Source: Buchnera aphidicola (Aphis gossypii) (lineage in GTDB: Bacteria > Pseudomonadota > Gammaproteobacteria > Enterobacterales > Enterobacteriaceae). Taken from it: a stretch of DNA of 64,000 nucleotides. Shown piece by piece: positions 1-64,000 of the stretch. Each line of letters opens with the position of its first letter. Position 1 is the stretch's first letter. The notes below the pieces were generated by a model, which made no database searches, was not told where the DNA came from, and saw only the letters and a program-made list of their open reading frames with translations. The stretch spans positions 496,001 through 560,000 of the forward strand of contig NZ_CP056771.1 in assembly GCF_013394915.1 (NCBI RefSeq), given 5' to 3'. Made by a program: the position numbers and the translations under genes.

Positions 1-12
1 AATTTTTTGTCA

Positions 13-1827
13 TTAATATACATCTCTTTGATAGCGTTTTTTTAAACGCAAATTATTTAAAAATTCATTAGAATCTTCTGTGCTCATGTTTCCATTTTGA
101 CTAATAATCTCTAATAAAGCTTTTTCTACATCTTTTGCCATTTTAGAAGCGTTGCCACATATATATATGTATGCATTTTCTTCTATCCAGCTCCATATTT
201 CCTTTCCATATTCTTTTATTTTGTTTTGTACATATATTTTTTCTTCTTGATCTCTTGACCATGCTAAAGTGATCTTAGTGAGCAGACCTTTTTTTAAATA
301 CTTTTGCCACTCTATTTGATATAAAAAATCTTCAGTGAAATTAGGATTTCCAAAAAAAATCCAATTTTTTCCAGTCGAACCATCGTTATCTCGTTGCTGC
401 ATAAATGATCGATATGGAGCTATTCCAGTTCCTGATCCGATCATAATAATTGGTGCTTCTGTATTTTTAGGTAATCGAAAATTATTATTTCGCTCAATAA
501 AAATTTTCACTGGATCATCAATATTTAATAGTTCCGATAAATAACCTGATGCCCCACCTAAATGCAAGCAACCAGATATAATTTTTTTTACAACACCAAC
601 TGTAATATGAATTTCATTTTCAACTTCATCTTGTGAAGAAGAAATAGAATATAATCTGGGAGTTAACGGACGAAGAATATTGATAAGTTTTTGAGAAGAA
701 ATTTTTTTAGGATAATCACTAATCATATTAATTAAAGGAGTATTTTTTATATAATTTTCTAATTCTTTTTCATGCGATGCAATTTCTTTTAAAAATTTGT
801 TTTGTGTGATATCCGCATATTTTTTTACAATGTTTTTTGTATTACTAGTCAATTCAAAATTATTTTTTAGAGCATCAACAATATTTATTTTTTTATTTTT
901 AATATTAATTATGTCAGATGCATTTATAGATAACAATTTCAAAAATTTTTGTACTAAATTATTATCATTTTGATACCATACTCCTAATGCATCTCCTGGT
1001 GTGTATTTCACGTTTAAATCACTAATATCTAATTCAATGTGACGAACATCTTTAGTTGAATTTCGACCAGTAATTTTTTGATTAGTTATAATTTTTGCTA
1101 TACCAGGATTATATTTTGTGCACGTATTAATTTCATCGATAAAAACATCTTCTTTTAACAAATTAGAAGAACGAGAGGACATATCTATTTTTTCAAGGCT
1201 AGTTAATAATTTTTTAGACCATTGAATATAATCGTCTTCATATTCAATATCAACATCTAACCTATGAAGCAAATTTCTACCTCCTAATTCATTTATCCTT
1301 TTATCAAAATCTTTTCCAGCTTGACAAAAAAGATTATAAGAACTATCTCCTAATGCAAATATACTATACTTTAAATTGTTTAATTTAGGTGCTCTTTTAG
1401 ACATAATAAATTTATATAAAGATAAAGCTTCTTCAGGAGGTTCTCCTTCACCTTGAGTAGAAATTATTAGTATTAAACACCTTTCATCTTTAATTTTTTT
1501 AAAATTATAATCAGCAGCATTAACCAAGTGAGTTTTTTTATTATTCTCATTTAAATACTTATTTAAACGCTCTGAAAGCGTTCTAGCATTACCAGTTTGA
1601 GAAGCTGATATAATTGTAATTACATGATTATCTATTTTTTTTTTCTCTAAAGAGAATATGTTTTTATTTTTTTTAAGATTAGAAAGATCTTGATGCGCTA
1701 AATTCCAAAAATACCCCGAAAGCCAAGCAAATTGAAGGTTAGAACAATTTTCTTCAATTTTTTTTAAAATCTCTATTTTCTCTAAACTTAATGGAAACAT
1801 AAAATCGAAAGGATTTGCATTATTCAT
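13..1827 (-). CDS. cysJ: Sulfite reductase (NADPH) flavoprotein alpha subunit
   Basis: CysJ passes electrons from NADPH through FAD and FMN to the CysI haemoprotein, which reduces sulfite to sulfide in assimilatory sulfur metabolism in the cytoplasm. At 604 aa it is full length (E. coli about 599). Visible in order: an N-terminal flavodoxin domain with the FMN phosphate loop SASQTGNA (about residues 74-81) and STQGEGEPPEE; a ferredoxin-reductase-like FAD domain with RLYSISSS; the NADPH segment GSGTGIAPYRSF; and the conserved C-terminus YQRDVY. The ATG at 1827 is kept because the N-terminus aligns with E. coli; only a weak AGG lies upstream. cysI would be expected just beyond the left edge of the window. 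The intact frame suggests this strain can still reduce sulfate, which some Buchnera cannot (known of the genus, not shown here). Confidence 0.97.
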   Translation of the reverse strand: MNNANPFDFMFPLSLEKIEILKKIEENCSNLQFAWLSGYFWNLAHQDLSNLKKNKNIFSLEKKKIDNHVITIISASQTGNARTLSERLNKYLNENNKKTHLVNAADYNFKKIKDERCLILIISTQGEGEPPEEALSLYKFIMSKRAPKLNNLKYSIFALGDSSYNLFCQAGKDFDKRINELGGRNLLHRLDVDIEYEDDYIQWSKKLLTSLEKIDMSSRSSNLLKEDVFIDEINTCTKYNPGIAKIITNQKITGRNSTKDVRHIELDISDLNVKYTPGDALGVWYQNDNNLVQKFLKLLSINASDIINIKNKKINIVDALKNNFELTSNTKNIVKKYADITQNKFLKEIASHEKELENYIKNTPLINMISDYPKKISSQKLINILRPLTPRLYSISSSQDEVENEIHITVGVVKKIISGCLHLGGASGYLSELLNIDDPVKIFIERNNNFRLPKNTEAPIIMIGSGTGIAPYRSFMQQRDNDGSTGKNWIFFGNPNFTEDFLYQIEWQKYLKKGLLTKITLAWSRDQEEKIYVQNKIKEYGKEIWSWIEENAYIYICGNASKMAKDVEKALLEIISQNGNMSTEDSNEFLNNLRLKKRYQRDVY

Positions 1828-3491
1828 TATACTAAATACCTAAATTTCATTAAATTAAAATTAGAATAACTAATTTAATATAATTTACAGAAATTATCGA
1901 TCTTTAGCTACTAATAAAAAACTAAAACTTTACATAAAAATGAAAATTAAATCATGTTCTAAATATTTTTAAAAACTAGAAAAATATTAATATAAAAATT
2001 TATTTTCTTTTTACTTAGTAAATTAATCCGATTTTTTACTAATATACTATAAAATATAAATTACACATTTATTTTCATAAAATAAGATAATTAAAAAACG
2101 CAAAATAAATAGTAGAAATTTCTTTTTTTTAACTAAAATATTAAGTGTTTATTTCAAAAATTATATATAATTTTAATATTCTAAAAATTTTATTACATAT
2201 AAAAATTTCAAAAATATCAGGATAATTTAATTTTTAAATAAATAAAAAATGACAAATAAATTTATTAAATAATTTGATACAGATGAATTTTATATTATTT
2301 AATAAAAAATTATATTTTTATGCTAAAATAAGTGTAATTTAAATATATAAAAATCGAACGCAAGTGATTATTATTAATTATAGTAAATATAAGAACACTT
2401 TTATATAATTAAAAAATTTATTTTATCAAACATCTTAAAATAGAGTGTTTATACAAATAAATATCAAATTTTTAAATTGAATTATTTATATAAATTAAGT
2501 AAATTATTTATTATTTTATATAAATTTCAAAAACAATATTACATATTTTTACCATTTAGAATCATAATCATTGATAGAATATAATTTAACAAAATGATAT
2601 CTTTAAAGAAAAATTTAACTGCATTATCGCTAAAATTTATATATATTTAAAATCTTTTCATAATTCATTTTTTAATATTATACATAAATCATAAAGTATT
2701 TCTAATTTTAAAAAAATCTTAATTTTTAAAGTAAATCAGTATGTTAAAGATAATATTAGTAATGTGCTCAATAATGAAAAACTAAATAAATATAAAAACT
2801 ACTATTATTTAATTATCTTATATAAAATTTCTTTTTACTTAATTTAAAAAAATCAAGTGTTATTATTTGTGATAAACATTCTTATCAATTTTAATGTTTT
2901 TGTATACATGATAATTTAAAAATATCATTTTCCATTGAATTTGATTTTTTTTAACAATAAATAAAAATTTACATAGATTAATCTAAGAAATTATAATAAA
3001 TATCAGACATTTAAGTATAGTAAAAGGAATGAATGATAAATCTAATCTACAGCGAAAATATTAATCATAAATTTCAAAATTAAAATAAAATATATAAATT
3101 AAATCGAATTTAATAAAGCTATATAAAATTTTCTAAAATTAATATTTTATCTTTAAAATTATTAAAATATAATAATATCTTAAAATTGACATGATAATGT
3201 TCCTTCTGAAGGTCTGAGTAAAATATTAAGCTGTAATATTATCTTAGATTATAAAAATTAGATTTTTGATAAATTAATTATTAATTTTAAATATTTATCT
3301 TTATTTTAAGAATAAACTTATTCTTTATCGTTTTATATTTCATTAAAATTGCTTTAAATGTATCTTAATTGAAAAATGTTAAATTTAACTTAGAATTAAA
3401 AATATTAAAGAAAATATAAAATATTTTTAAAAATAAATTATTTTAAATAATATTTATTTTTTAAGCATTAAAAGATCAATTTGGATAAAAA
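1828..3491. other. Geneless 1.66-kb A+T-rich spacer
   Basis: No open frame of useful length is seen on either strand and no tRNA-like GC island is present. The stretch is almost pure A/T with a few more complex patches (about 2350-2380, 2850-2920, 3005-3060, 3186-3250). The last patch contains, on the minus strand, an AAGGA Shine-Dalgarno-like site (3201-3205) 8 nt before an ATG at 3192 that opens only 17 codons, as would be left at the start of an eroded gene. The best reading is a decayed gene plus promoter material for cysJ and dsbA, but no parent gene is recognisable. Confidence 0.6.
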
Positions 3492-4130
3492 ATGAAAAAA
3501 AAAATAATTTTTTTATGTATCATACTTTTTTCTTATACTACTTTTGCTTTAGAATTTAATCCTATAAAAGCATATAAAATAAGAAAAAAAAATATTTTTA
3601 ATTCACCTGAAATAATACAATTTTTTTCTTTTTTATGCCCATATTGTTATGACCTTGAAAAAACATATAATATTAGAAAATTAATACGAAAAAAAATAAA
3701 TCAAAATATTAAAATAAAAACATATCATGTGAATTTTTTAGGTGGAGAACTCGGAGAAATTTTAACAAAAACATGGATAATAGCTGAACAAATGGGAGTT
3801 GAAGAAAAAATAATAATACCTATCTTTAAAGGAGTTCAAGAAAGTCATACGTTAAATAATATTGATGATATTAGAGCTATATTTCTAGAAAAAACAGGAA
3901 TAAGTATTCGTAAATATGATCAATTTTGGAATAGCTTTCTTGTCAAGATATTAGTTCAAAAAAATAACAAAGAAATAAAAAAGATAGACTTAAATTATGT
4001 TCCCGCTATGTTAATCAATGGAAAATATACTATTAAATATTCCAAATTAGAAACGTTATTTAAAAATCATTTTTCAAAAAACTATATAGAATTAATTAAA
4101 TTTTTGTTACTAAAAAATAATAAAAACTAA
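3492..4130 (+). CDS. dsbA: Periplasmic thiol:disulfide oxidoreductase DsbA
   Basis: DsbA introduces disulfide bonds into exported proteins. It is 212 aa (E. coli 208). Residues 1-19 form a signal peptide (MKKK, hydrophobic core, TFA cleavage site). The thioredoxin-fold active site is C49-P-Y-C52, a CPYC variant of the E. coli CPHC, and the cis-proline loop is seen as YVPAMLING. The ATG follows a weak GGAT ribosome site. Codons 2-5 contain an uninterrupted A10 tract (3495-3504) that keeps frame, a useful contrast with the frameshifted tracts elsewhere in the window. As in E. coli, dsbA lies before polA, but the genes that separate them there (yihF, yihG) are gone. Confidence 0.95.
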   Translation: MKKKIIFLCIILFSYTTFALEFNPIKAYKIRKKNIFNSPEIIQFFSFLCPYCYDLEKTYNIRKLIRKKINQNIKIKTYHVNFLGGELGEILTKTWIIAEQMGVEEKIIIPIFKGVQESHTLNNIDDIRAIFLEKTGISIRKYDQFWNSFLVKILVQKNNKEIKKIDLNYVPAMLINGKYTIKYSKLETLFKNHFSKNYIELIKFLLLKNNKN

Positions 4131-4265
4131 TTTTTTATTAATTAATTTTATATAATATAATTTTGTTATAAAGATCTGCTTGATAGAAATTATTTTGCAA
4201 TGAAAAGCATTTTTAATAACCTCCCTAAGTATGTAATAATATGCTGAAATTAATATAAGGAAAAA

Positions 4266-5153
4266 ATGTATCATATAAAAAACAAACCAGTAATTATAAT
4301 AGATGGAACTTTATATTTATATCGATCATATTTTACGTTCCAATTTTTTGAAAAGAATCAAGAAAATCCATATGGAGCAATATATGGTATATTAAAAACA
4401 ATAAAGAATATTTTGTTAAAGTGCTACAATTCAAAAAAAATTATTATTATATTTGATTCATCTGAAAAGACTTTCAGAAATAAAATATTTAATGCATATA
4501 AAAATAATAGACCTAAAATGCCTAATGCACTTTATATCCAAATAAAACCTCTTTTGCATATATTAAAAAATATTGGAATTAAAACTCTAAGAATTCCTGG
4601 GATAGAAGCAGATGATATTATTGGTAGTTTTGCATGTAAGCTTGAAGAATGTGGAGAAAAAGTATTAATCGTAAGTCATGATAAAGATATGATACAACTT
4701 CTAACAAATAACATTAGTATATTGAATACAAGTAATAATGAAATTATTACACCTAAAAAAATAAAGAAAAAATACGGTATTAATCCTCAAGAATTTATTG
4801 ATCTTTTAGCATTGATGGGAGATAAATCTGATAATATTCCAGGAGTTCCTAAAATAGGTATAAAAACTGCGCTATTTTTACTGCAAACATTTTCAAATAT
4901 TCAAAACATTTATAATAACATAGAAAAAATAAAACTTTTATCTTTAAGAAATGCCAAAAATATATCAAATCAACTAAAAATTTATAAAGATACTGCTTTT
5001 CTTTCATATAAATTAGCCAAAATAAAATTAGATGTCCCTATTTATATTAGTTCTGATGATATTATTTTAGAAGAAATATGTTTTAAAAAATTATCTAATA
5101 CAATTAAAAAATATAATATTAAGCAAAAAAACAGTCATAATAATTCATTTTAA
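4266..5153 (+). CDS. polA: DNA polymerase I reduced to its 5'-3' exonuclease domain
   Basis: This 295-aa protein matches only the N-terminal 5'-3' exonuclease (flap endonuclease) third of E. coli Pol I (928 aa), the part that removes RNA primers and flaps. Metal-binding acidic residues are seen in EADDIIG, SHDKDM and GDKSDNIPG, and the helix-hairpin-helix segment reads GVPKIGIKTA. The 3'-5' exonuclease and Klenow polymerase domains are absent; the frame ends cleanly and the convergent engB stop lies 2 nt further on, so there is no room for a remnant. The reduction is known in Buchnera. A TAAGGA site precedes the ATG. The 135-nt gap after dsbA carries a less A/T-rich patch around 4196-4232 that may hold the promoter, but no convincing -35/-10 pair is visible. 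Confidence 0.95.
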   Translation: MYHIKNKPVIIIDGTLYLYRSYFTFQFFEKNQENPYGAIYGILKTIKNILLKCYNSKKIIIIFDSSEKTFRNKIFNAYKNNRPKMPNALYIQIKPLLHILKNIGIKTLRIPGIEADDIIGSFACKLEECGEKVLIVSHDKDMIQLLTNNISILNTSNNEIITPKKIKKKYGINPQEFIDLLALMGDKSDNIPGVPKIGIKTALFLLQTFSNIQNIYNNIEKIKLLSLRNAKNISNQLKIYKDTAFLSYKLAKIKLDVPIYISSDDIILEEICFKKLSNTIKKYNIKQKNSHNNSF

Positions 5154-5155
5154 AA

Positions 5156-5758
5156 CTATTTATACTGTTTATACCAAATATTTAATTGAGATTGTAATTT
5201 GGAAATACCTATTTTTTTAAATGATGAAAATAATTCTATATGGACGTCTTGTAAAAAAATTTTCAATTTTGTATAGACAATTTGAAATTGTTTTTTCTGT
5301 TGGGTTAATGTAAGCTTGTCACATTTGCTTAACAATATAAAAATAGGTATATTCTGGTTTATAGCTATATTAATAATGTATTGATCATAAATTTTCAAAG
5401 GATACCTAATATCCATTAAAAAAACTAAACCTTTTAAAGGTTTTCTTTTTTTTAAATAATTATATATTAATTTTTGCCATTTTAATTTAATTGACATCGG
5501 ACATTTAGCATAACCATAGCCAGGAAGATCAACTATTCTAAAATTTGAAATAACTTGAAAAAAATTAATTAATTGAGTTCGACCAGGTTTTTTACTAGAT
5601 CTAGCTAGTTTTTTTTGATTTGTTAAAGAGTTAATAGCACTAGATTTTCCTGAATTAGAATATCCAATAAAAGCTATTTCAATTCCATGTTCAATATTTA
5701 TATCAGAAATTTTAGAAACACTTTTTAAAAAAAAAGTTTTATTATATATAATACTCAC
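5156..5758 (-). CDS. engB: Ribosome-biogenesis GTPase EngB (YihA/YsxC)
   Basis: EngB is a small GTPase needed for large ribosomal subunit assembly. It is 200 aa (E. coli 210). The G1 loop GYSNSGKSSAIN is near residue 32, the switch region reads KKPGRTQLINFF, G3 is DLPGYGYA and G4 is SKCDK, all in the order of the TrmE-Era-EngB family. It converges with polA, as in E. coli. The spf RNA found between the two in E. coli is absent because the stops are only 2 nt apart. Confidence 0.96.
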   Translation of the reverse strand: MSIIYNKTFFLKSVSKISDINIEHGIEIAFIGYSNSGKSSAINSLTNQKKLARSSKKPGRTQLINFFQVISNFRIVDLPGYGYAKCPMSIKLKWQKLIYNYLKKRKPLKGLVFLMDIRYPLKIYDQYIINIAINQNIPIFILLSKCDKLTLTQQKKQFQIVYTKLKIFLQDVHIELFSSFKKIGISKLQSQLNIWYKQYK

Positions 5759-5941
5759 AATTTAACCTTAACTTTTAAAAAATCCATTAAAAAGTTTTAT
5801 TTTGTATGTTAAAAAATATAATTTTTTTATTAATTGGTATTAAAAAAAATAATCCTCAAAATTTAATCTTTTCTAATACTTTATCAAAAAGATTTAAAGC
5901 ATATCTACATTTTTAACAAGCAGAACTTTAAAGGAGAAAAC

Positions 5942-7771
5942 ATGCATCAAAAAATAAGAAATATTGCTATTATAGCACATGTTGATCACGGAAAAACTAC
6001 ATTAGTTGATCAATTATTACAGCAATCAGGTGCTTTTAAAAAACATGAAGAAAAAACCGAACGTATTATGGACTCCAATGACTTAGAAAAAGAAAGAGGT
6101 ATTACAATAACATCTAAGAATACTTCCATAAAATGGAAAGAATATAAAATAAATATCGTAGATACACCTGGTCATGCCGATTTTGGTGGCGAAGTAGAAC
6201 GAGTTATGTCTATGGTAGACTCAGTTTTACTAGTAGTAGATGCTTTAGATGGTCCAATGCCTCAAACGAGATTTGTCACTCAAAAAGCTTTTAAATACGG
6301 TCTTAATCCTATTTTAGTGATCAATAAAGTTGACCGAAAAAATTCTCGTCCCAATTGGGTTGTAAATCAGGTTTTTGATTTATTTGTGAGTCTTGATGCT
6401 AATGATCAACAGCTTGACTTTCCAATTATATATACCTCTGCAATTTTTGGCACTTCTGGATTAAATTATCTTAAATTAGAAAATAACATGACACCGCTAT
6501 ATGAAGCAATCATTAAATACGTGCCCGTACCTGATGTAGATCCTAATGAAAAATTTCAAATGCAGATTTCACAACTTGATTATGACAATTATCTAGGATT
6601 GATAGGTGTAGGAAGAATTAAGCAAGGTTCAATAAAGAATAATGATCTAGTTACTGTTATTGATAGTTTAGGCAATTATAAAAATGGGAAAATTAGCAAA
6701 GTACTAAACTATTTTGGAATAAAACGCATAGAAGTAGAAAAAGGAGAAGCTGGAGATATAATTGCTATTACAGGAATTAATAAACTAAATATTTCTGATA
6801 CAATTTGTCATCCAGAAAGTTTAAAACCTCTTCCGATATTAAATATCGACCAACCTACAGTTAGTATGTTTTTTTCAGTGAATACATCACCTTTATCTGG
6901 AAAAGAAGGAAAATATATTACATCTCGTCAAATATTAAAAAGATTAAAAAAAGAAACTATGCATAATGTTGCTTTACAAATAAAAGAAACAAAAGATGCT
7001 AACATTTTTTCTGTATCCGGACGAGGCGAGCTACATTTATCTATATTAATTGAAAATATGCGACGTGAAGGGTTTGAACTAGAAGTTTCTCGCCCAAAAA
7101 TTATTTTACGTGAAATAGATGGTGTTTTACAAGAACCTTTTGAATATCTAACTTTAGATATTGAAGAAAAACACCAAGGAAGTATTATGCAGTTCATAGG
7201 AGAAAGAAAAGGTGAATTAAAAAATATGTTTATAGATCAAAATAAAAGAGTGCGTCTTGAGTACATTATGTCAAGTAGGGCGTTAATAGGTTTTCGTTCC
7301 GAATTTATGAGTGTAACTTCTGGAACTGGAATATACTATACATCTTTTAGTCATTATTCAAAAAAACAAAAAAATGAAATTGGGCAAAGAAAAAACGGTG
7401 TTTTAATTTCTAACGGAAAAGGAATTGCTGTCGGATTTGCTTTATTTAATTTACAGGAAAGAGGTAAATTATTTTTAGGGCATGGAACTGAAGTATATGA
7501 AGGCCAAATAATAGGATTACATAATCGTTCTAACGATTTAACGGTAAATTGTTTAACAGGAAAAAAACTAACTAATATGAGAGCTTCCGGAACTGATGAA
7601 GCTATAATTTTAACCACTTATAAAAAATTTACTTTAGAAGAAGCATTATCATTTATTAATGACGATGAATTAGTTGAAATTACACCTAAAGCAATACGTT
7701 TACGTAAACGATATTTGAAAGAAAATGAACGAAAAAAATCAAATAGAAGTAAAAATAATTTAATTAATTAA
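5942..7771 (+). CDS. typA: Ribosome-associated GTPase TypA/BipA
   Basis: BipA is a translational GTPase of the EF-G/LepA class that acts on the ribosome under stress and low temperature. It is 609 aa (E. coli about 607). The G1 motif AHVDHGKTTLVD is at residues 13-24, the switch segment ERGITI and G3 DTPGHADFGGE follow, and G4 is NKVDR. The BipA-specific C-terminal domain is complete through the segment containing MRASGTDEA. The start is well supported by AAGGAG 8-9 nt upstream. It is monocistronic and ends before a perfect 14-bp hairpin shared with convergent gmk. Confidence 0.97.
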   Translation: MHQKIRNIAIIAHVDHGKTTLVDQLLQQSGAFKKHEEKTERIMDSNDLEKERGITITSKNTSIKWKEYKINIVDTPGHADFGGEVERVMSMVDSVLLVVDALDGPMPQTRFVTQKAFKYGLNPILVINKVDRKNSRPNWVVNQVFDLFVSLDANDQQLDFPIIYTSAIFGTSGLNYLKLENNMTPLYEAIIKYVPVPDVDPNEKFQMQISQLDYDNYLGLIGVGRIKQGSIKNNDLVTVIDSLGNYKNGKISKVLNYFGIKRIEVEKGEAGDIIAITGINKLNISDTICHPESLKPLPILNIDQPTVSMFFSVNTSPLSGKEGKYITSRQILKRLKKETMHNVALQIKETKDANIFSVSGRGELHLSILIENMRREGFELEVSRPKIILREIDGVLQEPFEYLTLDIEEKHQGSIMQFIGERKGELKNMFIDQNKRVRLEYIMSSRALIGFRSEFMSVTSGTGIYYTSFSHYSKKQKNEIGQRKNGVLISNGKGIAVGFALFNLQERGKLFLGHGTEVYEGQIIGLHNRSNDLTVNCLTGKKLTNMRASGTDEAIILTTYKKFTLEEALSFINDDELVEITPKAIRLRKRYLKENERKKSNRSKNNLIN

Positions 7772-7801
7772 AAATATTAAATTTTAAAAATTTTTATTAA
7801 T

Positions 7802-7834
7802 TATATAATTCTATTTTTTCAATAGAATTATATA
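7802..7834. terminator. Perfect 14-bp hairpin between convergent typA and gmk
   Basis: 7802-7815 is exactly complementary to 7821-7834, with a 5-nt TTTTC loop. It lies 30 nt past the typA stop and about 75 nt past the gmk stop, and is flanked by A/T-rich sequence, so it could end transcription from both sides. The stem has only two G-C pairs and there is no clean U run, so function is inferred from position and perfection. Confidence 0.5.
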
Positions 7835-7910
7835 AATAATTAAGAATTAAAAAATATATTCATATTAAATGATCTGAAAATTACTTTTAAATAATTTTCT
7901 CTTTGAAAAA

Positions 7911-8534
7911 TCAGGTTCTTAACAATTCAGAAATTAATACATTATGCTTCTTTTTTTGATGCAATAAACATAAATGTTCAGCGATAATAATGGTTTTCAA
8001 ATCATTTATAGCTTTTTCAAAATTATCATTAATAATCAAATAATCATACTCTGAATAATGATTCATTTCATCTACAGCTTTTTCCATTCTCTTTGAAATA
8101 ACTGTATCACTATCTTGACCTCTTGAACGCAATCTTTTATATAATATATCTTTGGATGGAGGAAGCAAAAAAATACTTCTTGCATTCGGTATTTTATATC
8201 TAATTTGATTTGCTCCTTGCCAATCAATATCAAGAAAAACATCAATTCCAGAAATTAACATTTTTTCAATGAATTTACGTGAAGTTCCATAATAATTGTT
8301 GAATACTTTTGCATATTCTAAAAAAGATTTTTGTTTAATCATGAATCTAAATTCTTTTTTAGATATAAAATAATAATGTTTCCCATGACATTCACCAGGT
8401 CTCATAATCCTAGTAGTATGAGATATAGACACTTGAATGTTATAAAAACATTTTGTTTTTAATAATCCCTTAATTAAGCTTGACTTTCCTGTTCCACTAG
8501 GAGCTGAAATAATAAAAAGAATACCTTGTGACAT
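7911..8534 (-). CDS. gmk: Guanylate kinase
   Basis: It phosphorylates GMP and dGMP with ATP to the diphosphates in purine salvage and nucleotide supply. It is 207 aa, the same length as in E. coli. The P-loop is [11 protein letters not shown] at residues 8-18, the GMP-binding part includes [13 protein letters not shown] and the tyrosine-rich segment [10 protein letters not shown], and the lid region has [10 protein letters not shown]. It stands alone on the minus strand, the usual spoT/rpoZ neighbourhood of E. coli not being present. Confidence 0.97.
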
Positions 8535-8624
8535 AATGTTTTTAAAAGTATCTTCTGAATTTTAAATAAATTTTTTAATTAATACTAAATATTATATAAT
8601 AAAATTAAAATGTTTTAAAAAATA

Positions 8625-9584
8625 TTAATTTTTAATTGAAAAAATTGTTTCAAATCCATAAATTCTAAAAATATTTTGAATATTTATAGATTTATTCAGT
8701 ACTGCTTGTATCCAAGTTTCGTTAGAATATACATTAACTACTGATAATAAAAAACCGATTCTTAACCAATTATTTAATACTTTTGTTTCGATAACTGAAC
8801 CAATTTTAGGATTTATTGTTTCTTTACTTGATAACAAATACAATGCATGCTTATTTAAATTTTTATAAAAAACTCGAGATATTATTTCTTGGCCATAATA
8901 ACATCCTTTATTAAAACTGATTGCTTGAAGCTTATCTAAATTAACAGATTGTGGTAAGAATTTTTGAGACATAGTTTTTCCAATAATGGGATATCCTGCT
9001 TCCATATCTAATGCAATCCATTGTTTGCTGTTATTAAGTAAAATTTTTCTATTAATTTTTTCCTTAAATAATAAAAAATTTTTTAAAGATAAAACTAATA
9101 AAAATCGTTCACATGGATTTGAAAACCAAAGCATAGTTATTTCTTTATTGGAAACTACAGGTGCACTATCATCTGGTATTTCTTTAAATTGTTCGGATAA
9201 AAACAGCTTAGAATTTCTTCCAGATAATCCTAATAAAAATATATCATTTAATTGATGTATTTGAACCTTTAAAAAAACAGTATATTTTCTAAATTCTTGT
9301 ATTTGTAAATCAAATAAACTTTTTTTTATAATGCAAGCGTATCCTTTTCTATAATGAAATAACAAAATAGTGCTATAGACTCTACCTTTTAAATTACAAT
9401 AAGCACATATTTTATGATGTCTTTTTTTTAAAGAATCAAGGTCAATTGTTAATTGATTTTGAAGAAATTTTTTACTATCAAAACCATCTATATAGATAAT
9501 AGACCATTTTTCAAGAGAAATTAATGTTAAAGGTAATTGAATTGATGAATAAACAACATTTTTTGAAAAATTAAATAGTGACAT
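8625..9584 (-). CDS. ygfZ: tRNA-modifying/iron-sulfur repair folate-binding protein YgfZ
   Basis: YgfZ is a folate-dependent protein of the GcvT-like fold that helps maintain certain Fe-S enzymes, including MiaB. From the chosen ATG it is 319 aa (E. coli 326). The signature K-G-C-Y-x-G-Q-E is seen as NKGCYYGQE, and the conserved glycine-rich part reads MEAGYPIIG. A longer form could start at an ATG at 9599, but the ATG at 9584 has an AGGA site 6-7 nt upstream and makes the N-terminus collinear with E. coli YgfZ (the LPLTL segment then falls at residue 17 in both). miaB, a known dependent enzyme, is present downstream in this window. Confidence 0.93.
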   Translation of the reverse strand: MSLFNFSKNVVYSSIQLPLTLISLEKWSIIYIDGFDSKKFLQNQLTIDLDSLKKRHHKICAYCNLKGRVYSTILLFHYRKGYACIIKKSLFDLQIQEFRKYTVFLKVQIHQLNDIFLLGLSGRNSKLFLSEQFKEIPDDSAPVVSNKEITMLWFSNPCERFLLVLSLKNFLLFKEKINRKILLNNSKQWIALDMEAGYPIIGKTMSQKFLPQSVNLDKLQAISFNKGCYYGQEIISRVFYKNLNKHALYLLSSKETINPKIGSVIETKVLNNWLRIGFLLSVVNVYSNETWIQAVLNKSINIQNIFRIYGFETIFSIKN

Positions 9585-9725
9585 TATTTTCCTGAGCATT
9601 AGTAAAATATATTAATTAAAAACAAATAAATTTATAAAATTAAATATATAATAGAAAAAATTAATTTTTATATTCAAAACATCTTATAAATCATTATTTG
9701 TAAATTTTTAGAAGAACAAAAAATT

Positions 9726-10824
9726 ATGATAGATATTAATACAATAAACAATCAAATTAAAACGTTAAATCATCGGAAAAATGATTTGAAGAGGTATCTT
9801 TGACTATAATTCAAAAAAATTAAGAATTTTAGAAATCGATTTAGAATTATTAAAACCTGAGACATGGAAAAAAAAAGAATCTATATATAAATTAAATAAA
9901 GAAAAAAACTTATTAAATATAATTGTCGATAATATAAACAAAATTGAAGCACAATTAAAAGAAACAAATATTTTTGTAGAGTTAGCTAAAGAAACAAAAG
10001 AAAATACAGTCATACAAGATATTATTACAGAAGTAGAAAAAATAGAAGAAAAAATTAAAAAACTTGAATTTTATCGTATGTTTTCAAAAAAATATGACAA
10101 TTGCAATTGTTATATTGATATACAATCTGGATCTGGAGGAACAGAAGCACAAGATTGGTCAAAAATATTATTAAGAATGTATTTAAAATGGTGCGATAAA
10201 AAAAGATTTAAAACTGAAATTATTGAAGAATCTATTGGTGAAATAGTTGGAATTAAATACGCTACAGTTCAAGTATTTGGAGAATATGCTTTTGGATGGT
10301 TGAGAACTGAAACTGGAATTCATCGTCTTATTAGAAAAAGTCCATTTGACTCAGGAAATAGAAGGCATACATCATTTAGCTCAGTTTTTATATATCCAGA
10401 CATAGAAGAAAAAATTAATATTGAAATTAATTCATCTGACTTAAGAATAGATGTATATAGAGCTTCTGGAGCGGGTGGTCAACACGTGAATCGAACAGAA
10501 TCTGCAGTCCGAATCACTCATATCCCTACTAATCTTGTTACTCAATGTCAAAGCAATAGATCTCAGCATAAAAATAAAGAACAAGCAATGAAACAAATGA
10601 AATCAAAATTATATGAATTACAAAATCAAAAAAAAATAAAAAAGCAAAAAAAAATAGAAGATAATAAATCAGATATTAGTTGGGGCCATCAAATACGTTC
10701 TTATATATTAGATCATTCAAAAATTAAGGATATTAGAACAGGTGTAGAAAAACATGATATACAATCTGTGTTAAATGGTGATTTAGATGATTTTATCGAA
10801 CACAGCTTAATATTAGGATTATAG
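9726..10824 (+). CDS. prfB: Peptide chain release factor 2, made by +1 programmed frameshift
   Basis: RF2 releases the peptide at UGA and UAA. The gene is read in two frames: 25 codons from the ATG to CTT, then an in-frame TGA at 9801, then a +1 shift to GAC and 340 further codons, giving 365 aa, the E. coli length, with the UGA at codon 26 as in E. coli. Seen in the product: the stop-recognition tripeptide SPF in RKSPFDSG and the catalytic GGQ in [11 protein letters not shown]. The residue before SGAGGQ is Ala, not the Thr of E. coli K-12. lysS follows after 8 nt as in E. coli. A short annotation starting at 10078 would lose the first third of the protein. Confidence 0.97.
9789..9804 (+). 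promoter_or_regulatory. prfB programmed +1 frameshift signal
   Basis: The site consists of an internal Shine-Dalgarno-like AAGAGG, then TAT, the slippery CTT and TGA followed by C. Spacing matches the E. coli site (AGGGGG-TAT-CTT-TGA-C), with a slightly weaker purine run. UGA followed by C is a weak stop context, so low RF2 favours the shift; this is the known autoregulatory circuit. Confidence 0.95.
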
Positions 10825-10832
10825 AGGTTGAA

Positions 10833-12311
10833 ATGTCAAAAGAAAAGAAAATAAGAAAAGAAAAATTAATTGAAATGAAAAAAAATGGATTTTCTTACCC
10901 AAATAATTTTAAAAAAAATATAAATTCTATTAAAATTCATAAAACATACGGAAAAAAAACAAGTCATGAACTTAAACAAATGAATGTTCAAGTCGCTATT
11001 GCTGGTCGTATGGTTAAAAAAAGAATTATGGGAAAAGCTGCTTTTTTTATATTACAAGACATAGAAGGACAAATACAAGTATATATACAAGAAAAATCAG
11101 TTACATCTAAATTTTATCATGAACATTTTAAAAAATTCGATATTGGAGATATTTTAGGTGTAGACGGTTACTTATTTAAAACACAAACACAAGAATTGTC
11201 TATTTATACTAAAAATATTACAATACTTACAAAATCGTTAAAATCTTTTCCTGATAAATTTCACGGATTATTAAATCAAGAGAAACGTTACAGAAAAAGA
11301 TATTTAGATTTAATTAGTAACAGTCAAATATATAATATTTTTAAAAATCGATCAAATATTATTCAATTAATTCGCACGTTTATGTTGGAAAAAAAATTTT
11401 TAGAAGTAGAAACTCCGATGCTACATAATATTCCTGGTGGTGCTTCTGCTCGCCCTTTTAAAACTCATCATAATGAAATAAATAAAACAATGTACTTAAG
11501 AATAGCGCCAGAGCTATATTTAAAAAAATTAATTATTGGTGGATTTGAACGTATTTTTGAATTAAATCGAAACTTTAGAAACGAAGGAGTTTCTACTAAA
11601 CATAATCCTGAATTTACTATGATGGAAGCATATATCGCTTATTCTGATTATCGATATATGATGAATTTTACAGAGAAATTATTACAAAAAATAGTAAGCG
11701 ATTTATTTAATACTAATATAATCAAATATAAAGAATATTATATAAATTTCAATACACCTTTTTCTAAATTAACCATGAAAGAAGCTATTTTGAAATTCAA
11801 TCCAAATATTTCTCTTTCTGATTTAAAAAACTTAAAAAAAATTAAAAAAATTGCAAATAATATCAACATAGAAATAAAAGAAACCTGGAGTATAGGTCAA
11901 ATAGAAAATGAAATTTTTGAAAAAACAGTAGAAAAAAATTTAATTCAACCAACTTTTATTACTGAATATCCTGTAGAAGTATCTCCATTAGCTAGACGTA
12001 ACAATGTTAATCCACAAATTACTGATAGATTTGAATTATTTATTGCAGGATATGAAATAGGTAATGGATTTTCAGAATTAAATGATCCAGAAGATCAAAA
12101 AAATAGGTTTTTAAACCAAATAAAAATGAAAGAAAAAGAAGAAAATGAAAGCATTTTTTATGATGCGGATTATATAGAAGCACTTCAATATGGCTTGCCT
12201 CCTACTTCAGGATTAGGAATTGGTATAGATCGTTTGATTATGATATTAACTAATCAAAAAAGCATTCGAGAAGTTATTTTATTCCCTGCTTTACGTTCAC
12301 CTTTAAAGTAA
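10833..12311 (+). CDS. lysS: Lysyl-tRNA synthetase (class II)
   Basis: It charges tRNA-Lys with lysine. It is 492 aa (E. coli 505), slightly shorter at the N-terminus. An OB-fold anticodon-binding domain lies at about residues 50-150, followed by the class II core: motif 1 region with VETPMLHNIPGGASARPF, motif 2 FRNEGVSTKHNPEF, and motif 3 GLGIGIDRLIM near the C-terminus. The ATG has AGAGGT 5 nt upstream and follows prfB after 8 nt, so the two are surely co-transcribed. It is the only lysyl-tRNA synthetase gene in this window. Confidence 0.97.
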   Translation: MSKEKKIRKEKLIEMKKNGFSYPNNFKKNINSIKIHKTYGKKTSHELKQMNVQVAIAGRMVKKRIMGKAAFFILQDIEGQIQVYIQEKSVTSKFYHEHFKKFDIGDILGVDGYLFKTQTQELSIYTKNITILTKSLKSFPDKFHGLLNQEKRYRKRYLDLISNSQIYNIFKNRSNIIQLIRTFMLEKKFLEVETPMLHNIPGGASARPFKTHHNEINKTMYLRIAPELYLKKLIIGGFERIFELNRNFRNEGVSTKHNPEFTMMEAYIAYSDYRYMMNFTEKLLQKIVSDLFNTNIIKYKEYYINFNTPFSKLTMKEAILKFNPNISLSDLKNLKKIKKIANNINIEIKETWSIGQIENEIFEKTVEKNLIQPTFITEYPVEVSPLARRNNVNPQITDRFELFIAGYEIGNGFSELNDPEDQKNRFLNQIKMKEKEENESIFYDADYIEALQYGLPPTSGLGIGIDRLIMILTNQKSIREVILFPALRSPLK

Positions 12312-12364
12312 AAAATTATGTTTTTATAATTAATATATATATTTAAAATTTAACAGGAGTAAAA

Positions 12365-13612
12365 ATGCCTCAACTCATTTATCAAACTAAAAGTAATCTG
12401 AACATTAAAAATATAAAATATCTTATAAAAAAATATCAATCCCCATTTTGGATTTATGACGCAAATATCATTAATGATAAAATTCAATTATTAAAAAAAT
12501 TTGATATTATTAGATTTGCTCAAAAAGCTTGTTCTAATATTCATATTCTCAAATTAATGAGAGAAAATAATTTGAAAGTAGATGCTGTATCATTAGGAGA
12601 GATTAAACGAGCTTTAGCAGCTGGATTTAAAAAAAACAGCGATGAAATTGTCTTTACTGCGGATTTATTTGACCAAGAAACATTGTCTGAAATTATTAAA
12701 TATAATATTCCAGTAAATGCAGGTTCATTAGATATGTTAAAACAATTAGGAAGTATTTCCCCTGGTCATCGTATTTGGTTACGAATTAATCCTAAGTTTG
12801 GTTATGGTCACAGTAAAAAAACTAATACTGGAGGAGAAAATAGTAAACATGGAATTTGGGATCCTCATTTAGCTATACCTATTATAAAAAAATATAATTT
12901 AAAACTTATTGGTTTACATATGCATATTGGCTCTGGTGTAAATTATAAACATTTAAAAAAAGTTTGTCATGCAATGCTACAAAGTGTAATTCAAATAAAT
13001 CAAAAAATAACATATATTTCTGCTGGAGGTGGTTTACCAATACCTTATCGATTCAACGAAGAACCTATTGACGTGGAAAAATATTTTGCTTTATGGAATA
13101 AAGCAAGAGTAAAAATTTCTCAATTTTTAAAAAAACCCATTCAATTAGAAATTGAACCAGGTAGATTTTTAGTTGCAGAATCAGGAATATTAGTATCGCA
13201 AGTAAGAGCAATTAAAAAAATGGGGAACAAAAATTTTGTTTTAATTGATGCAGGATTCAATGATTTGATGAGACCGACTATGTATGGGAGTTATCACCAT
13301 ATATCTATAATCCCGTCAAACAATCGAGAGATTGACGAAAATAAAACCATTGAAACAATAGTAGCAGGTCCACTATGTGAATCAGGAGATATCTTTACAC
13401 AAAAAGAAGGTGGTCATATAGAAACTAGGCAATTACCATTAATGAAAATAGGAGATTATTTAATTTTTCACGATACAGGCGCATATGGCGCATCTATGTC
13501 ATCTAATTATAACACTAGACCGCTTATTCAAGAAATATTAATAGAAAATAATACTTTTAAAACTATCAGAAGAAGACAAACTTTTAAAGAACTATTAAGT
13601 TTAGAACAATAA
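12365..13612 (+). CDS. lysA: Diaminopimelate decarboxylase
   Basis: LysA decarboxylates meso-diaminopimelate to L-lysine, the last lysine step and a nutrient supplied to the aphid. It is 415 aa (E. coli 420). It is a PLP enzyme of the alanine-racemase fold: the PLP lysine is K54 in FAQKACSNIH, followed by HMHIGSG, EPGRF and the active-site cysteine segment GPLCESGD. CAGGAG precedes the ATG. The divergent activator lysR that controls lysA in E. coli is missing, so lysine-responsive control has probably been lost. Confidence 0.97.
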   Translation: MPQLIYQTKSNLNIKNIKYLIKKYQSPFWIYDANIINDKIQLLKKFDIIRFAQKACSNIHILKLMRENNLKVDAVSLGEIKRALAAGFKKNSDEIVFTADLFDQETLSEIIKYNIPVNAGSLDMLKQLGSISPGHRIWLRINPKFGYGHSKKTNTGGENSKHGIWDPHLAIPIIKKYNLKLIGLHMHIGSGVNYKHLKKVCHAMLQSVIQINQKITYISAGGGLPIPYRFNEEPIDVEKYFALWNKARVKISQFLKKPIQLEIEPGRFLVAESGILVSQVRAIKKMGNKNFVLIDAGFNDLMRPTMYGSYHHISIIPSNNREIDENKTIETIVAGPLCESGDIFTQKEGGHIETRQLPLMKIGDYLIFHDTGAYGASMSSNYNTRPLIQEILIENNTFKTIRRRQTFKELLSLEQ

Positions 13613-13649
13613 TACATTTTTAGAGGTATTTATAAAAAGAGAGTAAAAT

Positions 13650-14502
13650 ATGTACATTATTTTTCCAAAAATTAATCCCATTATTTTTTCTATTGGTCCT
13701 TTTACTGCTCGCTGGTATGGTCTTATGTATGTTATTAGTTTTATTTTCGCTCTTTTATATGGAAAAAAATTGTTAAAAAAAAACAAAAAAAATCAAAATA
13801 GAATCTTTTCTATACACTGTTTTTTTAGGTTCTTGCATTGGAGGTAGAATAGGATATATAATTTTTTATAATTTTTCATATTTTTCTAAACATATGTTAT
13901 GTATATTGCATGTTTGGGAAGGTGGTATGTCTTTTCATGGAGGGTTAATAGGGGCAATTATTAGCATGTATTATATTTCTATAAAACACAAAATTAAAAT
14001 TTTTATTCTTTCAGACTTAGTAACTGCTCTAACGCCTTTTGGTTTAGGCGCTGGAAGATTAGGAAATTTAATTAACGAAGAATTATATGGACGTATCGCG
14101 ATTAATTTTCCATATGCAGTACTTTTTCATAGCACAAAAAATCAAGATTTAGCACTAGCATTAAAATTTCCCCAATTACAATCAATAATAGAAAAATATG
14201 GAACATTACCTCGTCATCCTTCTCAAGTTTATGAATGCATTTTAGAAGGAGTTTTGCTGTTTTTAATAATATACTTATATAATCAAAAAACAAGACCTAT
14301 AGGAAGTAGTAGCGGTTTATTTTTAGTGAGCTATGGAATATTAAGAATTATTTCTGAAGTATTTCGAGAACCTGATCCTCAAATTGGGCTAATTCAAAAT
14401 TGTATTACAATGGGTCAAATTTTATCAATTCCAATGATTATATTTGGATTAATTATTATATTTATATCTTTTTACAAAAAATCTAATTTTGAGACGTTAT
14501 GA
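13650..14502 (+). CDS. lgt: Prolipoprotein diacylglyceryl transferase, frameshifted at poly(A)
   Basis: Lgt transfers diacylglycerol from phosphatidylglycerol to the lipobox cysteine of prolipoproteins in the inner membrane. The first 45 codons ([15 protein letters not shown]) are in one frame and the rest, from [11 protein letters not shown] through [21 protein letters not shown] and PSQVYE, is in the +1 frame. The switch lies in an A9-C-A8 run at 13775-13792; removing one A gives a 283-aa protein (E. coli 291) that aligns throughout. Both parts are well conserved, so the gene is probably still used, with transcriptional slippage restoring frame in part of the mRNA. Otherwise it is a very recent pseudogene or a homopolymer error. 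It overlaps thyA by 4 nt (ATGA), as adjacent genes do in E. coli. Confidence 0.88.
13775..13792 (+). repeat. A9-C-A8 tract at the lgt frame change
   Basis: Nine A, one C, eight A. Upstream codons read correctly into the tract and downstream codons read correctly out of it one base later, so the sequence has one A too many (or two too few) for a continuous lgt frame. Confidence 0.85.
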
Positions 14503-15293
14503 AAAAATACTTACAGTTAATAAAAAAAATAATTAAATATGGAAAATTAAAAAACGACCGCACTGGTACAGGAACACTATCTATTTTCGGACATAATATA
14601 AGATTTAATTTAAGAAAAGGATTTCCTCTTGTTACAACAAAGAAATGTCATACACCCGCTATTATTCATGAACTTTTGTGGTTTCTCAAAGGAGAAACTA
14701 ATATTAAATATTTGAATGAAAATAAAATATTTATTTGGAATAATTGGGCTGATCAATTTGGAAATCTTGGTCCTATTTATGGAAAACAATGGCGAAGTTG
14801 GAATGCATCAGATGGAAAAAAAATTGATCAAATAAAAAACGTAATAAAAAAATTAAAAAAAGATCCTAATTCTCGTAGAATATTAGTGTGCAGTTGGAAT
14901 GTTGGAGAAATAGATAAAATGTCTTTACCTCCTTGTCATGCATTATTTCAATTTTATGTATTTCAAAATAGATTAAGTTGTCAATTATATCAACGTTCTT
15001 GTGATGTTTTTCTGGGGTTACCATTCAATATAGCAAGTTATGCAATGCTTACGCATATGATAGCACAACAGTGTAATTTTGAAGTTGATGAATTTATATG
15101 GACAGGTGGTGATATTCATTTGTATAAAAATCATCTTGCATTAGCTAAAAAACAACTTCTTCGAAATCCTCGAAAATTACCACAATTAATAATATTAAAA
15201 AAACCTAATTCATTGTTTGATTATGTTTTTGAAGATTTTAAAATTATTAATTATAATCCTCATCCTGCCATTCGCGGCGAAATATCTGTATAA
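14499..15293 (+). CDS. thyA: Thymidylate synthase
   Basis: It methylates dUMP to dTMP with methylene-tetrahydrofolate. It is 264 aa, exactly the E. coli length. Conserved parts are visible: the phosphate-binding KNDRTGTGT near the N-terminus, the catalytic cysteine in [11 protein letters not shown] (about residue 146), the arginine-bearing [14 protein letters not shown] and the folate/dUMP segment HLYKNH. Its ATG overlaps the lgt stop, so translation is likely coupled; the lgt frameshift could therefore affect ThyA output. Confidence 0.98.
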
Positions 15294-15360
15294 AATCTTA
15301 ATAATTCATTTCTTTATTCAAATAAAGTATTTTAAAAATAGGATTAATATAATTAAAAAA

Positions 15361-16680
15361 ATGAAAAATATATATATTAAGACTTGGGGTTGTCAAATGA
15401 ATGAATATGATTCGTCTATGATAACAAAAAATTTAGAAAGTACAGGTCAATATTTAATTACTGAAAACTGTGAGCAAGCAGATATCTTAATTTTAAACAC
15501 TTGTTCAATAAGAGAGAAAGCTCAAGAAAAACTTTTTCACCAATTAGGAAGATGGAAAAAATTAAAAGATAAAAACTCTAATATTATTATCGCTGTTGGC
15601 GGTTGCGTAGCAACACAAGAAGGCGAAGAAATTTTTAAAAGATCTAGATATGTAGATATTATATTTGGTACTCAAAGTTTACATAAATTACCTAAAATGA
15701 TTGATGAAGCAGAAAAAAACAAAAAATTTGTTATTGATATTAGTTTTCCTAAATTAGATAAATTTAATTATTTTTTACCAAACAAAAGTACAGGATATAC
15801 AGCATCTGTTTCCATCATGGAAGGTTGTAATAAATATTGTTCATTCTGTGTAGTACCATATACAAGAGGAAAAGAAATTAGTCGACCGTCTGACGATATT
15901 TTATTTGAAATCACAAATTTAGCTGAAAATGGTATAAAAGAAATTAATTTATTAGGACAAAATGTAAATGCATATGAAGGCCCAACTTTTGATGGAAAAA
16001 TTTGTTTTTTTTCTGAATTATTACGATTGATTGCTGAAATAGATGGAATTGAAAGGATTCGTTTTACCACAAGTAATCCACTTGAATTTAGTGACGATAT
16101 TATTGAAGTATACAAAGATACGCCCAAATTAGTTAGTTTTTTACATTTGCCTGCACAGAGCGGTTCTAATAAAATATTACAACTTATGAAAAGATCATAT
16201 ACTACTGAGGAATATGAAAAAATCATTGAAAAACTAGTCAAAGCACGTCCAAACATTCAAATTAGTTCTGATTTTATTGTCGGTTTTCCAGGGGAATCTA
16301 AAGAAGATTTTGAAGAAACTATCAATTTTATAAAAAAAATTAATTTTGATATGAGTTATAGCTTCATATATTCAAGTCGACCAGGAACACCCGCGTCAGA
16401 AATGAAAGATGAAATTGATCTTCAAGAAAAAAAAGAACGTTTGTATATATTACAAAACTGTATTAGTAAACAAACCATGTCTTGGAGTAGAAAAATGCTG
16501 GGAAGCCAGCAACATATTTTAGTAGAAGGTGAGTCAAAAAAAAATCCTAGACAATTATATGGAAAAACAGAAAACAATAGAATTGTTAATTTCTATGGAC
16601 CACGAAAAACGATTGGCCAATTCGTTAAAGTTAAAATAAATGAAGTACATACTCATATTTTGAATGGCACTTTATTATAA
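15361..16680 (+). CDS. miaB: tRNA-2-methylthio-N6-dimethylallyladenosine synthase
   Basis: MiaB is a radical-SAM methylthiotransferase that converts i6A37 to ms2i6A37 in tRNAs reading UNN codons. From the chosen ATG it is 439 aa (E. coli 474). Order: an UPF0004 N-terminal domain with [11 protein letters not shown] and two more Cys for the auxiliary cluster, the radical-SAM CxxxCxxC in [18 protein letters not shown], and a C-terminal TRAM domain. The same frame is open back to 15217 inside thyA, but the ATG at 15361 gives [15 protein letters not shown], collinear with the E. coli start. YgfZ, which supports MiaB in E. coli, is also in this window. Confidence 0.96.
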
Positions 16681-16687
16681 AAAATAT

Positions 16688-17148
16688 ATGAAAAAAAAAA
16701 TTGTTTTATTTTAAACATACAAATAAATTGTAAAAATAAAAAAAAAATACCAAAAAAAATAATGTTTGAGAAATGGATAAGAAAAGTATTATACAAAAAA
16801 AACATTACCATTATTACTATTAGAATAGTAGATGAAACAGAAATAAAAAATTTAAATTTCAAATACAGAGGAAAAAATTGTTCGACAAATATTCTATCTT
16901 TTCAATTAAATTTTTTTATACAGAAAAATATAAGATTATTAGGGGATTTAGTTTTGTGTAAAAAAATTATAGAAAAAGAATCTATACAATACAAGAAAAC
17001 ATTAGAATCTCGCTGGGCCCATATGATTATACATGGTGTTCTGCATTTATTAGGATATGATCACAAAAATTGTAAAGAACAAGAAATTATGGAAAAAATA
17101 GAAAATAAAATCATGTTATCTTTAAATTATGACGAACCATATTACTAA
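16688..17148 (+). CDS. ybeY: Endoribonuclease YbeY, 5' end frameshifted at A10
   Basis: YbeY is a zinc endoribonuclease used in 16S rRNA maturation and ribosome quality control. The metal site HGVLHLLGYDH is present. A simple frame from the ATG at 16762 would give 128 aa and lack the N-terminus, but the same frame is open upstream and encodes ILNIQINCKNKKKIPKK, which aligns with residues 5-21 of the E. coli protein. The only sensible start is the ATG at 16688, which is followed by A10 (16691-16700); one extra A joins it to the frame and gives 153 aa (E. coli 155). So either slippage adds an A, a near-cognate codon is used, or the base is a sequencing error. It lies 7 nt after miaB and before ybeX as in E. 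coli. Confidence 0.85.
16691..16700 (+). repeat. A10 tract at the ybeY frame change
   Basis: Ten A directly follow the ATG at 16688. Reading A11 gives a start of MKKKNCFILNIQ in the conserved YbeY frame; reading A10 gives a stop after nine codons. Confidence 0.8.
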
Positions 17149-17240
17149 AAAATTAATAATTATTGACAAAAATTATTTTAACCTAAGATTTTCTAACATA
17201 GAATAGTAAAATATATTTTTAAAATAGATAACTAAATATT

Positions 17241-18104
17241 ATGAGTGAAAAAGATGCAAAAAGCTTAGAAAAAATTAACAAAAAAGGTTTTTTTTCTATT
17301 TTATTAAATCATATATTTCATGATGAACCTAAAAATAGAGAAGAATTACTCGCGTTAATTAGAGATTCGGAACAAAATGAACTAATTGATCAAGATACAT
17401 GTGATATGTTAGAAGGTGTAATACATATTGCAAAGAAAAAAATTAAAGAAATAATGATACCTAGAACACAAATGATAATATTAAAATTAAATTATAATTT
17501 AAATAAATGTCTTGATATCATTTTAGAATCTGCACATTCACGTTTTCCAGTAATGAATAGCGATAAAAACTATGTAGAAGGGTTTTTGATAGCAAAAGAT
17601 TTATTATCATTTATGAAAAACTCAAATAAAGATTTTCATATTAAAAATGTATTAAGACCAGCAGTCGTTGTTCCTGAAAGTAAATATGTGGATCAAATGT
17701 TAAAAGAATTTCGTTTAAAAAGAACACATATGGCAATAGTAATAGATGAATTTGGAGGGGTTTCTGGATTAGTAACCATAGAAGATATTTTAGAATTAAT
17801 AGTTGGAGAAATTGAAGATGAGTACGATGAAGAAGAAAAAATAAACATTCGTAAATTACAAGAAAATATATTTTCTATCAAAGCACTTACCGAAATAAAA
17901 GAATTCAATGATTTTTTTAAGACTCATTTTAGCAGCGAAGAAGTAGACACTGTTGGTGGATTAGTAATGAAAGCATTTGGACATTTGCCTAGTTATGGAG
18001 AGGACATTAATATCAATGGATACAATTTTAAGATATCTTCAGCAGATAGCAGAAAAATCATACAAATACATGTCACCATTCCAGAAAACAAAACTTTAAA
18101 ATAA
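17241..18104 (+). CDS. ybeX: CBS-domain transport-associated protein YbeX (CorC family)
   Basis: Family members are linked to magnesium/cobalt efflux and, in E. coli, to ribosome metabolism; the molecular role is not settled. It is 287 aa (E. coli 292). An N-terminal acidic segment is followed by two CBS repeats (about residues 70-190; IMIPRTQMI begins the first, IVIDEFGGVSGLVTIEDI ends the second) and a C-terminal CorC/HlyC domain with VDTVGGLVMKAFGHLP. There are no membrane segments, so it is the soluble type. It follows ybeY by 92 nt; the apolipoprotein N-acyltransferase gene lnt that follows it in E. coli is not next here. Confidence 0.93.
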   Translation: MSEKDAKSLEKINKKGFFSILLNHIFHDEPKNREELLALIRDSEQNELIDQDTCDMLEGVIHIAKKKIKEIMIPRTQMIILKLNYNLNKCLDIILESAHSRFPVMNSDKNYVEGFLIAKDLLSFMKNSNKDFHIKNVLRPAVVVPESKYVDQMLKEFRLKRTHMAIVIDEFGGVSGLVTIEDILELIVGEIEDEYDEEEKINIRKLQENIFSIKALTEIKEFNDFFKTHFSSEEVDTVGGLVMKAFGHLPSYGEDININGYNFKISSADSRKIIQIHVTIPENKTLK

Positions 18105-18296
18105 AACATAAAAAATATCTTATTATCTTATGTTTATTTAAGATATTTATATTCATAAAAATTATTTTTAATACAAATGAATCTAAAATTTTAATCGCTT
18201 ATTTAAAATTGATTAAAAACAATGTTTTATCTTTTTTATAAAATTAAAATTTTTATCTATTTTAAAAAAATATAAAAATTATTCTAGAGAAAAATT

Positions 18297-20885
18297 ATGG
18301 AACAAGAATATTGCCCGAAAAATATTGAAAAATATGTGCAAAAATACTGGAAAGATAATAAAACTTTTCATGTTTATGAAGATAATACAAAGGAAAAGTA
18401 TTATTGCCTTCCTATGCTCCCGTATCCATCTGGAAGACTGCATATGGGACATGTTAGAAATTATACTATTAGCGATGTCATTGCAAGATATCAGAGGATG
18501 TTAGGAAAAAACGTTTTACAACCTATTGGTTGGGATGCATTTGGATTACCTGCAGAAGAAGCCGCTATTAAAAACAATATAGAACCATCATCTTGGACAT
18601 ATAAAAATATTGCATATATGAAAAAACAGCTGGAGTTACTAGGTTTTAGTTATGATTGGGATAGAGAAATAACTACGTGTAATCCAGAATATTATAAATG
18701 GGAACAATGGTTTTTTATTCAATTATATAAAAAAAAATTAGTTTATAAAAAAAATAGTTTTATAAATTGGTGTCCTCATGATAAAACTGTATTAGCGAAT
18801 GAACAAGTTATTAATGGTTGCTGCTGGAGATGTCAAAGTACTATTGAAATAAAAAAAATACCGCAATGGTTTATAAAAATTAGACATTATGCAGAATCTT
18901 TATATAAAGATTTAGATCAATTAAAAAACTGGCCTGAAAAAGTAAAAAATATGCAAAAAAATTGGATTGGCAGATCAAAAGGATTTGAAATTTTTTTTAA
19001 CATCCAAAACACCAACAAAAAAATTAAAATATTCACTACTAGAATAGATACTATAATGGGGGTTACATATATTGCGATATCTCCTTTTAACAAGTTTTCT
19101 ATATATCTTTCAAAAAAAAACAAAACACTAAAACAATTTATCGAAAAACAAAACAATGCAAATTTTTCTAGAGAGGAAATAGAAAAAATAAAATTTCAAG
19201 GAATAAATACTAACATGTTTGCTGTTCATCCTATAACACAAAAAAAAATACCTATTTGGATAGCAAATTTTGTTATTAATGGTTATGGTTCCGGGGCAGT
19301 TATGTCAGTTCCCGGACACAATGAAAACGACTGGAACTTTGCTATAAAAAATAATCTAAAAATTAAATATGTTATTCAGAAATCTACTAAAAAAAATATA
19401 AAATTAGTTGAAAAAAAATTTTTTCCTGAAAAAGGAAAATTAATTAACTCGAGGGAGTTTGATCAGCTTAATTATGATGATGCAACTAAACAAATAAAAA
19501 AAAAATTATCAGAAGAAAAAAAGATAAAAACAAAAATTGTTTATAAATTACAAGATTGGTGTATATCTAGACAACGTTACTGGGGAGCACCTATTCCAAT
19601 GGCCACATTAAATAATGGAAAGATCGTTCCAATACCAGAACAAGACTTACCTGTTTTATTACCAGAAAATAAAAAAGATTTTAATTTATTAAATAATCCT
19701 TCAAATAATCAATCTAGTTACTATAATACTTCTGTTAATCATCAAAATGCAATTCGAGAAAAAGATACTTTTGATACATTTATGGAGTCTTCTTGGTATT
19801 ATGCAAGATATACCTGTCCTCATTTTAAAAAAGGAATGATTAATCCTTTAGCATCAAAATATTGGTTACCTGTAGATCAATATATTGGAGGAATAGAGCA
19901 TGCTATTATGCATCTCATGTATTTTAGATTTTATCATAAATTGTTACGTGATTTTAAACTTGTTCCATTTGATGAACCAGTAAAAAATTTAATATGTCAA
20001 GGAATGGTTTTATCAGAAGCATTTTATCAAATTGGTAAAAATAATGAGCGTAATTGGATTCATAAATCTAATGTCAATATTCAAAAAAATATAAAAGGAG
20101 AAATTGTTAAAGCACAAGATAAGATGGGAAAAGAAATTATATATGCTGGAATGATTAAAATGTCTAAATCTAAAAATAATGGCATTGAACCAGAACTAAT
20201 TATAAATAATTATGGAGCCGATACAATTCGATTATTTATTATGTTCGCTGCTCCTGTAGAAGCATCATTAGAATGGAGTGAATCTGGACTAAAAGGCGTT
20301 TACCGATTTTTAAAAAAACTATGGAAATTATCTTTTGATTACATTCAAACAAAACACAAATATAGAAATATAAATTTTAATTTATTAAGTAAAAAACAAA
20401 AAAACATGTGTCATATATTACATAAAACAATCTATCAAGTTTCTGATGATATTAGTCGTAGACAATCTTTTAATACTGCTATTGCTAAAATAATGGAATT
20501 AGTAAATATATTAAGAAAGTTTAAATTAGAAAGTGAAGAAGATAAATGTATTATGAAAGATTCATTAATATCAATCACAAAAATGCTTTATCCATTTACG
20601 CCGCACTTATGTTTTATGATATGGAAAAATTTAAATAAAAGCTTTTTAATAGATCATGAAAAATGGCCGATTTTTCAAAAAAATTTCTTGTTAAAAATAA
20701 ATGATATATTAGTTGTTCAAATTAATGGGAGAAAGAAATTAACTATAGAAATACCAGATAACCTTATAAAAAAAGAAATTATTTCTTATGTTAAAAATAG
20801 TTCATTATTGCAGAAAAAATTAGAAAACAAAAATATAAAAAAAATAATTTATATTCCGAAAAAAATAATTAACTTTGTAATATAA
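18297..20885 (+). CDS. leuS: Leucyl-tRNA synthetase (class I)
   Basis: It charges tRNA-Leu and edits mischarged amino acids. It is 862 aa (E. coli 860). The HIGH-type motif is PSGRLHMGHVRNY (about residues 42-54), the CP1 editing domain follows (GSGAVMSVPGHNENDW), and the KMSKS loop is KMSKSKNNG. The C-terminal tRNA-binding end is complete. TAGAGA precedes the ATG. The 192-nt gap after ybeX has weak A/T inverted repeats (18104-18148) that may end upstream transcription. A10 at 19496-19505 keeps frame here. Confidence 0.98.
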   Translation: MEQEYCPKNIEKYVQKYWKDNKTFHVYEDNTKEKYYCLPMLPYPSGRLHMGHVRNYTISDVIARYQRMLGKNVLQPIGWDAFGLPAEEAAIKNNIEPSSWTYKNIAYMKKQLELLGFSYDWDREITTCNPEYYKWEQWFFIQLYKKKLVYKKNSFINWCPHDKTVLANEQVINGCCWRCQSTIEIKKIPQWFIKIRHYAESLYKDLDQLKNWPEKVKNMQKNWIGRSKGFEIFFNIQNTNKKIKIFTTRIDTIMGVTYIAISPFNKFSIYLSKKNKTLKQFIEKQNNANFSREEIEKIKFQGINTNMFAVHPITQKKIPIWIANFVINGYGSGAVMSVPGHNENDWNFAIKNNLKIKYVIQKSTKKNIKLVEKKFFPEKGKLINSREFDQLNYDDATKQIKKKLSEEKKIKTKIVYKLQDWCISRQRYWGAPIPMATLNNGKIVPIPEQDLPVLLPENKKDFNLLNNPSNNQSSYYNTSVNHQNAIREKDTFDTFMESSWYYARYTCPHFKKGMINPLASKYWLPVDQYIGGIEHAIMHLMYFRFYHKLLRDFKLVPFDEPVKNLICQGMVLSEAFYQIGKNNERNWIHKSNVNIQKNIKGEIVKAQDKMGKEIIYAGMIKMSKSKNNGIEPELIINNYGADTIRLFIMFAAPVEASLEWSESGLKGVYRFLKKLWKLSFDYIQTKHKYRNINFNLLSKKQKNMCHILHKTIYQVSDDISRRQSFNTAIAKIMELVNILRKFKLESEEDKCIMKDSLISITKMLYPFTPHLCFMIWKNLNKSFLIDHEKWPIFQKNFLLKINDILVVQINGRKKLTIEIPDNLIKKEIISYVKNSSLLQKKLENKNIKKIIYIPKKIINFVI

Positions 20886-20897
20886 AAAATTTTTAAA

Positions 20898-21929
20898 ATG
20901 GTATGTACTTATGAAATTTATACACACAGAAGAATTAAAAAAAAAATAATCAAAAAACTAAATTTTTTTTATATTCTCTTAGGAGAAGATTTAATTTTAC
21001 TGAATAATAATCAGAAAATAATATTAAATTTTGCTAAAAAAGAATACTTTAAAGAAAATTATATTATTAATATCGAAAAAAACACAGATTGGAATAAAGT
21101 TATAAATTTTTATAATTCAAATGATTTATTTTTTAAAAAAAAAGTTTTAGTGATAAATTTAACTATAAAAATTTTTAATTCTGTATTGATAAAAAATATA
21201 AAAAAATTATTTTTTATTAAAAATATCGATATATTAACAATAATTAAATTTAATCAATTGTCTAATAATTTCAAAAACTATTTATCAACACAAAAAAAAG
21301 TATTTAATATTGATATTATATGGTGTTTTACACCATATGGTACAAATTTTAAAAACTGGTTAAGATATGAAATAAAAGATAAAAAAATAGAAATTACTAA
21401 AAATGCTTTTTTTTTATTATTCAAAAATTATGAAGGTAACACTTTGTTTATATATCATATATTAAACATGATAATACTTATATGGAAAAATGAAAATGTT
21501 ACTTCGCAAAAAATTAAGTATATTATTAATGAATTTGCTGTTTTTACTCCGTCAGACTGGGTAAATGCAATTTTCTACAATGAAATAGAAAAAGCTTTTT
21601 ATATACTAGATATTTTTCGAAAACAAAAATATAATCCTCTTATTTTAACAAGAGCTTTGCAAAAAGATTTATTAAAATTAATTTACATAAAACGTGAAAA
21701 GATAACAAATATAAATTTATTTTTTAAACAAAATAAAATTTTTTTTAATAGATTAAAATTCTTTAAATTTGCAATTAAATCAATAAATTTTGATAATTTT
21801 CTTAAAGTAATTAGAATTTTGTTACAAATAGAGATGAAAATAAAAGAAGAATATAATTCTGATATATGGATAGAATTAAAAACATTAATATTATTACTAT
21901 CTTTAAACATAAAAAAAATTAAAACATAA
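20898..21929 (+). CDS. holA: DNA polymerase III delta subunit, 5' end frameshifted at A10
   Basis: The delta subunit opens the beta clamp within the clamp loader. From the first ATG the frame is open for 343 aa, but its first 16 residues (MVCTYEIYTHRRIKKK) do not resemble HolA. An ATG at 20911 in the next frame gives MKFIHTEELKKK, which after one extra A in the A10 at 20937-20946 continues as IIKKLNFFYILLGED and aligns without gaps with the E. coli start (MIRLYPEQLRAQ...YLLLGND). That restored form is 339 aa (E. coli 343). The body is conserved, including NTDW and FTPSDWVNAI. Whether translation uses the accidental upstream ATG or slipped mRNA cannot be decided. leuS ends 12 nt upstream and nadD begins 5 nt downstream. 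Confidence 0.88.
   Translation: MVCTYEIYTHRRIKKKIIKKLNFFYILLGEDLILLNNNQKIILNFAKKEYFKENYIINIEKNTDWNKVINFYNSNDLFFKKKVLVINLTIKIFNSVLIKNIKKLFFIKNIDILTIIKFNQLSNNFKNYLSTQKKVFNIDIIWCFTPYGTNFKNWLRYEIKDKKIEITKNAFFLLFKNYEGNTLFIYHILNMIILIWKNENVTSQKIKYIINEFAVFTPSDWVNAIFYNEIEKAFYILDIFRKQKYNPLILTRALQKDLLKLIYIKREKITNINLFFKQNKIFFNRLKFFKFAIKSINFDNFLKVIRILLQIEMKIKEEYNSDIWIELKTLILLLSLNIKKIKT
20937..20946 (+). repeat. A10 tract at the holA frame change
   Basis: Ten A separate the frame that starts at ATG 20911 from the frame encoding the rest of HolA; A11 would join them. Without the extra A the 20911 frame meets TAA directly after the tract. Confidence 0.8.
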
Positions 21930-21934
21930 CAAAA

Positions 21935-22563
21935 ATGAAAAAAATACATGCAATATTTGGGGGCAATTTTGATCCTATTCATTATGGACATATTCTTTCC
22001 GCAGAAAAATTAGCAAAAGAAATTTCAATAAAAAAAATTATATTATTACCTAATGAAAATCCTCCTCATCGATCTAAAACTAAAACATCTCTAATGCATA
22101 AACTAAAAATGATCGAATATGCTATTCAAGATAAAAATTTATTTGAAATTAGTTTATTAGAAACAAAAAAAAAAAATTCTATACTATAGAAACATTAAAA
22201 AAAATAAGACTAAAAATCGGATTTTTACAACCGTTATGTTTTATAATAGGAGAAGATCATATAAATCATTTAAATATCTGGAAGAATTGGAAAGAAATAT
22301 TATCATACGCTCATTTATTGATTCTTCCACGAAAAAGCATAAAAAAATATAATAACGAACTAGACAAGTGGATTTCCTTACATACGATTAAAAATACAAG
22401 TTATCTACATCAGAAATCATGCGGATTTATCTTTTTTTCATCTATACCAACTATAGAAATTTCTTCTACTCAAATAAGAAAAAATTTTGCTAATGGTGAA
22501 AGTTTAAATGGATTGCTACCTAAAAAAGTAGAAAAATATATTATTTTAAAAAATTTATATTAA
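21935..22563 (+). CDS. nadD: Nicotinate-mononucleotide adenylyltransferase, frameshifted at A12
   Basis: NadD adenylylates nicotinate mononucleotide in NAD synthesis. The first 80 codons carry the nucleotidyltransferase motif FGGNFDPIHYGH and end in ETKKK; the frame then meets TAG at 22187. The remaining protein, FYTIETLKKIR through IIGEDH, the ISSTQIR motif and the C-terminus, lies one frame back. The join is at A12 (22165-22176): one more A (or two fewer) gives 209 aa (E. coli 213) aligned throughout. Both halves are conserved, so it is likely functional through polymerase slippage. Read naively it appears as two fragments (21935-22189 and 22318-22563). NadD is essential in E. coli. Confidence 0.9.
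22165..22176 (+). repeat. A12 tract at the nadD frame change
   Basis: Twelve A between codons that align with E. coli NadD on both sides. A13 or A10 would give a continuous frame. Confidence 0.88.
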
Positions 22564-22608
22564 AAATTAGTTTATTTTAAAAATTTTAGATAGTTAAATT
22601 GGTACACG

Positions 22609-22845
22609 ATGAAAAAAACAAAAATTATATTAAACTTAATTGGACTTAAATGTCCAGAACCAATTATGGTAATTCGAAAAACAATTAGAAAAATAAAAAA
22701 ACATGAAACTATATTAGTTATATCAGATGATCCATCCACTAAAAGAGATATTCCATATTTTTGTAAATTTATGAAACACCAACTTATCGAATATTTTATT
22801 CATATAAAACCATATCGTTATATATTAAAAAAAGGAATTAATTAA
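22609..22845 (+). CDS. tusA: Sulfur carrier protein TusA
   Basis: TusA accepts persulfide sulfur from IscS and hands it to TusBCD-TusE for 2-thiouridine synthesis in tRNA. It is 78 aa (E. coli 81). The active cysteine is C15 in LKCPEPIM, followed by the conserved [14 protein letters not shown] and the C-terminal YRYILKKG. It ends the plus-strand run and is followed by a 15-bp hairpin. Its relay partner TusE is also in this window, 24 kb away. Confidence 0.95.
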
Positions 22846-22894
22846 AATATACTGTATAAAGTTAATATGAACTTTAAATAATTAAATTTTAAAA

Positions 22895-22927
22895 AATTAA
22901 TATACACACAAAGTGTGTATATTAATT
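22895..22927. terminator. Perfect 15-bp hairpin between convergent tusA and asd
   Basis: 22895-22909 is exactly complementary to 22913-22927 with an AAA loop; the core contains ACACAC/GTGTGT. On both strands the stem is followed within a few bases by a short T run (GAATTTTT on the plus strand, TTTTAAAATTT on the minus). Its place between two converging genes makes a bidirectional terminator the best reading. Confidence 0.65.
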
Positions 22928-22952
22928 GAATTTTTATAATATTTTCAAAAAA

Positions 22953-24068
22953 TTAAATATTAGTTAATAAATTTAACATTCTTCTCAAAGGTTCTGCAGC
23001 ACCCCATAGCAATTGATCTCCTACGGTAAAAGCTGAAAAATATTTCTCTCCTATACTAGATTTTCTTAATCTTCCTACTGGTATATTTAATGTACCAGTC
23101 ACTGCAGATGGAGTTAATTTAGATATTGTTTCTTGCATATTATTTGGAATTAAATTAACCCATGTATTATGATTAGCAATGATTTCTTCTATATTTTTTA
23201 ATGAAACATTTTTACTTAATTTCATTAAAATTGATTGACTGTGGCATCTTATTGAACTTATACGAACACATATTCCATCTATTTTTATTATATTCTTAGA
23301 ATTTAATATTTTATTTGTTTCAAATTGCCCTTTCCACTCTTCTTTACTTTGGCCTGTTCCCATATCGCTATCTATCCATGGTATTAAACTTCCAGCTAAA
23401 GGAACAGAAAAATTTTTTAATGGAAAATTATTATCTTGAATTATTTTTGTAACTTTTTTTGTAATTTCTAAAATTGAACAAAAATTATTAGATAAATCTT
23501 CAGAGACAGCATTATATAATGAACCCATTTGTTTTAATAATTCAATTACATATTTAGCACCTGCTCCTGAAGCTGCCTGATAAGTAGATACATAAATCCA
23601 TTCTATTAAGTTTTCTTTGAATAACCCACCTAGAGCTATAAGCATTAAGCTGACAGTACAATTACCACCTACGAAAGTTTTAATACCATGACTTATAGCT
23701 TGATTAATCGATTCTAAATTAATGGGATCTAGCACAATAACAGAATCATCTTTCATTCTTAAAGTAGAAGCAGCATCTATCCAATAACCATTCCAGTTAT
23801 TTTTTCGCAATTTAGAATAAATAGAATCAGTATACGATCCTCCTTGGCATGTCACAATAATATCCATTTCTTCTAATAGATTAAGATTATAAGCATTTTT
23901 AAGGTTTTTAAATGTTATGTTATTTATAGTAGGTCCATTTTGACCTATTTGAGAGGTTGAAAAGAAATGAGGAATAATTTTTGAAAAATCATTTTCTTCA
24001 ATCATTCGATTTAATAAAACTGAACCTACCATACCGCGCCAACCAACAAATCCAACAGATTTTATCAT
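22953..24068 (-). CDS. asd: Aspartate-semialdehyde dehydrogenase
   Basis: Asd reduces aspartyl phosphate to the semialdehyde, the branch point to lysine/diaminopimelate, threonine and methionine. From the ATG at 24068 it is 371 aa (E. coli 367) and begins MIKSVGFVGWRGMVGSVL, with the NADP-binding loop at the N-terminus. The catalytic cysteine is in FVGGNCTVSLM and the catalytic histidine in the segment RCHSQS. A TTG at 24098 would add ten residues absent from E. coli, so it is not used. It is divergent from yhgN. It feeds LysA, also encoded here. Confidence 0.96.
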   Translation of the reverse strand: MIKSVGFVGWRGMVGSVLLNRMIEENDFSKIIPHFFSTSQIGQNGPTINNITFKNLKNAYNLNLLEEMDIIVTCQGGSYTDSIYSKLRKNNWNGYWIDAASTLRMKDDSVIVLDPINLESINQAISHGIKTFVGGNCTVSLMLIALGGLFKENLIEWIYVSTYQAASGAGAKYVIELLKQMGSLYNAVSEDLSNNFCSILEITKKVTKIIQDNNFPLKNFSVPLAGSLIPWIDSDMGTGQSKEEWKGQFETNKILNSKNIIKIDGICVRISSIRCHSQSILMKLSKNVSLKNIEEIIANHNTWVNLIPNNMQETISKLTPSAVTGTLNIPVGRLRKSSIGEKYFSAFTVGDQLLWGAAEPLRRMLNLLTNI

Positions 24069-24368
24069 TAATAAACGTACGGAGTTTTTAAAAAACAAAA
24101 TTTTTATTGAACTATAACAAAAAAATTTTTAGTAAAAACTTTCCGACCTCCGAAAATAAATATAGTTATTGTATAATTTTATAAGGGATAACTATTTACG
24201 AAAAGATTAAATCTTATTTGAATTTTAATATACTATAAAATTATATATTTATTAAAAATAATATTGATATATATTAAAATATTTATATAGTGTAGAAAAT
24301 TTATATTATTTTTATATAGACTATATAGTTAAAAAATTCATATCTAAACAAGGATATAATAAATTAAA
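24069..24368. other. 300-nt divergent spacer between asd and yhgN
   Basis: It is nearly all A/T except for one GC-rich block, TTCCGACCTCCGAA (24141-24154), which contains TCCGA twice, 7 nt apart. A perfect -10-like TATAAT lies at 24172-24177 on the plus strand without a good -35 at the right distance. Promoters for both genes must lie here; no operator is recognised. Confidence 0.4.
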
Positions 24369-24956
24369 ATGACCGAAATAATCTCTACAACTATATTATT
24401 AATATTAATAATGGATCCCTTAGGCAATCTACCTGTCTTTATGACAATACTAAAAAATTTAAATGCAAAAAGAAGAAGAATAGTAGTTATACGAGAAATG
24501 ATTATAGCTTTAATTTTCATGCTATTATTTTTATTTATCGGAGAAAAAATACTTAATATTCTTAATTTAAAAACTGAGACAGTATCAATATCTGGTGGTG
24601 TCATTTTATTTTTAATTGCTATTAAAATGATTTTTCCTTCTGAAGAAAACAGTGGAATATCTTCTAACGAAGAACCGTTTTTAGTGCCATTAGCAATCCC
24701 ATTGGTTGCAGGACCATCTTTATTAGCTACATTAATGTTGTTATCTCATCAATATTTACATCACATGTCATATTTAGTAGGATCTTTACTAATAGCATGG
24801 TGTTTTACTATTATAATATTATTATTGTCAGGTTTTTTTTTAAAATTATTTGGTTCTAAAGGTGTAAATGCTTTAGAACGATTGATGGGTTTAATACTAA
24901 TTATGCTTGCAACTCAAATGTTTCTTGATGGAATTAGAACATGGTTTCAAAATTAA
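24369..24956 (+). CDS. yhgN: MarC-family inner membrane protein YhgN
   Basis: It is a 195-aa multispanning membrane protein of the MarC/YhgN family (E. coli YhgN 197). About six hydrophobic segments are visible, the first including the family motif MDPLGNLPVF and a middle one with PLAIPLVAGPSLLATL. The function is unknown; an amino acid or metabolite exporter has been suggested for relatives. Its place next to asd is conserved with E. coli, and retention in so small a genome suggests a transport role, but that is inference. Confidence 0.9.
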   Translation: MTEIISTTILLILIMDPLGNLPVFMTILKNLNAKRRRIVVIREMIIALIFMLLFLFIGEKILNILNLKTETVSISGGVILFLIAIKMIFPSEENSGISSNEEPFLVPLAIPLVAGPSLLATLMLLSHQYLHHMSYLVGSLLIAWCFTIIILLLSGFFLKLFGSKGVNALERLMGLILIMLATQMFLDGIRTWFQN

Positions 24957-25101
24957 ATAAATTTTTATTTTAAAAATTAATTTTTTTATTTAAAGATAAA
25001 ATATTATCTATTTTATACTACCTTTTATTAAAACTAACTAATAACAGGTAGAAGTATATCATTAAAATTTTGATAAAAATTAAATTCAAAAAGAGGTTTT
25101 T

Positions 25102-26271
25102 GTGAAAATACAAAATATAAATGAAATAAATATAACAGAAAAAAGAGTTTTAATAAGATGCGATTTAAACGTTCCTATTCAAAATGGAGTTATTCAATCT
25201 GATGCTAGAATATTGGCTTCACTTCCTACAATTGAATTAGCTCTTCAAAAAAAAGCGAAGGTAATTGTTATGTCGCATTTAGGAAGGCCAAAAAGTGAAT
25301 CTTATGAAAAAAAATATTCGTTATTTCCTGTATTTGAATATATAAAAAAAAAAATAGACTACACTAAAGTATATTTTACGGAAAATTATTCAAAAATTGA
25401 CTTAATTAATCCAGGAGAACTATTAATTTTAGAAAACGTTCGTTTCAATTCAGGTGAACTTAAAAATGATAAAATTTTATCTAAAAGATATTCTAAATTA
25501 TGCGATATTTTTGTCATGGATGCTTTTGGCGCAGCACACAGGAAACAAGCTTCAACATACGGTATTGGAAAATTTGCAAAAATTGCATGCGCCGGTCCTC
25601 TTTTAATATCTGAAATAAAAATGCTGAAAAAAGCGTTAAAAAACCCAAAACGCCCTATGGTGTCTATAGTAGGAGGATCTAAAGTTTCAACTAAATTTAA
25701 TGTATTAAATAATTTATGTGATATTTCAGATACTGTGATAGTAGGAGGTGGAATAGCTAACACTTTTTTAGCAATTGATTACGATGTAGGTAAATCATTA
25801 CACGAACCAGAATTTATATTAATAGCAAAAAAATTACGTGATAACTATAATAATATTATTACGCCAATTGATTCTCGTGTCGGAAAGAATTTTTCTGAAA
25901 CAGAACAATCTATAATTAAATCACCGTCAAAAATTAAAAAAAACGAAGAAATTATGGATTTTGGTGATAAAACTATAAAAAAAGTTGTTAAAATAATTGA
26001 AAAAGCAAAAACAATTATTTGGAATGGGCCGGTAGGAGTATTTGAATTTCCGAACTTTCGTATAGGGACAGAAAAAATCGCTAAAGCGGTCGCAAACAAT
26101 TCTAACTTTTCAATAGCTGGAGGCGGCGATACACTATCTGTTATTGATATGTTTTGTATCAAAGATAAAATTTCTTATATTTCAACAGGAGGTGGTGCAT
26201 TTTTAGAATTTATTGAGGGAAAAAAATTACCTGCAATAGATATGTTAGAAAAAAATTTTTCTCAACAATAA
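25102..26271 (+). CDS. pgk: Phosphoglycerate kinase
   Basis: It makes ATP from 1,3-bisphosphoglycerate in glycolysis. It is 389 aa (E. coli 387). The N-terminal domain shows RCDLNVPIQNG and SHLGRP, the hinge region VGGSKVSTK, and the nucleotide part NGPVGVFE and AGGGDTLS. The start is GTG with AAGAGG 7 nt upstream. It keeps frame through an A11 tract at 25344-25354. fbaA follows as in E. coli, although epd, which precedes pgk there, is not adjacent. Confidence 0.98.
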   Translation: MKIQNINEINITEKRVLIRCDLNVPIQNGVIQSDARILASLPTIELALQKKAKVIVMSHLGRPKSESYEKKYSLFPVFEYIKKKIDYTKVYFTENYSKIDLINPGELLILENVRFNSGELKNDKILSKRYSKLCDIFVMDAFGAAHRKQASTYGIGKFAKIACAGPLLISEIKMLKKALKNPKRPMVSIVGGSKVSTKFNVLNNLCDISDTVIVGGGIANTFLAIDYDVGKSLHEPEFILIAKKLRDNYNNIITPIDSRVGKNFSETEQSIIKSPSKIKKNEEIMDFGDKTIKKVVKIIEKAKTIIWNGPVGVFEFPNFRIGTEKIAKAVANNSNFSIAGGGDTLSVIDMFCIKDKISYISTGGGAFLEFIEGKKLPAIDMLEKNFSQQ

Positions 26272-26317
26272 CCAAATAATATTTTTTAATTTAAAAATTT
26301 AAATAATAGGAAATAAT

Positions 26318-27406
26318 TTGAATAATTTAAACTCTATTCAACCTGGTGTTGTAACAGGTGACGAATGTCAAGCGATATTTAGATTGGCTAAAAAAAAACA
26401 ATTTGCAATACCAGCAGTAAATTGCATAGGCACTGATTCAATTAACGCTGTATTAGAAACAGCTTCTAAAATAAAATCTCCGGTTATTATACAATTTTCT
26501 TATGGAGGAGCTTCTTTTATTGCAGGTGGTTCTGAAAAGATATTCAGAAAAAATCAAGAACGAGCTATAAAAGGCGCTATATCAGGAGCTAGACATGTAC
26601 ATTTAGTTGCAAAAAACTATAATATTCCGATTATACTACACACTGATCATTGTCATAAAGAAATATTACCATGGATTGATGGGTTAATTAAAGAAGGCGA
26701 AAAACACTATGAAATTTATAAAAGACCTCTTTTTACATCACATATGATTGATCTATCGAAAGAAACACTAGAATATAACATTTCAATTTGTACTTCATAT
26801 TTAAAAAAAATAAAAAAAATTAATATGATATTAGAAGTTGAATTAGGATGTACAGGTGGAGAAGAAGATGGAATAGACAATAGTAAAATTAATAAAGAGT
26901 TGCTTTATACTGAACCTAAAGATGTTAATTACGCATATGAAAAGTTGATTAAGATTAGTAAAAATTTTACTATAGCTGCTGCATTTGGAAATGTACATGG
27001 AGTTTATAAAACCGGAAATATTCATTTAAAACCTAGTATTCTCAAAGAATCACAAAAATATATTAGTTTTAAACATAATTTAGAAAAACTACCATTAAAT
27101 TTAGTATTTCATGGAGGATCAGGATCAAATCTCAAAGAAATTAAACAATCTATTAAATATGGCGTAGTAAAAATGAATATTGACACTGATATACAATGGG
27201 CTGCTTGGAAAGGTGTTCTAAACTTTTACAAAAAAAACAAAGATTTTTTGCAAAGTCAAGTAGGAAATATAAAAGACAATAATCAACCAAATAAAAAATA
27301 TTATGATCCAAGATCTTGGATAAATCAAGCAAAAGAATCCATGTCTATAAGGCTAGAAAAAACATTTCAAGAGCTAAATGCTTCAAATATTTTACAAACA
27401 CAATAA
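26318..27406 (+). CDS. fbaA: Fructose-bisphosphate aldolase, class II
   Basis: It is a zinc aldolase that cleaves fructose 1,6-bisphosphate. It is 362 aa (E. coli 359). Zinc ligands are seen in LHTDHCHK, the segment after ELGCTGGEEDG and FHGGSGS; the GVVKMNIDTD loop is intact. The start appears to be TTG with TAGGAAA about 6 nt upstream; no ATG is available before the conserved QPGVVTGDE. It lies 46 nt after pgk and before mscS, as in E. coli. Confidence 0.97.
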   Translation: MNNLNSIQPGVVTGDECQAIFRLAKKKQFAIPAVNCIGTDSINAVLETASKIKSPVIIQFSYGGASFIAGGSEKIFRKNQERAIKGAISGARHVHLVAKNYNIPIILHTDHCHKEILPWIDGLIKEGEKHYEIYKRPLFTSHMIDLSKETLEYNISICTSYLKKIKKINMILEVELGCTGGEEDGIDNSKINKELLYTEPKDVNYAYEKLIKISKNFTIAAAFGNVHGVYKTGNIHLKPSILKESQKYISFKHNLEKLPLNLVFHGGSGSNLKEIKQSIKYGVVKMNIDTDIQWAAWKGVLNFYKKNKDFLQSQVGNIKDNNQPNKKYYDPRSWINQAKESMSIRLEKTFQELNASNILQTQ

Positions 27407-27424
27407 ATAATTTATTTTTAAATA

Positions 27425-27450
27425 CGGGGAATAAATAAAAATATTCTCCG
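27425..27450 (+). terminator. Possible hairpin after fbaA
   Basis: CGGGGAATA (27425-27433) pairs with TATTCTCCG (27442-27450), with one G-U pair and an 8-nt loop. It lies 18 nt past the fbaA stop and is conspicuously GC-rich for this genome. No U run follows, so it may be a decayed terminator or an mRNA 3'-end stabiliser. Confidence 0.4.
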
Positions 27451-27556
27451 CAAATTATCGACAGGAATTAATATAATAAAATTCTTAAGAAATTAATTTA
27501 ATATAATTAAGATATTTTAAACTATATATTTATTATCATAAATCAAAGAGGTGACA

Positions 27557-28402
27557 ATGGATGAGCTTAACGTAGTAAGCGATATCAACCATGCAGGTAA
27601 TTGGTTAATACGAAATCAAGAGCTATTATTTGGATACATAATTAATTTAACATCATCTATTGTTATTTTAATTTCTGGTATGTTTGTAGCAAAAATAATA
27701 TCAAATGGAGTTAATAAAATTTTAATTACCCGAAATATTGATGCTACTATTGCAGGTTTTCTTTCTGCATTAATGAGATATATTATTATTACATTTACAT
27801 TGATCGCTGCATTAGGGAGAATAGGTGTTCAAACAACTTCTGTTATTGCTATATTAGGCGCTGCTGGCATGGCTATCGGATTAGCATTACAAGGTTCGCT
27901 TTCGAATTTTGCAGCAGGAGTTCTATTAGTTACACTAAGACCTTTGAAGACAGGAGAATATGTAAATTTAGGAAATGTATCAGGAACGGTTTTAAATATT
28001 CATATTTTTTATACAACATTACGCACTTTAGATGGAAAAATTGTAGTTGTTCCAAATAATAAAATTATTTCTGGAAATATTATCAATTATTCAAGAGAAC
28101 CTGCTCGAAGAAATGAGTTCTCTATTAGCGTTGCATACAATACAGATATTGATTTAGTTGTCAAAGTATTGAGAAAAGTTATAGAAAATGAAGATAGAGT
28201 GATAAAAGATAGGGATATTATAATTGGTTTAAGTGAGTTAGCACCGTCTTCTTTAAATTTTATTATACGATGCTGGAGTAATACAGATGAATTAAATTCT
28301 GTATATTGGGATTTAATGGCTGCATTTAAAAAAGCACTAGATAAAAATAACATTAATATTCCTTACCCACAAATAGATGTTCATCTTTATAAAAAAAAAT
28401 AA
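27557..28402 (+). CDS. mscS: Small-conductance mechanosensitive channel MscS
   Basis: MscS opens under membrane tension to release solutes. From the ATG at 27557 it is 281 aa (E. coli 286). Three membrane segments occupy about residues 25-125; the pore helix TM3 keeps the glycine/alanine pattern (LGAAGMAIGLALQGSLSNFA), followed by the beta domain (RPLKTGEYVNLG) and alpha/beta vestibule. A GTG six bases upstream is in frame, but the E. coli N-terminus (MEDLNVV) matches MDELNVV and AGAGGTG is well spaced for the ATG. Confidence 0.96.
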   Translation: MDELNVVSDINHAGNWLIRNQELLFGYIINLTSSIVILISGMFVAKIISNGVNKILITRNIDATIAGFLSALMRYIIITFTLIAALGRIGVQTTSVIAILGAAGMAIGLALQGSLSNFAAGVLLVTLRPLKTGEYVNLGNVSGTVLNIHIFYTTLRTLDGKIVVVPNNKIISGNIINYSREPARRNEFSISVAYNTDIDLVVKVLRKVIENEDRVIKDRDIIIGLSELAPSSLNFIIRCWSNTDELNSVYWDLMAAFKKALDKNNINIPYPQIDVHLYKKK

Positions 28403-28463
28403 AAAATTTAATTTTTTAATATTTTATTTTTTATAATTTTTTTTAGGAACAAAAGGTTTTTTT

Positions 28464-31400
28464 ATGTTTTTTTTATATAAATTTAATCAATTAAATACAT
28501 TATTTTTAAAAATATGTAAAGTTATTCAAAAAAATCCAATACCATATATCTTTGAAAAAGAAATTATTATTCATGATAACGAAGTGCTGTTTGAATACCT
28601 TAATATGTTCACAGCCAATTATACAGGTATTTCATCAGATTTTAAACTAATACATCCAAAAGTTTTTATTTTCAAGATATTTAAAAAAATTATGCCTGAA
28701 AATGAGGTAAAAAATATTTTAAAAAAAACAACTAATATTTGGAAAATAATGAAAATTATTGAAGAAAATAATTTTTTTGAATTTATTAAAAAAAATGATA
28801 ACACAATCAAAAAGTTTCAATTTTCATCTTTCATACAAGATCTATTCCAAAATTATATTTTATATAGACCCCAATGGATTCAAGAATGGGAAAAAAAAGA
28901 AAAAATAGCATCAAAAATTAATTCAAAAAAATCATGGCAAGAAAAATTATGGAACGAAATTAGAAACGATAATAAAAAGTTTAATCAATCTATTGATAAC
29001 TTTGCAAACCTATTTTATAAATTTAAAAGTTTGATTCAAAAAAAAAAAAAAAAAAAATAACACTTCCAAAACGCATTTTTATTATTTGGTCATTCTCTAT
29101 CAATCCATCATACATAAAAGTTTTTCATGAAATAAGTATATATACTGATGTATATTTTTTATATTTGACAGCTTATAAAAACAATATAATAAACTATGAA
29201 GTTGATTTACACAAAAAATCATGTAATACAGAAACGAAAAATTGTTTTTATAATACATTGGAAGTATTGTGGGGTAAATATGAAAATATTTATTTACTTT
29301 TCATAAAAAATTTAAAAAATATTAAAGTTAATAGTTATTTTAAAAAATATTATGTAAATAATTTATTAAATAATATTAAAAACAACATTTTAAATTTCAC
29401 AACAAACAAAAAAACATTAAAACAAACTTTAGATCCCAAAGATAATTCGATTTCTATAAATACTTGCTATAATAAACAACATGAAATTGAAGTTTTATAT
29501 GCAATCTTAATAAAAATACTCAATAAAAATCCGAGTATAAAACCTCATGATATTGTTGTTACTTCATTTTCTTTAGAAAACTATAAAAAAAATATTAATT
29601 CTGTATTTAAATCACAATATCAAAAAGATAAAATATCTTTTTATATTCATAAAAAAAATTGTAAAAATAAACAAAAAATATTTTATCTATTTAATACAAT
29701 ATTAAATTTATCTCACATTCGCTTTAATAATAAAGAAGTATTAGAATTACTAGACATTCCTATTATATCAAAAAATTTTAATATTTCAGAAGAAGAAATA
29801 AAAATTTTACATAACTGGGTTGAAGTCACAAATATCAGATGGGGGATAGACAAAAAACACACAAATGATTTATTTTTTTTAGATATTGATCAAAATACTT
29901 GGTTTTATGGTATTGAAAAATTATTGATAAGTTATGCTATAAATGAAAAAGACAAAATGTGGAACAATATTCATTCAATTGTTTCTATTGATTTTGCTAA
30001 ATCAGAATTGATAGGAAAATTATCTTATTTAATTAACACGTTAAACAAATGGCGTATAAAGCTATCTAAATCAAAAAAAATTAAATGTTGGCGTTCATTA
30101 TTTCAATCTTTTATAAATGATTTTTTTTATGAAAACATAGAGTTAGATCAAACACTCACAGAAATTAACAAAAAATGGAAAAATATGATTGATAAAATTA
30201 TATTGTCTGGGTATCAAAAAAAAATATTCATTAATGTTTTAAAAAAAAATTTTTTTCATATTATGCAATCTACAAATAATAAAAAATTTCAATTAGGATC
30301 TATAAATTTTTGTCATCCCTCTGTAATATGTTATATACCATTTAAAGTAATATATATTATAGGATTAGGTTCTAAAGAACTACCAAAACCACCAAACTTA
30401 GATCATATTAATCTTTTAAAAAAATATCCATTGGTTACTGATATTGATCATAAAAATACATTATATCATTTATTTTTAAAAAATTTTTTAGCTGCTGAGA
30501 AATATTTTTATATGAGTTATATTGGCTATTCATTAAACAATGAAACTAAAATATATCCATCAATATTAGTTGAGCAACTTGTAAATTATATAATATTAAA
30601 TTTTTGTTTCAAAGGAGATGAAAAATTAAAAACAGAAGACAACACAAGGAAAATATTAGACTTTCTCTATAAAAAACATAAAAAAACACATATCTATAAT
30701 TTAATAAATGTGAAAAAAATAAAAAATGTAAAACAAAATAAAATTCAAAATATTTATCAAACATTCTTTAAAGATACAATTAAATTAGAAAATTTTAAAA
30801 AAAACAATGATTTAATTGATTTAAAAAATTTAATATCTTTTTGGAGACATCCAATACGATATTTTTTTAATTATACGTTAAGCACGAACTTTTCTAAAAA
30901 AAAGATATTATCAATCACTGAACCTTTTACAATAAATCAATTAGAAAATTTCAAAATAAATAATCTTCTATTGGACGATATGGTAAATAAAAAAGATATA
31001 ATAAATACATTAAAAAAAATAGAATTATCTGGAATACTACCATATAAAAATTTTGGAAAAATAACTTTAGAAAAAAAATGTCAAGAACTTAAAGAAATAG
31101 TAAAAATAATTAATCAGTATAGAACTTTTCCTCAAAAAAAAGAATTTTTTTTTCAAATAAAAAAATATTATATTAAAGGAACATTAAAGGAAATACAAGA
31201 CACAGGTTTGCTGCGATGGAAAGGAAGTACAATTAATTATCCTGATCGAATATCATTATGGTTAGAACATTTAGTTTACTGTATTTTAGGGGGTGTTGGA
31301 GAAAGCAAAATTATAGGATGTGATAAAAAAATATTTTCATTTCGATCTCTATCATATAAAGAAGCGCATCATTATCTTTCAATGTATATCATAGGATATA

Positions 31401-31699
31401 TGAAAGGTATTAATACTCCATTATTATTAACAAAATCAGGTTCAGATTGGCTTGATAAGGTATATGACGTAAAAAATCATTGTATTTGTAAAAATCATCA
31501 TATTAAAAAAGAAGGATATAAAAAATTATATAAAAGATGGATAGGCAGTTCTTATATTAAAGGAGAAAAAGAAGATATTTATATACAAAAAATTACCTCA
31601 AAATTAGATGTAAAAAAAATTTGTCATATCTCTAAAAAATGGTTAATCCCCTTATTAAAATACAAAAAAAACAATGAAAAAAAAATTAGACGCTTTTAA
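28464..31699 (+). CDS. recC: Exodeoxyribonuclease V gamma subunit, frameshifted at A20
   Basis: RecC holds the RecBCD machine together and recognises Chi. The first 191 codons read in one frame to a 20-A run (29038-29057), where that frame ends in lysines and TAA. The protein resumes one frame back with ITLPKRIFII and FLYLTAYKNNI, matching the E. coli LPDRVFI...LLFTNPC segment, and continues to the end. With A21 or A18 the product is about 1078 aa (E. coli 1122). A simple reading shows two pieces (28464-29060 and 29165-31699). Because both sides are conserved and recB/recD are intact, RecC is probably made from slipped transcripts. Its end overlaps recB by 26 nt. Confidence 0.9.
29038..29057 (+). 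repeat. A20 tract at the recC frame change
   Basis: Twenty uninterrupted A, the longest homopolymer noticed in the window, lying inside recC. A count divisible by three here would keep a single recC frame; 20 does not. Confidence 0.92.
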
Positions 31700-34600
31700 T
31701 ATACCTTTAAATGGTATTAATTTGATTGAAGCTTCTGCAGGAACTGGTAAAACTACTGCAATAGTTATTATGTATTTACGATTATTACTTGGAATAGAAG
31801 ATAAAAAAAAAATTAAACCATTGTTAATAAAAGAAATATTAATAGTTACTTTTACTAATTCTGCAAAAGATGAAATACATAAAAGAATTAAAAAAAATAT
31901 CGAAAAATTACATTTATGCTGTATTAATAATAATACTAGTAATTTAATTTTAAAACCATTTTTAAAAAAAATAAAAAACTTAAAAGAAGCTGTATATATT
32001 TTAGATCGAGCTAAACGTGATATAAATAATGTAGCTATTTACACTATACATGGATTTTGTAAGGATATTTTGCAATTAAATTTTTTCAATATAAATGAAG
32101 AAATAATTGAAAATGAAACATCATTGCATTTACAAGCTACAGAAGACTTTTGGAGAACTCATTTCTATGGATTACCAAAAGATATAATTAAAATAATTTT
32201 ACAAGATTACAAAAATCCAAAGTCTCTTTTATCTGAATTACAGCCAATATTTAATTTCAACAAAGTGTATTTCAAAAAAAAAATTAATAAAAATCAAAAT
32301 TTTATTACCTGTCATGCAGAAAATATTGAAATTATAAATATTTTTAAAAAAAAGTGGTTATATTACAATCTAAGTATTATAGATATTATTAAAAAATTAA
32401 AAATTAATAAAAAAATATATAATATATCTAATATAACTAGATGGCAAAAAAGTATTACAAAATGGGCACAATCAAAGACTGAAAATTACCAAAGACCAAT
32501 TACATTAAAATATTTTTCACAAGAAACAATCAAAAAAAACATAAAAAATAATCAAATTCTATGTCATACATTCTTCAAAGATATTGAAGAGATAATACAA
32601 AAAAAAATTTCTTTAAAAGATATTATTTTATTTAAAGGTATAAAAACAATAACTAGACTCTTAAAAAAAGAAAAAAAGAAAAAATGTTTATTAGGATTTA
32701 ATGATTTATTAGATAATTTTTTAAAATATATTAAAGAAAACAAAAAGTTAAAAAAATTAATTATTAAAAAATATCCTGTAGCATTTATTGATGAATTTCA
32801 AGATACGAATATTCAGCAGTACCAAATTTTTAATATTTTATATAATATAAAAAACGAAAAAATAGCTTTATTTCTTATAGGAGATCCAAAACAATCAATA
32901 TATAGTTTTAGAGGAGCAGATATTTTTTCTTATTTAAATGCCAAATCTAAAATTAAAAAACATTATTACCTTGATACTAATTGGAGATCTTCAATAAATA
33001 TCTGTCAAGGTATAAATGATTTATTTTCACGAAATAATAATTCATTTTTTTATAAAGACATTCCATTCATAAAAATTTTTCCATCATTGCATAATAAAAA
33101 TATAAAATTTCAAATACGAGGAAAAATTCAAAAAGCTATTAGCTTTTTCTTTAAAAAAAAAGAAAAGATACATGTTGAAGATTATAAAGAATGGGTTGCA
33201 AAACAATGTGCAAATGAAATTTGTTATTGGTTGATTTATGCCCGTAAGGGTGAAGCAATATTAATTAATAAAAATCAACAAAAAATTTTGAAAGAAAGCG
33301 ATATTGTTGTATTAGTAAAGGATAAAAATGAAGCGGATATTATTAAAGATGCATTAGAAAAAGTTAATATTAAATCTATTTATTCTTCTTCTAATAAAAG
33401 TATATTTCAAACTAGCGATGCTTATGAATTACTTTTAATACTTCAAACTATTTTACAACCAACTCAAATAGAAATGTTAAAACAATCTATTTTTACACAT
33501 ATTTTTTATAAAATTTTGCTAGAAGGAAAAAAACAAAAAAATACAGAAAAATTATATTTTATAATGAATAAATTAAATAAATATCGTACAATATGGAAAA
33601 ATATAGGAATTTTTTATGCTATTAAAACTATAATCTTAGATTATCAAAAATACTCTAATAATTTAGATAAATATAAACATTATCAAAAAAATATAAATTT
33701 TTTACATATAGCAGAATTATTAGAAGAACAATCAGAATATCTGTATAAAGAGTCGTCTTTACTAAGATGGTTTGAAAAAAAAATATCAGAAAAAAAAAAT
33801 ATATTAGAAAACGAGCACATTCGATACTTTAACCAATCTAAATTAATAAAAATTGTTACAATACATAAGTCCAAAGGATTAGAATATCCTATAGTTTGGA
33901 TTCCTTTCGCAATAACTTATAAAAAATCGAAATTATACTTATATCATGATAAAAAAAATTTAAAAATGTTTTTTGATTTAGATCAAAACAAAGAAACTGA
34001 AAATATAACAGAAGAAGAACGATTATCAGAAGACTTACGTTTGTTATATGTTGCTATGACAAGAACTATTTATCATTGTAGTTTAGGAATAGGAGATATT
34101 ATTAACAAAAAAAATCAAAAAAAAAACAATAATCATAAAAGCGCTTTAGGATATATCATACAACGTGGAAAATATATGGATTATGATAATTTAATCAAAG
34201 AAATTTATTCATTAAGTATGAAATCATATTTTTCAGTTAGTTTTGATACAATGAACGTTAAACTTCCTGATGAAAAAAAAGAGGTTTATTTACTATCTTC
34301 ACCAAAATGTTTAATAAAAAAAATAGAAAATTGCTTTAAAATTACTAGTTTTACAAAGTTAAAAAAAGAAAATATTTCTATTAAAAAAAGCCAAGAAAAT
34401 CAAAATACAAACTATATTTTTAATCAGATAAAAATTAATCAAGAAAAAATAACGTTTGAAAATTTTCCAAGAGGGGAGAAAACAGGTAGTCTTATACATT
34501 ATATATTGAGTAAAATTAATTTTTCAGAAAAATTAAACATAGATTTTTTTTATAAATCTTTAAAAAAATATAAATTCTCTGAAAAATGGGCTTCAATATT

Positions 34601-35162
34601 AATGTCTTGGATAAACAATATTATTAATATACAATTAAAAAATATCAATTTTAATTTATCTATGTTAAAAAAACACCAACACATAAAAGAGATGCAATTT
34701 TTTTTACCTATACAAAAAATATTACATAGCAATAATTTTAACAGGGTAATCCAATCTTATGATTCAATTTCTTCTTTTGCTCCAAAAATTTATTTCAATC
34801 CAGTGACTGGAATTTTAAAAGGTTCTATTGATTTAGTATTTTTTTGGAAAGAAAGATATTACATAATAGATTATAAATCTAATTATTTAGGAGATAATAA
34901 AAATTCATATTCTTTAGAAAATATAAAAAAAGAAATAATTAAGAATCGATATGATTTACAATATCAAATATATACAGTTGCATTACATCAATATTTAAAG
35001 AAAAAAGTAAAAAAATATAAATATGAAAATAATTTTGGTGGAATATTTTATATTTTTTTGAGAGGAATAAACAAAGTAAAGAAAAATAATAGTATTTTTT
35101 ATGTTATACCAGATTATTTGTTAATTAAAAAATTAATTGATTTATTTTTCGTCAAAAATTAA
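31674..35162 (+). CDS. recB: Exodeoxyribonuclease V beta subunit (helicase-nuclease)
   Basis: RecB is the 3'-5' helicase and the only nuclease of RecBCD. It is 1162 aa (E. coli 1180). Walker A is EASAGTGKTTAIV (about residues 18-30), the DEAD-type Walker B is AFIDEFQDTN, motif III GDPKQSIYSFRGAD, motif V/VI TIHKSKGLEYP and LLYVAMTR. The C-terminal nuclease motif is complete: GSIDLVFFW followed by YYIIDYKSNYLG. The pre-Walker N-terminus is shorter than in E. coli. The overlap with recC suggests translational coupling; ptrA, which lies between recC and recB in E. coli, is absent. Confidence 0.97.
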   Translation: MKKKLDAFNIPLNGINLIEASAGTGKTTAIVIMYLRLLLGIEDKKKIKPLLIKEILIVTFTNSAKDEIHKRIKKNIEKLHLCCINNNTSNLILKPFLKKIKNLKEAVYILDRAKRDINNVAIYTIHGFCKDILQLNFFNINEEIIENETSLHLQATEDFWRTHFYGLPKDIIKIILQDYKNPKSLLSELQPIFNFNKVYFKKKINKNQNFITCHAENIEIINIFKKKWLYYNLSIIDIIKKLKINKKIYNISNITRWQKSITKWAQSKTENYQRPITLKYFSQETIKKNIKNNQILCHTFFKDIEEIIQKKISLKDIILFKGIKTITRLLKKEKKKKCLLGFNDLLDNFLKYIKENKKLKKLIIKKYPVAFIDEFQDTNIQQYQIFNILYNIKNEKIALFLIGDPKQSIYSFRGADIFSYLNAKSKIKKHYYLDTNWRSSINICQGINDLFSRNNNSFFYKDIPFIKIFPSLHNKNIKFQIRGKIQKAISFFFKKKEKIHVEDYKEWVAKQCANEICYWLIYARKGEAILINKNQQKILKESDIVVLVKDKNEADIIKDALEKVNIKSIYSSSNKSIFQTSDAYELLLILQTILQPTQIEMLKQSIFTHIFYKILLEGKKQKNTEKLYFIMNKLNKYRTIWKNIGIFYAIKTIILDYQKYSNNLDKYKHYQKNINFLHIAELLEEQSEYLYKESSLLRWFEKKISEKKNILENEHIRYFNQSKLIKIVTIHKSKGLEYPIVWIPFAITYKKSKLYLYHDKKNLKMFFDLDQNKETENITEEERLSEDLRLLYVAMTRTIYHCSLGIGDIINKKNQKKNNNHKSALGYIIQRGKYMDYDNLIKEIYSLSMKSYFSVSFDTMNVKLPDEKKEVYLLSSPKCLIKKIENCFKITSFTKLKKENISIKKSQENQNTNYIFNQIKINQEKITFENFPRGEKTGSLIHYILSKINFSEKLNIDFFYKSLKKYKFSEKWASILMSWINNIINIQLKNINFNLSMLKKHQHIKEMQFFLPIQKILHSNNFNRVIQSYDSISSFAPKIYFNPVTGILKGSIDLVFFWKERYYIIDYKSNYLGDNKNSYSLENIKKEIIKNRYDLQYQIYTVALHQYLKKKVKKYKYENNFGGIFYIFLRGINKVKKNNSIFYVIPDYLLIKKLIDLFFVKN

Positions 35163-35176
35163 ACAATATTATTTAA

Positions 35177-36991
35177 ATGAAAAAATTATTAAAAAATTTA
35201 GCAAAAAAAAAAATTATACGCACAATTGATTTTATTTTTTCACAATTCATATCTAAAAAAAATAATATCATTATGCTTATAGCAGCATGTGTTAGTTTTG
35301 AGAGCAATAATGGTTATCTTTTTTTACCAATTGAGTATTTTAAAAAAAATCATTTTTTTTCTATTCAAAATAAAAAAATTATTGAAAAAATATTTTTTAT
35401 TTTAAATATAAAAAAAGTAAACTGGTCATTAGAATTATCGCAGCATCATGCTTTTAGTAACGGAAAAATTACAACCCCTTTAATATTTATTAAAAACAAA
35501 ATTTATCTTTATAAAATATGGAAATCTGAAAAAAATATTTTAAAATTTTTATATAAAGAAAATATAGATAATCAATACAATTTAAATAATTTTAAATTTT
35601 TAAGAGAATTATTTCCTGAAAAAGTATATAATGCTCAAAAAGTAGCTGTAACATTAAGTTTAATACATCCAGTAACTTTTATTTTAGGAGGACCAGGTAC
35701 TGGAAAAACCACTACAATAATAAAAATTATTATTGCATTGATAAAATGTTCGAAAAAAAACATTATAATACAATTATCAGCTCCAACAGGAAAAGCTACA
35801 TCTCGATTAATTGAAATATTAAACAATAGTAAAATATTAAATTTATATTTATCTAAAGAAGAAAAAAAACAGTTTTTATTAAACCCCATTACTGTTCATA
35901 AATTGTTGGGAATATCAAAAATATCTAACAAAACTTTTTTCAATGAAAAAAATCCTTTAAACATAGATGTTTTAATTATTGATGAAGCTTCTATGATAGA
36001 TGTGTTAATGATGAACAACATTTTTTCTTCTATTAAAAAAAATACTAAGGTTATTTTTATTGGAGATCAAAATCAATTATCACCAGTAGGAACAGGTTCT
36101 ATCTTAAAAAAAATTTATAGTTATGTACATGATGGCTATAGTTTAAAAAATATATCTATTTTAAAAAAAATTAAACAATACAAAAATTTATATTACAAAG
36201 AAAACAAAAATGATACTTCTTTAATCAGTGATAAAATATGCATTTTAAGAAAAAATTATAGATTCAAAAAAAATCCAGAAATTTATATGTTAGCAAATGG
36301 AATCAATCAAAACAAAAAAGAAATTTGTATTAAACTATTTAATAATTTAATAAAAAATGTTTTTTTTCATGAAATTAATTGTATTAATCAATACAAAGAA
36401 ATGATAGAAAAAATTATTTCTTTTCATCAAAAGTATTGGGATGGAATAAATAAAAAAAACAAAATAAAAGAAGCTATAAAAACATTTCAAAAATATCAGA
36501 TATTATGTGTTGTAAAAGATAGTATATATGGAACAAATAGCATAAATGAAATTTTAGAAAAAACAATGTATGAAAAAAAAATTATTAAAAAACATTTTTA
36601 TATAAATAATGAAATATGGTATATAGGAAAACCTATTATTATAACAAAAAATAACAAATATTTAAATTTATCTAATGGTGAGATAGGAATTACTAATTTA
36701 GATTATCAAAATAAATTACAAGTATGCTTTTTAAAGAATAATGATAGTATTCAATATGTTCCAGCTGATTTATTAGAACATTATGAAACTGCTTGGTGCA
36801 TTACTGTTCATAAATCCCAAGGTTCTGAATTTAATCATATAACACTTATACTTCCAGATAGACAATTAGAAATACTAAGCAAAGAGATTTTATATACAGC
36901 AATTACAAGATCTAGAGAAAAATTAAATATTTTTTCAAATAAAAAAATATTTACTACAACAATAGAAAAAGAAAAATTTTCAATATATTAA
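35177..36991 (+). CDS. recD: Exodeoxyribonuclease V alpha subunit (5'-3' helicase)
   Basis: RecD is the faster 5'-3' motor of RecBCD. It is 604 aa (E. coli 608). The superfamily 1B motifs are visible: [12 protein letters not shown] (about residue 170), [32 protein letters not shown], and near the C-terminus [10 protein letters not shown] and [12 protein letters not shown]. It follows recB by 14 nt. Its stop overlaps the argA stop on the other strand by 4 nt. Confidence 0.97.
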
Positions 36992-38316
36992 AATAAATCT
37001 ATCATCAAAATTTTAGAACAACGTTGATGATTATACATCTTTTTCCTACTTTCAGGAAGCATATCAACATTAACAATAATAAACCCTCTTTCCTGAAACC
37101 AATGAATACTATGCGTTGTTAATACAAATATTTTCTTTAGATTGATTTTTTTAGCATTTAATTTAATTGTTTTAAGCAACAAATCACCTCTAGAGGAGTT
37201 TCGATACTCAGGATGAACCGCCACACACGCCATTTCCCCTAAGCCTTCTTGAAAAAAAGGATATAACGCAGCGCACGCAATAGTTAGATTATCACGCTCA
37301 ATAATTGTAAACTTGTCTACTTCTATTTCTAATTGCTCTCTTGATCTACGAACTAAAATCCCCTGTTTTTCTAAAGGTCGAATTAGCTCTAAAATTCCTC
37401 TAATATCATGAATATTAGCTTGTCTAATTTTTTCGGCAGATTCCATAACCATCTGTGTTCCAATACCGTCACGAGAAAACAATTCCTGTAATAAAGCCCC
37501 ATCTTTATGGTAGCTAATTAAATGACTTCTATTCACACCATTCTTACAAGCTTTTATAGATCCTTTTAAAAAACGAACTGTTGAAGAAATATAATCTCCA
37601 TTTTTTTCCAATGTTTTAATTTTAATGTTTATATCATTGGGTAATAATTCTGAAATAGTTTTACCTTGATCATTAAGAACGCCTTGATTACTACAAAAAC
37701 CTATCATTTTCTCTGCTTTTAATTTAATACTAACTTGTGTAGCGATATCTTCAGAAGTCAAATTAAAACTTTCTCCTGTAATAGAAACAGCAACAGGTCC
37801 AATTAAAACTATAGCGCCATTTTTTAATTGACAATCAATAGCTTTTTTGTCAATTCTTCTAATGCGACCTGTATGAATATAATCTACACCTTCATCAACA
37901 CCTAAAGGTTGCGCAATAATAAAATTTCCACTTACAACATTAATATTTGCACCTTGTAAGGGAGTATTACTCAAGCCCATTGAAAGACGAGCAGTAATAT
38001 CAAGTTGCAATCTTCCTGCTGCTTGTTTAACTTGTTCTAAACATAATAAATTAGTAATACGTATATATTTATGATATTTTATTTTTATCTTTTTTTCATT
38101 TAAACTTGAATTAATTTGAGGGCATGCTCCATATACTACTATTAATTTAATACCTAGGCTATACAACAAGCCAATGTCATTAATAATACCAGAAAAATTT
38201 CCATATTTAATTGCTTCACCACTTAACATAATCACAAATGTTTTTCCGCGATGAGCGTTAATGTAAGGAACACTGTGGCGAAAACCCTGAACTAATTCAG
38301 TAGTACGCTCTTTCAT
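36988..38316 (-). CDS. argA: N-acetylglutamate synthase
   Basis: ArgA acetylates glutamate with acetyl-CoA, the first arginine step and the feedback point in E. coli. From the ATG at 38316 it is 442 aa (E. coli 443) and aligns throughout. The N-terminal amino-acid-kinase-like domain includes [10 protein letters not shown] and [15 protein letters not shown]; the C-terminal GNAT domain includes [17 protein letters not shown]. The frame stays open upstream to 38367, but AGAGGAT is ideally spaced for the ATG at 38316. No ARG-box-like operator was recognised upstream. It lies beside recD and the initiator tRNA, as in E. coli. Confidence 0.97.
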
Positions 38317-38530
38317 GATAATCCTCTTGCTTTTTAACTCGAACATATATATTATTTTTAAATACACTAAGATTTATGTTATTTAAAAAGAGAAAACTAA
38401 AATTATAGTAAAAATGAATTAAACGCATTTATAAATAAAATTTTTTAATTATTAAAAATAAAAATTTTATTATCTGAAATGATATAAAGTATTATAAATC
38501 TGGAAGATTTTTTAAAGATAGGCTTTATTT

Positions 38531-38607
<77 letters not shown>

Positions 38608-39347
38608 TTAGTAAATAAATAATACATCTTTAATAAAAAAAATGCAACCTTTTTTAAAAAATTTTTATGTTTTTAAATATATCCATATACTAAAAACGAA
38701 AAAAATCAAATTATATTTCTATAACTAATTGAAAATATATTCAAAATTCAAAAAATAAAAAATATTTTTTATATAGTGCTTATATTTTTAATTGTGTGTA
38801 ATACTTATAATTTAAATAAAAATCAATTTAATCAAACAATTAAAAATTTCACTAAAATACAAAAATAAATGTTAAAATAAATTGTTTTATCAATAAGATT
38901 TTATCATATAATTATAATAAGTAAAAAATTTTGTTTTAAAAATATTAAAAAATAATTAAAATAATAAATTTAAAATTAAAATATTAAACATAAAAAATTA
39001 TATAAGTATTTAAATTTTCAGATACTATAAGTTTTCAGACAAATTAGTAGAACGAAAAAATAATTGTATTTTGATATGTTAAAATTATGTGTTTTAAAAA
39101 AATTATATTCTATAAGAAAAATTAACATTCAATATTTAAAAATATATTCTAACTTATAGTGTAATTTTTACCAAAAAATCTTATTATTTAATTTTAAAAA
39201 CACTCAAATTTATTTCTATAATCATTAATTGAAAAAACGATTGATAGCTGAAAAGAATTAGAAAAAATTAAATATATTAAGAAAATTTTTATTTCTACTA
39301 TAAAACACTTAGATACTAAAAAATCTAAAAAATAACTGAACAAAAAA
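38608..39347. other. 740-nt A/T-rich spacer between tRNA-fMet and ribH
   Basis: Apart from the tRNA promoter at its left end, no gene, RNA or strong hairpin is seen. No conserved FMN-riboswitch core is present before ribH. Slightly less A/T-rich patches lie around 39020-39060. In other gamma-proteobacteria ribH has close upstream partners, so this is likely decayed DNA where a gene was lost. Confidence 0.5.
38619..38647 (-). promoter_or_regulatory. Likely sigma-70 promoter for tRNA-fMet
   Basis: On the minus strand TTGCAT (38647-38642) and TATTAT (38624-38619) are separated by exactly 17 nt, and the -10 ends 11 nt before the tRNA 5' end. The -10 is 5/6 and the -35 shares TTG with the consensus. 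Confidence 0.6.
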
Positions 39348-39827
39348 ATGAAAATTATCCAATCAGGAATTACAAGAAAAACAGCATCAATTGCAATAAT
39401 TATTTCTAGATTCAATCAATTTATCAATAATAATTTATTATTTGGAGCACTAGATACTTTAAAAAGAATCGGTCAAATAAAAGAAGATAACATTTTTAAA
39501 ATATATGTCCCTGGGGCTTATGAAATACCTTTAATAGCAAAATATATTGCAAAAAATAAGAAATATGATGCTATTATTACAATAGGGGCGATAATAAAAG
39601 GTAGTACAGATCATTTTAAATATATTGCAAGCGATGTATATAATAATCTTTCAAAAATTAGTATTAAATATCTTATTCCCATTACACTTGGGATATTAAC
39701 TACAAATAATTTAGAACAATCTATTGAAAGATCAGGTTTAAAAATGGGAAATAAGGGATCTGAAGCTGCATTAGCAGCGTTAGAAATGATTAATATAATA
39801 AAGCAATTAAAAGAAAAAAATGATTAA
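39348..39827 (+). CDS. ribH: 6,7-dimethyl-8-ribityllumazine synthase
   Basis: It condenses the RibD-derived pyrimidine with dihydroxybutanone phosphate to lumazine, the penultimate riboflavin step. It is 159 aa (E. coli 156). Seen: SRFNQFINN near the start, VPGAYEIP, and the catalytic-loop region GAIIKGSTDHFKY, where the catalytic His is present. The C-terminal EAALAALEM matches the family. It starts the cluster ribH-thiL-ribD-nusB, whose order differs from E. coli ribD-ribH-nusB-thiL. Confidence 0.97.
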   Translation: MKIIQSGITRKTASIAIIISRFNQFINNNLLFGALDTLKRIGQIKEDNIFKIYVPGAYEIPLIAKYIAKNKKYDAIITIGAIIKGSTDHFKYIASDVYNNLSKISIKYLIPITLGILTTNNLEQSIERSGLKMGNKGSEAALAALEMINIIKQLKEKND

Positions 39828-39830
39828 ATC

Positions 39831-40802
39831 ATGAAATATGACGAATTTAAAATTATTTCTAATTTTTTCAATAAGTTTCAAAGAAAAGAAAAAAATCTCA
39901 TTCAAGGAATCGGAGATGATTGTGCATTAATTAAAATACCAGAAAATAAAATTCTAGCAATTAGCACCGATACTTTAGTAGAAGGCACTCATTTTTTTAA
40001 AAATATAGATCCGAAACATTTAGCATATAAAACAATTGCTGTAAATCTGAGTGATCTAGCAGCTATGGGTGCGCTTCCTAAATGGGTCACATTATCTATT
40101 ACTATGCCCAAAGTAAATTTTAAATGGTTAAAGCGTTTTAGTGACAATTTCTTTAAAATTTTAAATCAATATAAAATTACACTTATAGGTGGGGATACTA
40201 ATCGTGGATCTTTAAGTGTTACATTAAGTGCTTATGGATTAATTGATGGAAAAAAAACATTACTAAGACAAAATGCCAAAGAAGGAGATTTTATATACGT
40301 TACAGGATCTCTTGGTGAAAGTGCAGCTGGTTTTTTTTTACTTCAAAAAAAAAAATATATTATCAATGTAAAAACACGAAACTTTTTAATTCAAAAACAT
40401 CTTCATCCCACTCCAAGAATTTCTGAAGGTATAATAATAAAAAATTTTGCTAATTCAGCGATAGATATATCAGATGGATTAATCTCGGATTTAGGACACA
40501 TACTAGAAAAAAGCCGATGCGGAGCTGATATTGAGTTAAATAAATTACCTATTTCTCATAATTTAATAAATAATTTTAAAAAAAATAATTGTTTTGATTG
40601 GGCATTATCTTTTGGAGAAGACTATGAATTATGTTTTACAATTTCTGAAAGAAATATTAAAAAATTAAACTTAGCTATTAAACAAAATCTAATTAAATGT
40701 AAACATATTGGATATATTACTAAAAGACAAAAAGGTTTTAATTTAACAAAAAATAAAAAAAAATTTGATTTTAAAAAAATAGGTTTTAATCATTTTAATT
40801 GA
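39831..40802 (+). CDS. thiL: Thiamine-monophosphate kinase
   Basis: ThiL phosphorylates thiamine monophosphate to thiamine diphosphate. It is 323 aa (E. coli 325). The PurM-like fold motifs are present: GIGDDCALI, STDTLVEGTHFF, NLSDLAAMGALP, IGGDTNRG and ISDGLISDLGH. It begins 3 nt after ribH. It contains T9 and A11 (40345-40355) runs that keep frame. No other thiamine gene is in the window, so the source of the monophosphate is unclear. The product is the cofactor of Dxs, encoded nearby. Confidence 0.96.
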   Translation: MKYDEFKIISNFFNKFQRKEKNLIQGIGDDCALIKIPENKILAISTDTLVEGTHFFKNIDPKHLAYKTIAVNLSDLAAMGALPKWVTLSITMPKVNFKWLKRFSDNFFKILNQYKITLIGGDTNRGSLSVTLSAYGLIDGKKTLLRQNAKEGDFIYVTGSLGESAAGFFLLQKKKYIINVKTRNFLIQKHLHPTPRISEGIIIKNFANSAIDISDGLISDLGHILEKSRCGADIELNKLPISHNLINNFKKNNCFDWALSFGEDYELCFTISERNIKKLNLAIKQNLIKCKHIGYITKRQKGFNLTKNKKKFDFKKIGFNHFN

Positions 40803-40830
40803 AAATAATTTTTAAAAAATTTAAAAAAAT

Positions 40831-41274
40831 ATGAAAAATATATTTTATATGAAAAGAGCAATACAACTTAGTAAATTAGGAGAATTTACAACTACTCCAA
40901 ATCCAAATGTTGGCTGTGTAATTGTTAATCAAAATTGCATTGTTGGAGAAGGATGGCATAAAAAATATGGAAGCCATCACGCCGAAGTAAATGCATTAAA
41001 TATGGCAGGAGAAAAAGCAAAAGGAGGAACTGCATACATTACATTAGAACCATGCAACCATTTTGGACAAACCCCTCCTTGCTGCGATGCACTAATTAAT
41101 TCTGGGATAAAAAATGTAATAATTTCAAATTTAGATCCTAACCCAAAAGTATCCGGAAAAGGAGTTATATATCTTAGGAAAAATAATATTTCTGTAGAAA
41201 TAGGATTACTGTCGAAAGAATCTAAAAAATATAATCAAGGTTTTTTTAAACGCATGAAAACTGGTTTTCCATGA
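40831..41274 (+). CDS. ribD1: RibD deaminase half (pyrimidine deaminase)
   Basis: This 147-aa protein is the N-terminal domain of RibD, which deaminates the diaminopyrimidine product of GTP cyclohydrolase II. The zinc-deaminase motifs are complete: HAEVNAL and EPCNHFGQTPPCCDAL. It ends at a TGA after KRMKTGFP; the next codons, in the same frame, encode [11 protein letters not shown], which is exactly how E. coli RibD continues. So one stop codon divides an otherwise continuous ribD at the domain border. I recall Buchnera ribD annotated as two genes, ribD1 and ribD2, so the split is probably established and functional. Confidence 0.93.
   Translation: MKNIFYMKRAIQLSKLGEFTTTPNPNVGCVIVNQNCIVGEGWHKKYGSHHAEVNALNMAGEKAKGGTAYITLEPCNHFGQTPPCCDALINSGIKNVIISNLDPNPKVSGKGVIYLRKNNISVEIGLLSKESKKYNQGFFKRMKTGFP
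41272..41274 (+). other. In-frame TGA dividing ribD
   Basis: The TGA takes the place of an aromatic residue (Tyr in E. coli, from memory) between the deaminase and reductase domains, with no frame change on either side. Either the halves are made separately by re-initiation at 41293 or the stop is occasionally read through. Confidence 0.85.
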
Positions 41275-41292
41275 ATTCAAGTTAAATTAGCG

Positions 41293-41937
41293 ATGTCATT
41301 AGATGGAAGAATTGCGATGAAAAATGGTGAAAGTAAATGGATTACTTCTAAAGATTCACGTCAAGATGTACAAAGATTTCGGGCAAAAAGCTCAGCAATT
41401 TTAAGTAGCAGTAAAACTATTTTACATGATAATGCTCAACTAACTGTCCGAAAAGAAGAATTTAACAAAAAAACATTATTTAAATTTCCTGAAGAAGATT
41501 TTAATCATCCAATAAGAGTAATTATAGATAGTAAAAACAGAATGCGAAAATCGCATCCAATAATGAACACAAAGGAAAAAATTTTACTAATAAGATTAAA
41601 ACCAGATAATGAAATTTGGCCAAAAAACATAGAACAAATTATAATGAAACCATATCAAAACAAGATCAATATTATATCTACATTAAAATTCCTAGGAAAT
41701 TTAGAAATTAATAATTTATGGGTAGAAGCTGGTGGAAATTTATCTGGTTCTTTATTAAAAATGAAATTAATAGACGAAATTATTATATATATTGCACCTA
41801 AAATATTAGGACATGAAGCAAAACCATTATTTTTTTTAAAAAATAATTTAAAATTATTCGAATGCATTAAATTTAATTTTCTAGATTTCAAAAAAATAGG
41901 TCAAGATATAAGATTAATATTAAAACCTCAAGAATAA
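41293..41937 (+). CDS. ribD2: RibD reductase half (5-amino-6-ribosylaminouracil phosphate reductase)
   Basis: This 214-aa protein is the C-terminal NADPH-dependent reductase domain of RibD, of the dihydrofolate-reductase fold. Seen: [18 protein letters not shown], the strand VIIDSKNRM, and the cofactor-binding [13 protein letters not shown]. It is in the same frame as ribD1, with the first possible ATG 18 nt past the stop, which drops six residues of the first beta strand (IQVKLA). There is no evident Shine-Dalgarno sequence, so translation likely depends on ribosomes ending ribD1. nusB follows after 15 nt. Confidence 0.93.
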
Positions 41938-41952
41938 AACCAGGTAAACTTT

Positions 41953-42375
41953 ATGATAAATCGATATTTTAGGAGAAAAGCTCGTGCCTGTGCTTTACAA
42001 ATGCTGTATTCCTGGGAAATTTCTAAAAACAATATTAAAGATAATATAACAGAATTTTTAAAAGAAAAAAATAAAAGAAATATTGACTTAGAATATTTTT
42101 ATAATTTAATTTTCGGAATAACTCAAAACTGCGTAAAAATAGATAATTTAATGAAACCGTATTTATCTCGTTCACTCAAAAAATTAGGGCAAATAGAAAA
42201 AGCAATCCTTAGAATTTCATTCTATGAACTATATAATAGAAATGATATACCTTATAAAGTCTCTATCAACGAAGGTATTGAGCTAGCTAAATTATTTGGA
42301 TCAGAAGATAGTCATAAATTTATTAATGGAGTTTTAGATAAGGCTGCATTAAAAATTTTAAAGAAAAAAAAATAA
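41953..42375 (+). CDS. nusB: Transcription antitermination protein NusB
   Basis: NusB with NusE (S10) binds boxA RNA and promotes rRNA antitermination. It is 140 aa (E. coli 139). The all-helical fold is recognisable by [18 protein letters not shown] at the N-terminus, [17 protein letters not shown] in the middle, and [18 protein letters not shown] followed by FINGVLDKA near the end. It closes the ribH cluster and converges with dxs. Confidence 0.95.
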
Positions 42376-42433
42376 TATTTTTAATTTTTAAAATCTTGAG
42401 TGAAAAAACATACATTTAAAATATATCTGTATC

Positions 42434-44194
42434 TTAATATGATGAAACCCAAGAAAAAATTTTTTTTTCAATTCCTTCAGCATCTAATTCATAACTATGT
42501 CTAATTTCTTTTAGACTACCTTGCGAAATAAACGCATCTGGTAATCCAATATTTAATACTGGAACTAAAATTTTTTTCAACATGATAAATTCATTAACTG
42601 AACTACCTGCCCCACCGGAAACAATTCCTTCTTCAATAGTAACTAAAAATTGACATTGAGAAGATAATTTTATAATCATTTTTTTATCTAATGGTTTAAC
42701 AAATCGCATATCAACTAAAGTTGCATTTAAATTATTTGCTACTGACATAGCGTATTTTAATAAAGTACCAAAATTTAAAATAGCTATTTTATTACCTAAC
42801 CTCTTCAAAACAGATTTACCTAGTGGTATCATATGCATTGGCATTAACGGTTCACCGATTCCTTTTCCTTTAGGATACCTTACAACAGTAGGACCTTTTT
42901 TATACATATATGCAGTATATAGCATTTGTTTACATTCGTTTTCGTTACTTGGAGTCATAATTACAAGATTAGGGATACATCTTAAATAAGCTAAATCAAA
43001 TACACCTTGATGTGTTGGTCCATCATTTGCTACTATTCCACCTCTATCAATAGCAAATAGAACAGATAATTTTTGTAATGCAACGTCATGTATAATTTGA
43101 TCATAAGAACGTTGTAAAAAAGTAGAATATATTGAAACAACTGGATGGTATCCTGCAGCAGCTAAACCAGCCGCAAAAGTAACTGCATGCTGCTCAGCAA
43201 TAGCAACATCAAAGTATTGATTAGGAAATAAACGAGAAAAATTAGACATACCCGAACCTTCGCACATAGCTGGTGTGATACCTATTAATTTCTTATCAAT
43301 ATGTGCTATTTCACATAACCAAGAGCCAAATACTTCCGAATAAGTTGGAATATTATTAGCAGAGGAAGAAGTTTTTTTTGAAAATGTATGCCACTTAATA
43401 GGGTTTAGTTCTGCAGGAAGATAACCTTTTCCTTTTTTTGTAATTATATGAAATAAATAGGTACCTTTCTTATTTTTTATATCTTTTAAAAAATGGATTA
43501 AATTAAAAATGTCATGCCCGTCGCAAGGCCCTAAATACTGAAAAGATAAATTTTCAAAAAATGAATTTTTTAATGTATCATTACATTTAACATTTTTTAG
43601 GACTTTTAAATGTTTATTTAATGCACCTACATTTTTAGAGATAGACATATTATTATCATTTAATATCACTAGTAAATCAGATTTTATTTCACCTGCATGA
43701 TTCATAGCTTCGAACGACATACCAGCAGTTATTGCTCCATCACCAATAACACAAATAGTTTTTCTATTTTTTCCTTCTTTTTGAGCTGCAATAGATAAAC
43801 CTAATCCCGCGCTAATTGAAGTAGAAGAATGACCCATACCAAATGGATCATATTGACTTTCTCTGCGAAAAGGAAATGGATGTAAACCATTTTTTTTTCG
43901 AATACTATCCATATTTTTCGCTCTTCCGGTTAAAATTTTATGAGGATAAGATTGATGACCTATGTCCCATAGCAAATTATCAAACGGTGTGTTATACACA
44001 TAGTGCAAAGCAACTGTAATTTCAACTACACCTAATCCAGATGCACAGTGGCCTTCAGTGAAAAAAATTACATCTAACAAATATTTTCTCAACTCAAAAC
44101 ATAATTGAGGTAGTTTTTTAATTGATAAGCATCGTAAATTTTTAACTGAATTAGCTAGAGACAAAATTGGATATTTTTTAATATCAAAATTCAT
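42434..44194 (-). CDS. dxs: 1-deoxy-D-xylulose-5-phosphate synthase
   Basis: Dxs joins pyruvate and glyceraldehyde 3-phosphate with thiamine diphosphate, the first MEP isoprenoid step. It is 586 aa (E. coli 620). The diphosphate-binding GDG...NDN motif is complete ([11 protein letters not shown] to LNDNNMSIS), the pyrimidine domain has [12 protein letters not shown], and the C-terminal domain is intact. The missing length is one internal gap: between GALNKHL and the [11 protein letters not shown] segment there are about 30 fewer residues than in E. coli, in a region usually disordered in structures. It is followed on the same strand's upstream side by ispA 19 nt away, as in the E. coli ispA-dxs order. 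Confidence 0.96.
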
Positions 44195-44213
44195 TATGAA
44201 CTCATTGTTAAAT

Positions 44214-45098
44214 TTATTTTGAACGTTGAATTATAAAATCCGTTAATAATTCTAATTTATTGATAATAAAAGATTTTTTTTCAAAAATTTTTAAAATAGA
44301 TAACGCTTCTTGATATAATATTTTTATTTTTTTTTTAGATTTTTCTATTCCAATTAAATTTGGATATGTATTATATATATTTTTATTATTTTTTAATTCT
44401 TTAGTATCATTTTTAAAATCAAAAATATCATCTTGAATTTGAAAAGCTAAACCGATACAAATAGAAAAACGATCTAATAACGAAAGAATTTTTTTAGAAA
44501 AAAAATTTGAAGATAAATATGGCATTCGAATAGACGATCTAATTAAAAATGCAGTTTTATACAAATTAATTTTATCCAGTTCACAAACGTTTAATTCTTT
44601 TGTATCTTTTTCTAAATCTAGTGCTTGTCCGATACACATACCAGTAGACCCAATAGAATAAGATAATTCAGAAATAATTTTTATTCGCTTCTTATTAGAA
44701 ACACCAGGCATAATATATGTAGATAAAACATTAAATGCTAAACTTTGTAATGCATCTCCGGAAAGTATAGCAAAACTTTCGCCAAATTTGACATGGCAAG
44801 AAACGTTTCCTCTTCGAAAAGCATCATTATCAATGGACGGTAAATCATCATGAATTAAAGAATACGAATGAATTAATTCAATAGCTATAGATATCGCATC
44901 TAACGTAATGATGTTTACTTTAAACATCTCCCCAAAGATATAAACTAGACATGCACGTAATCTCTTGCCGCCTATTAGAGATGCATATTTCATAGATTTT
45001 ATAAGAATCGAATTTTGATCAGGTAAAGTATTAAACATATCAAGCAATTGTTTATTTATACGACTTTTATAAAAATCATAAAAATTAAAAAAATTCAC
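44214..45098 (-). CDS. ispA: Farnesyl diphosphate synthase
   Basis: It condenses IPP with DMAPP and GPP to farnesyl diphosphate, the precursor of ubiquinone, undecaprenyl phosphate and haem O. From a GTG at 45098 it is 294 aa (E. coli 299). The first Asp-rich motif is DDLPSIDND, the second DDIFD; GGKRLR and the chain-length region precede them. A TTG at 45104 would add two residues; the GTG is preferred because it makes the N-terminus collinear with E. coli and has TAGGT 8 nt upstream. The xseB gene that precedes it in E. coli is missing. Confidence 0.95.
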
Positions 45099-45160
45099 AT
45101 TCAAATACCTATTAGGTCAAAAATTACGTAAAAAATTTTATCAATTATACTATATAAATA

Positions 45161-46366
45161 TTATTTTCTACAAAAACAATTAAAAACAAACCATAAAAAA
45201 ACTAAAAAAACTTCACATAAAAAAATTTGTGAAATATTTAAAAAAGTATATAACCATCCACTTAAAATACCACCTAAAGATATTCCTAAATATTGACTAG
45301 TAGAATAAATACTCATCACACTGCCTTTATACAGATTTCCTTCATGATCGCTGATAGATACTTTTTGACTTAAAAATGAAGGAAGAAATACTTCCAATAT
45401 ATTAAAAGCAATAAAAAATATCTGTAAAGATAATATTAAATATATTAAATGATTATGTAAGAATAAAAAAAATAACGATGATAAAAAAATTAAAAAAACA
45501 CATATTTCAATAATATTATTTAAATAAGAACAAAACTTGTTATAAAAAATTAAAAAATATAAAACAAAAAAAGAAAAAACTATTGTAATTAAGTAAACAA
45601 TCCAATGATAATTTAATATAAGACCGGATATCTCTAATTGATGAGGTATAATTAAAAAATGCATTGTTAATAAAAAATGTAAAAAAAGTATACTCAAATA
45701 AAACCTACAAAAACTTTTGTTAAATAAATATTTAATGTCTTTAAAAGAAAAAAAATGTATTTTTTTTCGTGATTTATATTTTTGATAATTTTTATTCTGA
45801 TTAGAAGGTACTACAAAAGAAACAATTAAAATACAAATAATTGAAAATATAGAAGAAAACCAAAAGATAAAAGAAAAATTAAATTTTTTGATAATTAACG
45901 AACCAAAAAGAATCGAAATTAAAAAAGAAACAGCAAAACTTACACCTATAGCAGAAATAGATTTAATACGATTCTCTTTTCTTATTAAATCAGATAATAA
46001 TGCCATAGAAACACCGGAAATAGCTCCAGAACCTTGTATTGCTCTTCCAATTATTAATCCCCAAATAGAATTTGCATTTGCAGCTATAATACTACCAATG
46101 AAAAAAATGAAAAGACCGAATATAATTATTTTTTTTCTACTAAATTTATCAGATAGAAAGCCAAATGGAATTTGACATATCATTTGAGCAACAGCATAAA
46201 TACTAACAGATAATCCAATTAAAAACTTATTTCCACCATTCAAACATAATCCATACTTACTTAATGTTGGAAGAATAGAAAATACACCTAACATGCGCAA
46301 TAAGAAAATAACACAAAAACTTAATGTGACTTGTAATTCAAAAAAATTCATTTTATAATTTTTCAT
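45161..46366 (-). CDS. yajR: Major facilitator superfamily transporter YajR, C-terminal domain lost
   Basis: It is a 401-aa MFS permease with about twelve hydrophobic segments. The start MKNYKMN matches E. coli YajR, and the MFS loop motif GFLSDKFSRKK and the family YSTSQYLGISLGGILSGW are visible. E. coli YajR is 454 aa because of a cytoplasmic ferredoxin-like (YAM) domain after TM12; that domain is absent here, the protein ending just after the last membrane helix. The substrate is unknown. It is one of few general transporters left and may exchange a metabolite with the host (inference). Confidence 0.9.
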   Translation of the reverse strand: MKNYKMNFFELQVTLSFCVIFLLRMLGVFSILPTLSKYGLCLNGGNKFLIGLSVSIYAVAQMICQIPFGFLSDKFSRKKIIIFGLFIFFIGSIIAANANSIWGLIIGRAIQGSGAISGVSMALLSDLIRKENRIKSISAIGVSFAVSFLISILFGSLIIKKFNFSFIFWFSSIFSIICILIVSFVVPSNQNKNYQKYKSRKKIHFFSFKDIKYLFNKSFCRFYLSILFLHFLLTMHFLIIPHQLEISGLILNYHWIVYLITIVFSFFVLYFLIFYNKFCSYLNNIIEICVFLIFLSSLFFLFLHNHLIYLILSLQIFFIAFNILEVFLPSFLSQKVSISDHEGNLYKGSVMSIYSTSQYLGISLGGILSGWLYTFLNISQIFLCEVFLVFLWFVFNCFCRK

Positions 46367-46410
46367 CTTAAACTCAACATTTTAAAAAAAATTTTATATT
46401 ATAAAAAATT

Positions 46411-46758
46411 ATGTTATTAATAAAAAGCACTAAAAATCATCTAAATTACGAAACAGTAGAAAAAGATTTAGAAGGATATCTAAAAAATAATCAAGATTGG
46501 AATATTTACTTAGCAGAAGAAATTGCAAAAAAAGAAAAAATTAAACTTACAGATAATCATTGGGAAATAATATATTTTATAAGAAAATTTTATTTTCAAT
46601 ATAATATTACACCGTCTATGCGAATGCTAATACATGGAGTTAAAAAGGAATCAGATAAAAAAATTAATAGCATTTATTTATTTAAATTATTTCCTAAAGG
46701 TCCCGCAAAACAGGCTAGTAAAATAGCTGGAATACCGAAACCTTCAAAATGCTTATAA
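46411..46758 (+). CDS. tusE: Sulfur relay protein TusE (DsrC family)
   Basis: TusE accepts sulfur from TusD and passes it to MnmA for 2-thiouridine at U34. It is 115 aa (E. coli 109). The DsrC-type C-terminus carries the active cysteine, second from the end, in KPSKCL, preceded by LFPKGPAKQASKIAGIPKP; the helix HWEIIYFIRKFY is also conserved. It is divergent from yajR and ends 5 nt before the cyoE stop. TusA is in this window; TusBCD and MnmA must lie elsewhere. Confidence 0.95.
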   Translation: MLLIKSTKNHLNYETVEKDLEGYLKNNQDWNIYLAEEIAKKEKIKLTDNHWEIIYFIRKFYFQYNITPSMRMLIHGVKKESDKKINSIYLFKLFPKGPAKQASKIAGIPKPSKCL

Positions 46759-46763
46759 AAATA

Positions 46764-47615
46764 TTAAAGTTTAGAATCGACTGCAATCAAAAAATTGAAA
46801 AACACTACTACTATAATAGATAAAAAAAATATTTTCCTAGAAAATTTTAAATTATTTTTTTCTTTTATATTTAGATAAGATATATATAACCAATAAAAAT
46901 TTAAAATAGAAACTAGACAAAGAAAAAAATAACTTAAATAACCTAAAAAAGTTAACATAAAATTAGATATGGTAAAGCACATTATATAGTAAAAAATATG
47001 TTTTTTTGTTTTTAAAACACCTCTTTCTATAGAAAAAAGACGCAAATTTGCATGTTTATAATCTTCTATATAAATAATAGAAATAGCATAAAAATGAGAC
47101 ATTTGCCAAAATATAAATATAAAAAATAAAAAAACAGAGAATAAATCAATAGAATTATTAACAGCAGTGTAGCCAACTAAAGATGGAATAGATCCAGAAA
47201 AACTTCCAATAAAAGTAGAATATATTGATGTTCTTTTTAAGAACGTATAAATAAAAACATAAATAATAAATCCAATTATTGATAAAAACATTGATAAAAA
47301 ATTTACTAAAGCACCTAATATAAAAATACCTAGTATACCTATAAAAATTCCAAAAATATAAGCTGATATAGGTTGAATTAATTTTTTCACCAAAGCTCTA
47401 TTTTTTGTCCTGAACATTTTAGAATCTATTTTTATATCAATCAAATTGTTAAAAACACAACTAGATGCAATAATTAAAGATACCCCTAAAATAGTAGATA
47501 AAAATAAAAAAAAATTAAAAGAAAAACGTGATGAAAACAAAAAACTACCTATAATTAAAACTATATTACCCAAAATGATACGAGGTTTTGTAATCTCTAA
47601 ATAATGTTTAAGCAT
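46764..47615 (-). CDS. cyoE: Protohaem IX farnesyltransferase (haem O synthase)
   Basis: CyoE adds a farnesyl group to haem B to give haem O for the bo3 oxidase. It is 283 aa (E. coli 296) with about nine hydrophobic helices. The UbiA-type Asp-rich motif is in [18 protein letters not shown], with the second loop [11 protein letters not shown]. It is the last gene of cyoABCDE. Its farnesyl donor comes from IspA, encoded 2 kb away on the same strand. Confidence 0.95.
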
Positions 47616-47644
47616 ATGAGAATAAGTATATTATAAAATGATCT

Positions 47645-47971
47645 TTACACCATAGTATGGTGCTGTAAATTAAACATAATCCAAATAGATCCAGAAATAA
47701 CAATAAACATAATAATCAGAACAAATAACAAAGATATTAAATACCAATAATTTTTTGAAGTGTTATTTAAATGTAAAAAGTATACAAAATGTACGATAAT
47801 CTGAAAAAAAGCACACAATAAAATAATTAATCGGTTAATTTCATAAGAAAAAATATGATTTTTCTCAATAAAAAATGGAATTATAGTTAAAAATATAGAC
47901 AATAAAAAACCAAATATATAAGATTGTACTTTTTCGTTAAAATAACACTTTAACTCAAAATATTTACGCAT
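47645..47971 (-). CDS. cyoD: Cytochrome bo3 oxidase subunit IV
   Basis: CyoD is a small accessory subunit that helps copper binding and assembly of CyoB. From the ATG at 47971 it is 108 aa (E. coli 109) with three membrane helices; VHFVYFLHLN and the end GSIWIMFNLQHH match the family. The frame stays open upstream inside cyoC, but the ATG at 47971 overlaps the cyoC stop by one base (TAATG), the usual coupled arrangement. Confidence 0.94.
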   Translation of the reverse strand: MRKYFELKCYFNEKVQSYIFGFLLSIFLTIIPFFIEKNHIFSYEINRLIILLCAFFQIIVHFVYFLHLNNTSKNYWYLISLLFVLIIMFIVISGSIWIMFNLQHHTMV

Positions 47972-48585
47972 TAAATTACCCCATTTAAATAAATAAAAGT
48001 AAAAATACAAACCCATATGATATCTAAAAAATGCCAAAATAAACTGAAACACAATATTCGAATTTTAATAGTATCAGTTAAACCTAACTTAGAAATCTGA
48101 TAAACAATTGATAATATTAAAATCAAACCAAATAAAATATGAATACCATGCATACCTAAAATCGTGAAAAAAATAGAAAAAAAAGCATGTCTGTTTGGCG
48201 TATAATTTTCTATAAATAAATTACGAAACTCATTTATTTCCATAAAAAGAAAAATTCCACCTAAAAAAAAAGTAATTATCAAGTAAAAATAAATTATTTT
48301 GATATTTTTTTTATTTTGCTTTATAGTCAACATAGCACATGTTAATGAACTTATTAATAAGATGCACGTTTCAACAAAAACAGAAGATAAATTAAAGATT
48401 CTATGATTAAAAAAATTTTCAGGTAAATTTTCAAAAATAATTGCATATACAGCAAATAAAACAGCAAACATAATGCAATCACTCATTAAATATATCCATA
48501 ATCCAAACAATTTATTACTTTTTAAAGTATATTCTTGTTTATTAAATAAAGAACATGATATTTGATTTTGTATTTTTTTTATCAT
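47971..48585 (-). CDS. cyoC: Cytochrome bo3 oxidase subunit III
   Basis: CyoC is the COX3-like subunit of the quinol oxidase. It is 204 aa, as in E. coli, with five membrane helices; the conserved [21 protein letters not shown] and [12 protein letters not shown] segments are clear. Its ATG overlaps the cyoB stop by 4 nt (ATGA). Confidence 0.96.
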
Positions 48586-50561
48586 TTTAAACCTACTTTA
48601 TTGGTACTTGAAGGTAATTGATTTTCTATTTTTTTAATTTCTTCTATAGAAACTATATACTCGTTATCTTCGCTGATGCTTTTTATAATTAAACTTAAAA
48701 TCATAACAAAAAAGGATAATAGACATAACCAAGAAATATGCCAAACAGCGGAAAAACCAAATATTAAAGATAAAAATCCAATAAAAAAACCTAATTTTGT
48801 ATTCTTCGGCATATGAATTTCATGATAATTAACATTTTTTATAATTTTATTTTGTTTTTTTGTTTCCCAAAAATCATCTTTGTTTTTAACATGAGGGATA
48901 ATAGCAAAATTATAAAAAGGCGCAGGAGAAGAAGTAGACCATTCTAAAGTTCTACCATCCCATGGATCACCACTAATATCTAAATTATAATGACGATTTT
49001 TTATTGAAATAAAAAATTGTACTATTTGACAAATTATACCTATACCAATAAGCAAGGCCCCAATAGCTGCAATACATAATAATAAATGAAATTCTGAATC
49101 AATGTTTTGACTTAAACGACGAGTCATACCCATAAAACCTAAAAAATATAAAGGCATAAAAGCTGTAAAAAAACCTATAATCCAAAACCAAAACGCACGT
49201 TTTCCCCAGGTTTCATTTAGAACAAAACCAAATAATTTCGGAAACCAATAATTAATGCCAGCAAAACAACCAAAAACAACACCACCAATGATTACATTGT
49301 GAAAATGAGCCACTAAAAATACACTATTATGTAAGATAAAATCAGCTGGGGGTATAGATAACAATACGCCAGTCATTCCACCAATAGAAAAAGTTAATAA
49401 AAATCCGATCGTCCATAGCATGGATGAATGCATATAAACACGACCTTGATACATAGTGAACAACCAATTAAAAATTTTTACTCCAGTAGGAATGGCTATA
49501 ATCATAGTAGTAATTCCAAAGAAAGCATTTACGTTTGAACCTGCTCCCATAGTAAAGAAGTGATGCAACCAAACAATAAAGGATAAAATAGTAATAGCTA
49601 AAGTAGCCCATACCAAAGAAACATACCCAAATAAACGCTTTTTCGAAAAAGTAGCCACTACTTCCGAAAATATACCAAATACTGGAAGAACTAAAATATA
49701 GACTTCTGGATGTCCCCAAATCCATATTAAATTCACATACATCATAGCATTTCCACCAAGATCGTTAGTAAAAAAATGAAAATTAAAGTAACGATCTAAC
49801 GTTAACAATAAAAGAGTTACAGTTAATACAGGAAAAGATATTATAATTAATATATTTGTACACAAAGAAGTCCAAGTAAACACAGGCATTTTAAAAAAAT
49901 TCATCCCAGGTGCTCTCATTTTTAGAATAGTTACTAAAAAATTAATTCCTGTTAAAGTCGTTCCAATTCCAGAAATTTGAAGACTCCAAATCCAATAATC
50001 TACTCCAACTCCAGGACTATACTTAATACCAGATAACGGTGGATAAGCTAACCATCCAGTTTGCGCAAATTCACCTACACCTAAAGAAATAGTTAATAAA
50101 ACAGCACTACTTACATTTAACCAAAAACTCAAACTATTCAAAAAAGGAAAAGCTATATCACGAGCCCCAATTTGCAATGGAACTACTAAATTCATTAATC
50201 CGATAACAAGAGGCATAGCCACAAAAAAAATCATTATAACACCATGTGCTGTAAATATTTGATCATAATGATGTGCAGGCAAAAAACTATGATTTCCTGA
50301 AGACGAAATAACTTGTTGAGTACGCATTAATATTGCATCTATAAATCCTCTAAATAACATAACAAAAGCTAATATTCCATACATAATAGCTATTTTTTTA
50401 TGATCAACAGTGGTGAACCATTCAAACCATAAATATTTCCATTTTTTGTAATAAGTAATACCTGCCATCAAAGACAATCCAATTAATATAATAAAAGCAT
50501 AAGTCACCATTATAATAGGTTCATTATATGGGATTGCGTTTAATGTGAGTTTCCCAAACAT
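48582..50561 (-). CDS. cyoB: Cytochrome bo3 oxidase subunit I
   Basis: CyoB is the haem-copper subunit that reduces oxygen and pumps protons. It is 659 aa (E. coli 663). Cofactor ligands are visible: the haem His in [12 protein letters not shown], the CuB/Tyr cross-link pair in [15 protein letters not shown], the two CuB histidines in WLHHFFTMG, and the haem o/b histidines in [21 protein letters not shown] precedes the ATG, a strong ribosome site for this genome. Confidence 0.98.
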
Positions 50562-50637
50562 ATTTTACTTCCCCTGAAATCATAAAAGAATTATGTTTAT
50601 ATTTATATTTATATTTATTAAAAATTTATTTCAAAAA

Positions 50638-51474
50638 CTAATAAAACATTTTGTCAAATAGCGTCTTATTAACGTTAGAAAAATACTCTACATAATGATT
50701 TTCATTAGGAAAAGACACTTTTTTAAACATTTTTATAGTATTTAATTTTTTTGGTGAGTTTTTTATTTTATTAATCCAACTTAAAAAAATTTTTTTATTT
50801 GGTAATGATATTACGGTAAATTTCATATTAGAAAAACCTTTACCACTATAATTTGAAGATATACCTTTATATTTTCCTGAATCGTTAGAAATTAAATTTA
50901 ATTTTGTTACCATTCCAGGCATAGCATATATTTGACTGCCAAGAGAGGGAATAAAAAAAGAATTCATAACAGAATTAGAGGTTATATTAAAAATAACTGG
51001 TGTATTTACAGGAAATGCTATTTCATTAATACTTGCTATATTGTAATCTGGATAAATAAACAACCATCTCCAATCTAATGCAATAACATTTATCTTTATA
51101 GGCTTATGTTTAGATACTATAGATTTTTTAGGATCCAATATATAGCAATAATTCCATGTTAAATATGCTAAAAAAGAAATTATTAAAACAGGTATAATCC
51201 AAACTATTGTTTCTATTGTTTTAGATTCAGAACAATCTGGTTTGTATACTTGATTTGAATTAGAAGCTCGATATTTCACTGAAAAGTATATTGTCATCAA
51301 AAATACAGGAACAACAACAAACAACATCATTATAAATGATATTAAAATTAATGAATGTTCTTGTTGAGCAATTTTTCCGTGTGAAGTTAATAGCATATTA
51401 TTACAACCATTTAGCATAAAAATAATGGAAATTAACAATAGCATCTTCAATTTATTAAAACTTGCATATATCAT
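50638..51474 (-). CDS. cyoA: Cytochrome bo3 oxidase subunit II, a lipoprotein
   Basis: CyoA forms the quinol side of the oxidase. From the ATG at 51474 it is 278 aa (E. coli 315). A lipoprotein signal ends in the lipobox LNGC; two membrane helices follow, then a cupredoxin domain with [10 protein letters not shown] and [23 protein letters not shown]. As expected for a quinol oxidase, the CuA ligand set is missing. The His/Met-rich tail of E. coli CyoA is lost. A TTG at 51489 could add five residues; the ATG is chosen because GAGG lies 9 nt upstream. Lipidation would need Lgt, whose gene here is frameshifted. Confidence 0.94.
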
Positions 51475-51496
51475 TTTAGAAAACCTCAAATTTAAT

Positions 51497-51524
51497 ATTT
51501 CAAAAAACTATTAATTTTTGAAAT
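51497..51524 (-). promoter_or_regulatory. 10-bp hairpin in the cyoA leader
   Basis: 51497-51506 pairs perfectly with 51515-51524 around an 8-nt loop, ending about 10 nt before the cyoA Shine-Dalgarno. The stem has only one G-C pair, so it may be chance in such A/T-rich DNA. The remaining cyoA-bolA divergent gap (232 nt) shows no recognisable promoter pair. Confidence 0.25.
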
Positions 51525-51706
51525 AATTGAATTATTTATCAAAAATTGATAAAATTTAAAATAAAAAATATGTTTTTATAAAGAATTTTATTATTTAAAT
51601 AAAATTAATTATTTAAAAATTATTTTAAAATAATTTTATAAAATCTCATATAAAAAAATTGTTATAACTATTTTGTATTAATCAATCAGGATATAAAATT
51701 AATTTT

Positions 51707-52015
51707 ATGTGTTTAGAAAAAATAAAAAATTATTTAATATTAAAAATGAATGTAAGCAAGATTGAAATTTATAATGATAGCAAGTTTCATAAACACAACA
51801 AAAATATTCTTACACATCTAAAAATAATTATTGTTAGCGATGACTTTAACAAAGAAAAAAAGATTAATAGACATCGTTTTATATTTGAAAAATTAAACGA
51901 AATATATAAAAAAAATATATATTCAATTACATTGTATACTTATACTTTACATGAATGGAAATTGAAAAAAAATCAAGAAAATAGCTCTTTACCATGCTTT
52001 CGAAAAATGCAATGA
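51707..52015 (+). CDS. bolA: BolA family protein
   Basis: BolA proteins work with monothiol glutaredoxins in Fe-S handling and also bind DNA; in E. coli BolA affects cell shape under stress. It is 102 aa (E. coli 105). The class II KH-like fold is recognisable by HLKIIIVSDDF, NRHRFIFEKL and the invariant-His region YTYTLHEWK. It is the first gene of the run bolA-tig-clpP-clpX-lon-ppiD, the same order as E. coli apart from missing hupB. Confidence 0.92.
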   Translation: MCLEKIKNYLILKMNVSKIEIYNDSKFHKHNKNILTHLKIIIVSDDFNKEKKINRHRFIFEKLNEIYKKNIYSITLYTYTLHEWKLKKNQENSSLPCFRKMQ

Positions 52016-52161
52016 AAATTATAATTAATATAAAAATCATTTTATTTTTTAGATAAATTCTAAAAAGTTTAATTTTTACAAAAAATATAAATAAAAATCA
52101 AAAACTTTATACAATATCTAAAATCAACTAATAAATAATAGTTTAAGTGTAAGGTAATAAG

Positions 52162-53463
52162 ATGAAATTTCTTCTAGAAAAAACGAAAGATGCAGGTCAT
52201 CGTGTTACAATAAATATCCCCAAAATAATAATAGACAATGCTGTTTTTCAAGAATTTTCTAAAATAAATCAAAATACTAAAGTTAATGGTTTTAGAAAAG
52301 GAAAGGTTCCTATTAAAATAATAGAGCAAAAATATGGAAACAACGTTTATTATGATGTATTTAATAAATTAATGCAAAAATTTTTTTTTGAATTTTTAAA
52401 CAAAGAAAAAGTGAATATTATTGGCTATCCTAAATATTATATAAGCCAGAAAGAAGATAAAAATAAAAATTTTAATTACTCTGTCACTTATGAAGTTTAC
52501 CCTAAAGTAAAAATAAAAAAAATAAGTTCGCTTCAAGTAGAAAAAATTATTGTCAATCTCACTGATGAAGACATAAGAAATTATATAGAAAAAAAAACAA
52601 TCATTTGGCGTGAAGTTAATAGAGCTATTAAAATTAATGATCGAGTAACAATTAGTTATTCAACTTATGAGAATAATAGAAAAATAGATCAATTTAATGA
52701 TCAAAAAATTCAGTTTGTTGTTTTTAGAAATAATTTGTTAAATGAACTAAATAATATAATAATTCATCATTATGTTAATGATATTATTTTTTTAAAAATA
52801 TTTTTTTCTCCATTACATCCAGAAAATAAACTTAAAAATAGAGATATAACATTCAAAATTAAGATAACAAAAATTGAAGAAGAAGAAATAAAAATAGATA
52901 AAAATATTCAAAATGCTAAATTTTTTAAATTAAATTTTCAATCTATAAAAAATAAGATAATTCAAGATATAAATCAATTCACTCAAAATCATCTGAAAAA
53001 TCAAATTATATATAAAATAATAAAAAATAATCCTATTGAAATACCTCCTATTCTATTACAAGAAGAAACAAAAAATTTACATAAAAAAATTTTAGAAGAA
53101 TATAAAATTAAAACAGGAAATATTTTAGATAAAAAATATCATATTAATCTTGAATTGCAAGCTAAGAGAAGATTATCTGCTAAATTAATTCTGGAAAAAA
53201 TTATTAATGATAATAAAATTTTAGTTGATGAAAATAAAATAGAATTAAAAATAAAGAAAATATCTGAAAAATATAAAAAACCATTGGAAATTATTAGCCT
53301 GTATAATAAAAATAAAATATTAAAAAAAGCAATACAAGATTTAGAATTAGAAAAAGAAGCTATAAAATTTTTAAAAGAAAAAATTAAAATTATAGAAAAA
53401 AAATATGCTTTTAATGAATTTATAAATTACAACTTAAATTGTTCAGAAGAATTATACTTTTAA
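52162..53463 (+). CDS. tig: Trigger factor
   Basis: Trigger factor is the ribosome-bound chaperone and prolyl isomerase at the exit tunnel. It is 433 aa (E. coli 432). The ribosome-binding signature is GFRKGKVP near residue 44; the FKBP-like domain (about 150-240) is quite diverged, with its usual aromatic pocket hard to recognise; the C-terminal chaperone arms are mostly charged helices. The diverged middle suggests weak or lost isomerase activity (inference). AAGG lies 8 nt before the ATG. Confidence 0.93.
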   Translation: MKFLLEKTKDAGHRVTINIPKIIIDNAVFQEFSKINQNTKVNGFRKGKVPIKIIEQKYGNNVYYDVFNKLMQKFFFEFLNKEKVNIIGYPKYYISQKEDKNKNFNYSVTYEVYPKVKIKKISSLQVEKIIVNLTDEDIRNYIEKKTIIWREVNRAIKINDRVTISYSTYENNRKIDQFNDQKIQFVVFRNNLLNELNNIIIHHYVNDIIFLKIFFSPLHPENKLKNRDITFKIKITKIEEEEIKIDKNIQNAKFFKLNFQSIKNKIIQDINQFTQNHLKNQIIYKIIKNNPIEIPPILLQEETKNLHKKILEEYKIKTGNILDKKYHINLELQAKRRLSAKLILEKIINDNKILVDENKIELKIKKISEKYKKPLEIISLYNKNKILKKAIQDLELEKEAIKFLKEKIKIIEKKYAFNEFINYNLNCSEELYF

Positions 53464-53522
53464 AAAATGCTTAAATTATAAAAAATTTAATATTTTAATT
53501 TTTATCAAGAGAAAACTAAAAA

Positions 53523-54116
53523 ATGTCTAATTCAATATTAATTCCGATGGTAGTTGAGCAGCATTCAAGAGGAGAGCGTTCATATGATATATATTCAAGA
53601 TTATTAAAAGAACGTATAATTTTTATGAGTGGTAATATAGAAGATAATATGGCAAATACTATCGTAGCTCAGATGCTTTTTTTAGAGGCTGAAAATCCAG
53701 AAAAGGATATATTCTTGTATATTAACTCGCCAGGCGGGATTATTACTTCAGGAATGTCTATTTATGACACTATGCAATTTATTAATCCAGATGTAAGAAC
53801 TATTTGCATCGGACAGGCATCTTCAATGGCTGCTTTTTTACTCGCATCCGGTACTAAGGGAAAAAGATCTTCTTTGCTCAACTCTAGAATCATGATTCAT
53901 CAACCATTAGGTGGATTTCAAGGACAAGCATCAGATATTGCTATTCATGCAAAAGAAATAATAAGAATGAAAAAAAAATTAAATCAATTATTTTCTTTTC
54001 ATACCGGTCAACCTATTAAGAAAATAAATAAAGATACAGAAAGAGATTGCTTTTTATCAGCTTATGAATCTATGCAATATGGATTAATTGACTTAGTCTT
54101 AACTAAACGAAAATAA
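53523..54116 (+). CDS. clpP: ATP-dependent Clp protease proteolytic subunit
   Basis: ClpP is the barrel peptidase used with ClpX. It is 197 aa (E. coli 207). The triad is visible: Ser in [11 protein letters not shown], His in [10 protein letters not shown], and an Asp in the later part. The E. coli protein has a 14-residue propeptide before ALVPMVIEQ; here only MSN precedes [10 protein letters not shown], so little or no processing is needed. Confidence 0.97.
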
Positions 54117-54205
54117 AAATTTTTTATAAAATGTTCTTTTTATTAAAAAAATAAAATAGAATCTATTTACTCAAAAATCAACAAATACCAAAAGAGGTTC
54201 AAAAT

Positions 54206-55486
54206 ATGACAGATAAGAGTAAAGATGATTCTAATAAATTACTTCATTGCTCTTTTTGTGGGAAAAATCAAAAAGAAGTCGAAAAACTTATTGCTGGACC
54301 ATCAGTATGTATATGTAATGAATGTATAAAATTATGTAGTAATATTGTTGAAGAAACAAAAATTTTAAAAGATGTTCAAAACAATAATTTAAAAAATTTG
54401 CCTACACCACATGAAATTAAAAAACATCTTGATGATTATGTAATAGGGCAGGATCATACAAAAAAAGTTTTATCTGTTGCTGTTTATAATCATTATCAAC
54501 GTATCAGAAATATAAATCAAAACGAAGAAAAAACTGAACTCGGTAAAAGTAATATTTTATTAATTGGTCCCACTGGGAGTGGTAAAACGCTATTAGCTGA
54601 AACACTAGCAAAATTGCTGAATGTACCTTTTAGTATTGCTGATGCTACAACCTTAACTGAAGCAGGGTATGTAGGAGAAGATGTTGAAAATATAATACAA
54701 AAACTACTACAAAAATGTAAATATAATGTAAAAAAAGCAGAGTTAGGTATTATATATATAGATGAAATCGACAAAATTTCAAGAAAATCTGACAATCCTT
54801 CGATCACAAGAGATGTTTCAGGAGAAGGGGTTCAACAAGCTTTACTAAAGATTATAGAAGGAACTTTAGCATCTATTCCACCACAAGGTGGCCGTAAACA
54901 CCCTCAACAAGAATTTTTACAAGTCAATACTTCAAATATTTTATTTATATGCGCAGGAGCATTTTCAGGATTGTCTAGTATTATTGAAAAAAGAATCGAT
55001 ATAAACAGCGACATTGGATTTAATGCAAAAATTAATAACAAAAATCAAAAAAATTCAGAAAAAGAGTTGTTAAAACAAGTAGAACCAAAAGACTTAATGA
55101 AATTTGGATTAATTCCTGAATTTATTGGGCGTTTACCTATTATCACAATAGTTAACGAATTAACAGAAAATGCGCTTATTGCAATATTATGCAAACCTAA
55201 AAATGCCCTAATTAAACAATATCAAACATTATTTAATTTAGAAAAAGTAAAATTAGAATTTGATCAAGAATCAATCAAAGCTATCGCAAAAAAAGCAATA
55301 TTAAAAAAAACAGGCGCAAGAGGCTTAAGATCTATTATTGAAAAAGTTTTATTAAACATCATGTATGAATTACCATCAATGCAAAACGTAGAAAAAATAA
55401 TTATAACCGAGTCAGTAATACATTCAAAATCATTACCTAAAATAATATATGAAAAAAATAAATCAAAAAAAGCATCTGGTGAATAA
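54206..55486 (+). CDS. clpX: ClpX unfoldase
   Basis: ClpX is the AAA+ hexamer that unfolds substrates for ClpP. It is 426 aa (E. coli 424). The N-terminal zinc finger has CSFCGK and CICNEC; Walker A is [15 protein letters not shown], the pore loop GYVGEDVE, Walker [11 protein letters not shown], and sensor regions follow. AAGAGGTTC is 9 nt upstream of the ATG. It lies after clpP as in E. coli. Confidence 0.98.
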
Positions 55487-55500
55487 ATAATAAAAATCTT

Positions 55501-55530
55501 AATAAAGTTTAATTCTAGCTTTATTTACTT
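55501..55530 (+). terminator. Weak hairpin after clpX
   Basis: AATAAAG (55501-55507) pairs with CTTTATT (55519-55525) around an 11-nt loop, then TACTTTT follows. It lies 14 nt past the clpX stop. The stem is short, so this is a tentative call. Confidence 0.3.
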
Positions 55531-55632
55531 TTAAAAATCTATATATTAAATATAAACCGATTATTAATTAAATCGATTATAAATATAACTGTATATTTTT
55601 ATATCTTTCAGTTTTCAAATTTAAAAACATCA

Positions 55633-55683
55633 GCGGAAATTCAACTAAGAGAGAGCTCTATGAATTCTGAGCGTTCTGAACGC
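55633..55683 (+). promoter_or_regulatory. Conserved lon leader and start region
   Basis: GCGGAAATTCAACTAAGAG and the following GAGAGCTCT before the ATG look nearly identical to the E. coli lon leader as I remember it. It contains the self-complementary AGAGCTCT (55652-55659) directly before the ATG and, in codons 4-8, the perfect inverted repeat GCGTTC-T-GAACGC (55671-55683). Neither a heat-shock promoter nor a clear -35/-10 pair was recognised in the 140 nt upstream. Confidence 0.5.
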
Positions 55684-57993
55684 ATTAAAATTCCCGTTTT
55701 ACCATTAAGAGATGTAATTGTATATCCTCATATGGTTATTCCATTATTTGTAGGTCGAAAAAAATCAATTAAATGTATCGAAACATCTATGAATAATGAT
55801 AAAAAAATTATGTTAATTGCACAAAAAGAAGCATCAAAAGATGATCCAAAAATACATGATTTATTCCATGTAGGAACTATTAGTTCAATTTTACAAATGT
55901 TAAAACTTCCAGATGGTACGGTAAAAGTATTAGTTGAAGGCTTGCAACGTGCTTATATCAAAAATTTAATTGACACAGGAGAACATTATATTGCCGAAGT
56001 AGAATTAATTAATATTTCTAATACATTAAACAAAGAACAAAAAGTATTAATTAAAACAACAATTGATCAATTTGAATCTTACATTAAACTTAATAAAAAA
56101 ATTCCATCAGAAATATTAAACACTCTTAATAATATAACAAATTCAGAAAAATTAGCAGATACAATTGCAGCACATATGCCATTAAAAATAAACGATAAAC
56201 AGTCAGTTCTTGAAATAAAAAATATAAATAAAAGATTAGAATTTTTAATGACTATAATGGAATCAGAAATTGATTTATTACAAGTAGAAAAAAGAATTAG
56301 AAATCGCGTTAAAAGACAAATGGAAAAAAGCCAAAGAGAATACTATTTAAATGAGCAAATAAAAGCCATCCAAAAAGAACTTGGTGACATGGATGAAATT
56401 CCAGATGAAAATAAAATTTTAAAACAAAAAATTAAATCTTTAAAAATGCCTAAAGAGGCTAAAGAAAAAACAGAATCAGAATTACAAAAACTCAAAATGA
56501 TGTCACCAATGTCTGCAGAGGCAACTGTAGTCAGAAGTTATATTGATTGGATGATACAAATACCATGGAACACAAAAACAAAAATAAAAAAAGACATTAA
56601 ACAAGCTAAAAAAATTCTTGATATTGATCATTTTGGACTTGAAAAAGTAAAAGAAAGAATATTAGAATATTTAGCTGTACAAAGTAGAACAAACAAAGTT
56701 AAAGGACCTATTTTGTGTTTAATTGGTCCTCCTGGTGTGGGAAAAACATCATTAGGTCAATCTATTGCAAGGTCTACAGGTAGAAAATATGTCAGAATGG
56801 CGTTAGGTGGAATAAGAGATGAAGCGGAAATAAGAGGTCACCGTCGCACATATATAGGATCTATGCCTGGAAAATTAATGCAAAAAATGATTAAAGCAAA
56901 AGTAAAAAACCCATTATTTTTACTTGATGAAATCGATAAAATGTCTTGTGATGTTAGAGTAGATCCAGCTTCTGCATTGTTAGAAGTACTTGATCCAGAA
57001 CAAAATATTAATTTTAACGATCACTATTTAGAAGTAGATTATGATCTTTCTGATGTAATGTTTGTAGCAACTTCGAATTCCATGAATATACCTACCCCGC
57101 TACTTGATAGAATGGAAATTATTCGACTATCTGGTTATACAGAAAATGAAAAATTAAATATAGCAAAATCTTATTTATATCCTAAACAAATTGAAAGAAA
57201 TGCTTTAAAAAAAGATGAACTAACTATTACTGATTGCGCTATAATGTGTATTATTCAATACTATACAAGAGAAGCTGGAGTTCGTAGTTTAGAGCGTGAA
57301 ATATCCAAAATATGCAGAAAAGTAGTAAAACAATTGATTTTAAATAAATCTGTAAAACACATTGAAATAAATAAAAAAAATATAAATAAATTTTTAGGAA
57401 TAAAACGATTTGACTATGGAAAAACAAACCATATAAATCAAATTGGACAAGTAGTTGGATTAGCATGGACAGAAGTTGGCGGAGAATTGTTAACAATTGA
57501 AACAGCATGTGTTTCTGGAAAAGGAAAACTTACCTACACTGGTTCTTTAGGTGAAGTTATGCAAGAATCAATTCAAGCTGCGTTAACAGTAGTACGATCA
57601 CAAGCTCAAAAATTAGGAATTAAAAAAGATTTTTATGAAAAACATGATATTCATGTACATGTACCGGAAGGGGCAACTCCTAAAGATGGTCCAAGTGCAG
57701 GCATTGCAATGTGCACTGCCATAGTGTCTTCTTTAACAAAAAACCCTGTTAAATCTAATATTGCAATGACCGGAGAAATTACTTTACAAGGAAAGGTATT
57801 AACTATCGGAGGATTAAAAGAAAAACTATTAGCAGCGCATCGCGGAGGCATAAAGGCTGTTTTAATACCATATGAAAATCAACGTCATTTAGAAGAAATA
57901 CCAGAAAATATTATTGATGGATTAAAAATACATCCAGTAAAACATATTAAAGAAGTTTTAACATTAGCTTTAGAAAAAACACCTTATATATAA
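55660..57993 (+). CDS. lon: Lon ATP-dependent protease
   Basis: Lon degrades misfolded and regulatory proteins. It is 777 aa (E. coli 784). The N-terminal LON domain begins IPVLPLRDVIVYPHMVIPLF; Walker A is GPPGVGKTSLGQ (about residue 355), Walker B LFLLDEIDKM, and the Ser-Lys dyad is in DGPSAGIAMCTA and LKEKLLAAHRGGIKAV. The nucleotide sequence at the 5' end is unusually close to E. coli. A GC-rich hairpin follows the gene. Confidence 0.98.
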   Translation: MNSERSERIKIPVLPLRDVIVYPHMVIPLFVGRKKSIKCIETSMNNDKKIMLIAQKEASKDDPKIHDLFHVGTISSILQMLKLPDGTVKVLVEGLQRAYIKNLIDTGEHYIAEVELINISNTLNKEQKVLIKTTIDQFESYIKLNKKIPSEILNTLNNITNSEKLADTIAAHMPLKINDKQSVLEIKNINKRLEFLMTIMESEIDLLQVEKRIRNRVKRQMEKSQREYYLNEQIKAIQKELGDMDEIPDENKILKQKIKSLKMPKEAKEKTESELQKLKMMSPMSAEATVVRSYIDWMIQIPWNTKTKIKKDIKQAKKILDIDHFGLEKVKERILEYLAVQSRTNKVKGPILCLIGPPGVGKTSLGQSIARSTGRKYVRMALGGIRDEAEIRGHRRTYIGSMPGKLMQKMIKAKVKNPLFLLDEIDKMSCDVRVDPASALLEVLDPEQNINFNDHYLEVDYDLSDVMFVATSNSMNIPTPLLDRMEIIRLSGYTENEKLNIAKSYLYPKQIERNALKKDELTITDCAIMCIIQYYTREAGVRSLEREISKICRKVVKQLILNKSVKHIEINKKNINKFLGIKRFDYGKTNHINQIGQVVGLAWTEVGGELLTIETACVSGKGKLTYTGSLGEVMQESIQAALTVVRSQAQKLGIKKDFYEKHDIHVHVPEGATPKDGPSAGIAMCTAIVSSLTKNPVKSNIAMTGEITLQGKVLTIGGLKEKLLAAHRGGIKAVLIPYENQRHLEEIPENIIDGLKIHPVKHIKEVLTLALEKTPYI

Positions 57994-58030
57994 CTATAAA
58001 ACATGTTTATATTATATAAAAAATAAATTT

Positions 58031-58054
58031 GGCTGGCAAAAATTGTCAGCCTTT
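58031..58054 (+). terminator. Rho-independent terminator after lon
   Basis: GGCTGGCAA (58031-58039) pairs with TTGTCAGCC (58043-58051), with one G-U pair and an AAA loop, followed by TTTATAAT. It is the most GC-rich stem in the window and lies 38 nt past the lon stop, before ppiD. Confidence 0.65.
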
Positions 58055-58109
58055 ATAATAAATGAAATATCACAAAAAATTTTAATATAATATTTAGGAT
58101 CATTGTATA

Positions 58110-59966
58110 ATGATAAATTTTTTTAAAATACGATCAAAGCGCATTATAATTCAATGTATTTTAGGAATAACTGCTTTGTCAATAATATTTGGGACTTTAA
58201 ATAATTATATTCATAAAGACACAACAAAATATATTGCGGAAGTTAATCAAGAAAAAATTAGTTTCGAAACAATTAAAAATATATTTAATATTGAACTCAA
58301 TAAACACAAAAAAATACTAAAAAATCTCAATCTAGTTGATAAAAAAATACTTAGAAAAAAAATATATAATTACGTACTATCTCAATTAATAAATAATATT
58401 TTATTAGAACAATATGTAAAAAAAATTGAGTTTAATTTAACTAACGATGAAATTAAAAAAGTAATATTCAATTCTGATATATTTCAAGAAAACAATAAAT
58501 TTAATAATACTAAATATTTGAACTATTTAAGATCACTCAACTTAACAAATAATGAATATATAGAATTGATTAAAAAAAAGTTAAATACAATTAATTTAAT
58601 TAATACTATCGCAGAGACAGATTTTATATTAGATAATGAAAAAAAACACATACTAAACTTATTGTCTCAAAAAAGAATCATTAAAAAAGCTATTTTTAAA
58701 ATTCATTCTATACAAAATCAACATGTAAATAATATAGAAATTTTAAATTATTTTAAAAAGAATAAAAATAAATTTTATAATCCAGAAAAATTTAAAATTA
58801 GCTATATTCATATAGAGCCAAATAAATTAAATATAAAATGTAATAATAAAGAAATTCAAAACTGGTATAAAAAAAATTTAAAAAAGTATACAACACAAGA
58901 AAAAAGAAATTACAGTATTATTCAAGTAAAAACTGAAAAAGAAGCTTTATTGATATTATCACGATTAAAAACAGGAGAAAGTTTTGAAAAAATAGCTAAA
59001 GAAAGTTCAATAGAACCAATCTCTTCTAAAAAAGGAGGAAACATTGGGTGGATAACAATTAATTCAATCCCCGAAGAAATAAAAAAATCGAATTTAAATC
59101 AAAAAAATCAAATTTCTAATATCATTAAGTTTAATAATGAATTTTTAATTATTAAGTTAAATAAAATTCTAGGTAAAAAAACAAAAAAAATCTCTGAAGT
59201 ATTCGATATAATTACATCTGAAATAAAACAAAAAAAAGCTTTATTTATTTATTATAATCTAAAAAATAAAATCTTATTTTTATCTCAAAAATATAAAGGT
59301 AGATTTGATTTGATCGAAAAAAAATCTAATATTAAATCAATAGAAACACCTTGGTTTGATAAATATTCAGTTCCAAAAATATTACAAAATTCTACATTAA
59401 AAAAAATAATTTTTAAACAAGGATTACTAGATAGAGAAAAAAAAATGAGATCACATTCAGGATTAATTGAGTTAAAAAATAATCAATTATTTTTATTAAC
59501 AATAAAGAATTTTAAAGAAAAAAAATTAAAAAACTTTCAAGAGATCAAAAAAAATATTATAGAAATTTTAAAATACTCTAAAGCAGTCAAGGAAACAAAA
59601 GAACAAATAAAACAAATTTTATTTAATTTAAATCATGGAAATAAAGAAATTTTAAGAAAAAAAAATATAGTTTTTAACGACTCAGAAATATTTTCTAGAT
59701 ATGACAATCATCCAATTACACATAAAATTTTTTCAATACCATATAAAAACAACGAAAAAAAAATTTATATTATGTACCAAGATAAAAATAAAAATTTTGT
59801 AATCGCATTTATATCAAAAGTTTACAATGAAAAATTTTCAAGTAATGAAGAAGCGATCGTTGTAAAATATTTAGAAAAAAATAATATAGAAAAAATATTT
59901 AATTGTATTGTTAAAAACCTTCACAAAAAATCTAAAATTACATATAACCAAATAAAAAATATATAA
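58110..59966 (+). CDS. ppiD: Periplasmic folding chaperone PpiD
   Basis: PpiD is an inner-membrane-anchored chaperone near the Sec translocon. It is 618 aa (E. coli 623). One membrane helix occupies about residues 12-32, followed by SurA-like helices and a parvulin-type domain (about 225-355) with GESFEKIAKESS and KKGGNIGWI. The E. coli protein is a weak or inactive isomerase, and the domain here is also diverged. hupB, which lies between lon and ppiD in E. coli, is missing. It converges with queC. Confidence 0.95.
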   Translation: MINFFKIRSKRIIIQCILGITALSIIFGTLNNYIHKDTTKYIAEVNQEKISFETIKNIFNIELNKHKKILKNLNLVDKKILRKKIYNYVLSQLINNILLEQYVKKIEFNLTNDEIKKVIFNSDIFQENNKFNNTKYLNYLRSLNLTNNEYIELIKKKLNTINLINTIAETDFILDNEKKHILNLLSQKRIIKKAIFKIHSIQNQHVNNIEILNYFKKNKNKFYNPEKFKISYIHIEPNKLNIKCNNKEIQNWYKKNLKKYTTQEKRNYSIIQVKTEKEALLILSRLKTGESFEKIAKESSIEPISSKKGGNIGWITINSIPEEIKKSNLNQKNQISNIIKFNNEFLIIKLNKILGKKTKKISEVFDIITSEIKQKKALFIYYNLKNKILFLSQKYKGRFDLIEKKSNIKSIETPWFDKYSVPKILQNSTLKKIIFKQGLLDREKKMRSHSGLIELKNNQLFLLTIKNFKEKKLKNFQEIKKNIIEILKYSKAVKETKEQIKQILFNLNHGNKEILRKKNIVFNDSEIFSRYDNHPITHKIFSIPYKNNEKKIYIMYQDKNKNFVIAFISKVYNEKFSSNEEAIVVKYLEKNNIEKIFNCIVKNLHKKSKITYNQIKNI

Positions 59967-60027
59967 ATGTATATCAAAAGATAAAGTGTTTTTAAATTCG
60001 ACATGCTAAATATATTTAAAAATATAA

Positions 60028-60738
60028 TTAATCATAAAAATTAAATTTTTCTTTTAATTGTGTCATATAGTATTCAGGATTAGATTTCCATTTATCAAAT
60101 CCTTCACGACGAATAACACAGGCTTGACATTGACCACATCCGTTACCGATTAAACCTTGGTAACAAGTCACTGTATGACGAAGAACAAATTCACTTAAAT
60201 TCCAATAATCTGATAAAGACCATATTTCTGCTTTATTTAAATTCATCAAAGGAACTTTAAAATTAATTTGACAATCCATTCCAATTTGAACAACACGATT
60301 CATGGTTTTAATAAATTCATTTCTACAATCCGGATAACCGGAAAAATCAATAGTATTGACACCTAAAACAACAGAATCAATTTTATTATTAAAAGCATAT
60401 ATAGAAGATAAAGTTAAAAATAAAATATTTCGACCTGGAACAAAAGTGCTGGGTAATAAAGAATTTAATTGATGATTATTAAAAATAGAAATATTTTTAT
60501 CAATTAAGCTACTTTTCGAAAGATTTTTCAAGAATTTAATATCTACAAATATATGTTTTTTCACCTTAAAATATTTTGATATAAAACGAGAAGAATTAAT
60601 TTCAGATTTATGTATTTGATCGTAATCAAAAGTAATACAATAAATTTCTTTATATAAATGAGCGTAATGTATTAAACATGTTGTTGAATCTTGTCCACCA
60701 CTGAAAACTATTAGTATTTTTTTCGTATTTTTATTCAT
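60028..60738 (-). CDS. queC: 7-cyano-7-deazaguanine synthase
   Basis: QueC converts carboxy-deazaguanine to preQ0 with ATP and ammonia on the queuosine pathway. It is 236 aa (E. coli 231). The PP-loop is FSGGQDSTTCLIH at residues 11-23, and the zinc cysteines near the C-terminus are in CYQGLIGNGCGQCQACVIR. It stands alone on the minus strand, divergent from mdlA across a 158-nt A/T-rich gap in which no clear promoter is seen. Confidence 0.96.
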   Translation of the reverse strand: MNKNTKKILIVFSGGQDSTTCLIHYAHLYKEIYCITFDYDQIHKSEINSSRFISKYFKVKKHIFVDIKFLKNLSKSSLIDKNISIFNNHQLNSLLPSTFVPGRNILFLTLSSIYAFNNKIDSVVLGVNTIDFSGYPDCRNEFIKTMNRVVQIGMDCQINFKVPLMNLNKAEIWSLSDYWNLSEFVLRHTVTCYQGLIGNGCGQCQACVIRREGFDKWKSNPEYYMTQLKEKFNFYD

Positions 60739-60896
60739 ATTTCATTTTTATATATTATTTAGAGACATTATAATGAATATTATATATTAAGAATAAAAAA
60801 AAATATTTTTAATTTATTAGTTTTAAAAATAAAATCAATTAAACATATATAACATTAAAATATATATTTTTAATATTTACATGCTAGGATTATATT

Positions 60897-62636
60897 GTGA
60901 GATTGTTTAAACAATTAAAATGGTATTTTATACAAGAATGGAAACGCTATTTAGGATCTATTATTTTATTGATAACAATAGCATTATTACAATTGATACC
61001 CCCTAAGATAATTGGAATTTTAACAGATTTAATTATCAAAGAAAAAATAAGTAGTATAAAAACAATACCTTGGATTTTAACAATTTTTTTTATTGCTATT
61101 ACTATCTATATATTAAGATATTTATGGAGAATTCTTTTATTTGGAGCATCTTATAATCTTGCAACAGAACTAAGAGTCAAACTTTACTCGCATCTGAGTA
61201 ATCAAAGTCAAATATTTTTTTTAAAAAATCGAACTGGAGATTTAATTGCTAGAGCTACAAACGATGTAGATCGTGTTGTATTTGCAGCAGGAGAAGGTGT
61301 CTTGACTCTCATAGACTCATCTATTATGGGTTTATCTGTATTAATTATTATGATTACTCAAATTAGCTTGTTGTTAACAACAGTTTCTCTTATACCCATG
61401 CCTATTATGGCAATTTTAATTAAAAAATATGGAAGAGAGTTACATGATAAATTTAGAAAATCACAACATTTATTTTCTTTATTAAATAATCAAACACAGG
61501 AGATATTAACTAGTATTCGAATGATCCGATCATTTGGGTTAGAAAAAAACCAATTAAAAAAATTTAATAAAATTGTTAATGAAACTGGAAAAAAAAATAT
61601 GCAAGTAGCAGAAATAGATGCACGTTTTGATCCAGTTATTTACTTATCAGTAGCGTTTTCTAATGTACTAGCTATTACCGTAGGTGGATATTTAGTATGG
61701 CATCACACAATAACTATAGGTCAATTAACAAGTTTTATTATGTACTTAGGATTAATGATTTGGCCAATGCTAGCGCTAGCATGGATGTTTAATATTGTTG
61801 AAAGAGGTAGTGCAGCATGGGAAAGAATTTATTTAATTATTAATAAAAAACTATATATTGAAGATGGTAAACAAACCACATCTAATATTTCAAAGATAAT
61901 ACATGTTCATATCAATTCTTTCTTTTATCCGAAAAGTAATATCCCATCTTTAAAAAAAATTCATTTTACTCTTTTACCGGGGAAAACTTTAGGTATTTGC
62001 GGACCAACTGGCTCCGGAAAAAGCACTTTATTAAAACTAATTCAAAGACAATTTAAAATTACTGAAGGAGAAATAACTTATGATTCAGTGCCATTATTAA
62101 AATTAAAAATTGATTATTGGCGCAGCAAAATTTCTGTTGTTAATCAAGCTGCATTTTTATTTTCAGATAATATATATAATAATATTGCTTTAGGAAAACC
62201 TAATGCTTCTAAAAATGAAATTGAAACAGCAGCAAAATTGGCAGACATACATAAAGATATTATATGCTTACCTAAGGGATATCAAACAGAAGTTGGAGAG
62301 CGAGGCGTGATGTTATCTGGTGGTCAAAAACAGCGTATTTCTATAGCCCGAGCATTATTGTTAAATACAGAAATATTAATTTTAGATGATGCTTTGTCTG
62401 CAGTAGATGGAAATACTGAAAATAATATTTTAAATAACTTAAAAAAATGGAAAAAAACTGGACGTTCAATAATAATAGTGGCACATCGTTTATCTGGGCT
62501 AATTAACTCGGATGAAATTATTGTTATTAAAAAAGGTGTAATTATTCAAAAAGGAACTCATAAAAAATTAATAAAAGAAAAAAATTGGTATCAATCTGTA
62601 TACAAGCAACAAAACAAAAAAATTGAGGATAATTAA
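60897..62636 (+). CDS. mdlA: ABC exporter half-transporter MdlA
   Basis: MdlA is a multidrug-type ABC half-transporter, expected to pair with MdlB. It is 579 aa (E. coli 590). Six membrane helices occupy about residues 15-300; the nucleotide-binding domain has Walker [14 protein letters not shown], the Q-loop VVNQAAFLF, the signature [15 protein letters not shown], Walker [13 protein letters not shown] and the H-loop IVAHRLS. The start is GTG with AGGAT about 8 nt upstream. The substrate is unknown. Confidence 0.95.
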
Positions 62637-62658
62637 GAATAGATGAGAAATTTATAAT

Positions 62659-64000
62659 ATGAATCATTTTATAGAATTTTGGCCAATTTTAAAACGTTTA
62701 ATAGAATATACAATACCGTGGAAAAAAAAAATTATATTAGCGTTTTTTTTGCTTATAAGTGGTTCAACTGCAGAAGTTTTAGGACCAATTTTAATTAGTT
62801 ATTTTATTAATAATATTTTATCTAAACATGAATTTCATTTCCAATTAACACTTGTGATTTTAATTTCATTTGTAATGCTGCAGATATTAGCGGTTTTTTT
62901 TAATTATTTTCAAAGCATTTATTTTAATAAAATCGCTGTAAGAGTAATTAATAAATTACGAAATGATGTTATGAACTCAGCTATAAAACAACCTATTTTT
63001 GAATTTGATGTTCAACCGGTTGGTCAAATAATCTCTAAAGTTACTAATGATACCGAGGTGATTAAGGAATTATATGATACTGTTATACCTACTTTATCTC
63101 GAAGCATAACATTGATTATAATTATATTGTTTGCAATGTTTAGCCTTGAGTGGCACATGGCGATAATTGCAACTTTTATTATACCGTTAGTAATAATTGT
63201 TATGTCAATTTATCAACATTATAGCACTCCATTACTTAGAAACGTTAGGTATTATTTAGCTGATATTAATAACAAATTTAATGAAATAATTAATGGAATG
63301 AATGTTATTCAACAATTTAGACAAGAACATAGATTTGCAAAAAATATTAAAAATAGTAGTCAATTACATTATTCAGCGCGTATGAAAATATTAAAATTAG
63401 ATGGTTTTCTACTACGACCATTGCTAAGTTTAATATCATCTTTAGTGTTGTGTAGTTTTATTTTTTCGTTTAGCTGTTTAACGCATAAAATACCTGAAAT
63501 AGGTATATTATATGCTTTTATTACATATTTAGGACGTCTTAATGAACCCTTAATTTCAATAACTATTCAGCAATCTATATTGCAACAAGCAATTGTAGCT
63601 GGAGAAAGAATATTTTCTCTTATAGATTCAAAAAAACAAGAATATGGAAAAAACAAAAAAAAAATAAAAACTGGAAAAATTAATATTAAAAATCTTACAT
63701 TTAGTTATATAAAAAATCAAAAAAATATACTTAATAACATTAATATAGATATTCCATCCAAAAGTTTTGTTGCATTCGTGGGTCATACAGGTAGTGGGAA
63801 AAGTACTTTAGCTAATTTGCTAATGGGGCATTATCCTATTTACAATGGGCAAATATATCTTGATGAATATCCTATTAGTTCTATAAGTCACGATATTTTA
63901 AGAGAAACTATATTAATAGTTCAACAAGATCCAATAATTCTCGCAGATACTTTTTTTTCTAACATTACATTAGGAAAAAAAATATCAGAAGATGAAATAT
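62659..64000 (+). CDS. mdlB: ABC exporter half-transporter MdlB, cut by the window edge
   Basis: The reading frame is open from the ATG to the right edge: 447 codons of an expected 590 or so. Six membrane helices are followed by the first part of the nucleotide-binding domain, with Walker [15 protein letters not shown] and the Q-loop region IVQQDPIILAD; the signature and Walker B lie outside the window. It starts 22 nt after mdlA, so the two halves are co-transcribed and likely form a heterodimer. Confidence 0.93.
   Translation, partial: MNHFIEFWPILKRLIEYTIPWKKKIILAFFLLISGSTAEVLGPILISYFINNILSKHEFHFQLTLVILISFVMLQILAVFFNYFQSIYFNKIAVRVINKLRNDVMNSAIKQPIFEFDVQPVGQIISKVTNDTEVIKELYDTVIPTLSRSITLIIIILFAMFSLEWHMAIIATFIIPLVIIVMSIYQHYSTPLLRNVRYYLADINNKFNEIINGMNVIQQFRQEHRFAKNIKNSSQLHYSARMKILKLDGFLLRPLLSLISSLVLCSFIFSFSCLTHKIPEIGILYAFITYLGRLNEPLISITIQQSILQQAIVAGERIFSLIDSKKQEYGKNKKKIKTGKINIKNLTFSYIKNQKNILNNINIDIPSKSFVAFVGHTGSGKSTLANLLMGHYPIYNGQIYLDEYPISSISHDILRETILIVQQDPIILADTFFSNITLGKKISEDEI

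Follow-up and report, generated by a model that had tools for sequence, protein, structure and literature searches.

Five genes in the window, a stretch of 64,000 nucleotides from a Buchnera genome of 628,098 bp (G000), change reading frame at an A tract within 15.5 kb: lgt, ybeY, holA, nadD, and recC (Table 1). These breaks had been proposed in an initial annotation of the DNA, and all five tracts are present in the sequence. The sizes of the shifts also agreed, with lgt one base long at its A9-C-A8 tract, where the frame needs one base fewer, and ybeY, holA, nadD, and recC one base short modulo 3. In lgt, nadD, and recC the family profiles matched the sequence before and after the tract, and in ybeY and holA they matched downstream of it. 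Along the alignment, no further internal stops were found in any of the five genes as they stand in the window. The claim that the remaining 48 kb holds no further break was borne out by a genome-wide scan, which may miss breaks near a start and genes that have no reference. The window DNA had no match to plasmids, and a scan of genome contigs returned at least 80 loci from other Gammaproteobacteria, with no Buchnera among the matches listed.

Table 1. Positions in the window of the five broken genes, their A tracts, and two in-frame control tracts
Feature	Position	Strand	Basis or remark
lgt, N-terminal part, including A9-C-A8 tract (13775-13792)	13650..13792	+	NCBIfam TIGR00544 on 13650-13847
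lgt, C-terminal part, second frame	13777..14502	+	first ATG 13894 (reference residue 86)
ybeY, ATG (16688) and A10 tract (16691-16700), one base short	16688..16700	+	sequence
ybeY, rest of gene	16701..17148	+	TIGR00043 on 16762-17148
ybeY site B, A8, in frame in the window	16795..16802	+	panel alignment
leuS control, A10, in frame; leuS unbroken in 36/36 genomes	19496..19505	+	
holA, start (ATG 20911) and A10 tract (20937-20946), one base short	20911..20946	+	sequence, alignment
holA, rest of gene	20947..21929	+	TIGR01128
nadD, N-terminal nucleotidyl transferase part, A12 tract (22165-22176), one base short	21935..22176	+	family profiles
nadD, C-terminal part	22177..22563	+	first possible start in frame is TTG, reference residue 130
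pgk control, A11, in frame; no pgk tract breaks in 36 genomes	25344..25354	+	
recC, N-terminal part with A20 tract (29038-29057)	28464..29057	+	family profiles
recC, C-terminal part	29058..31699	+	family profiles

The window genome and 35 other genomes of the same genus (n = 36) were compared by frameshift-tolerant alignment. Genes were broken at A tracts in 16/36 genomes for lgt, 15/36 for nadD (at two sites), 11/36 for recC, and 5/36 for holA. The panel counts exclude frame calls that lie no more than 15 residues from the C terminus (recC of L017 and L020; nadD of L010, L018, and L019, at about residue 211). The recC break of L021, where the nearest A run (A11) is 26 nt away and a T7 adjoins, may be of another kind. 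The lgt, nadD, and holA breaks are common to the window genome and its sister genome, which has neither the ybeY start break nor the recC break. In sister genome L010 ybeY begins ATG-A9-GATTG, in frame, and besides the window genome only L014 has the start break. The recC tract is A12 and in frame in sister genomes L010 and L011; in L015 and L016 recC is broken at the same site. The ybeY start break and the A20 of recC are the least certain of the breaks. The long frame of holA has its own upstream in-frame ATG at 20898, by which the gene may escape the need for recoding in the window genome.

Breaks by genome position, gene, and tract length

The whole G000 genome has about 16 A-tract breaks, five in the 15.5 kb and 11 elsewhere; a break in cysH lies 1.7 kb before the window, and murF is also broken, at A11. 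The scan gave 19 candidates, of which three, recB (527803), truA (252566), and apbE (287414), were removed, since the broken copy there was the reference and not G000. For example, recB (31803 in the window) is in frame in G000 and broken in sister genome G028. Two weaker candidates were kept: fliJ, whose reference identity is 0.42 to G029 and 0.78 to G028, and lepB, with 6/19 residues identical after the shift. The required shift was one base short in 14/16 of the G000 breaks, the exceptions being lgt and cysH. The total is close to the 18 homopolymeric frameshifts given for the Buchnera of Schizaphis graminum in Table 1 of PMC3164680 (2011), which reports 8 to 18 per genome for Aphidinae Buchnera.

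Permutation of five breaks into 15.5 kb, an interval picked post hoc, gave P values of 0.0045 (uniform) and 0.010 (drawn from coding A tracts), or 0.010 and 0.017 with 18 candidates. Clustering thus exceeds chance only modestly and after the fact, and the weight that the initial annotation had placed on it was not supported. A regional cause, such as an error-prone stretch or a local mutator, was rejected: the eight neighbors between the five genes had no tract break in 36 genomes, and 11 breaks lie elsewhere in the genome. Nine neighbor genes served as controls (the eight in-between genes leuS, miaB, corC, asd, yhgN, pgk, fbaA, and mscS, plus thyA), and 0/217 of their runs of nine or more A were broken across the 36 genomes. 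Because the in-between neighbors have no tract break despite these 217 runs (thyA included), it matters more for a break which gene the tract is in than which region. The sole exception among the nine was a decayed thyA in one genome (L036), in which two frame calls at one A9 cancel each other in the length series; pgk of L010 has one non-tract break.

For the length series, the longest A run no more than 30 nt away was taken as the site of each break, a rule that favors long runs. Counted in this way over the five genes, breaks were found at 0/1052 runs of A7-A8, 8/249 of A9, 50/141 of A10, 10/22 of A11, and 6/14 of A12 or more (16/36 for A11 and longer). Most frameshift calls (69/76) lay within 6 nt of the credited run, and for 31/76 there were two or more A runs of at least seven within 30 nt. 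At nine chosen sites, 73/169 site-genomes whose run was A9 or longer were broken, compared with 0/153 whose run was shorter, so that 73/73 of the broken site-genomes had at least A9; the doubtful recC break of L021 lies outside these sites. The earlier claim that leuS A10 and pgk A11 keep frame was correct, and the conclusion drawn from it, that length alone is not the cause, holds; yet the panel breaks always had a run of nine or more nearby. Long tracts mutate faster, and therefore length dependence alone is no proof of rescue.

Constraint on the broken genes and history of ybeY

Both halves of the broken genes are under purifying selection. In pairs in which both genomes were broken, pN/pS was 0.07 to 0.46 on either side of the tract (lgt, nadD, and ybeY), and all 12 pairs of each region stayed below 1. 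For the C-terminal part of lgt, broken pairs gave 0.09 to 0.31, reaching higher than the four intact pairs (0.085 to 0.18), and a mild relaxation of this part is possible. The window clade comprises 13 genomes, and lgt is out of frame in 13/13, flipping between one long and one short with both halves constrained. The absence of in-frame lgt copies is suggestive only, because nadD (L015) and ybeY do have in-frame copies in the clade.

YbeY is an RNase of rRNA maturation. Site B of its gene was out of frame in 26/36 genomes, with exactly A10 in 23 of the 26. Fitch parsimony on a midpoint-rooted tree gave broken as the root state, and we infer that an out-of-frame A10 at this site is ancestral to the sampled genus. 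Per unit tree length, the tract changed in length 1.64 times, compared with 0.5 to 2.9 for in-frame tracts and 2.0 to 3.5 for eight other break-bearing sites. The idea of a strictly frozen tract was rejected, since in-frame tracts vary in length at a similar rate and parsimony gives returns to frame. The frame of ybeY has changed six times on the tree, which suggests that the gene is able to regain it. The stretch that is open in both frames holds the tract and is 10 to 19 nt long in 18/26 cases. The main text of PMC3164680 does not mention ybeY.

Slippage and alternative explanations

The breaks are shared between genomes, depend on tract length, are restricted to particular genes, and in most cases leave no usable second start. 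They are real frameshifts of the genome in A runs of at least nine, tolerated and often long-lived, and RNA polymerase slippage probably restores the frame. It is possible, but unlikely, that the frame is restored by ribosomal -1 frameshifting on a slippery A_AAA_AAA instead. A one-base-short tract needs exactly this shift, which would fit 14/16 of the G000 breaks, and the zero frame of ybeY (TAT AAA AAA AAA) has A_AAA_AAA in phase. However, the gene is one base long, the wrong direction for a -1 shift, in 8/16 genomes with a broken lgt and in 4/9 with a break at nadD site 1. A run of seven would also be enough for the ribosome, yet runs of A7-A8 were never broken under longest-run crediting. 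Structure downstream of ybeY site B was inconsistent (mean z of -0.42 over 23 genomes with mononucleotide shuffles; L029 and L033 below -2). AGG or GGA lies 5' of this site in 19/23 genomes because of a conserved Trp codon and its neighbor, and no Shine-Dalgarno-like stimulator was inferred.

That the genes are pseudogenes in transit, nonfunctional but with decay merely not yet visible, is quite improbable, even though long tracts are indel hotspots and homopolymeric frameshifts are commonly taken as recent inactivations (PMC3164680). True decay looks different, as exemplified by nadD and thyA of L036, which are eroded in that one genome by many lesions outside tracts, whereas none of the five genes has an extra internal stop in the window and lgt has stayed constrained on both sides across the 13-genome clade while out of frame. 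Most pseudogenes described in PMC3164680 are confined to single genomes and arose from homopolymer mutations; in contrast, many breaks in the five genes studied here are shared and constrained. The same paper describes repeated breakage of one gene, murF, in separate lineages and also raises correction by slippage.

Translation of each half from its own start, which would make these split genes, is a very remote prospect. The ATG at 20898 lies in the long frame of holA, and the second frame of lgt has a TTG or GTG before the tract at residue 22 to 36 in 8/16 broken copies and at residue 54 in one. However, ybeY has no start in its second frame until reference residue 45 to 132 in 24/26 genomes, and in the window the first starts come at residue 86 in lgt, 130 in nadD, and 231 in recC. 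A split nadD would also separate the N-terminal transferase region from a C-terminal region under one family profile. Sequencing or assembly errors are hardly credible and are refuted for the shared breaks, for although homopolymers are error prone and the ybeY start break and recC A20 are absent from the sister genome, the same sites are broken again in genomes of different species, and errors should strike the A9-A11 runs of leuS, pgk, fbaA, and others too, where the count was 0/217.

RNA polymerase slippage, which the initial annotation had proposed, is thus still the best reading, with sequencing error excluded for the shared breaks; its argument from clustering did not stand, and holA possibly needs no recoding. 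Slippage in the tract would make transcripts of differing tract length, some of them carrying one A more (for lgt, one fewer or two more). Such a mixed mRNA pool would yield less full-length protein, but some would be made, and the reduced yield would be tolerated by low-dosage enzymes and not by high-demand genes. The five breaks would adjoin chiefly through the chance proximity of five tolerant genes. The one-short bias (14/16) is as expected if the RNA error is usually insertion, but it could also come from deletion-biased mutation. Transcription errors in Buchnera homopolymers are reported as 151 insertions versus 16 deletions (PMC5574713).

Rescue of poly(A) frameshifts by transcriptional slippage in Buchnera and Blochmannia was described by Tamas et al. 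2008 (PNAS), as cited in PMC3017870 and PMC5009743, the latter giving 12 to 50% corrected transcripts in frameshifted symbiont genes, including cell-wall genes of an aphid symbiont. Like the cases described there, the present ones are breaks at long A tracts in otherwise intact genes of AT-rich insect endosymbionts, some of them shared between species. The differences are the genes (lgt, ybeY, holA, nadD, and recC), the 36 genomes with a length series and neighbor controls, and evidence drawn from DNA. Programmed transcriptional slippage is described for dnaX of Thermus thermophilus and an A10 in dnaX of Chlorobi (PMC3711429). Site B of ybeY resembles these in that a conserved long A tract is followed by continuation of the gene in another frame; in contrast, ybeY has no sign that a short product matters, and its frame has changed six times on the tree. 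A tentative and rather doubtful extension is that programmed slippage at the one-base-short, presumably genus-ancestral A10 sets the dose of YbeY, and that tracts of at least 10 uncouple the genomic frame from that of the mRNA, which would leave the frame in which low-dose genes are written to drift almost neutrally.

Scattered pseudogene calls in a textbook symbiont become a testable set of important genes in which the written frame is wrong in many species and the proteins are constrained. The length threshold of nine to ten A, together with the unbroken neighbors, makes clear predictions for RNA sequencing. If slippage does restore these frames, it would be a mistake for annotations and minimal-genome counts to score lgt, nadD, or ybeY as missing from such genomes.

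Frame shifts in the window and among relatives

The initial annotation held that lgt, ybeY, holA, nadD, and recC each change frame at a poly(A) tract, and a sequence check with frameshift-tolerant alignment confirmed all five tracts and shifts. Family profiles recognized both sides of the break in lgt, nadD, and recC and matched the portion downstream of the break in ybeY and holA. Names of neighboring genes were assigned by profile, with pgk a partial match to a longer model, below the cut-off. In most cases there was no start near the tract in the second frame; in the window copies the first one lies at reference residue 86 (lgt), 130 (nadD), or 231 (recC). The exception was holA, which has an ATG in the long frame. 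Starting there would exchange about a dozen N-terminal residues and make recoding unnecessary. This upstream alternative is also present in L010, the locus of sister genome G028, and is absent from loci L011 and L016 of other genomes. NadD, HolA, and Lgt are essential in E. coli.

Positions of features in the window, its source genome (G000), and the sister genome (G028)
Feature	Location	Position	State
Window	G000, one contig of 628,098 bp	496001-560000	
holA ATG	Window	20898	In the long frame
recB A10	Window	31803-31812	Frame kept
recB A10	G028, locus L213	G028:C1:488310-488319	Broken
cysH (phosphoadenylyl-sulfate reductase) A12	G000, 1.7 kb before the window	G000:C1:494243-494254	Broken, one base long

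The window was compared with a 20-kb syntenic stretch from each of 35 relatives of the same genus, and 14 genes were aligned with tolerance for frameshifts. Among the 36 genomes, an A tract puts lgt out of frame in 16, nadD in 15 (nine at the window's site and six at a second site), holA in 5, and recC in 11, or 10 under a tighter rule. At site B of ybeY, an A tract about 34 residues into the gene and distinct from the A10 tract behind the start codon, 26 of the 36 were out of frame. Every genome of the window's 13-genome clade was broken in lgt, with longest runs of 9 to 12 A. No A-tract breaks were found in leuS, miaB, corC, pgk, fbaA, mscS, asd, or yhgN in any of the 36 genomes. The recC count excludes locus L021, in which the break, near reference residue 800, lies beside T7 and 26 nt before A11 and may or may not be of the A-tract kind. 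thyA was out of frame only in L036 (genome G018), a decayed copy; in contrast to the tract breaks, thyA and nadD of this genome have genuinely eroded and carry several lesions away from any tract. The pgk gene of L010 has a one-base frame change at G4 (reference residue 118), with no A run of at least 7 within 30 nt, which is either a reading error or another kind of break.

Because the same genes are out of frame at A tracts among the 36 genomes, sequencing error is ruled out for the breaks common to relatives. The ybeY break directly behind the start codon and the recC A20 are not common to sister L010 and could still be reading errors. The former is absent from L010, with a similar one in L014; at the latter site L010 and L011 carry an in-frame A12 and L015 and L016 are broken.

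Constraint and tract length

The most probable explanation is slippage of RNA polymerase on the A tract, which would restore the frame in part of the mRNA. In 12 genome pairs, pN/pS was below 1 throughout, both before and after the tract: 0.07 to 0.37 and 0.085 to 0.31, respectively, for lgt, 0.10 to 0.60 and 0.20 to 0.46 for nadD, and 0.22 to 0.56 and 0.31 to 0.47 for recC, with 0.10 to 0.39 after the tract for ybeY and 0.23 to 0.48 for holA. recC and holA were the least constrained. Values for broken and intact pairs overlapped, although for the lgt C-part the broken pairs lay somewhat above the intact ones.

Across the five genes, breaks fell on 0 of 1052 runs of 7 or 8 A, 8 of 249 runs of 9, 50 of 141 runs of 10, 10 of 22 runs of 11, and 6 of 14 runs of at least 12, where A runs of at least 7 were considered and credit for a break went to whichever A run within 30 nt was longest, a rule that favors long runs. 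The credited run was the sole candidate for 45 of the 76 frameshift calls, and 69 of the 76 calls fell no more than 6 nt from it; T runs were tallied, but no breaks were credited to them. None of the 217 A runs of at least 9 in nine neighbor genes was broken. The length series and these unbroken runs indicate that a break requires both a long tract and a gene that tolerates it. Length dependence alone is no proof of rescue, because indel mutation also climbs with length.

Breaks across the genome

A scan of G000 against two genomes of the genus, G028 and a stitched G029 with 40 kb masked, gave 19 candidates, reduced to 16 when three were removed because the reference itself was broken; such a scan can miss breaks near a start. 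Besides the five, these were epmA, hemD, fliJ, murC, murF, lepB, a yedA-like transporter, pyrD, glmM, cysH, and pyrE. The probability of five breaks within 15.5 kb, an interval picked post hoc, was 0.0045 under uniform placement or 0.010 when sampled from tracts. The number genome-wide is ordinary, because 18 homopolymeric frameshifts are listed for Buchnera of S. graminum (PMC3164680). The most likely reading of the region is therefore that tolerant genes lie close together by chance.

Direction of the shift and the ybeY site

Relative to the intact frame, 14 of the 16 breaks in G000 are one base short modulo 3. Among the compared genomes, all 22 site-genomes at holA, the second nadD site, and four recC sites were short, as were 24 of 26 for ybeY (2 long), 8 of 16 for lgt (8 long), and 5 of 9 at the first nadD site (4 long). 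Transcription errors listed for Buchnera homopolymers comprise 151 insertions versus 16 deletions (PMC5574713), and errors that are mostly insertions would repair short tracts. Deletion-biased mutation would also produce an excess of short tracts. The one-base-long cases argue against -1 ribosomal frameshifting as the sole route.

Under parsimony on a midpoint-rooted five-protein tree, the common ancestor of the sampled genus is reconstructed as already broken at ybeY site B, and the frame changes six times along the tree. The tract is exactly A10 in 23 of the 26 out-of-frame genomes and an in-frame A8 in the window. In 20 small genomes of other genera, hand-picked from 148 genera, site B was in frame in 19 and out of frame at A11 in L230; L222, L234, and L238 had a frame call elsewhere in ybeY. 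Tract length changed 1.64 times per unit tree length, compared with 0.5 to 2.9 for in-frame tracts (18 sites) and, above the ybeY value, 2.0 to 3.5 for eight other break-bearing sites. The ybeY site might be either programmed or an instance of long-tolerated slippage, and we favor long-tolerated slippage.
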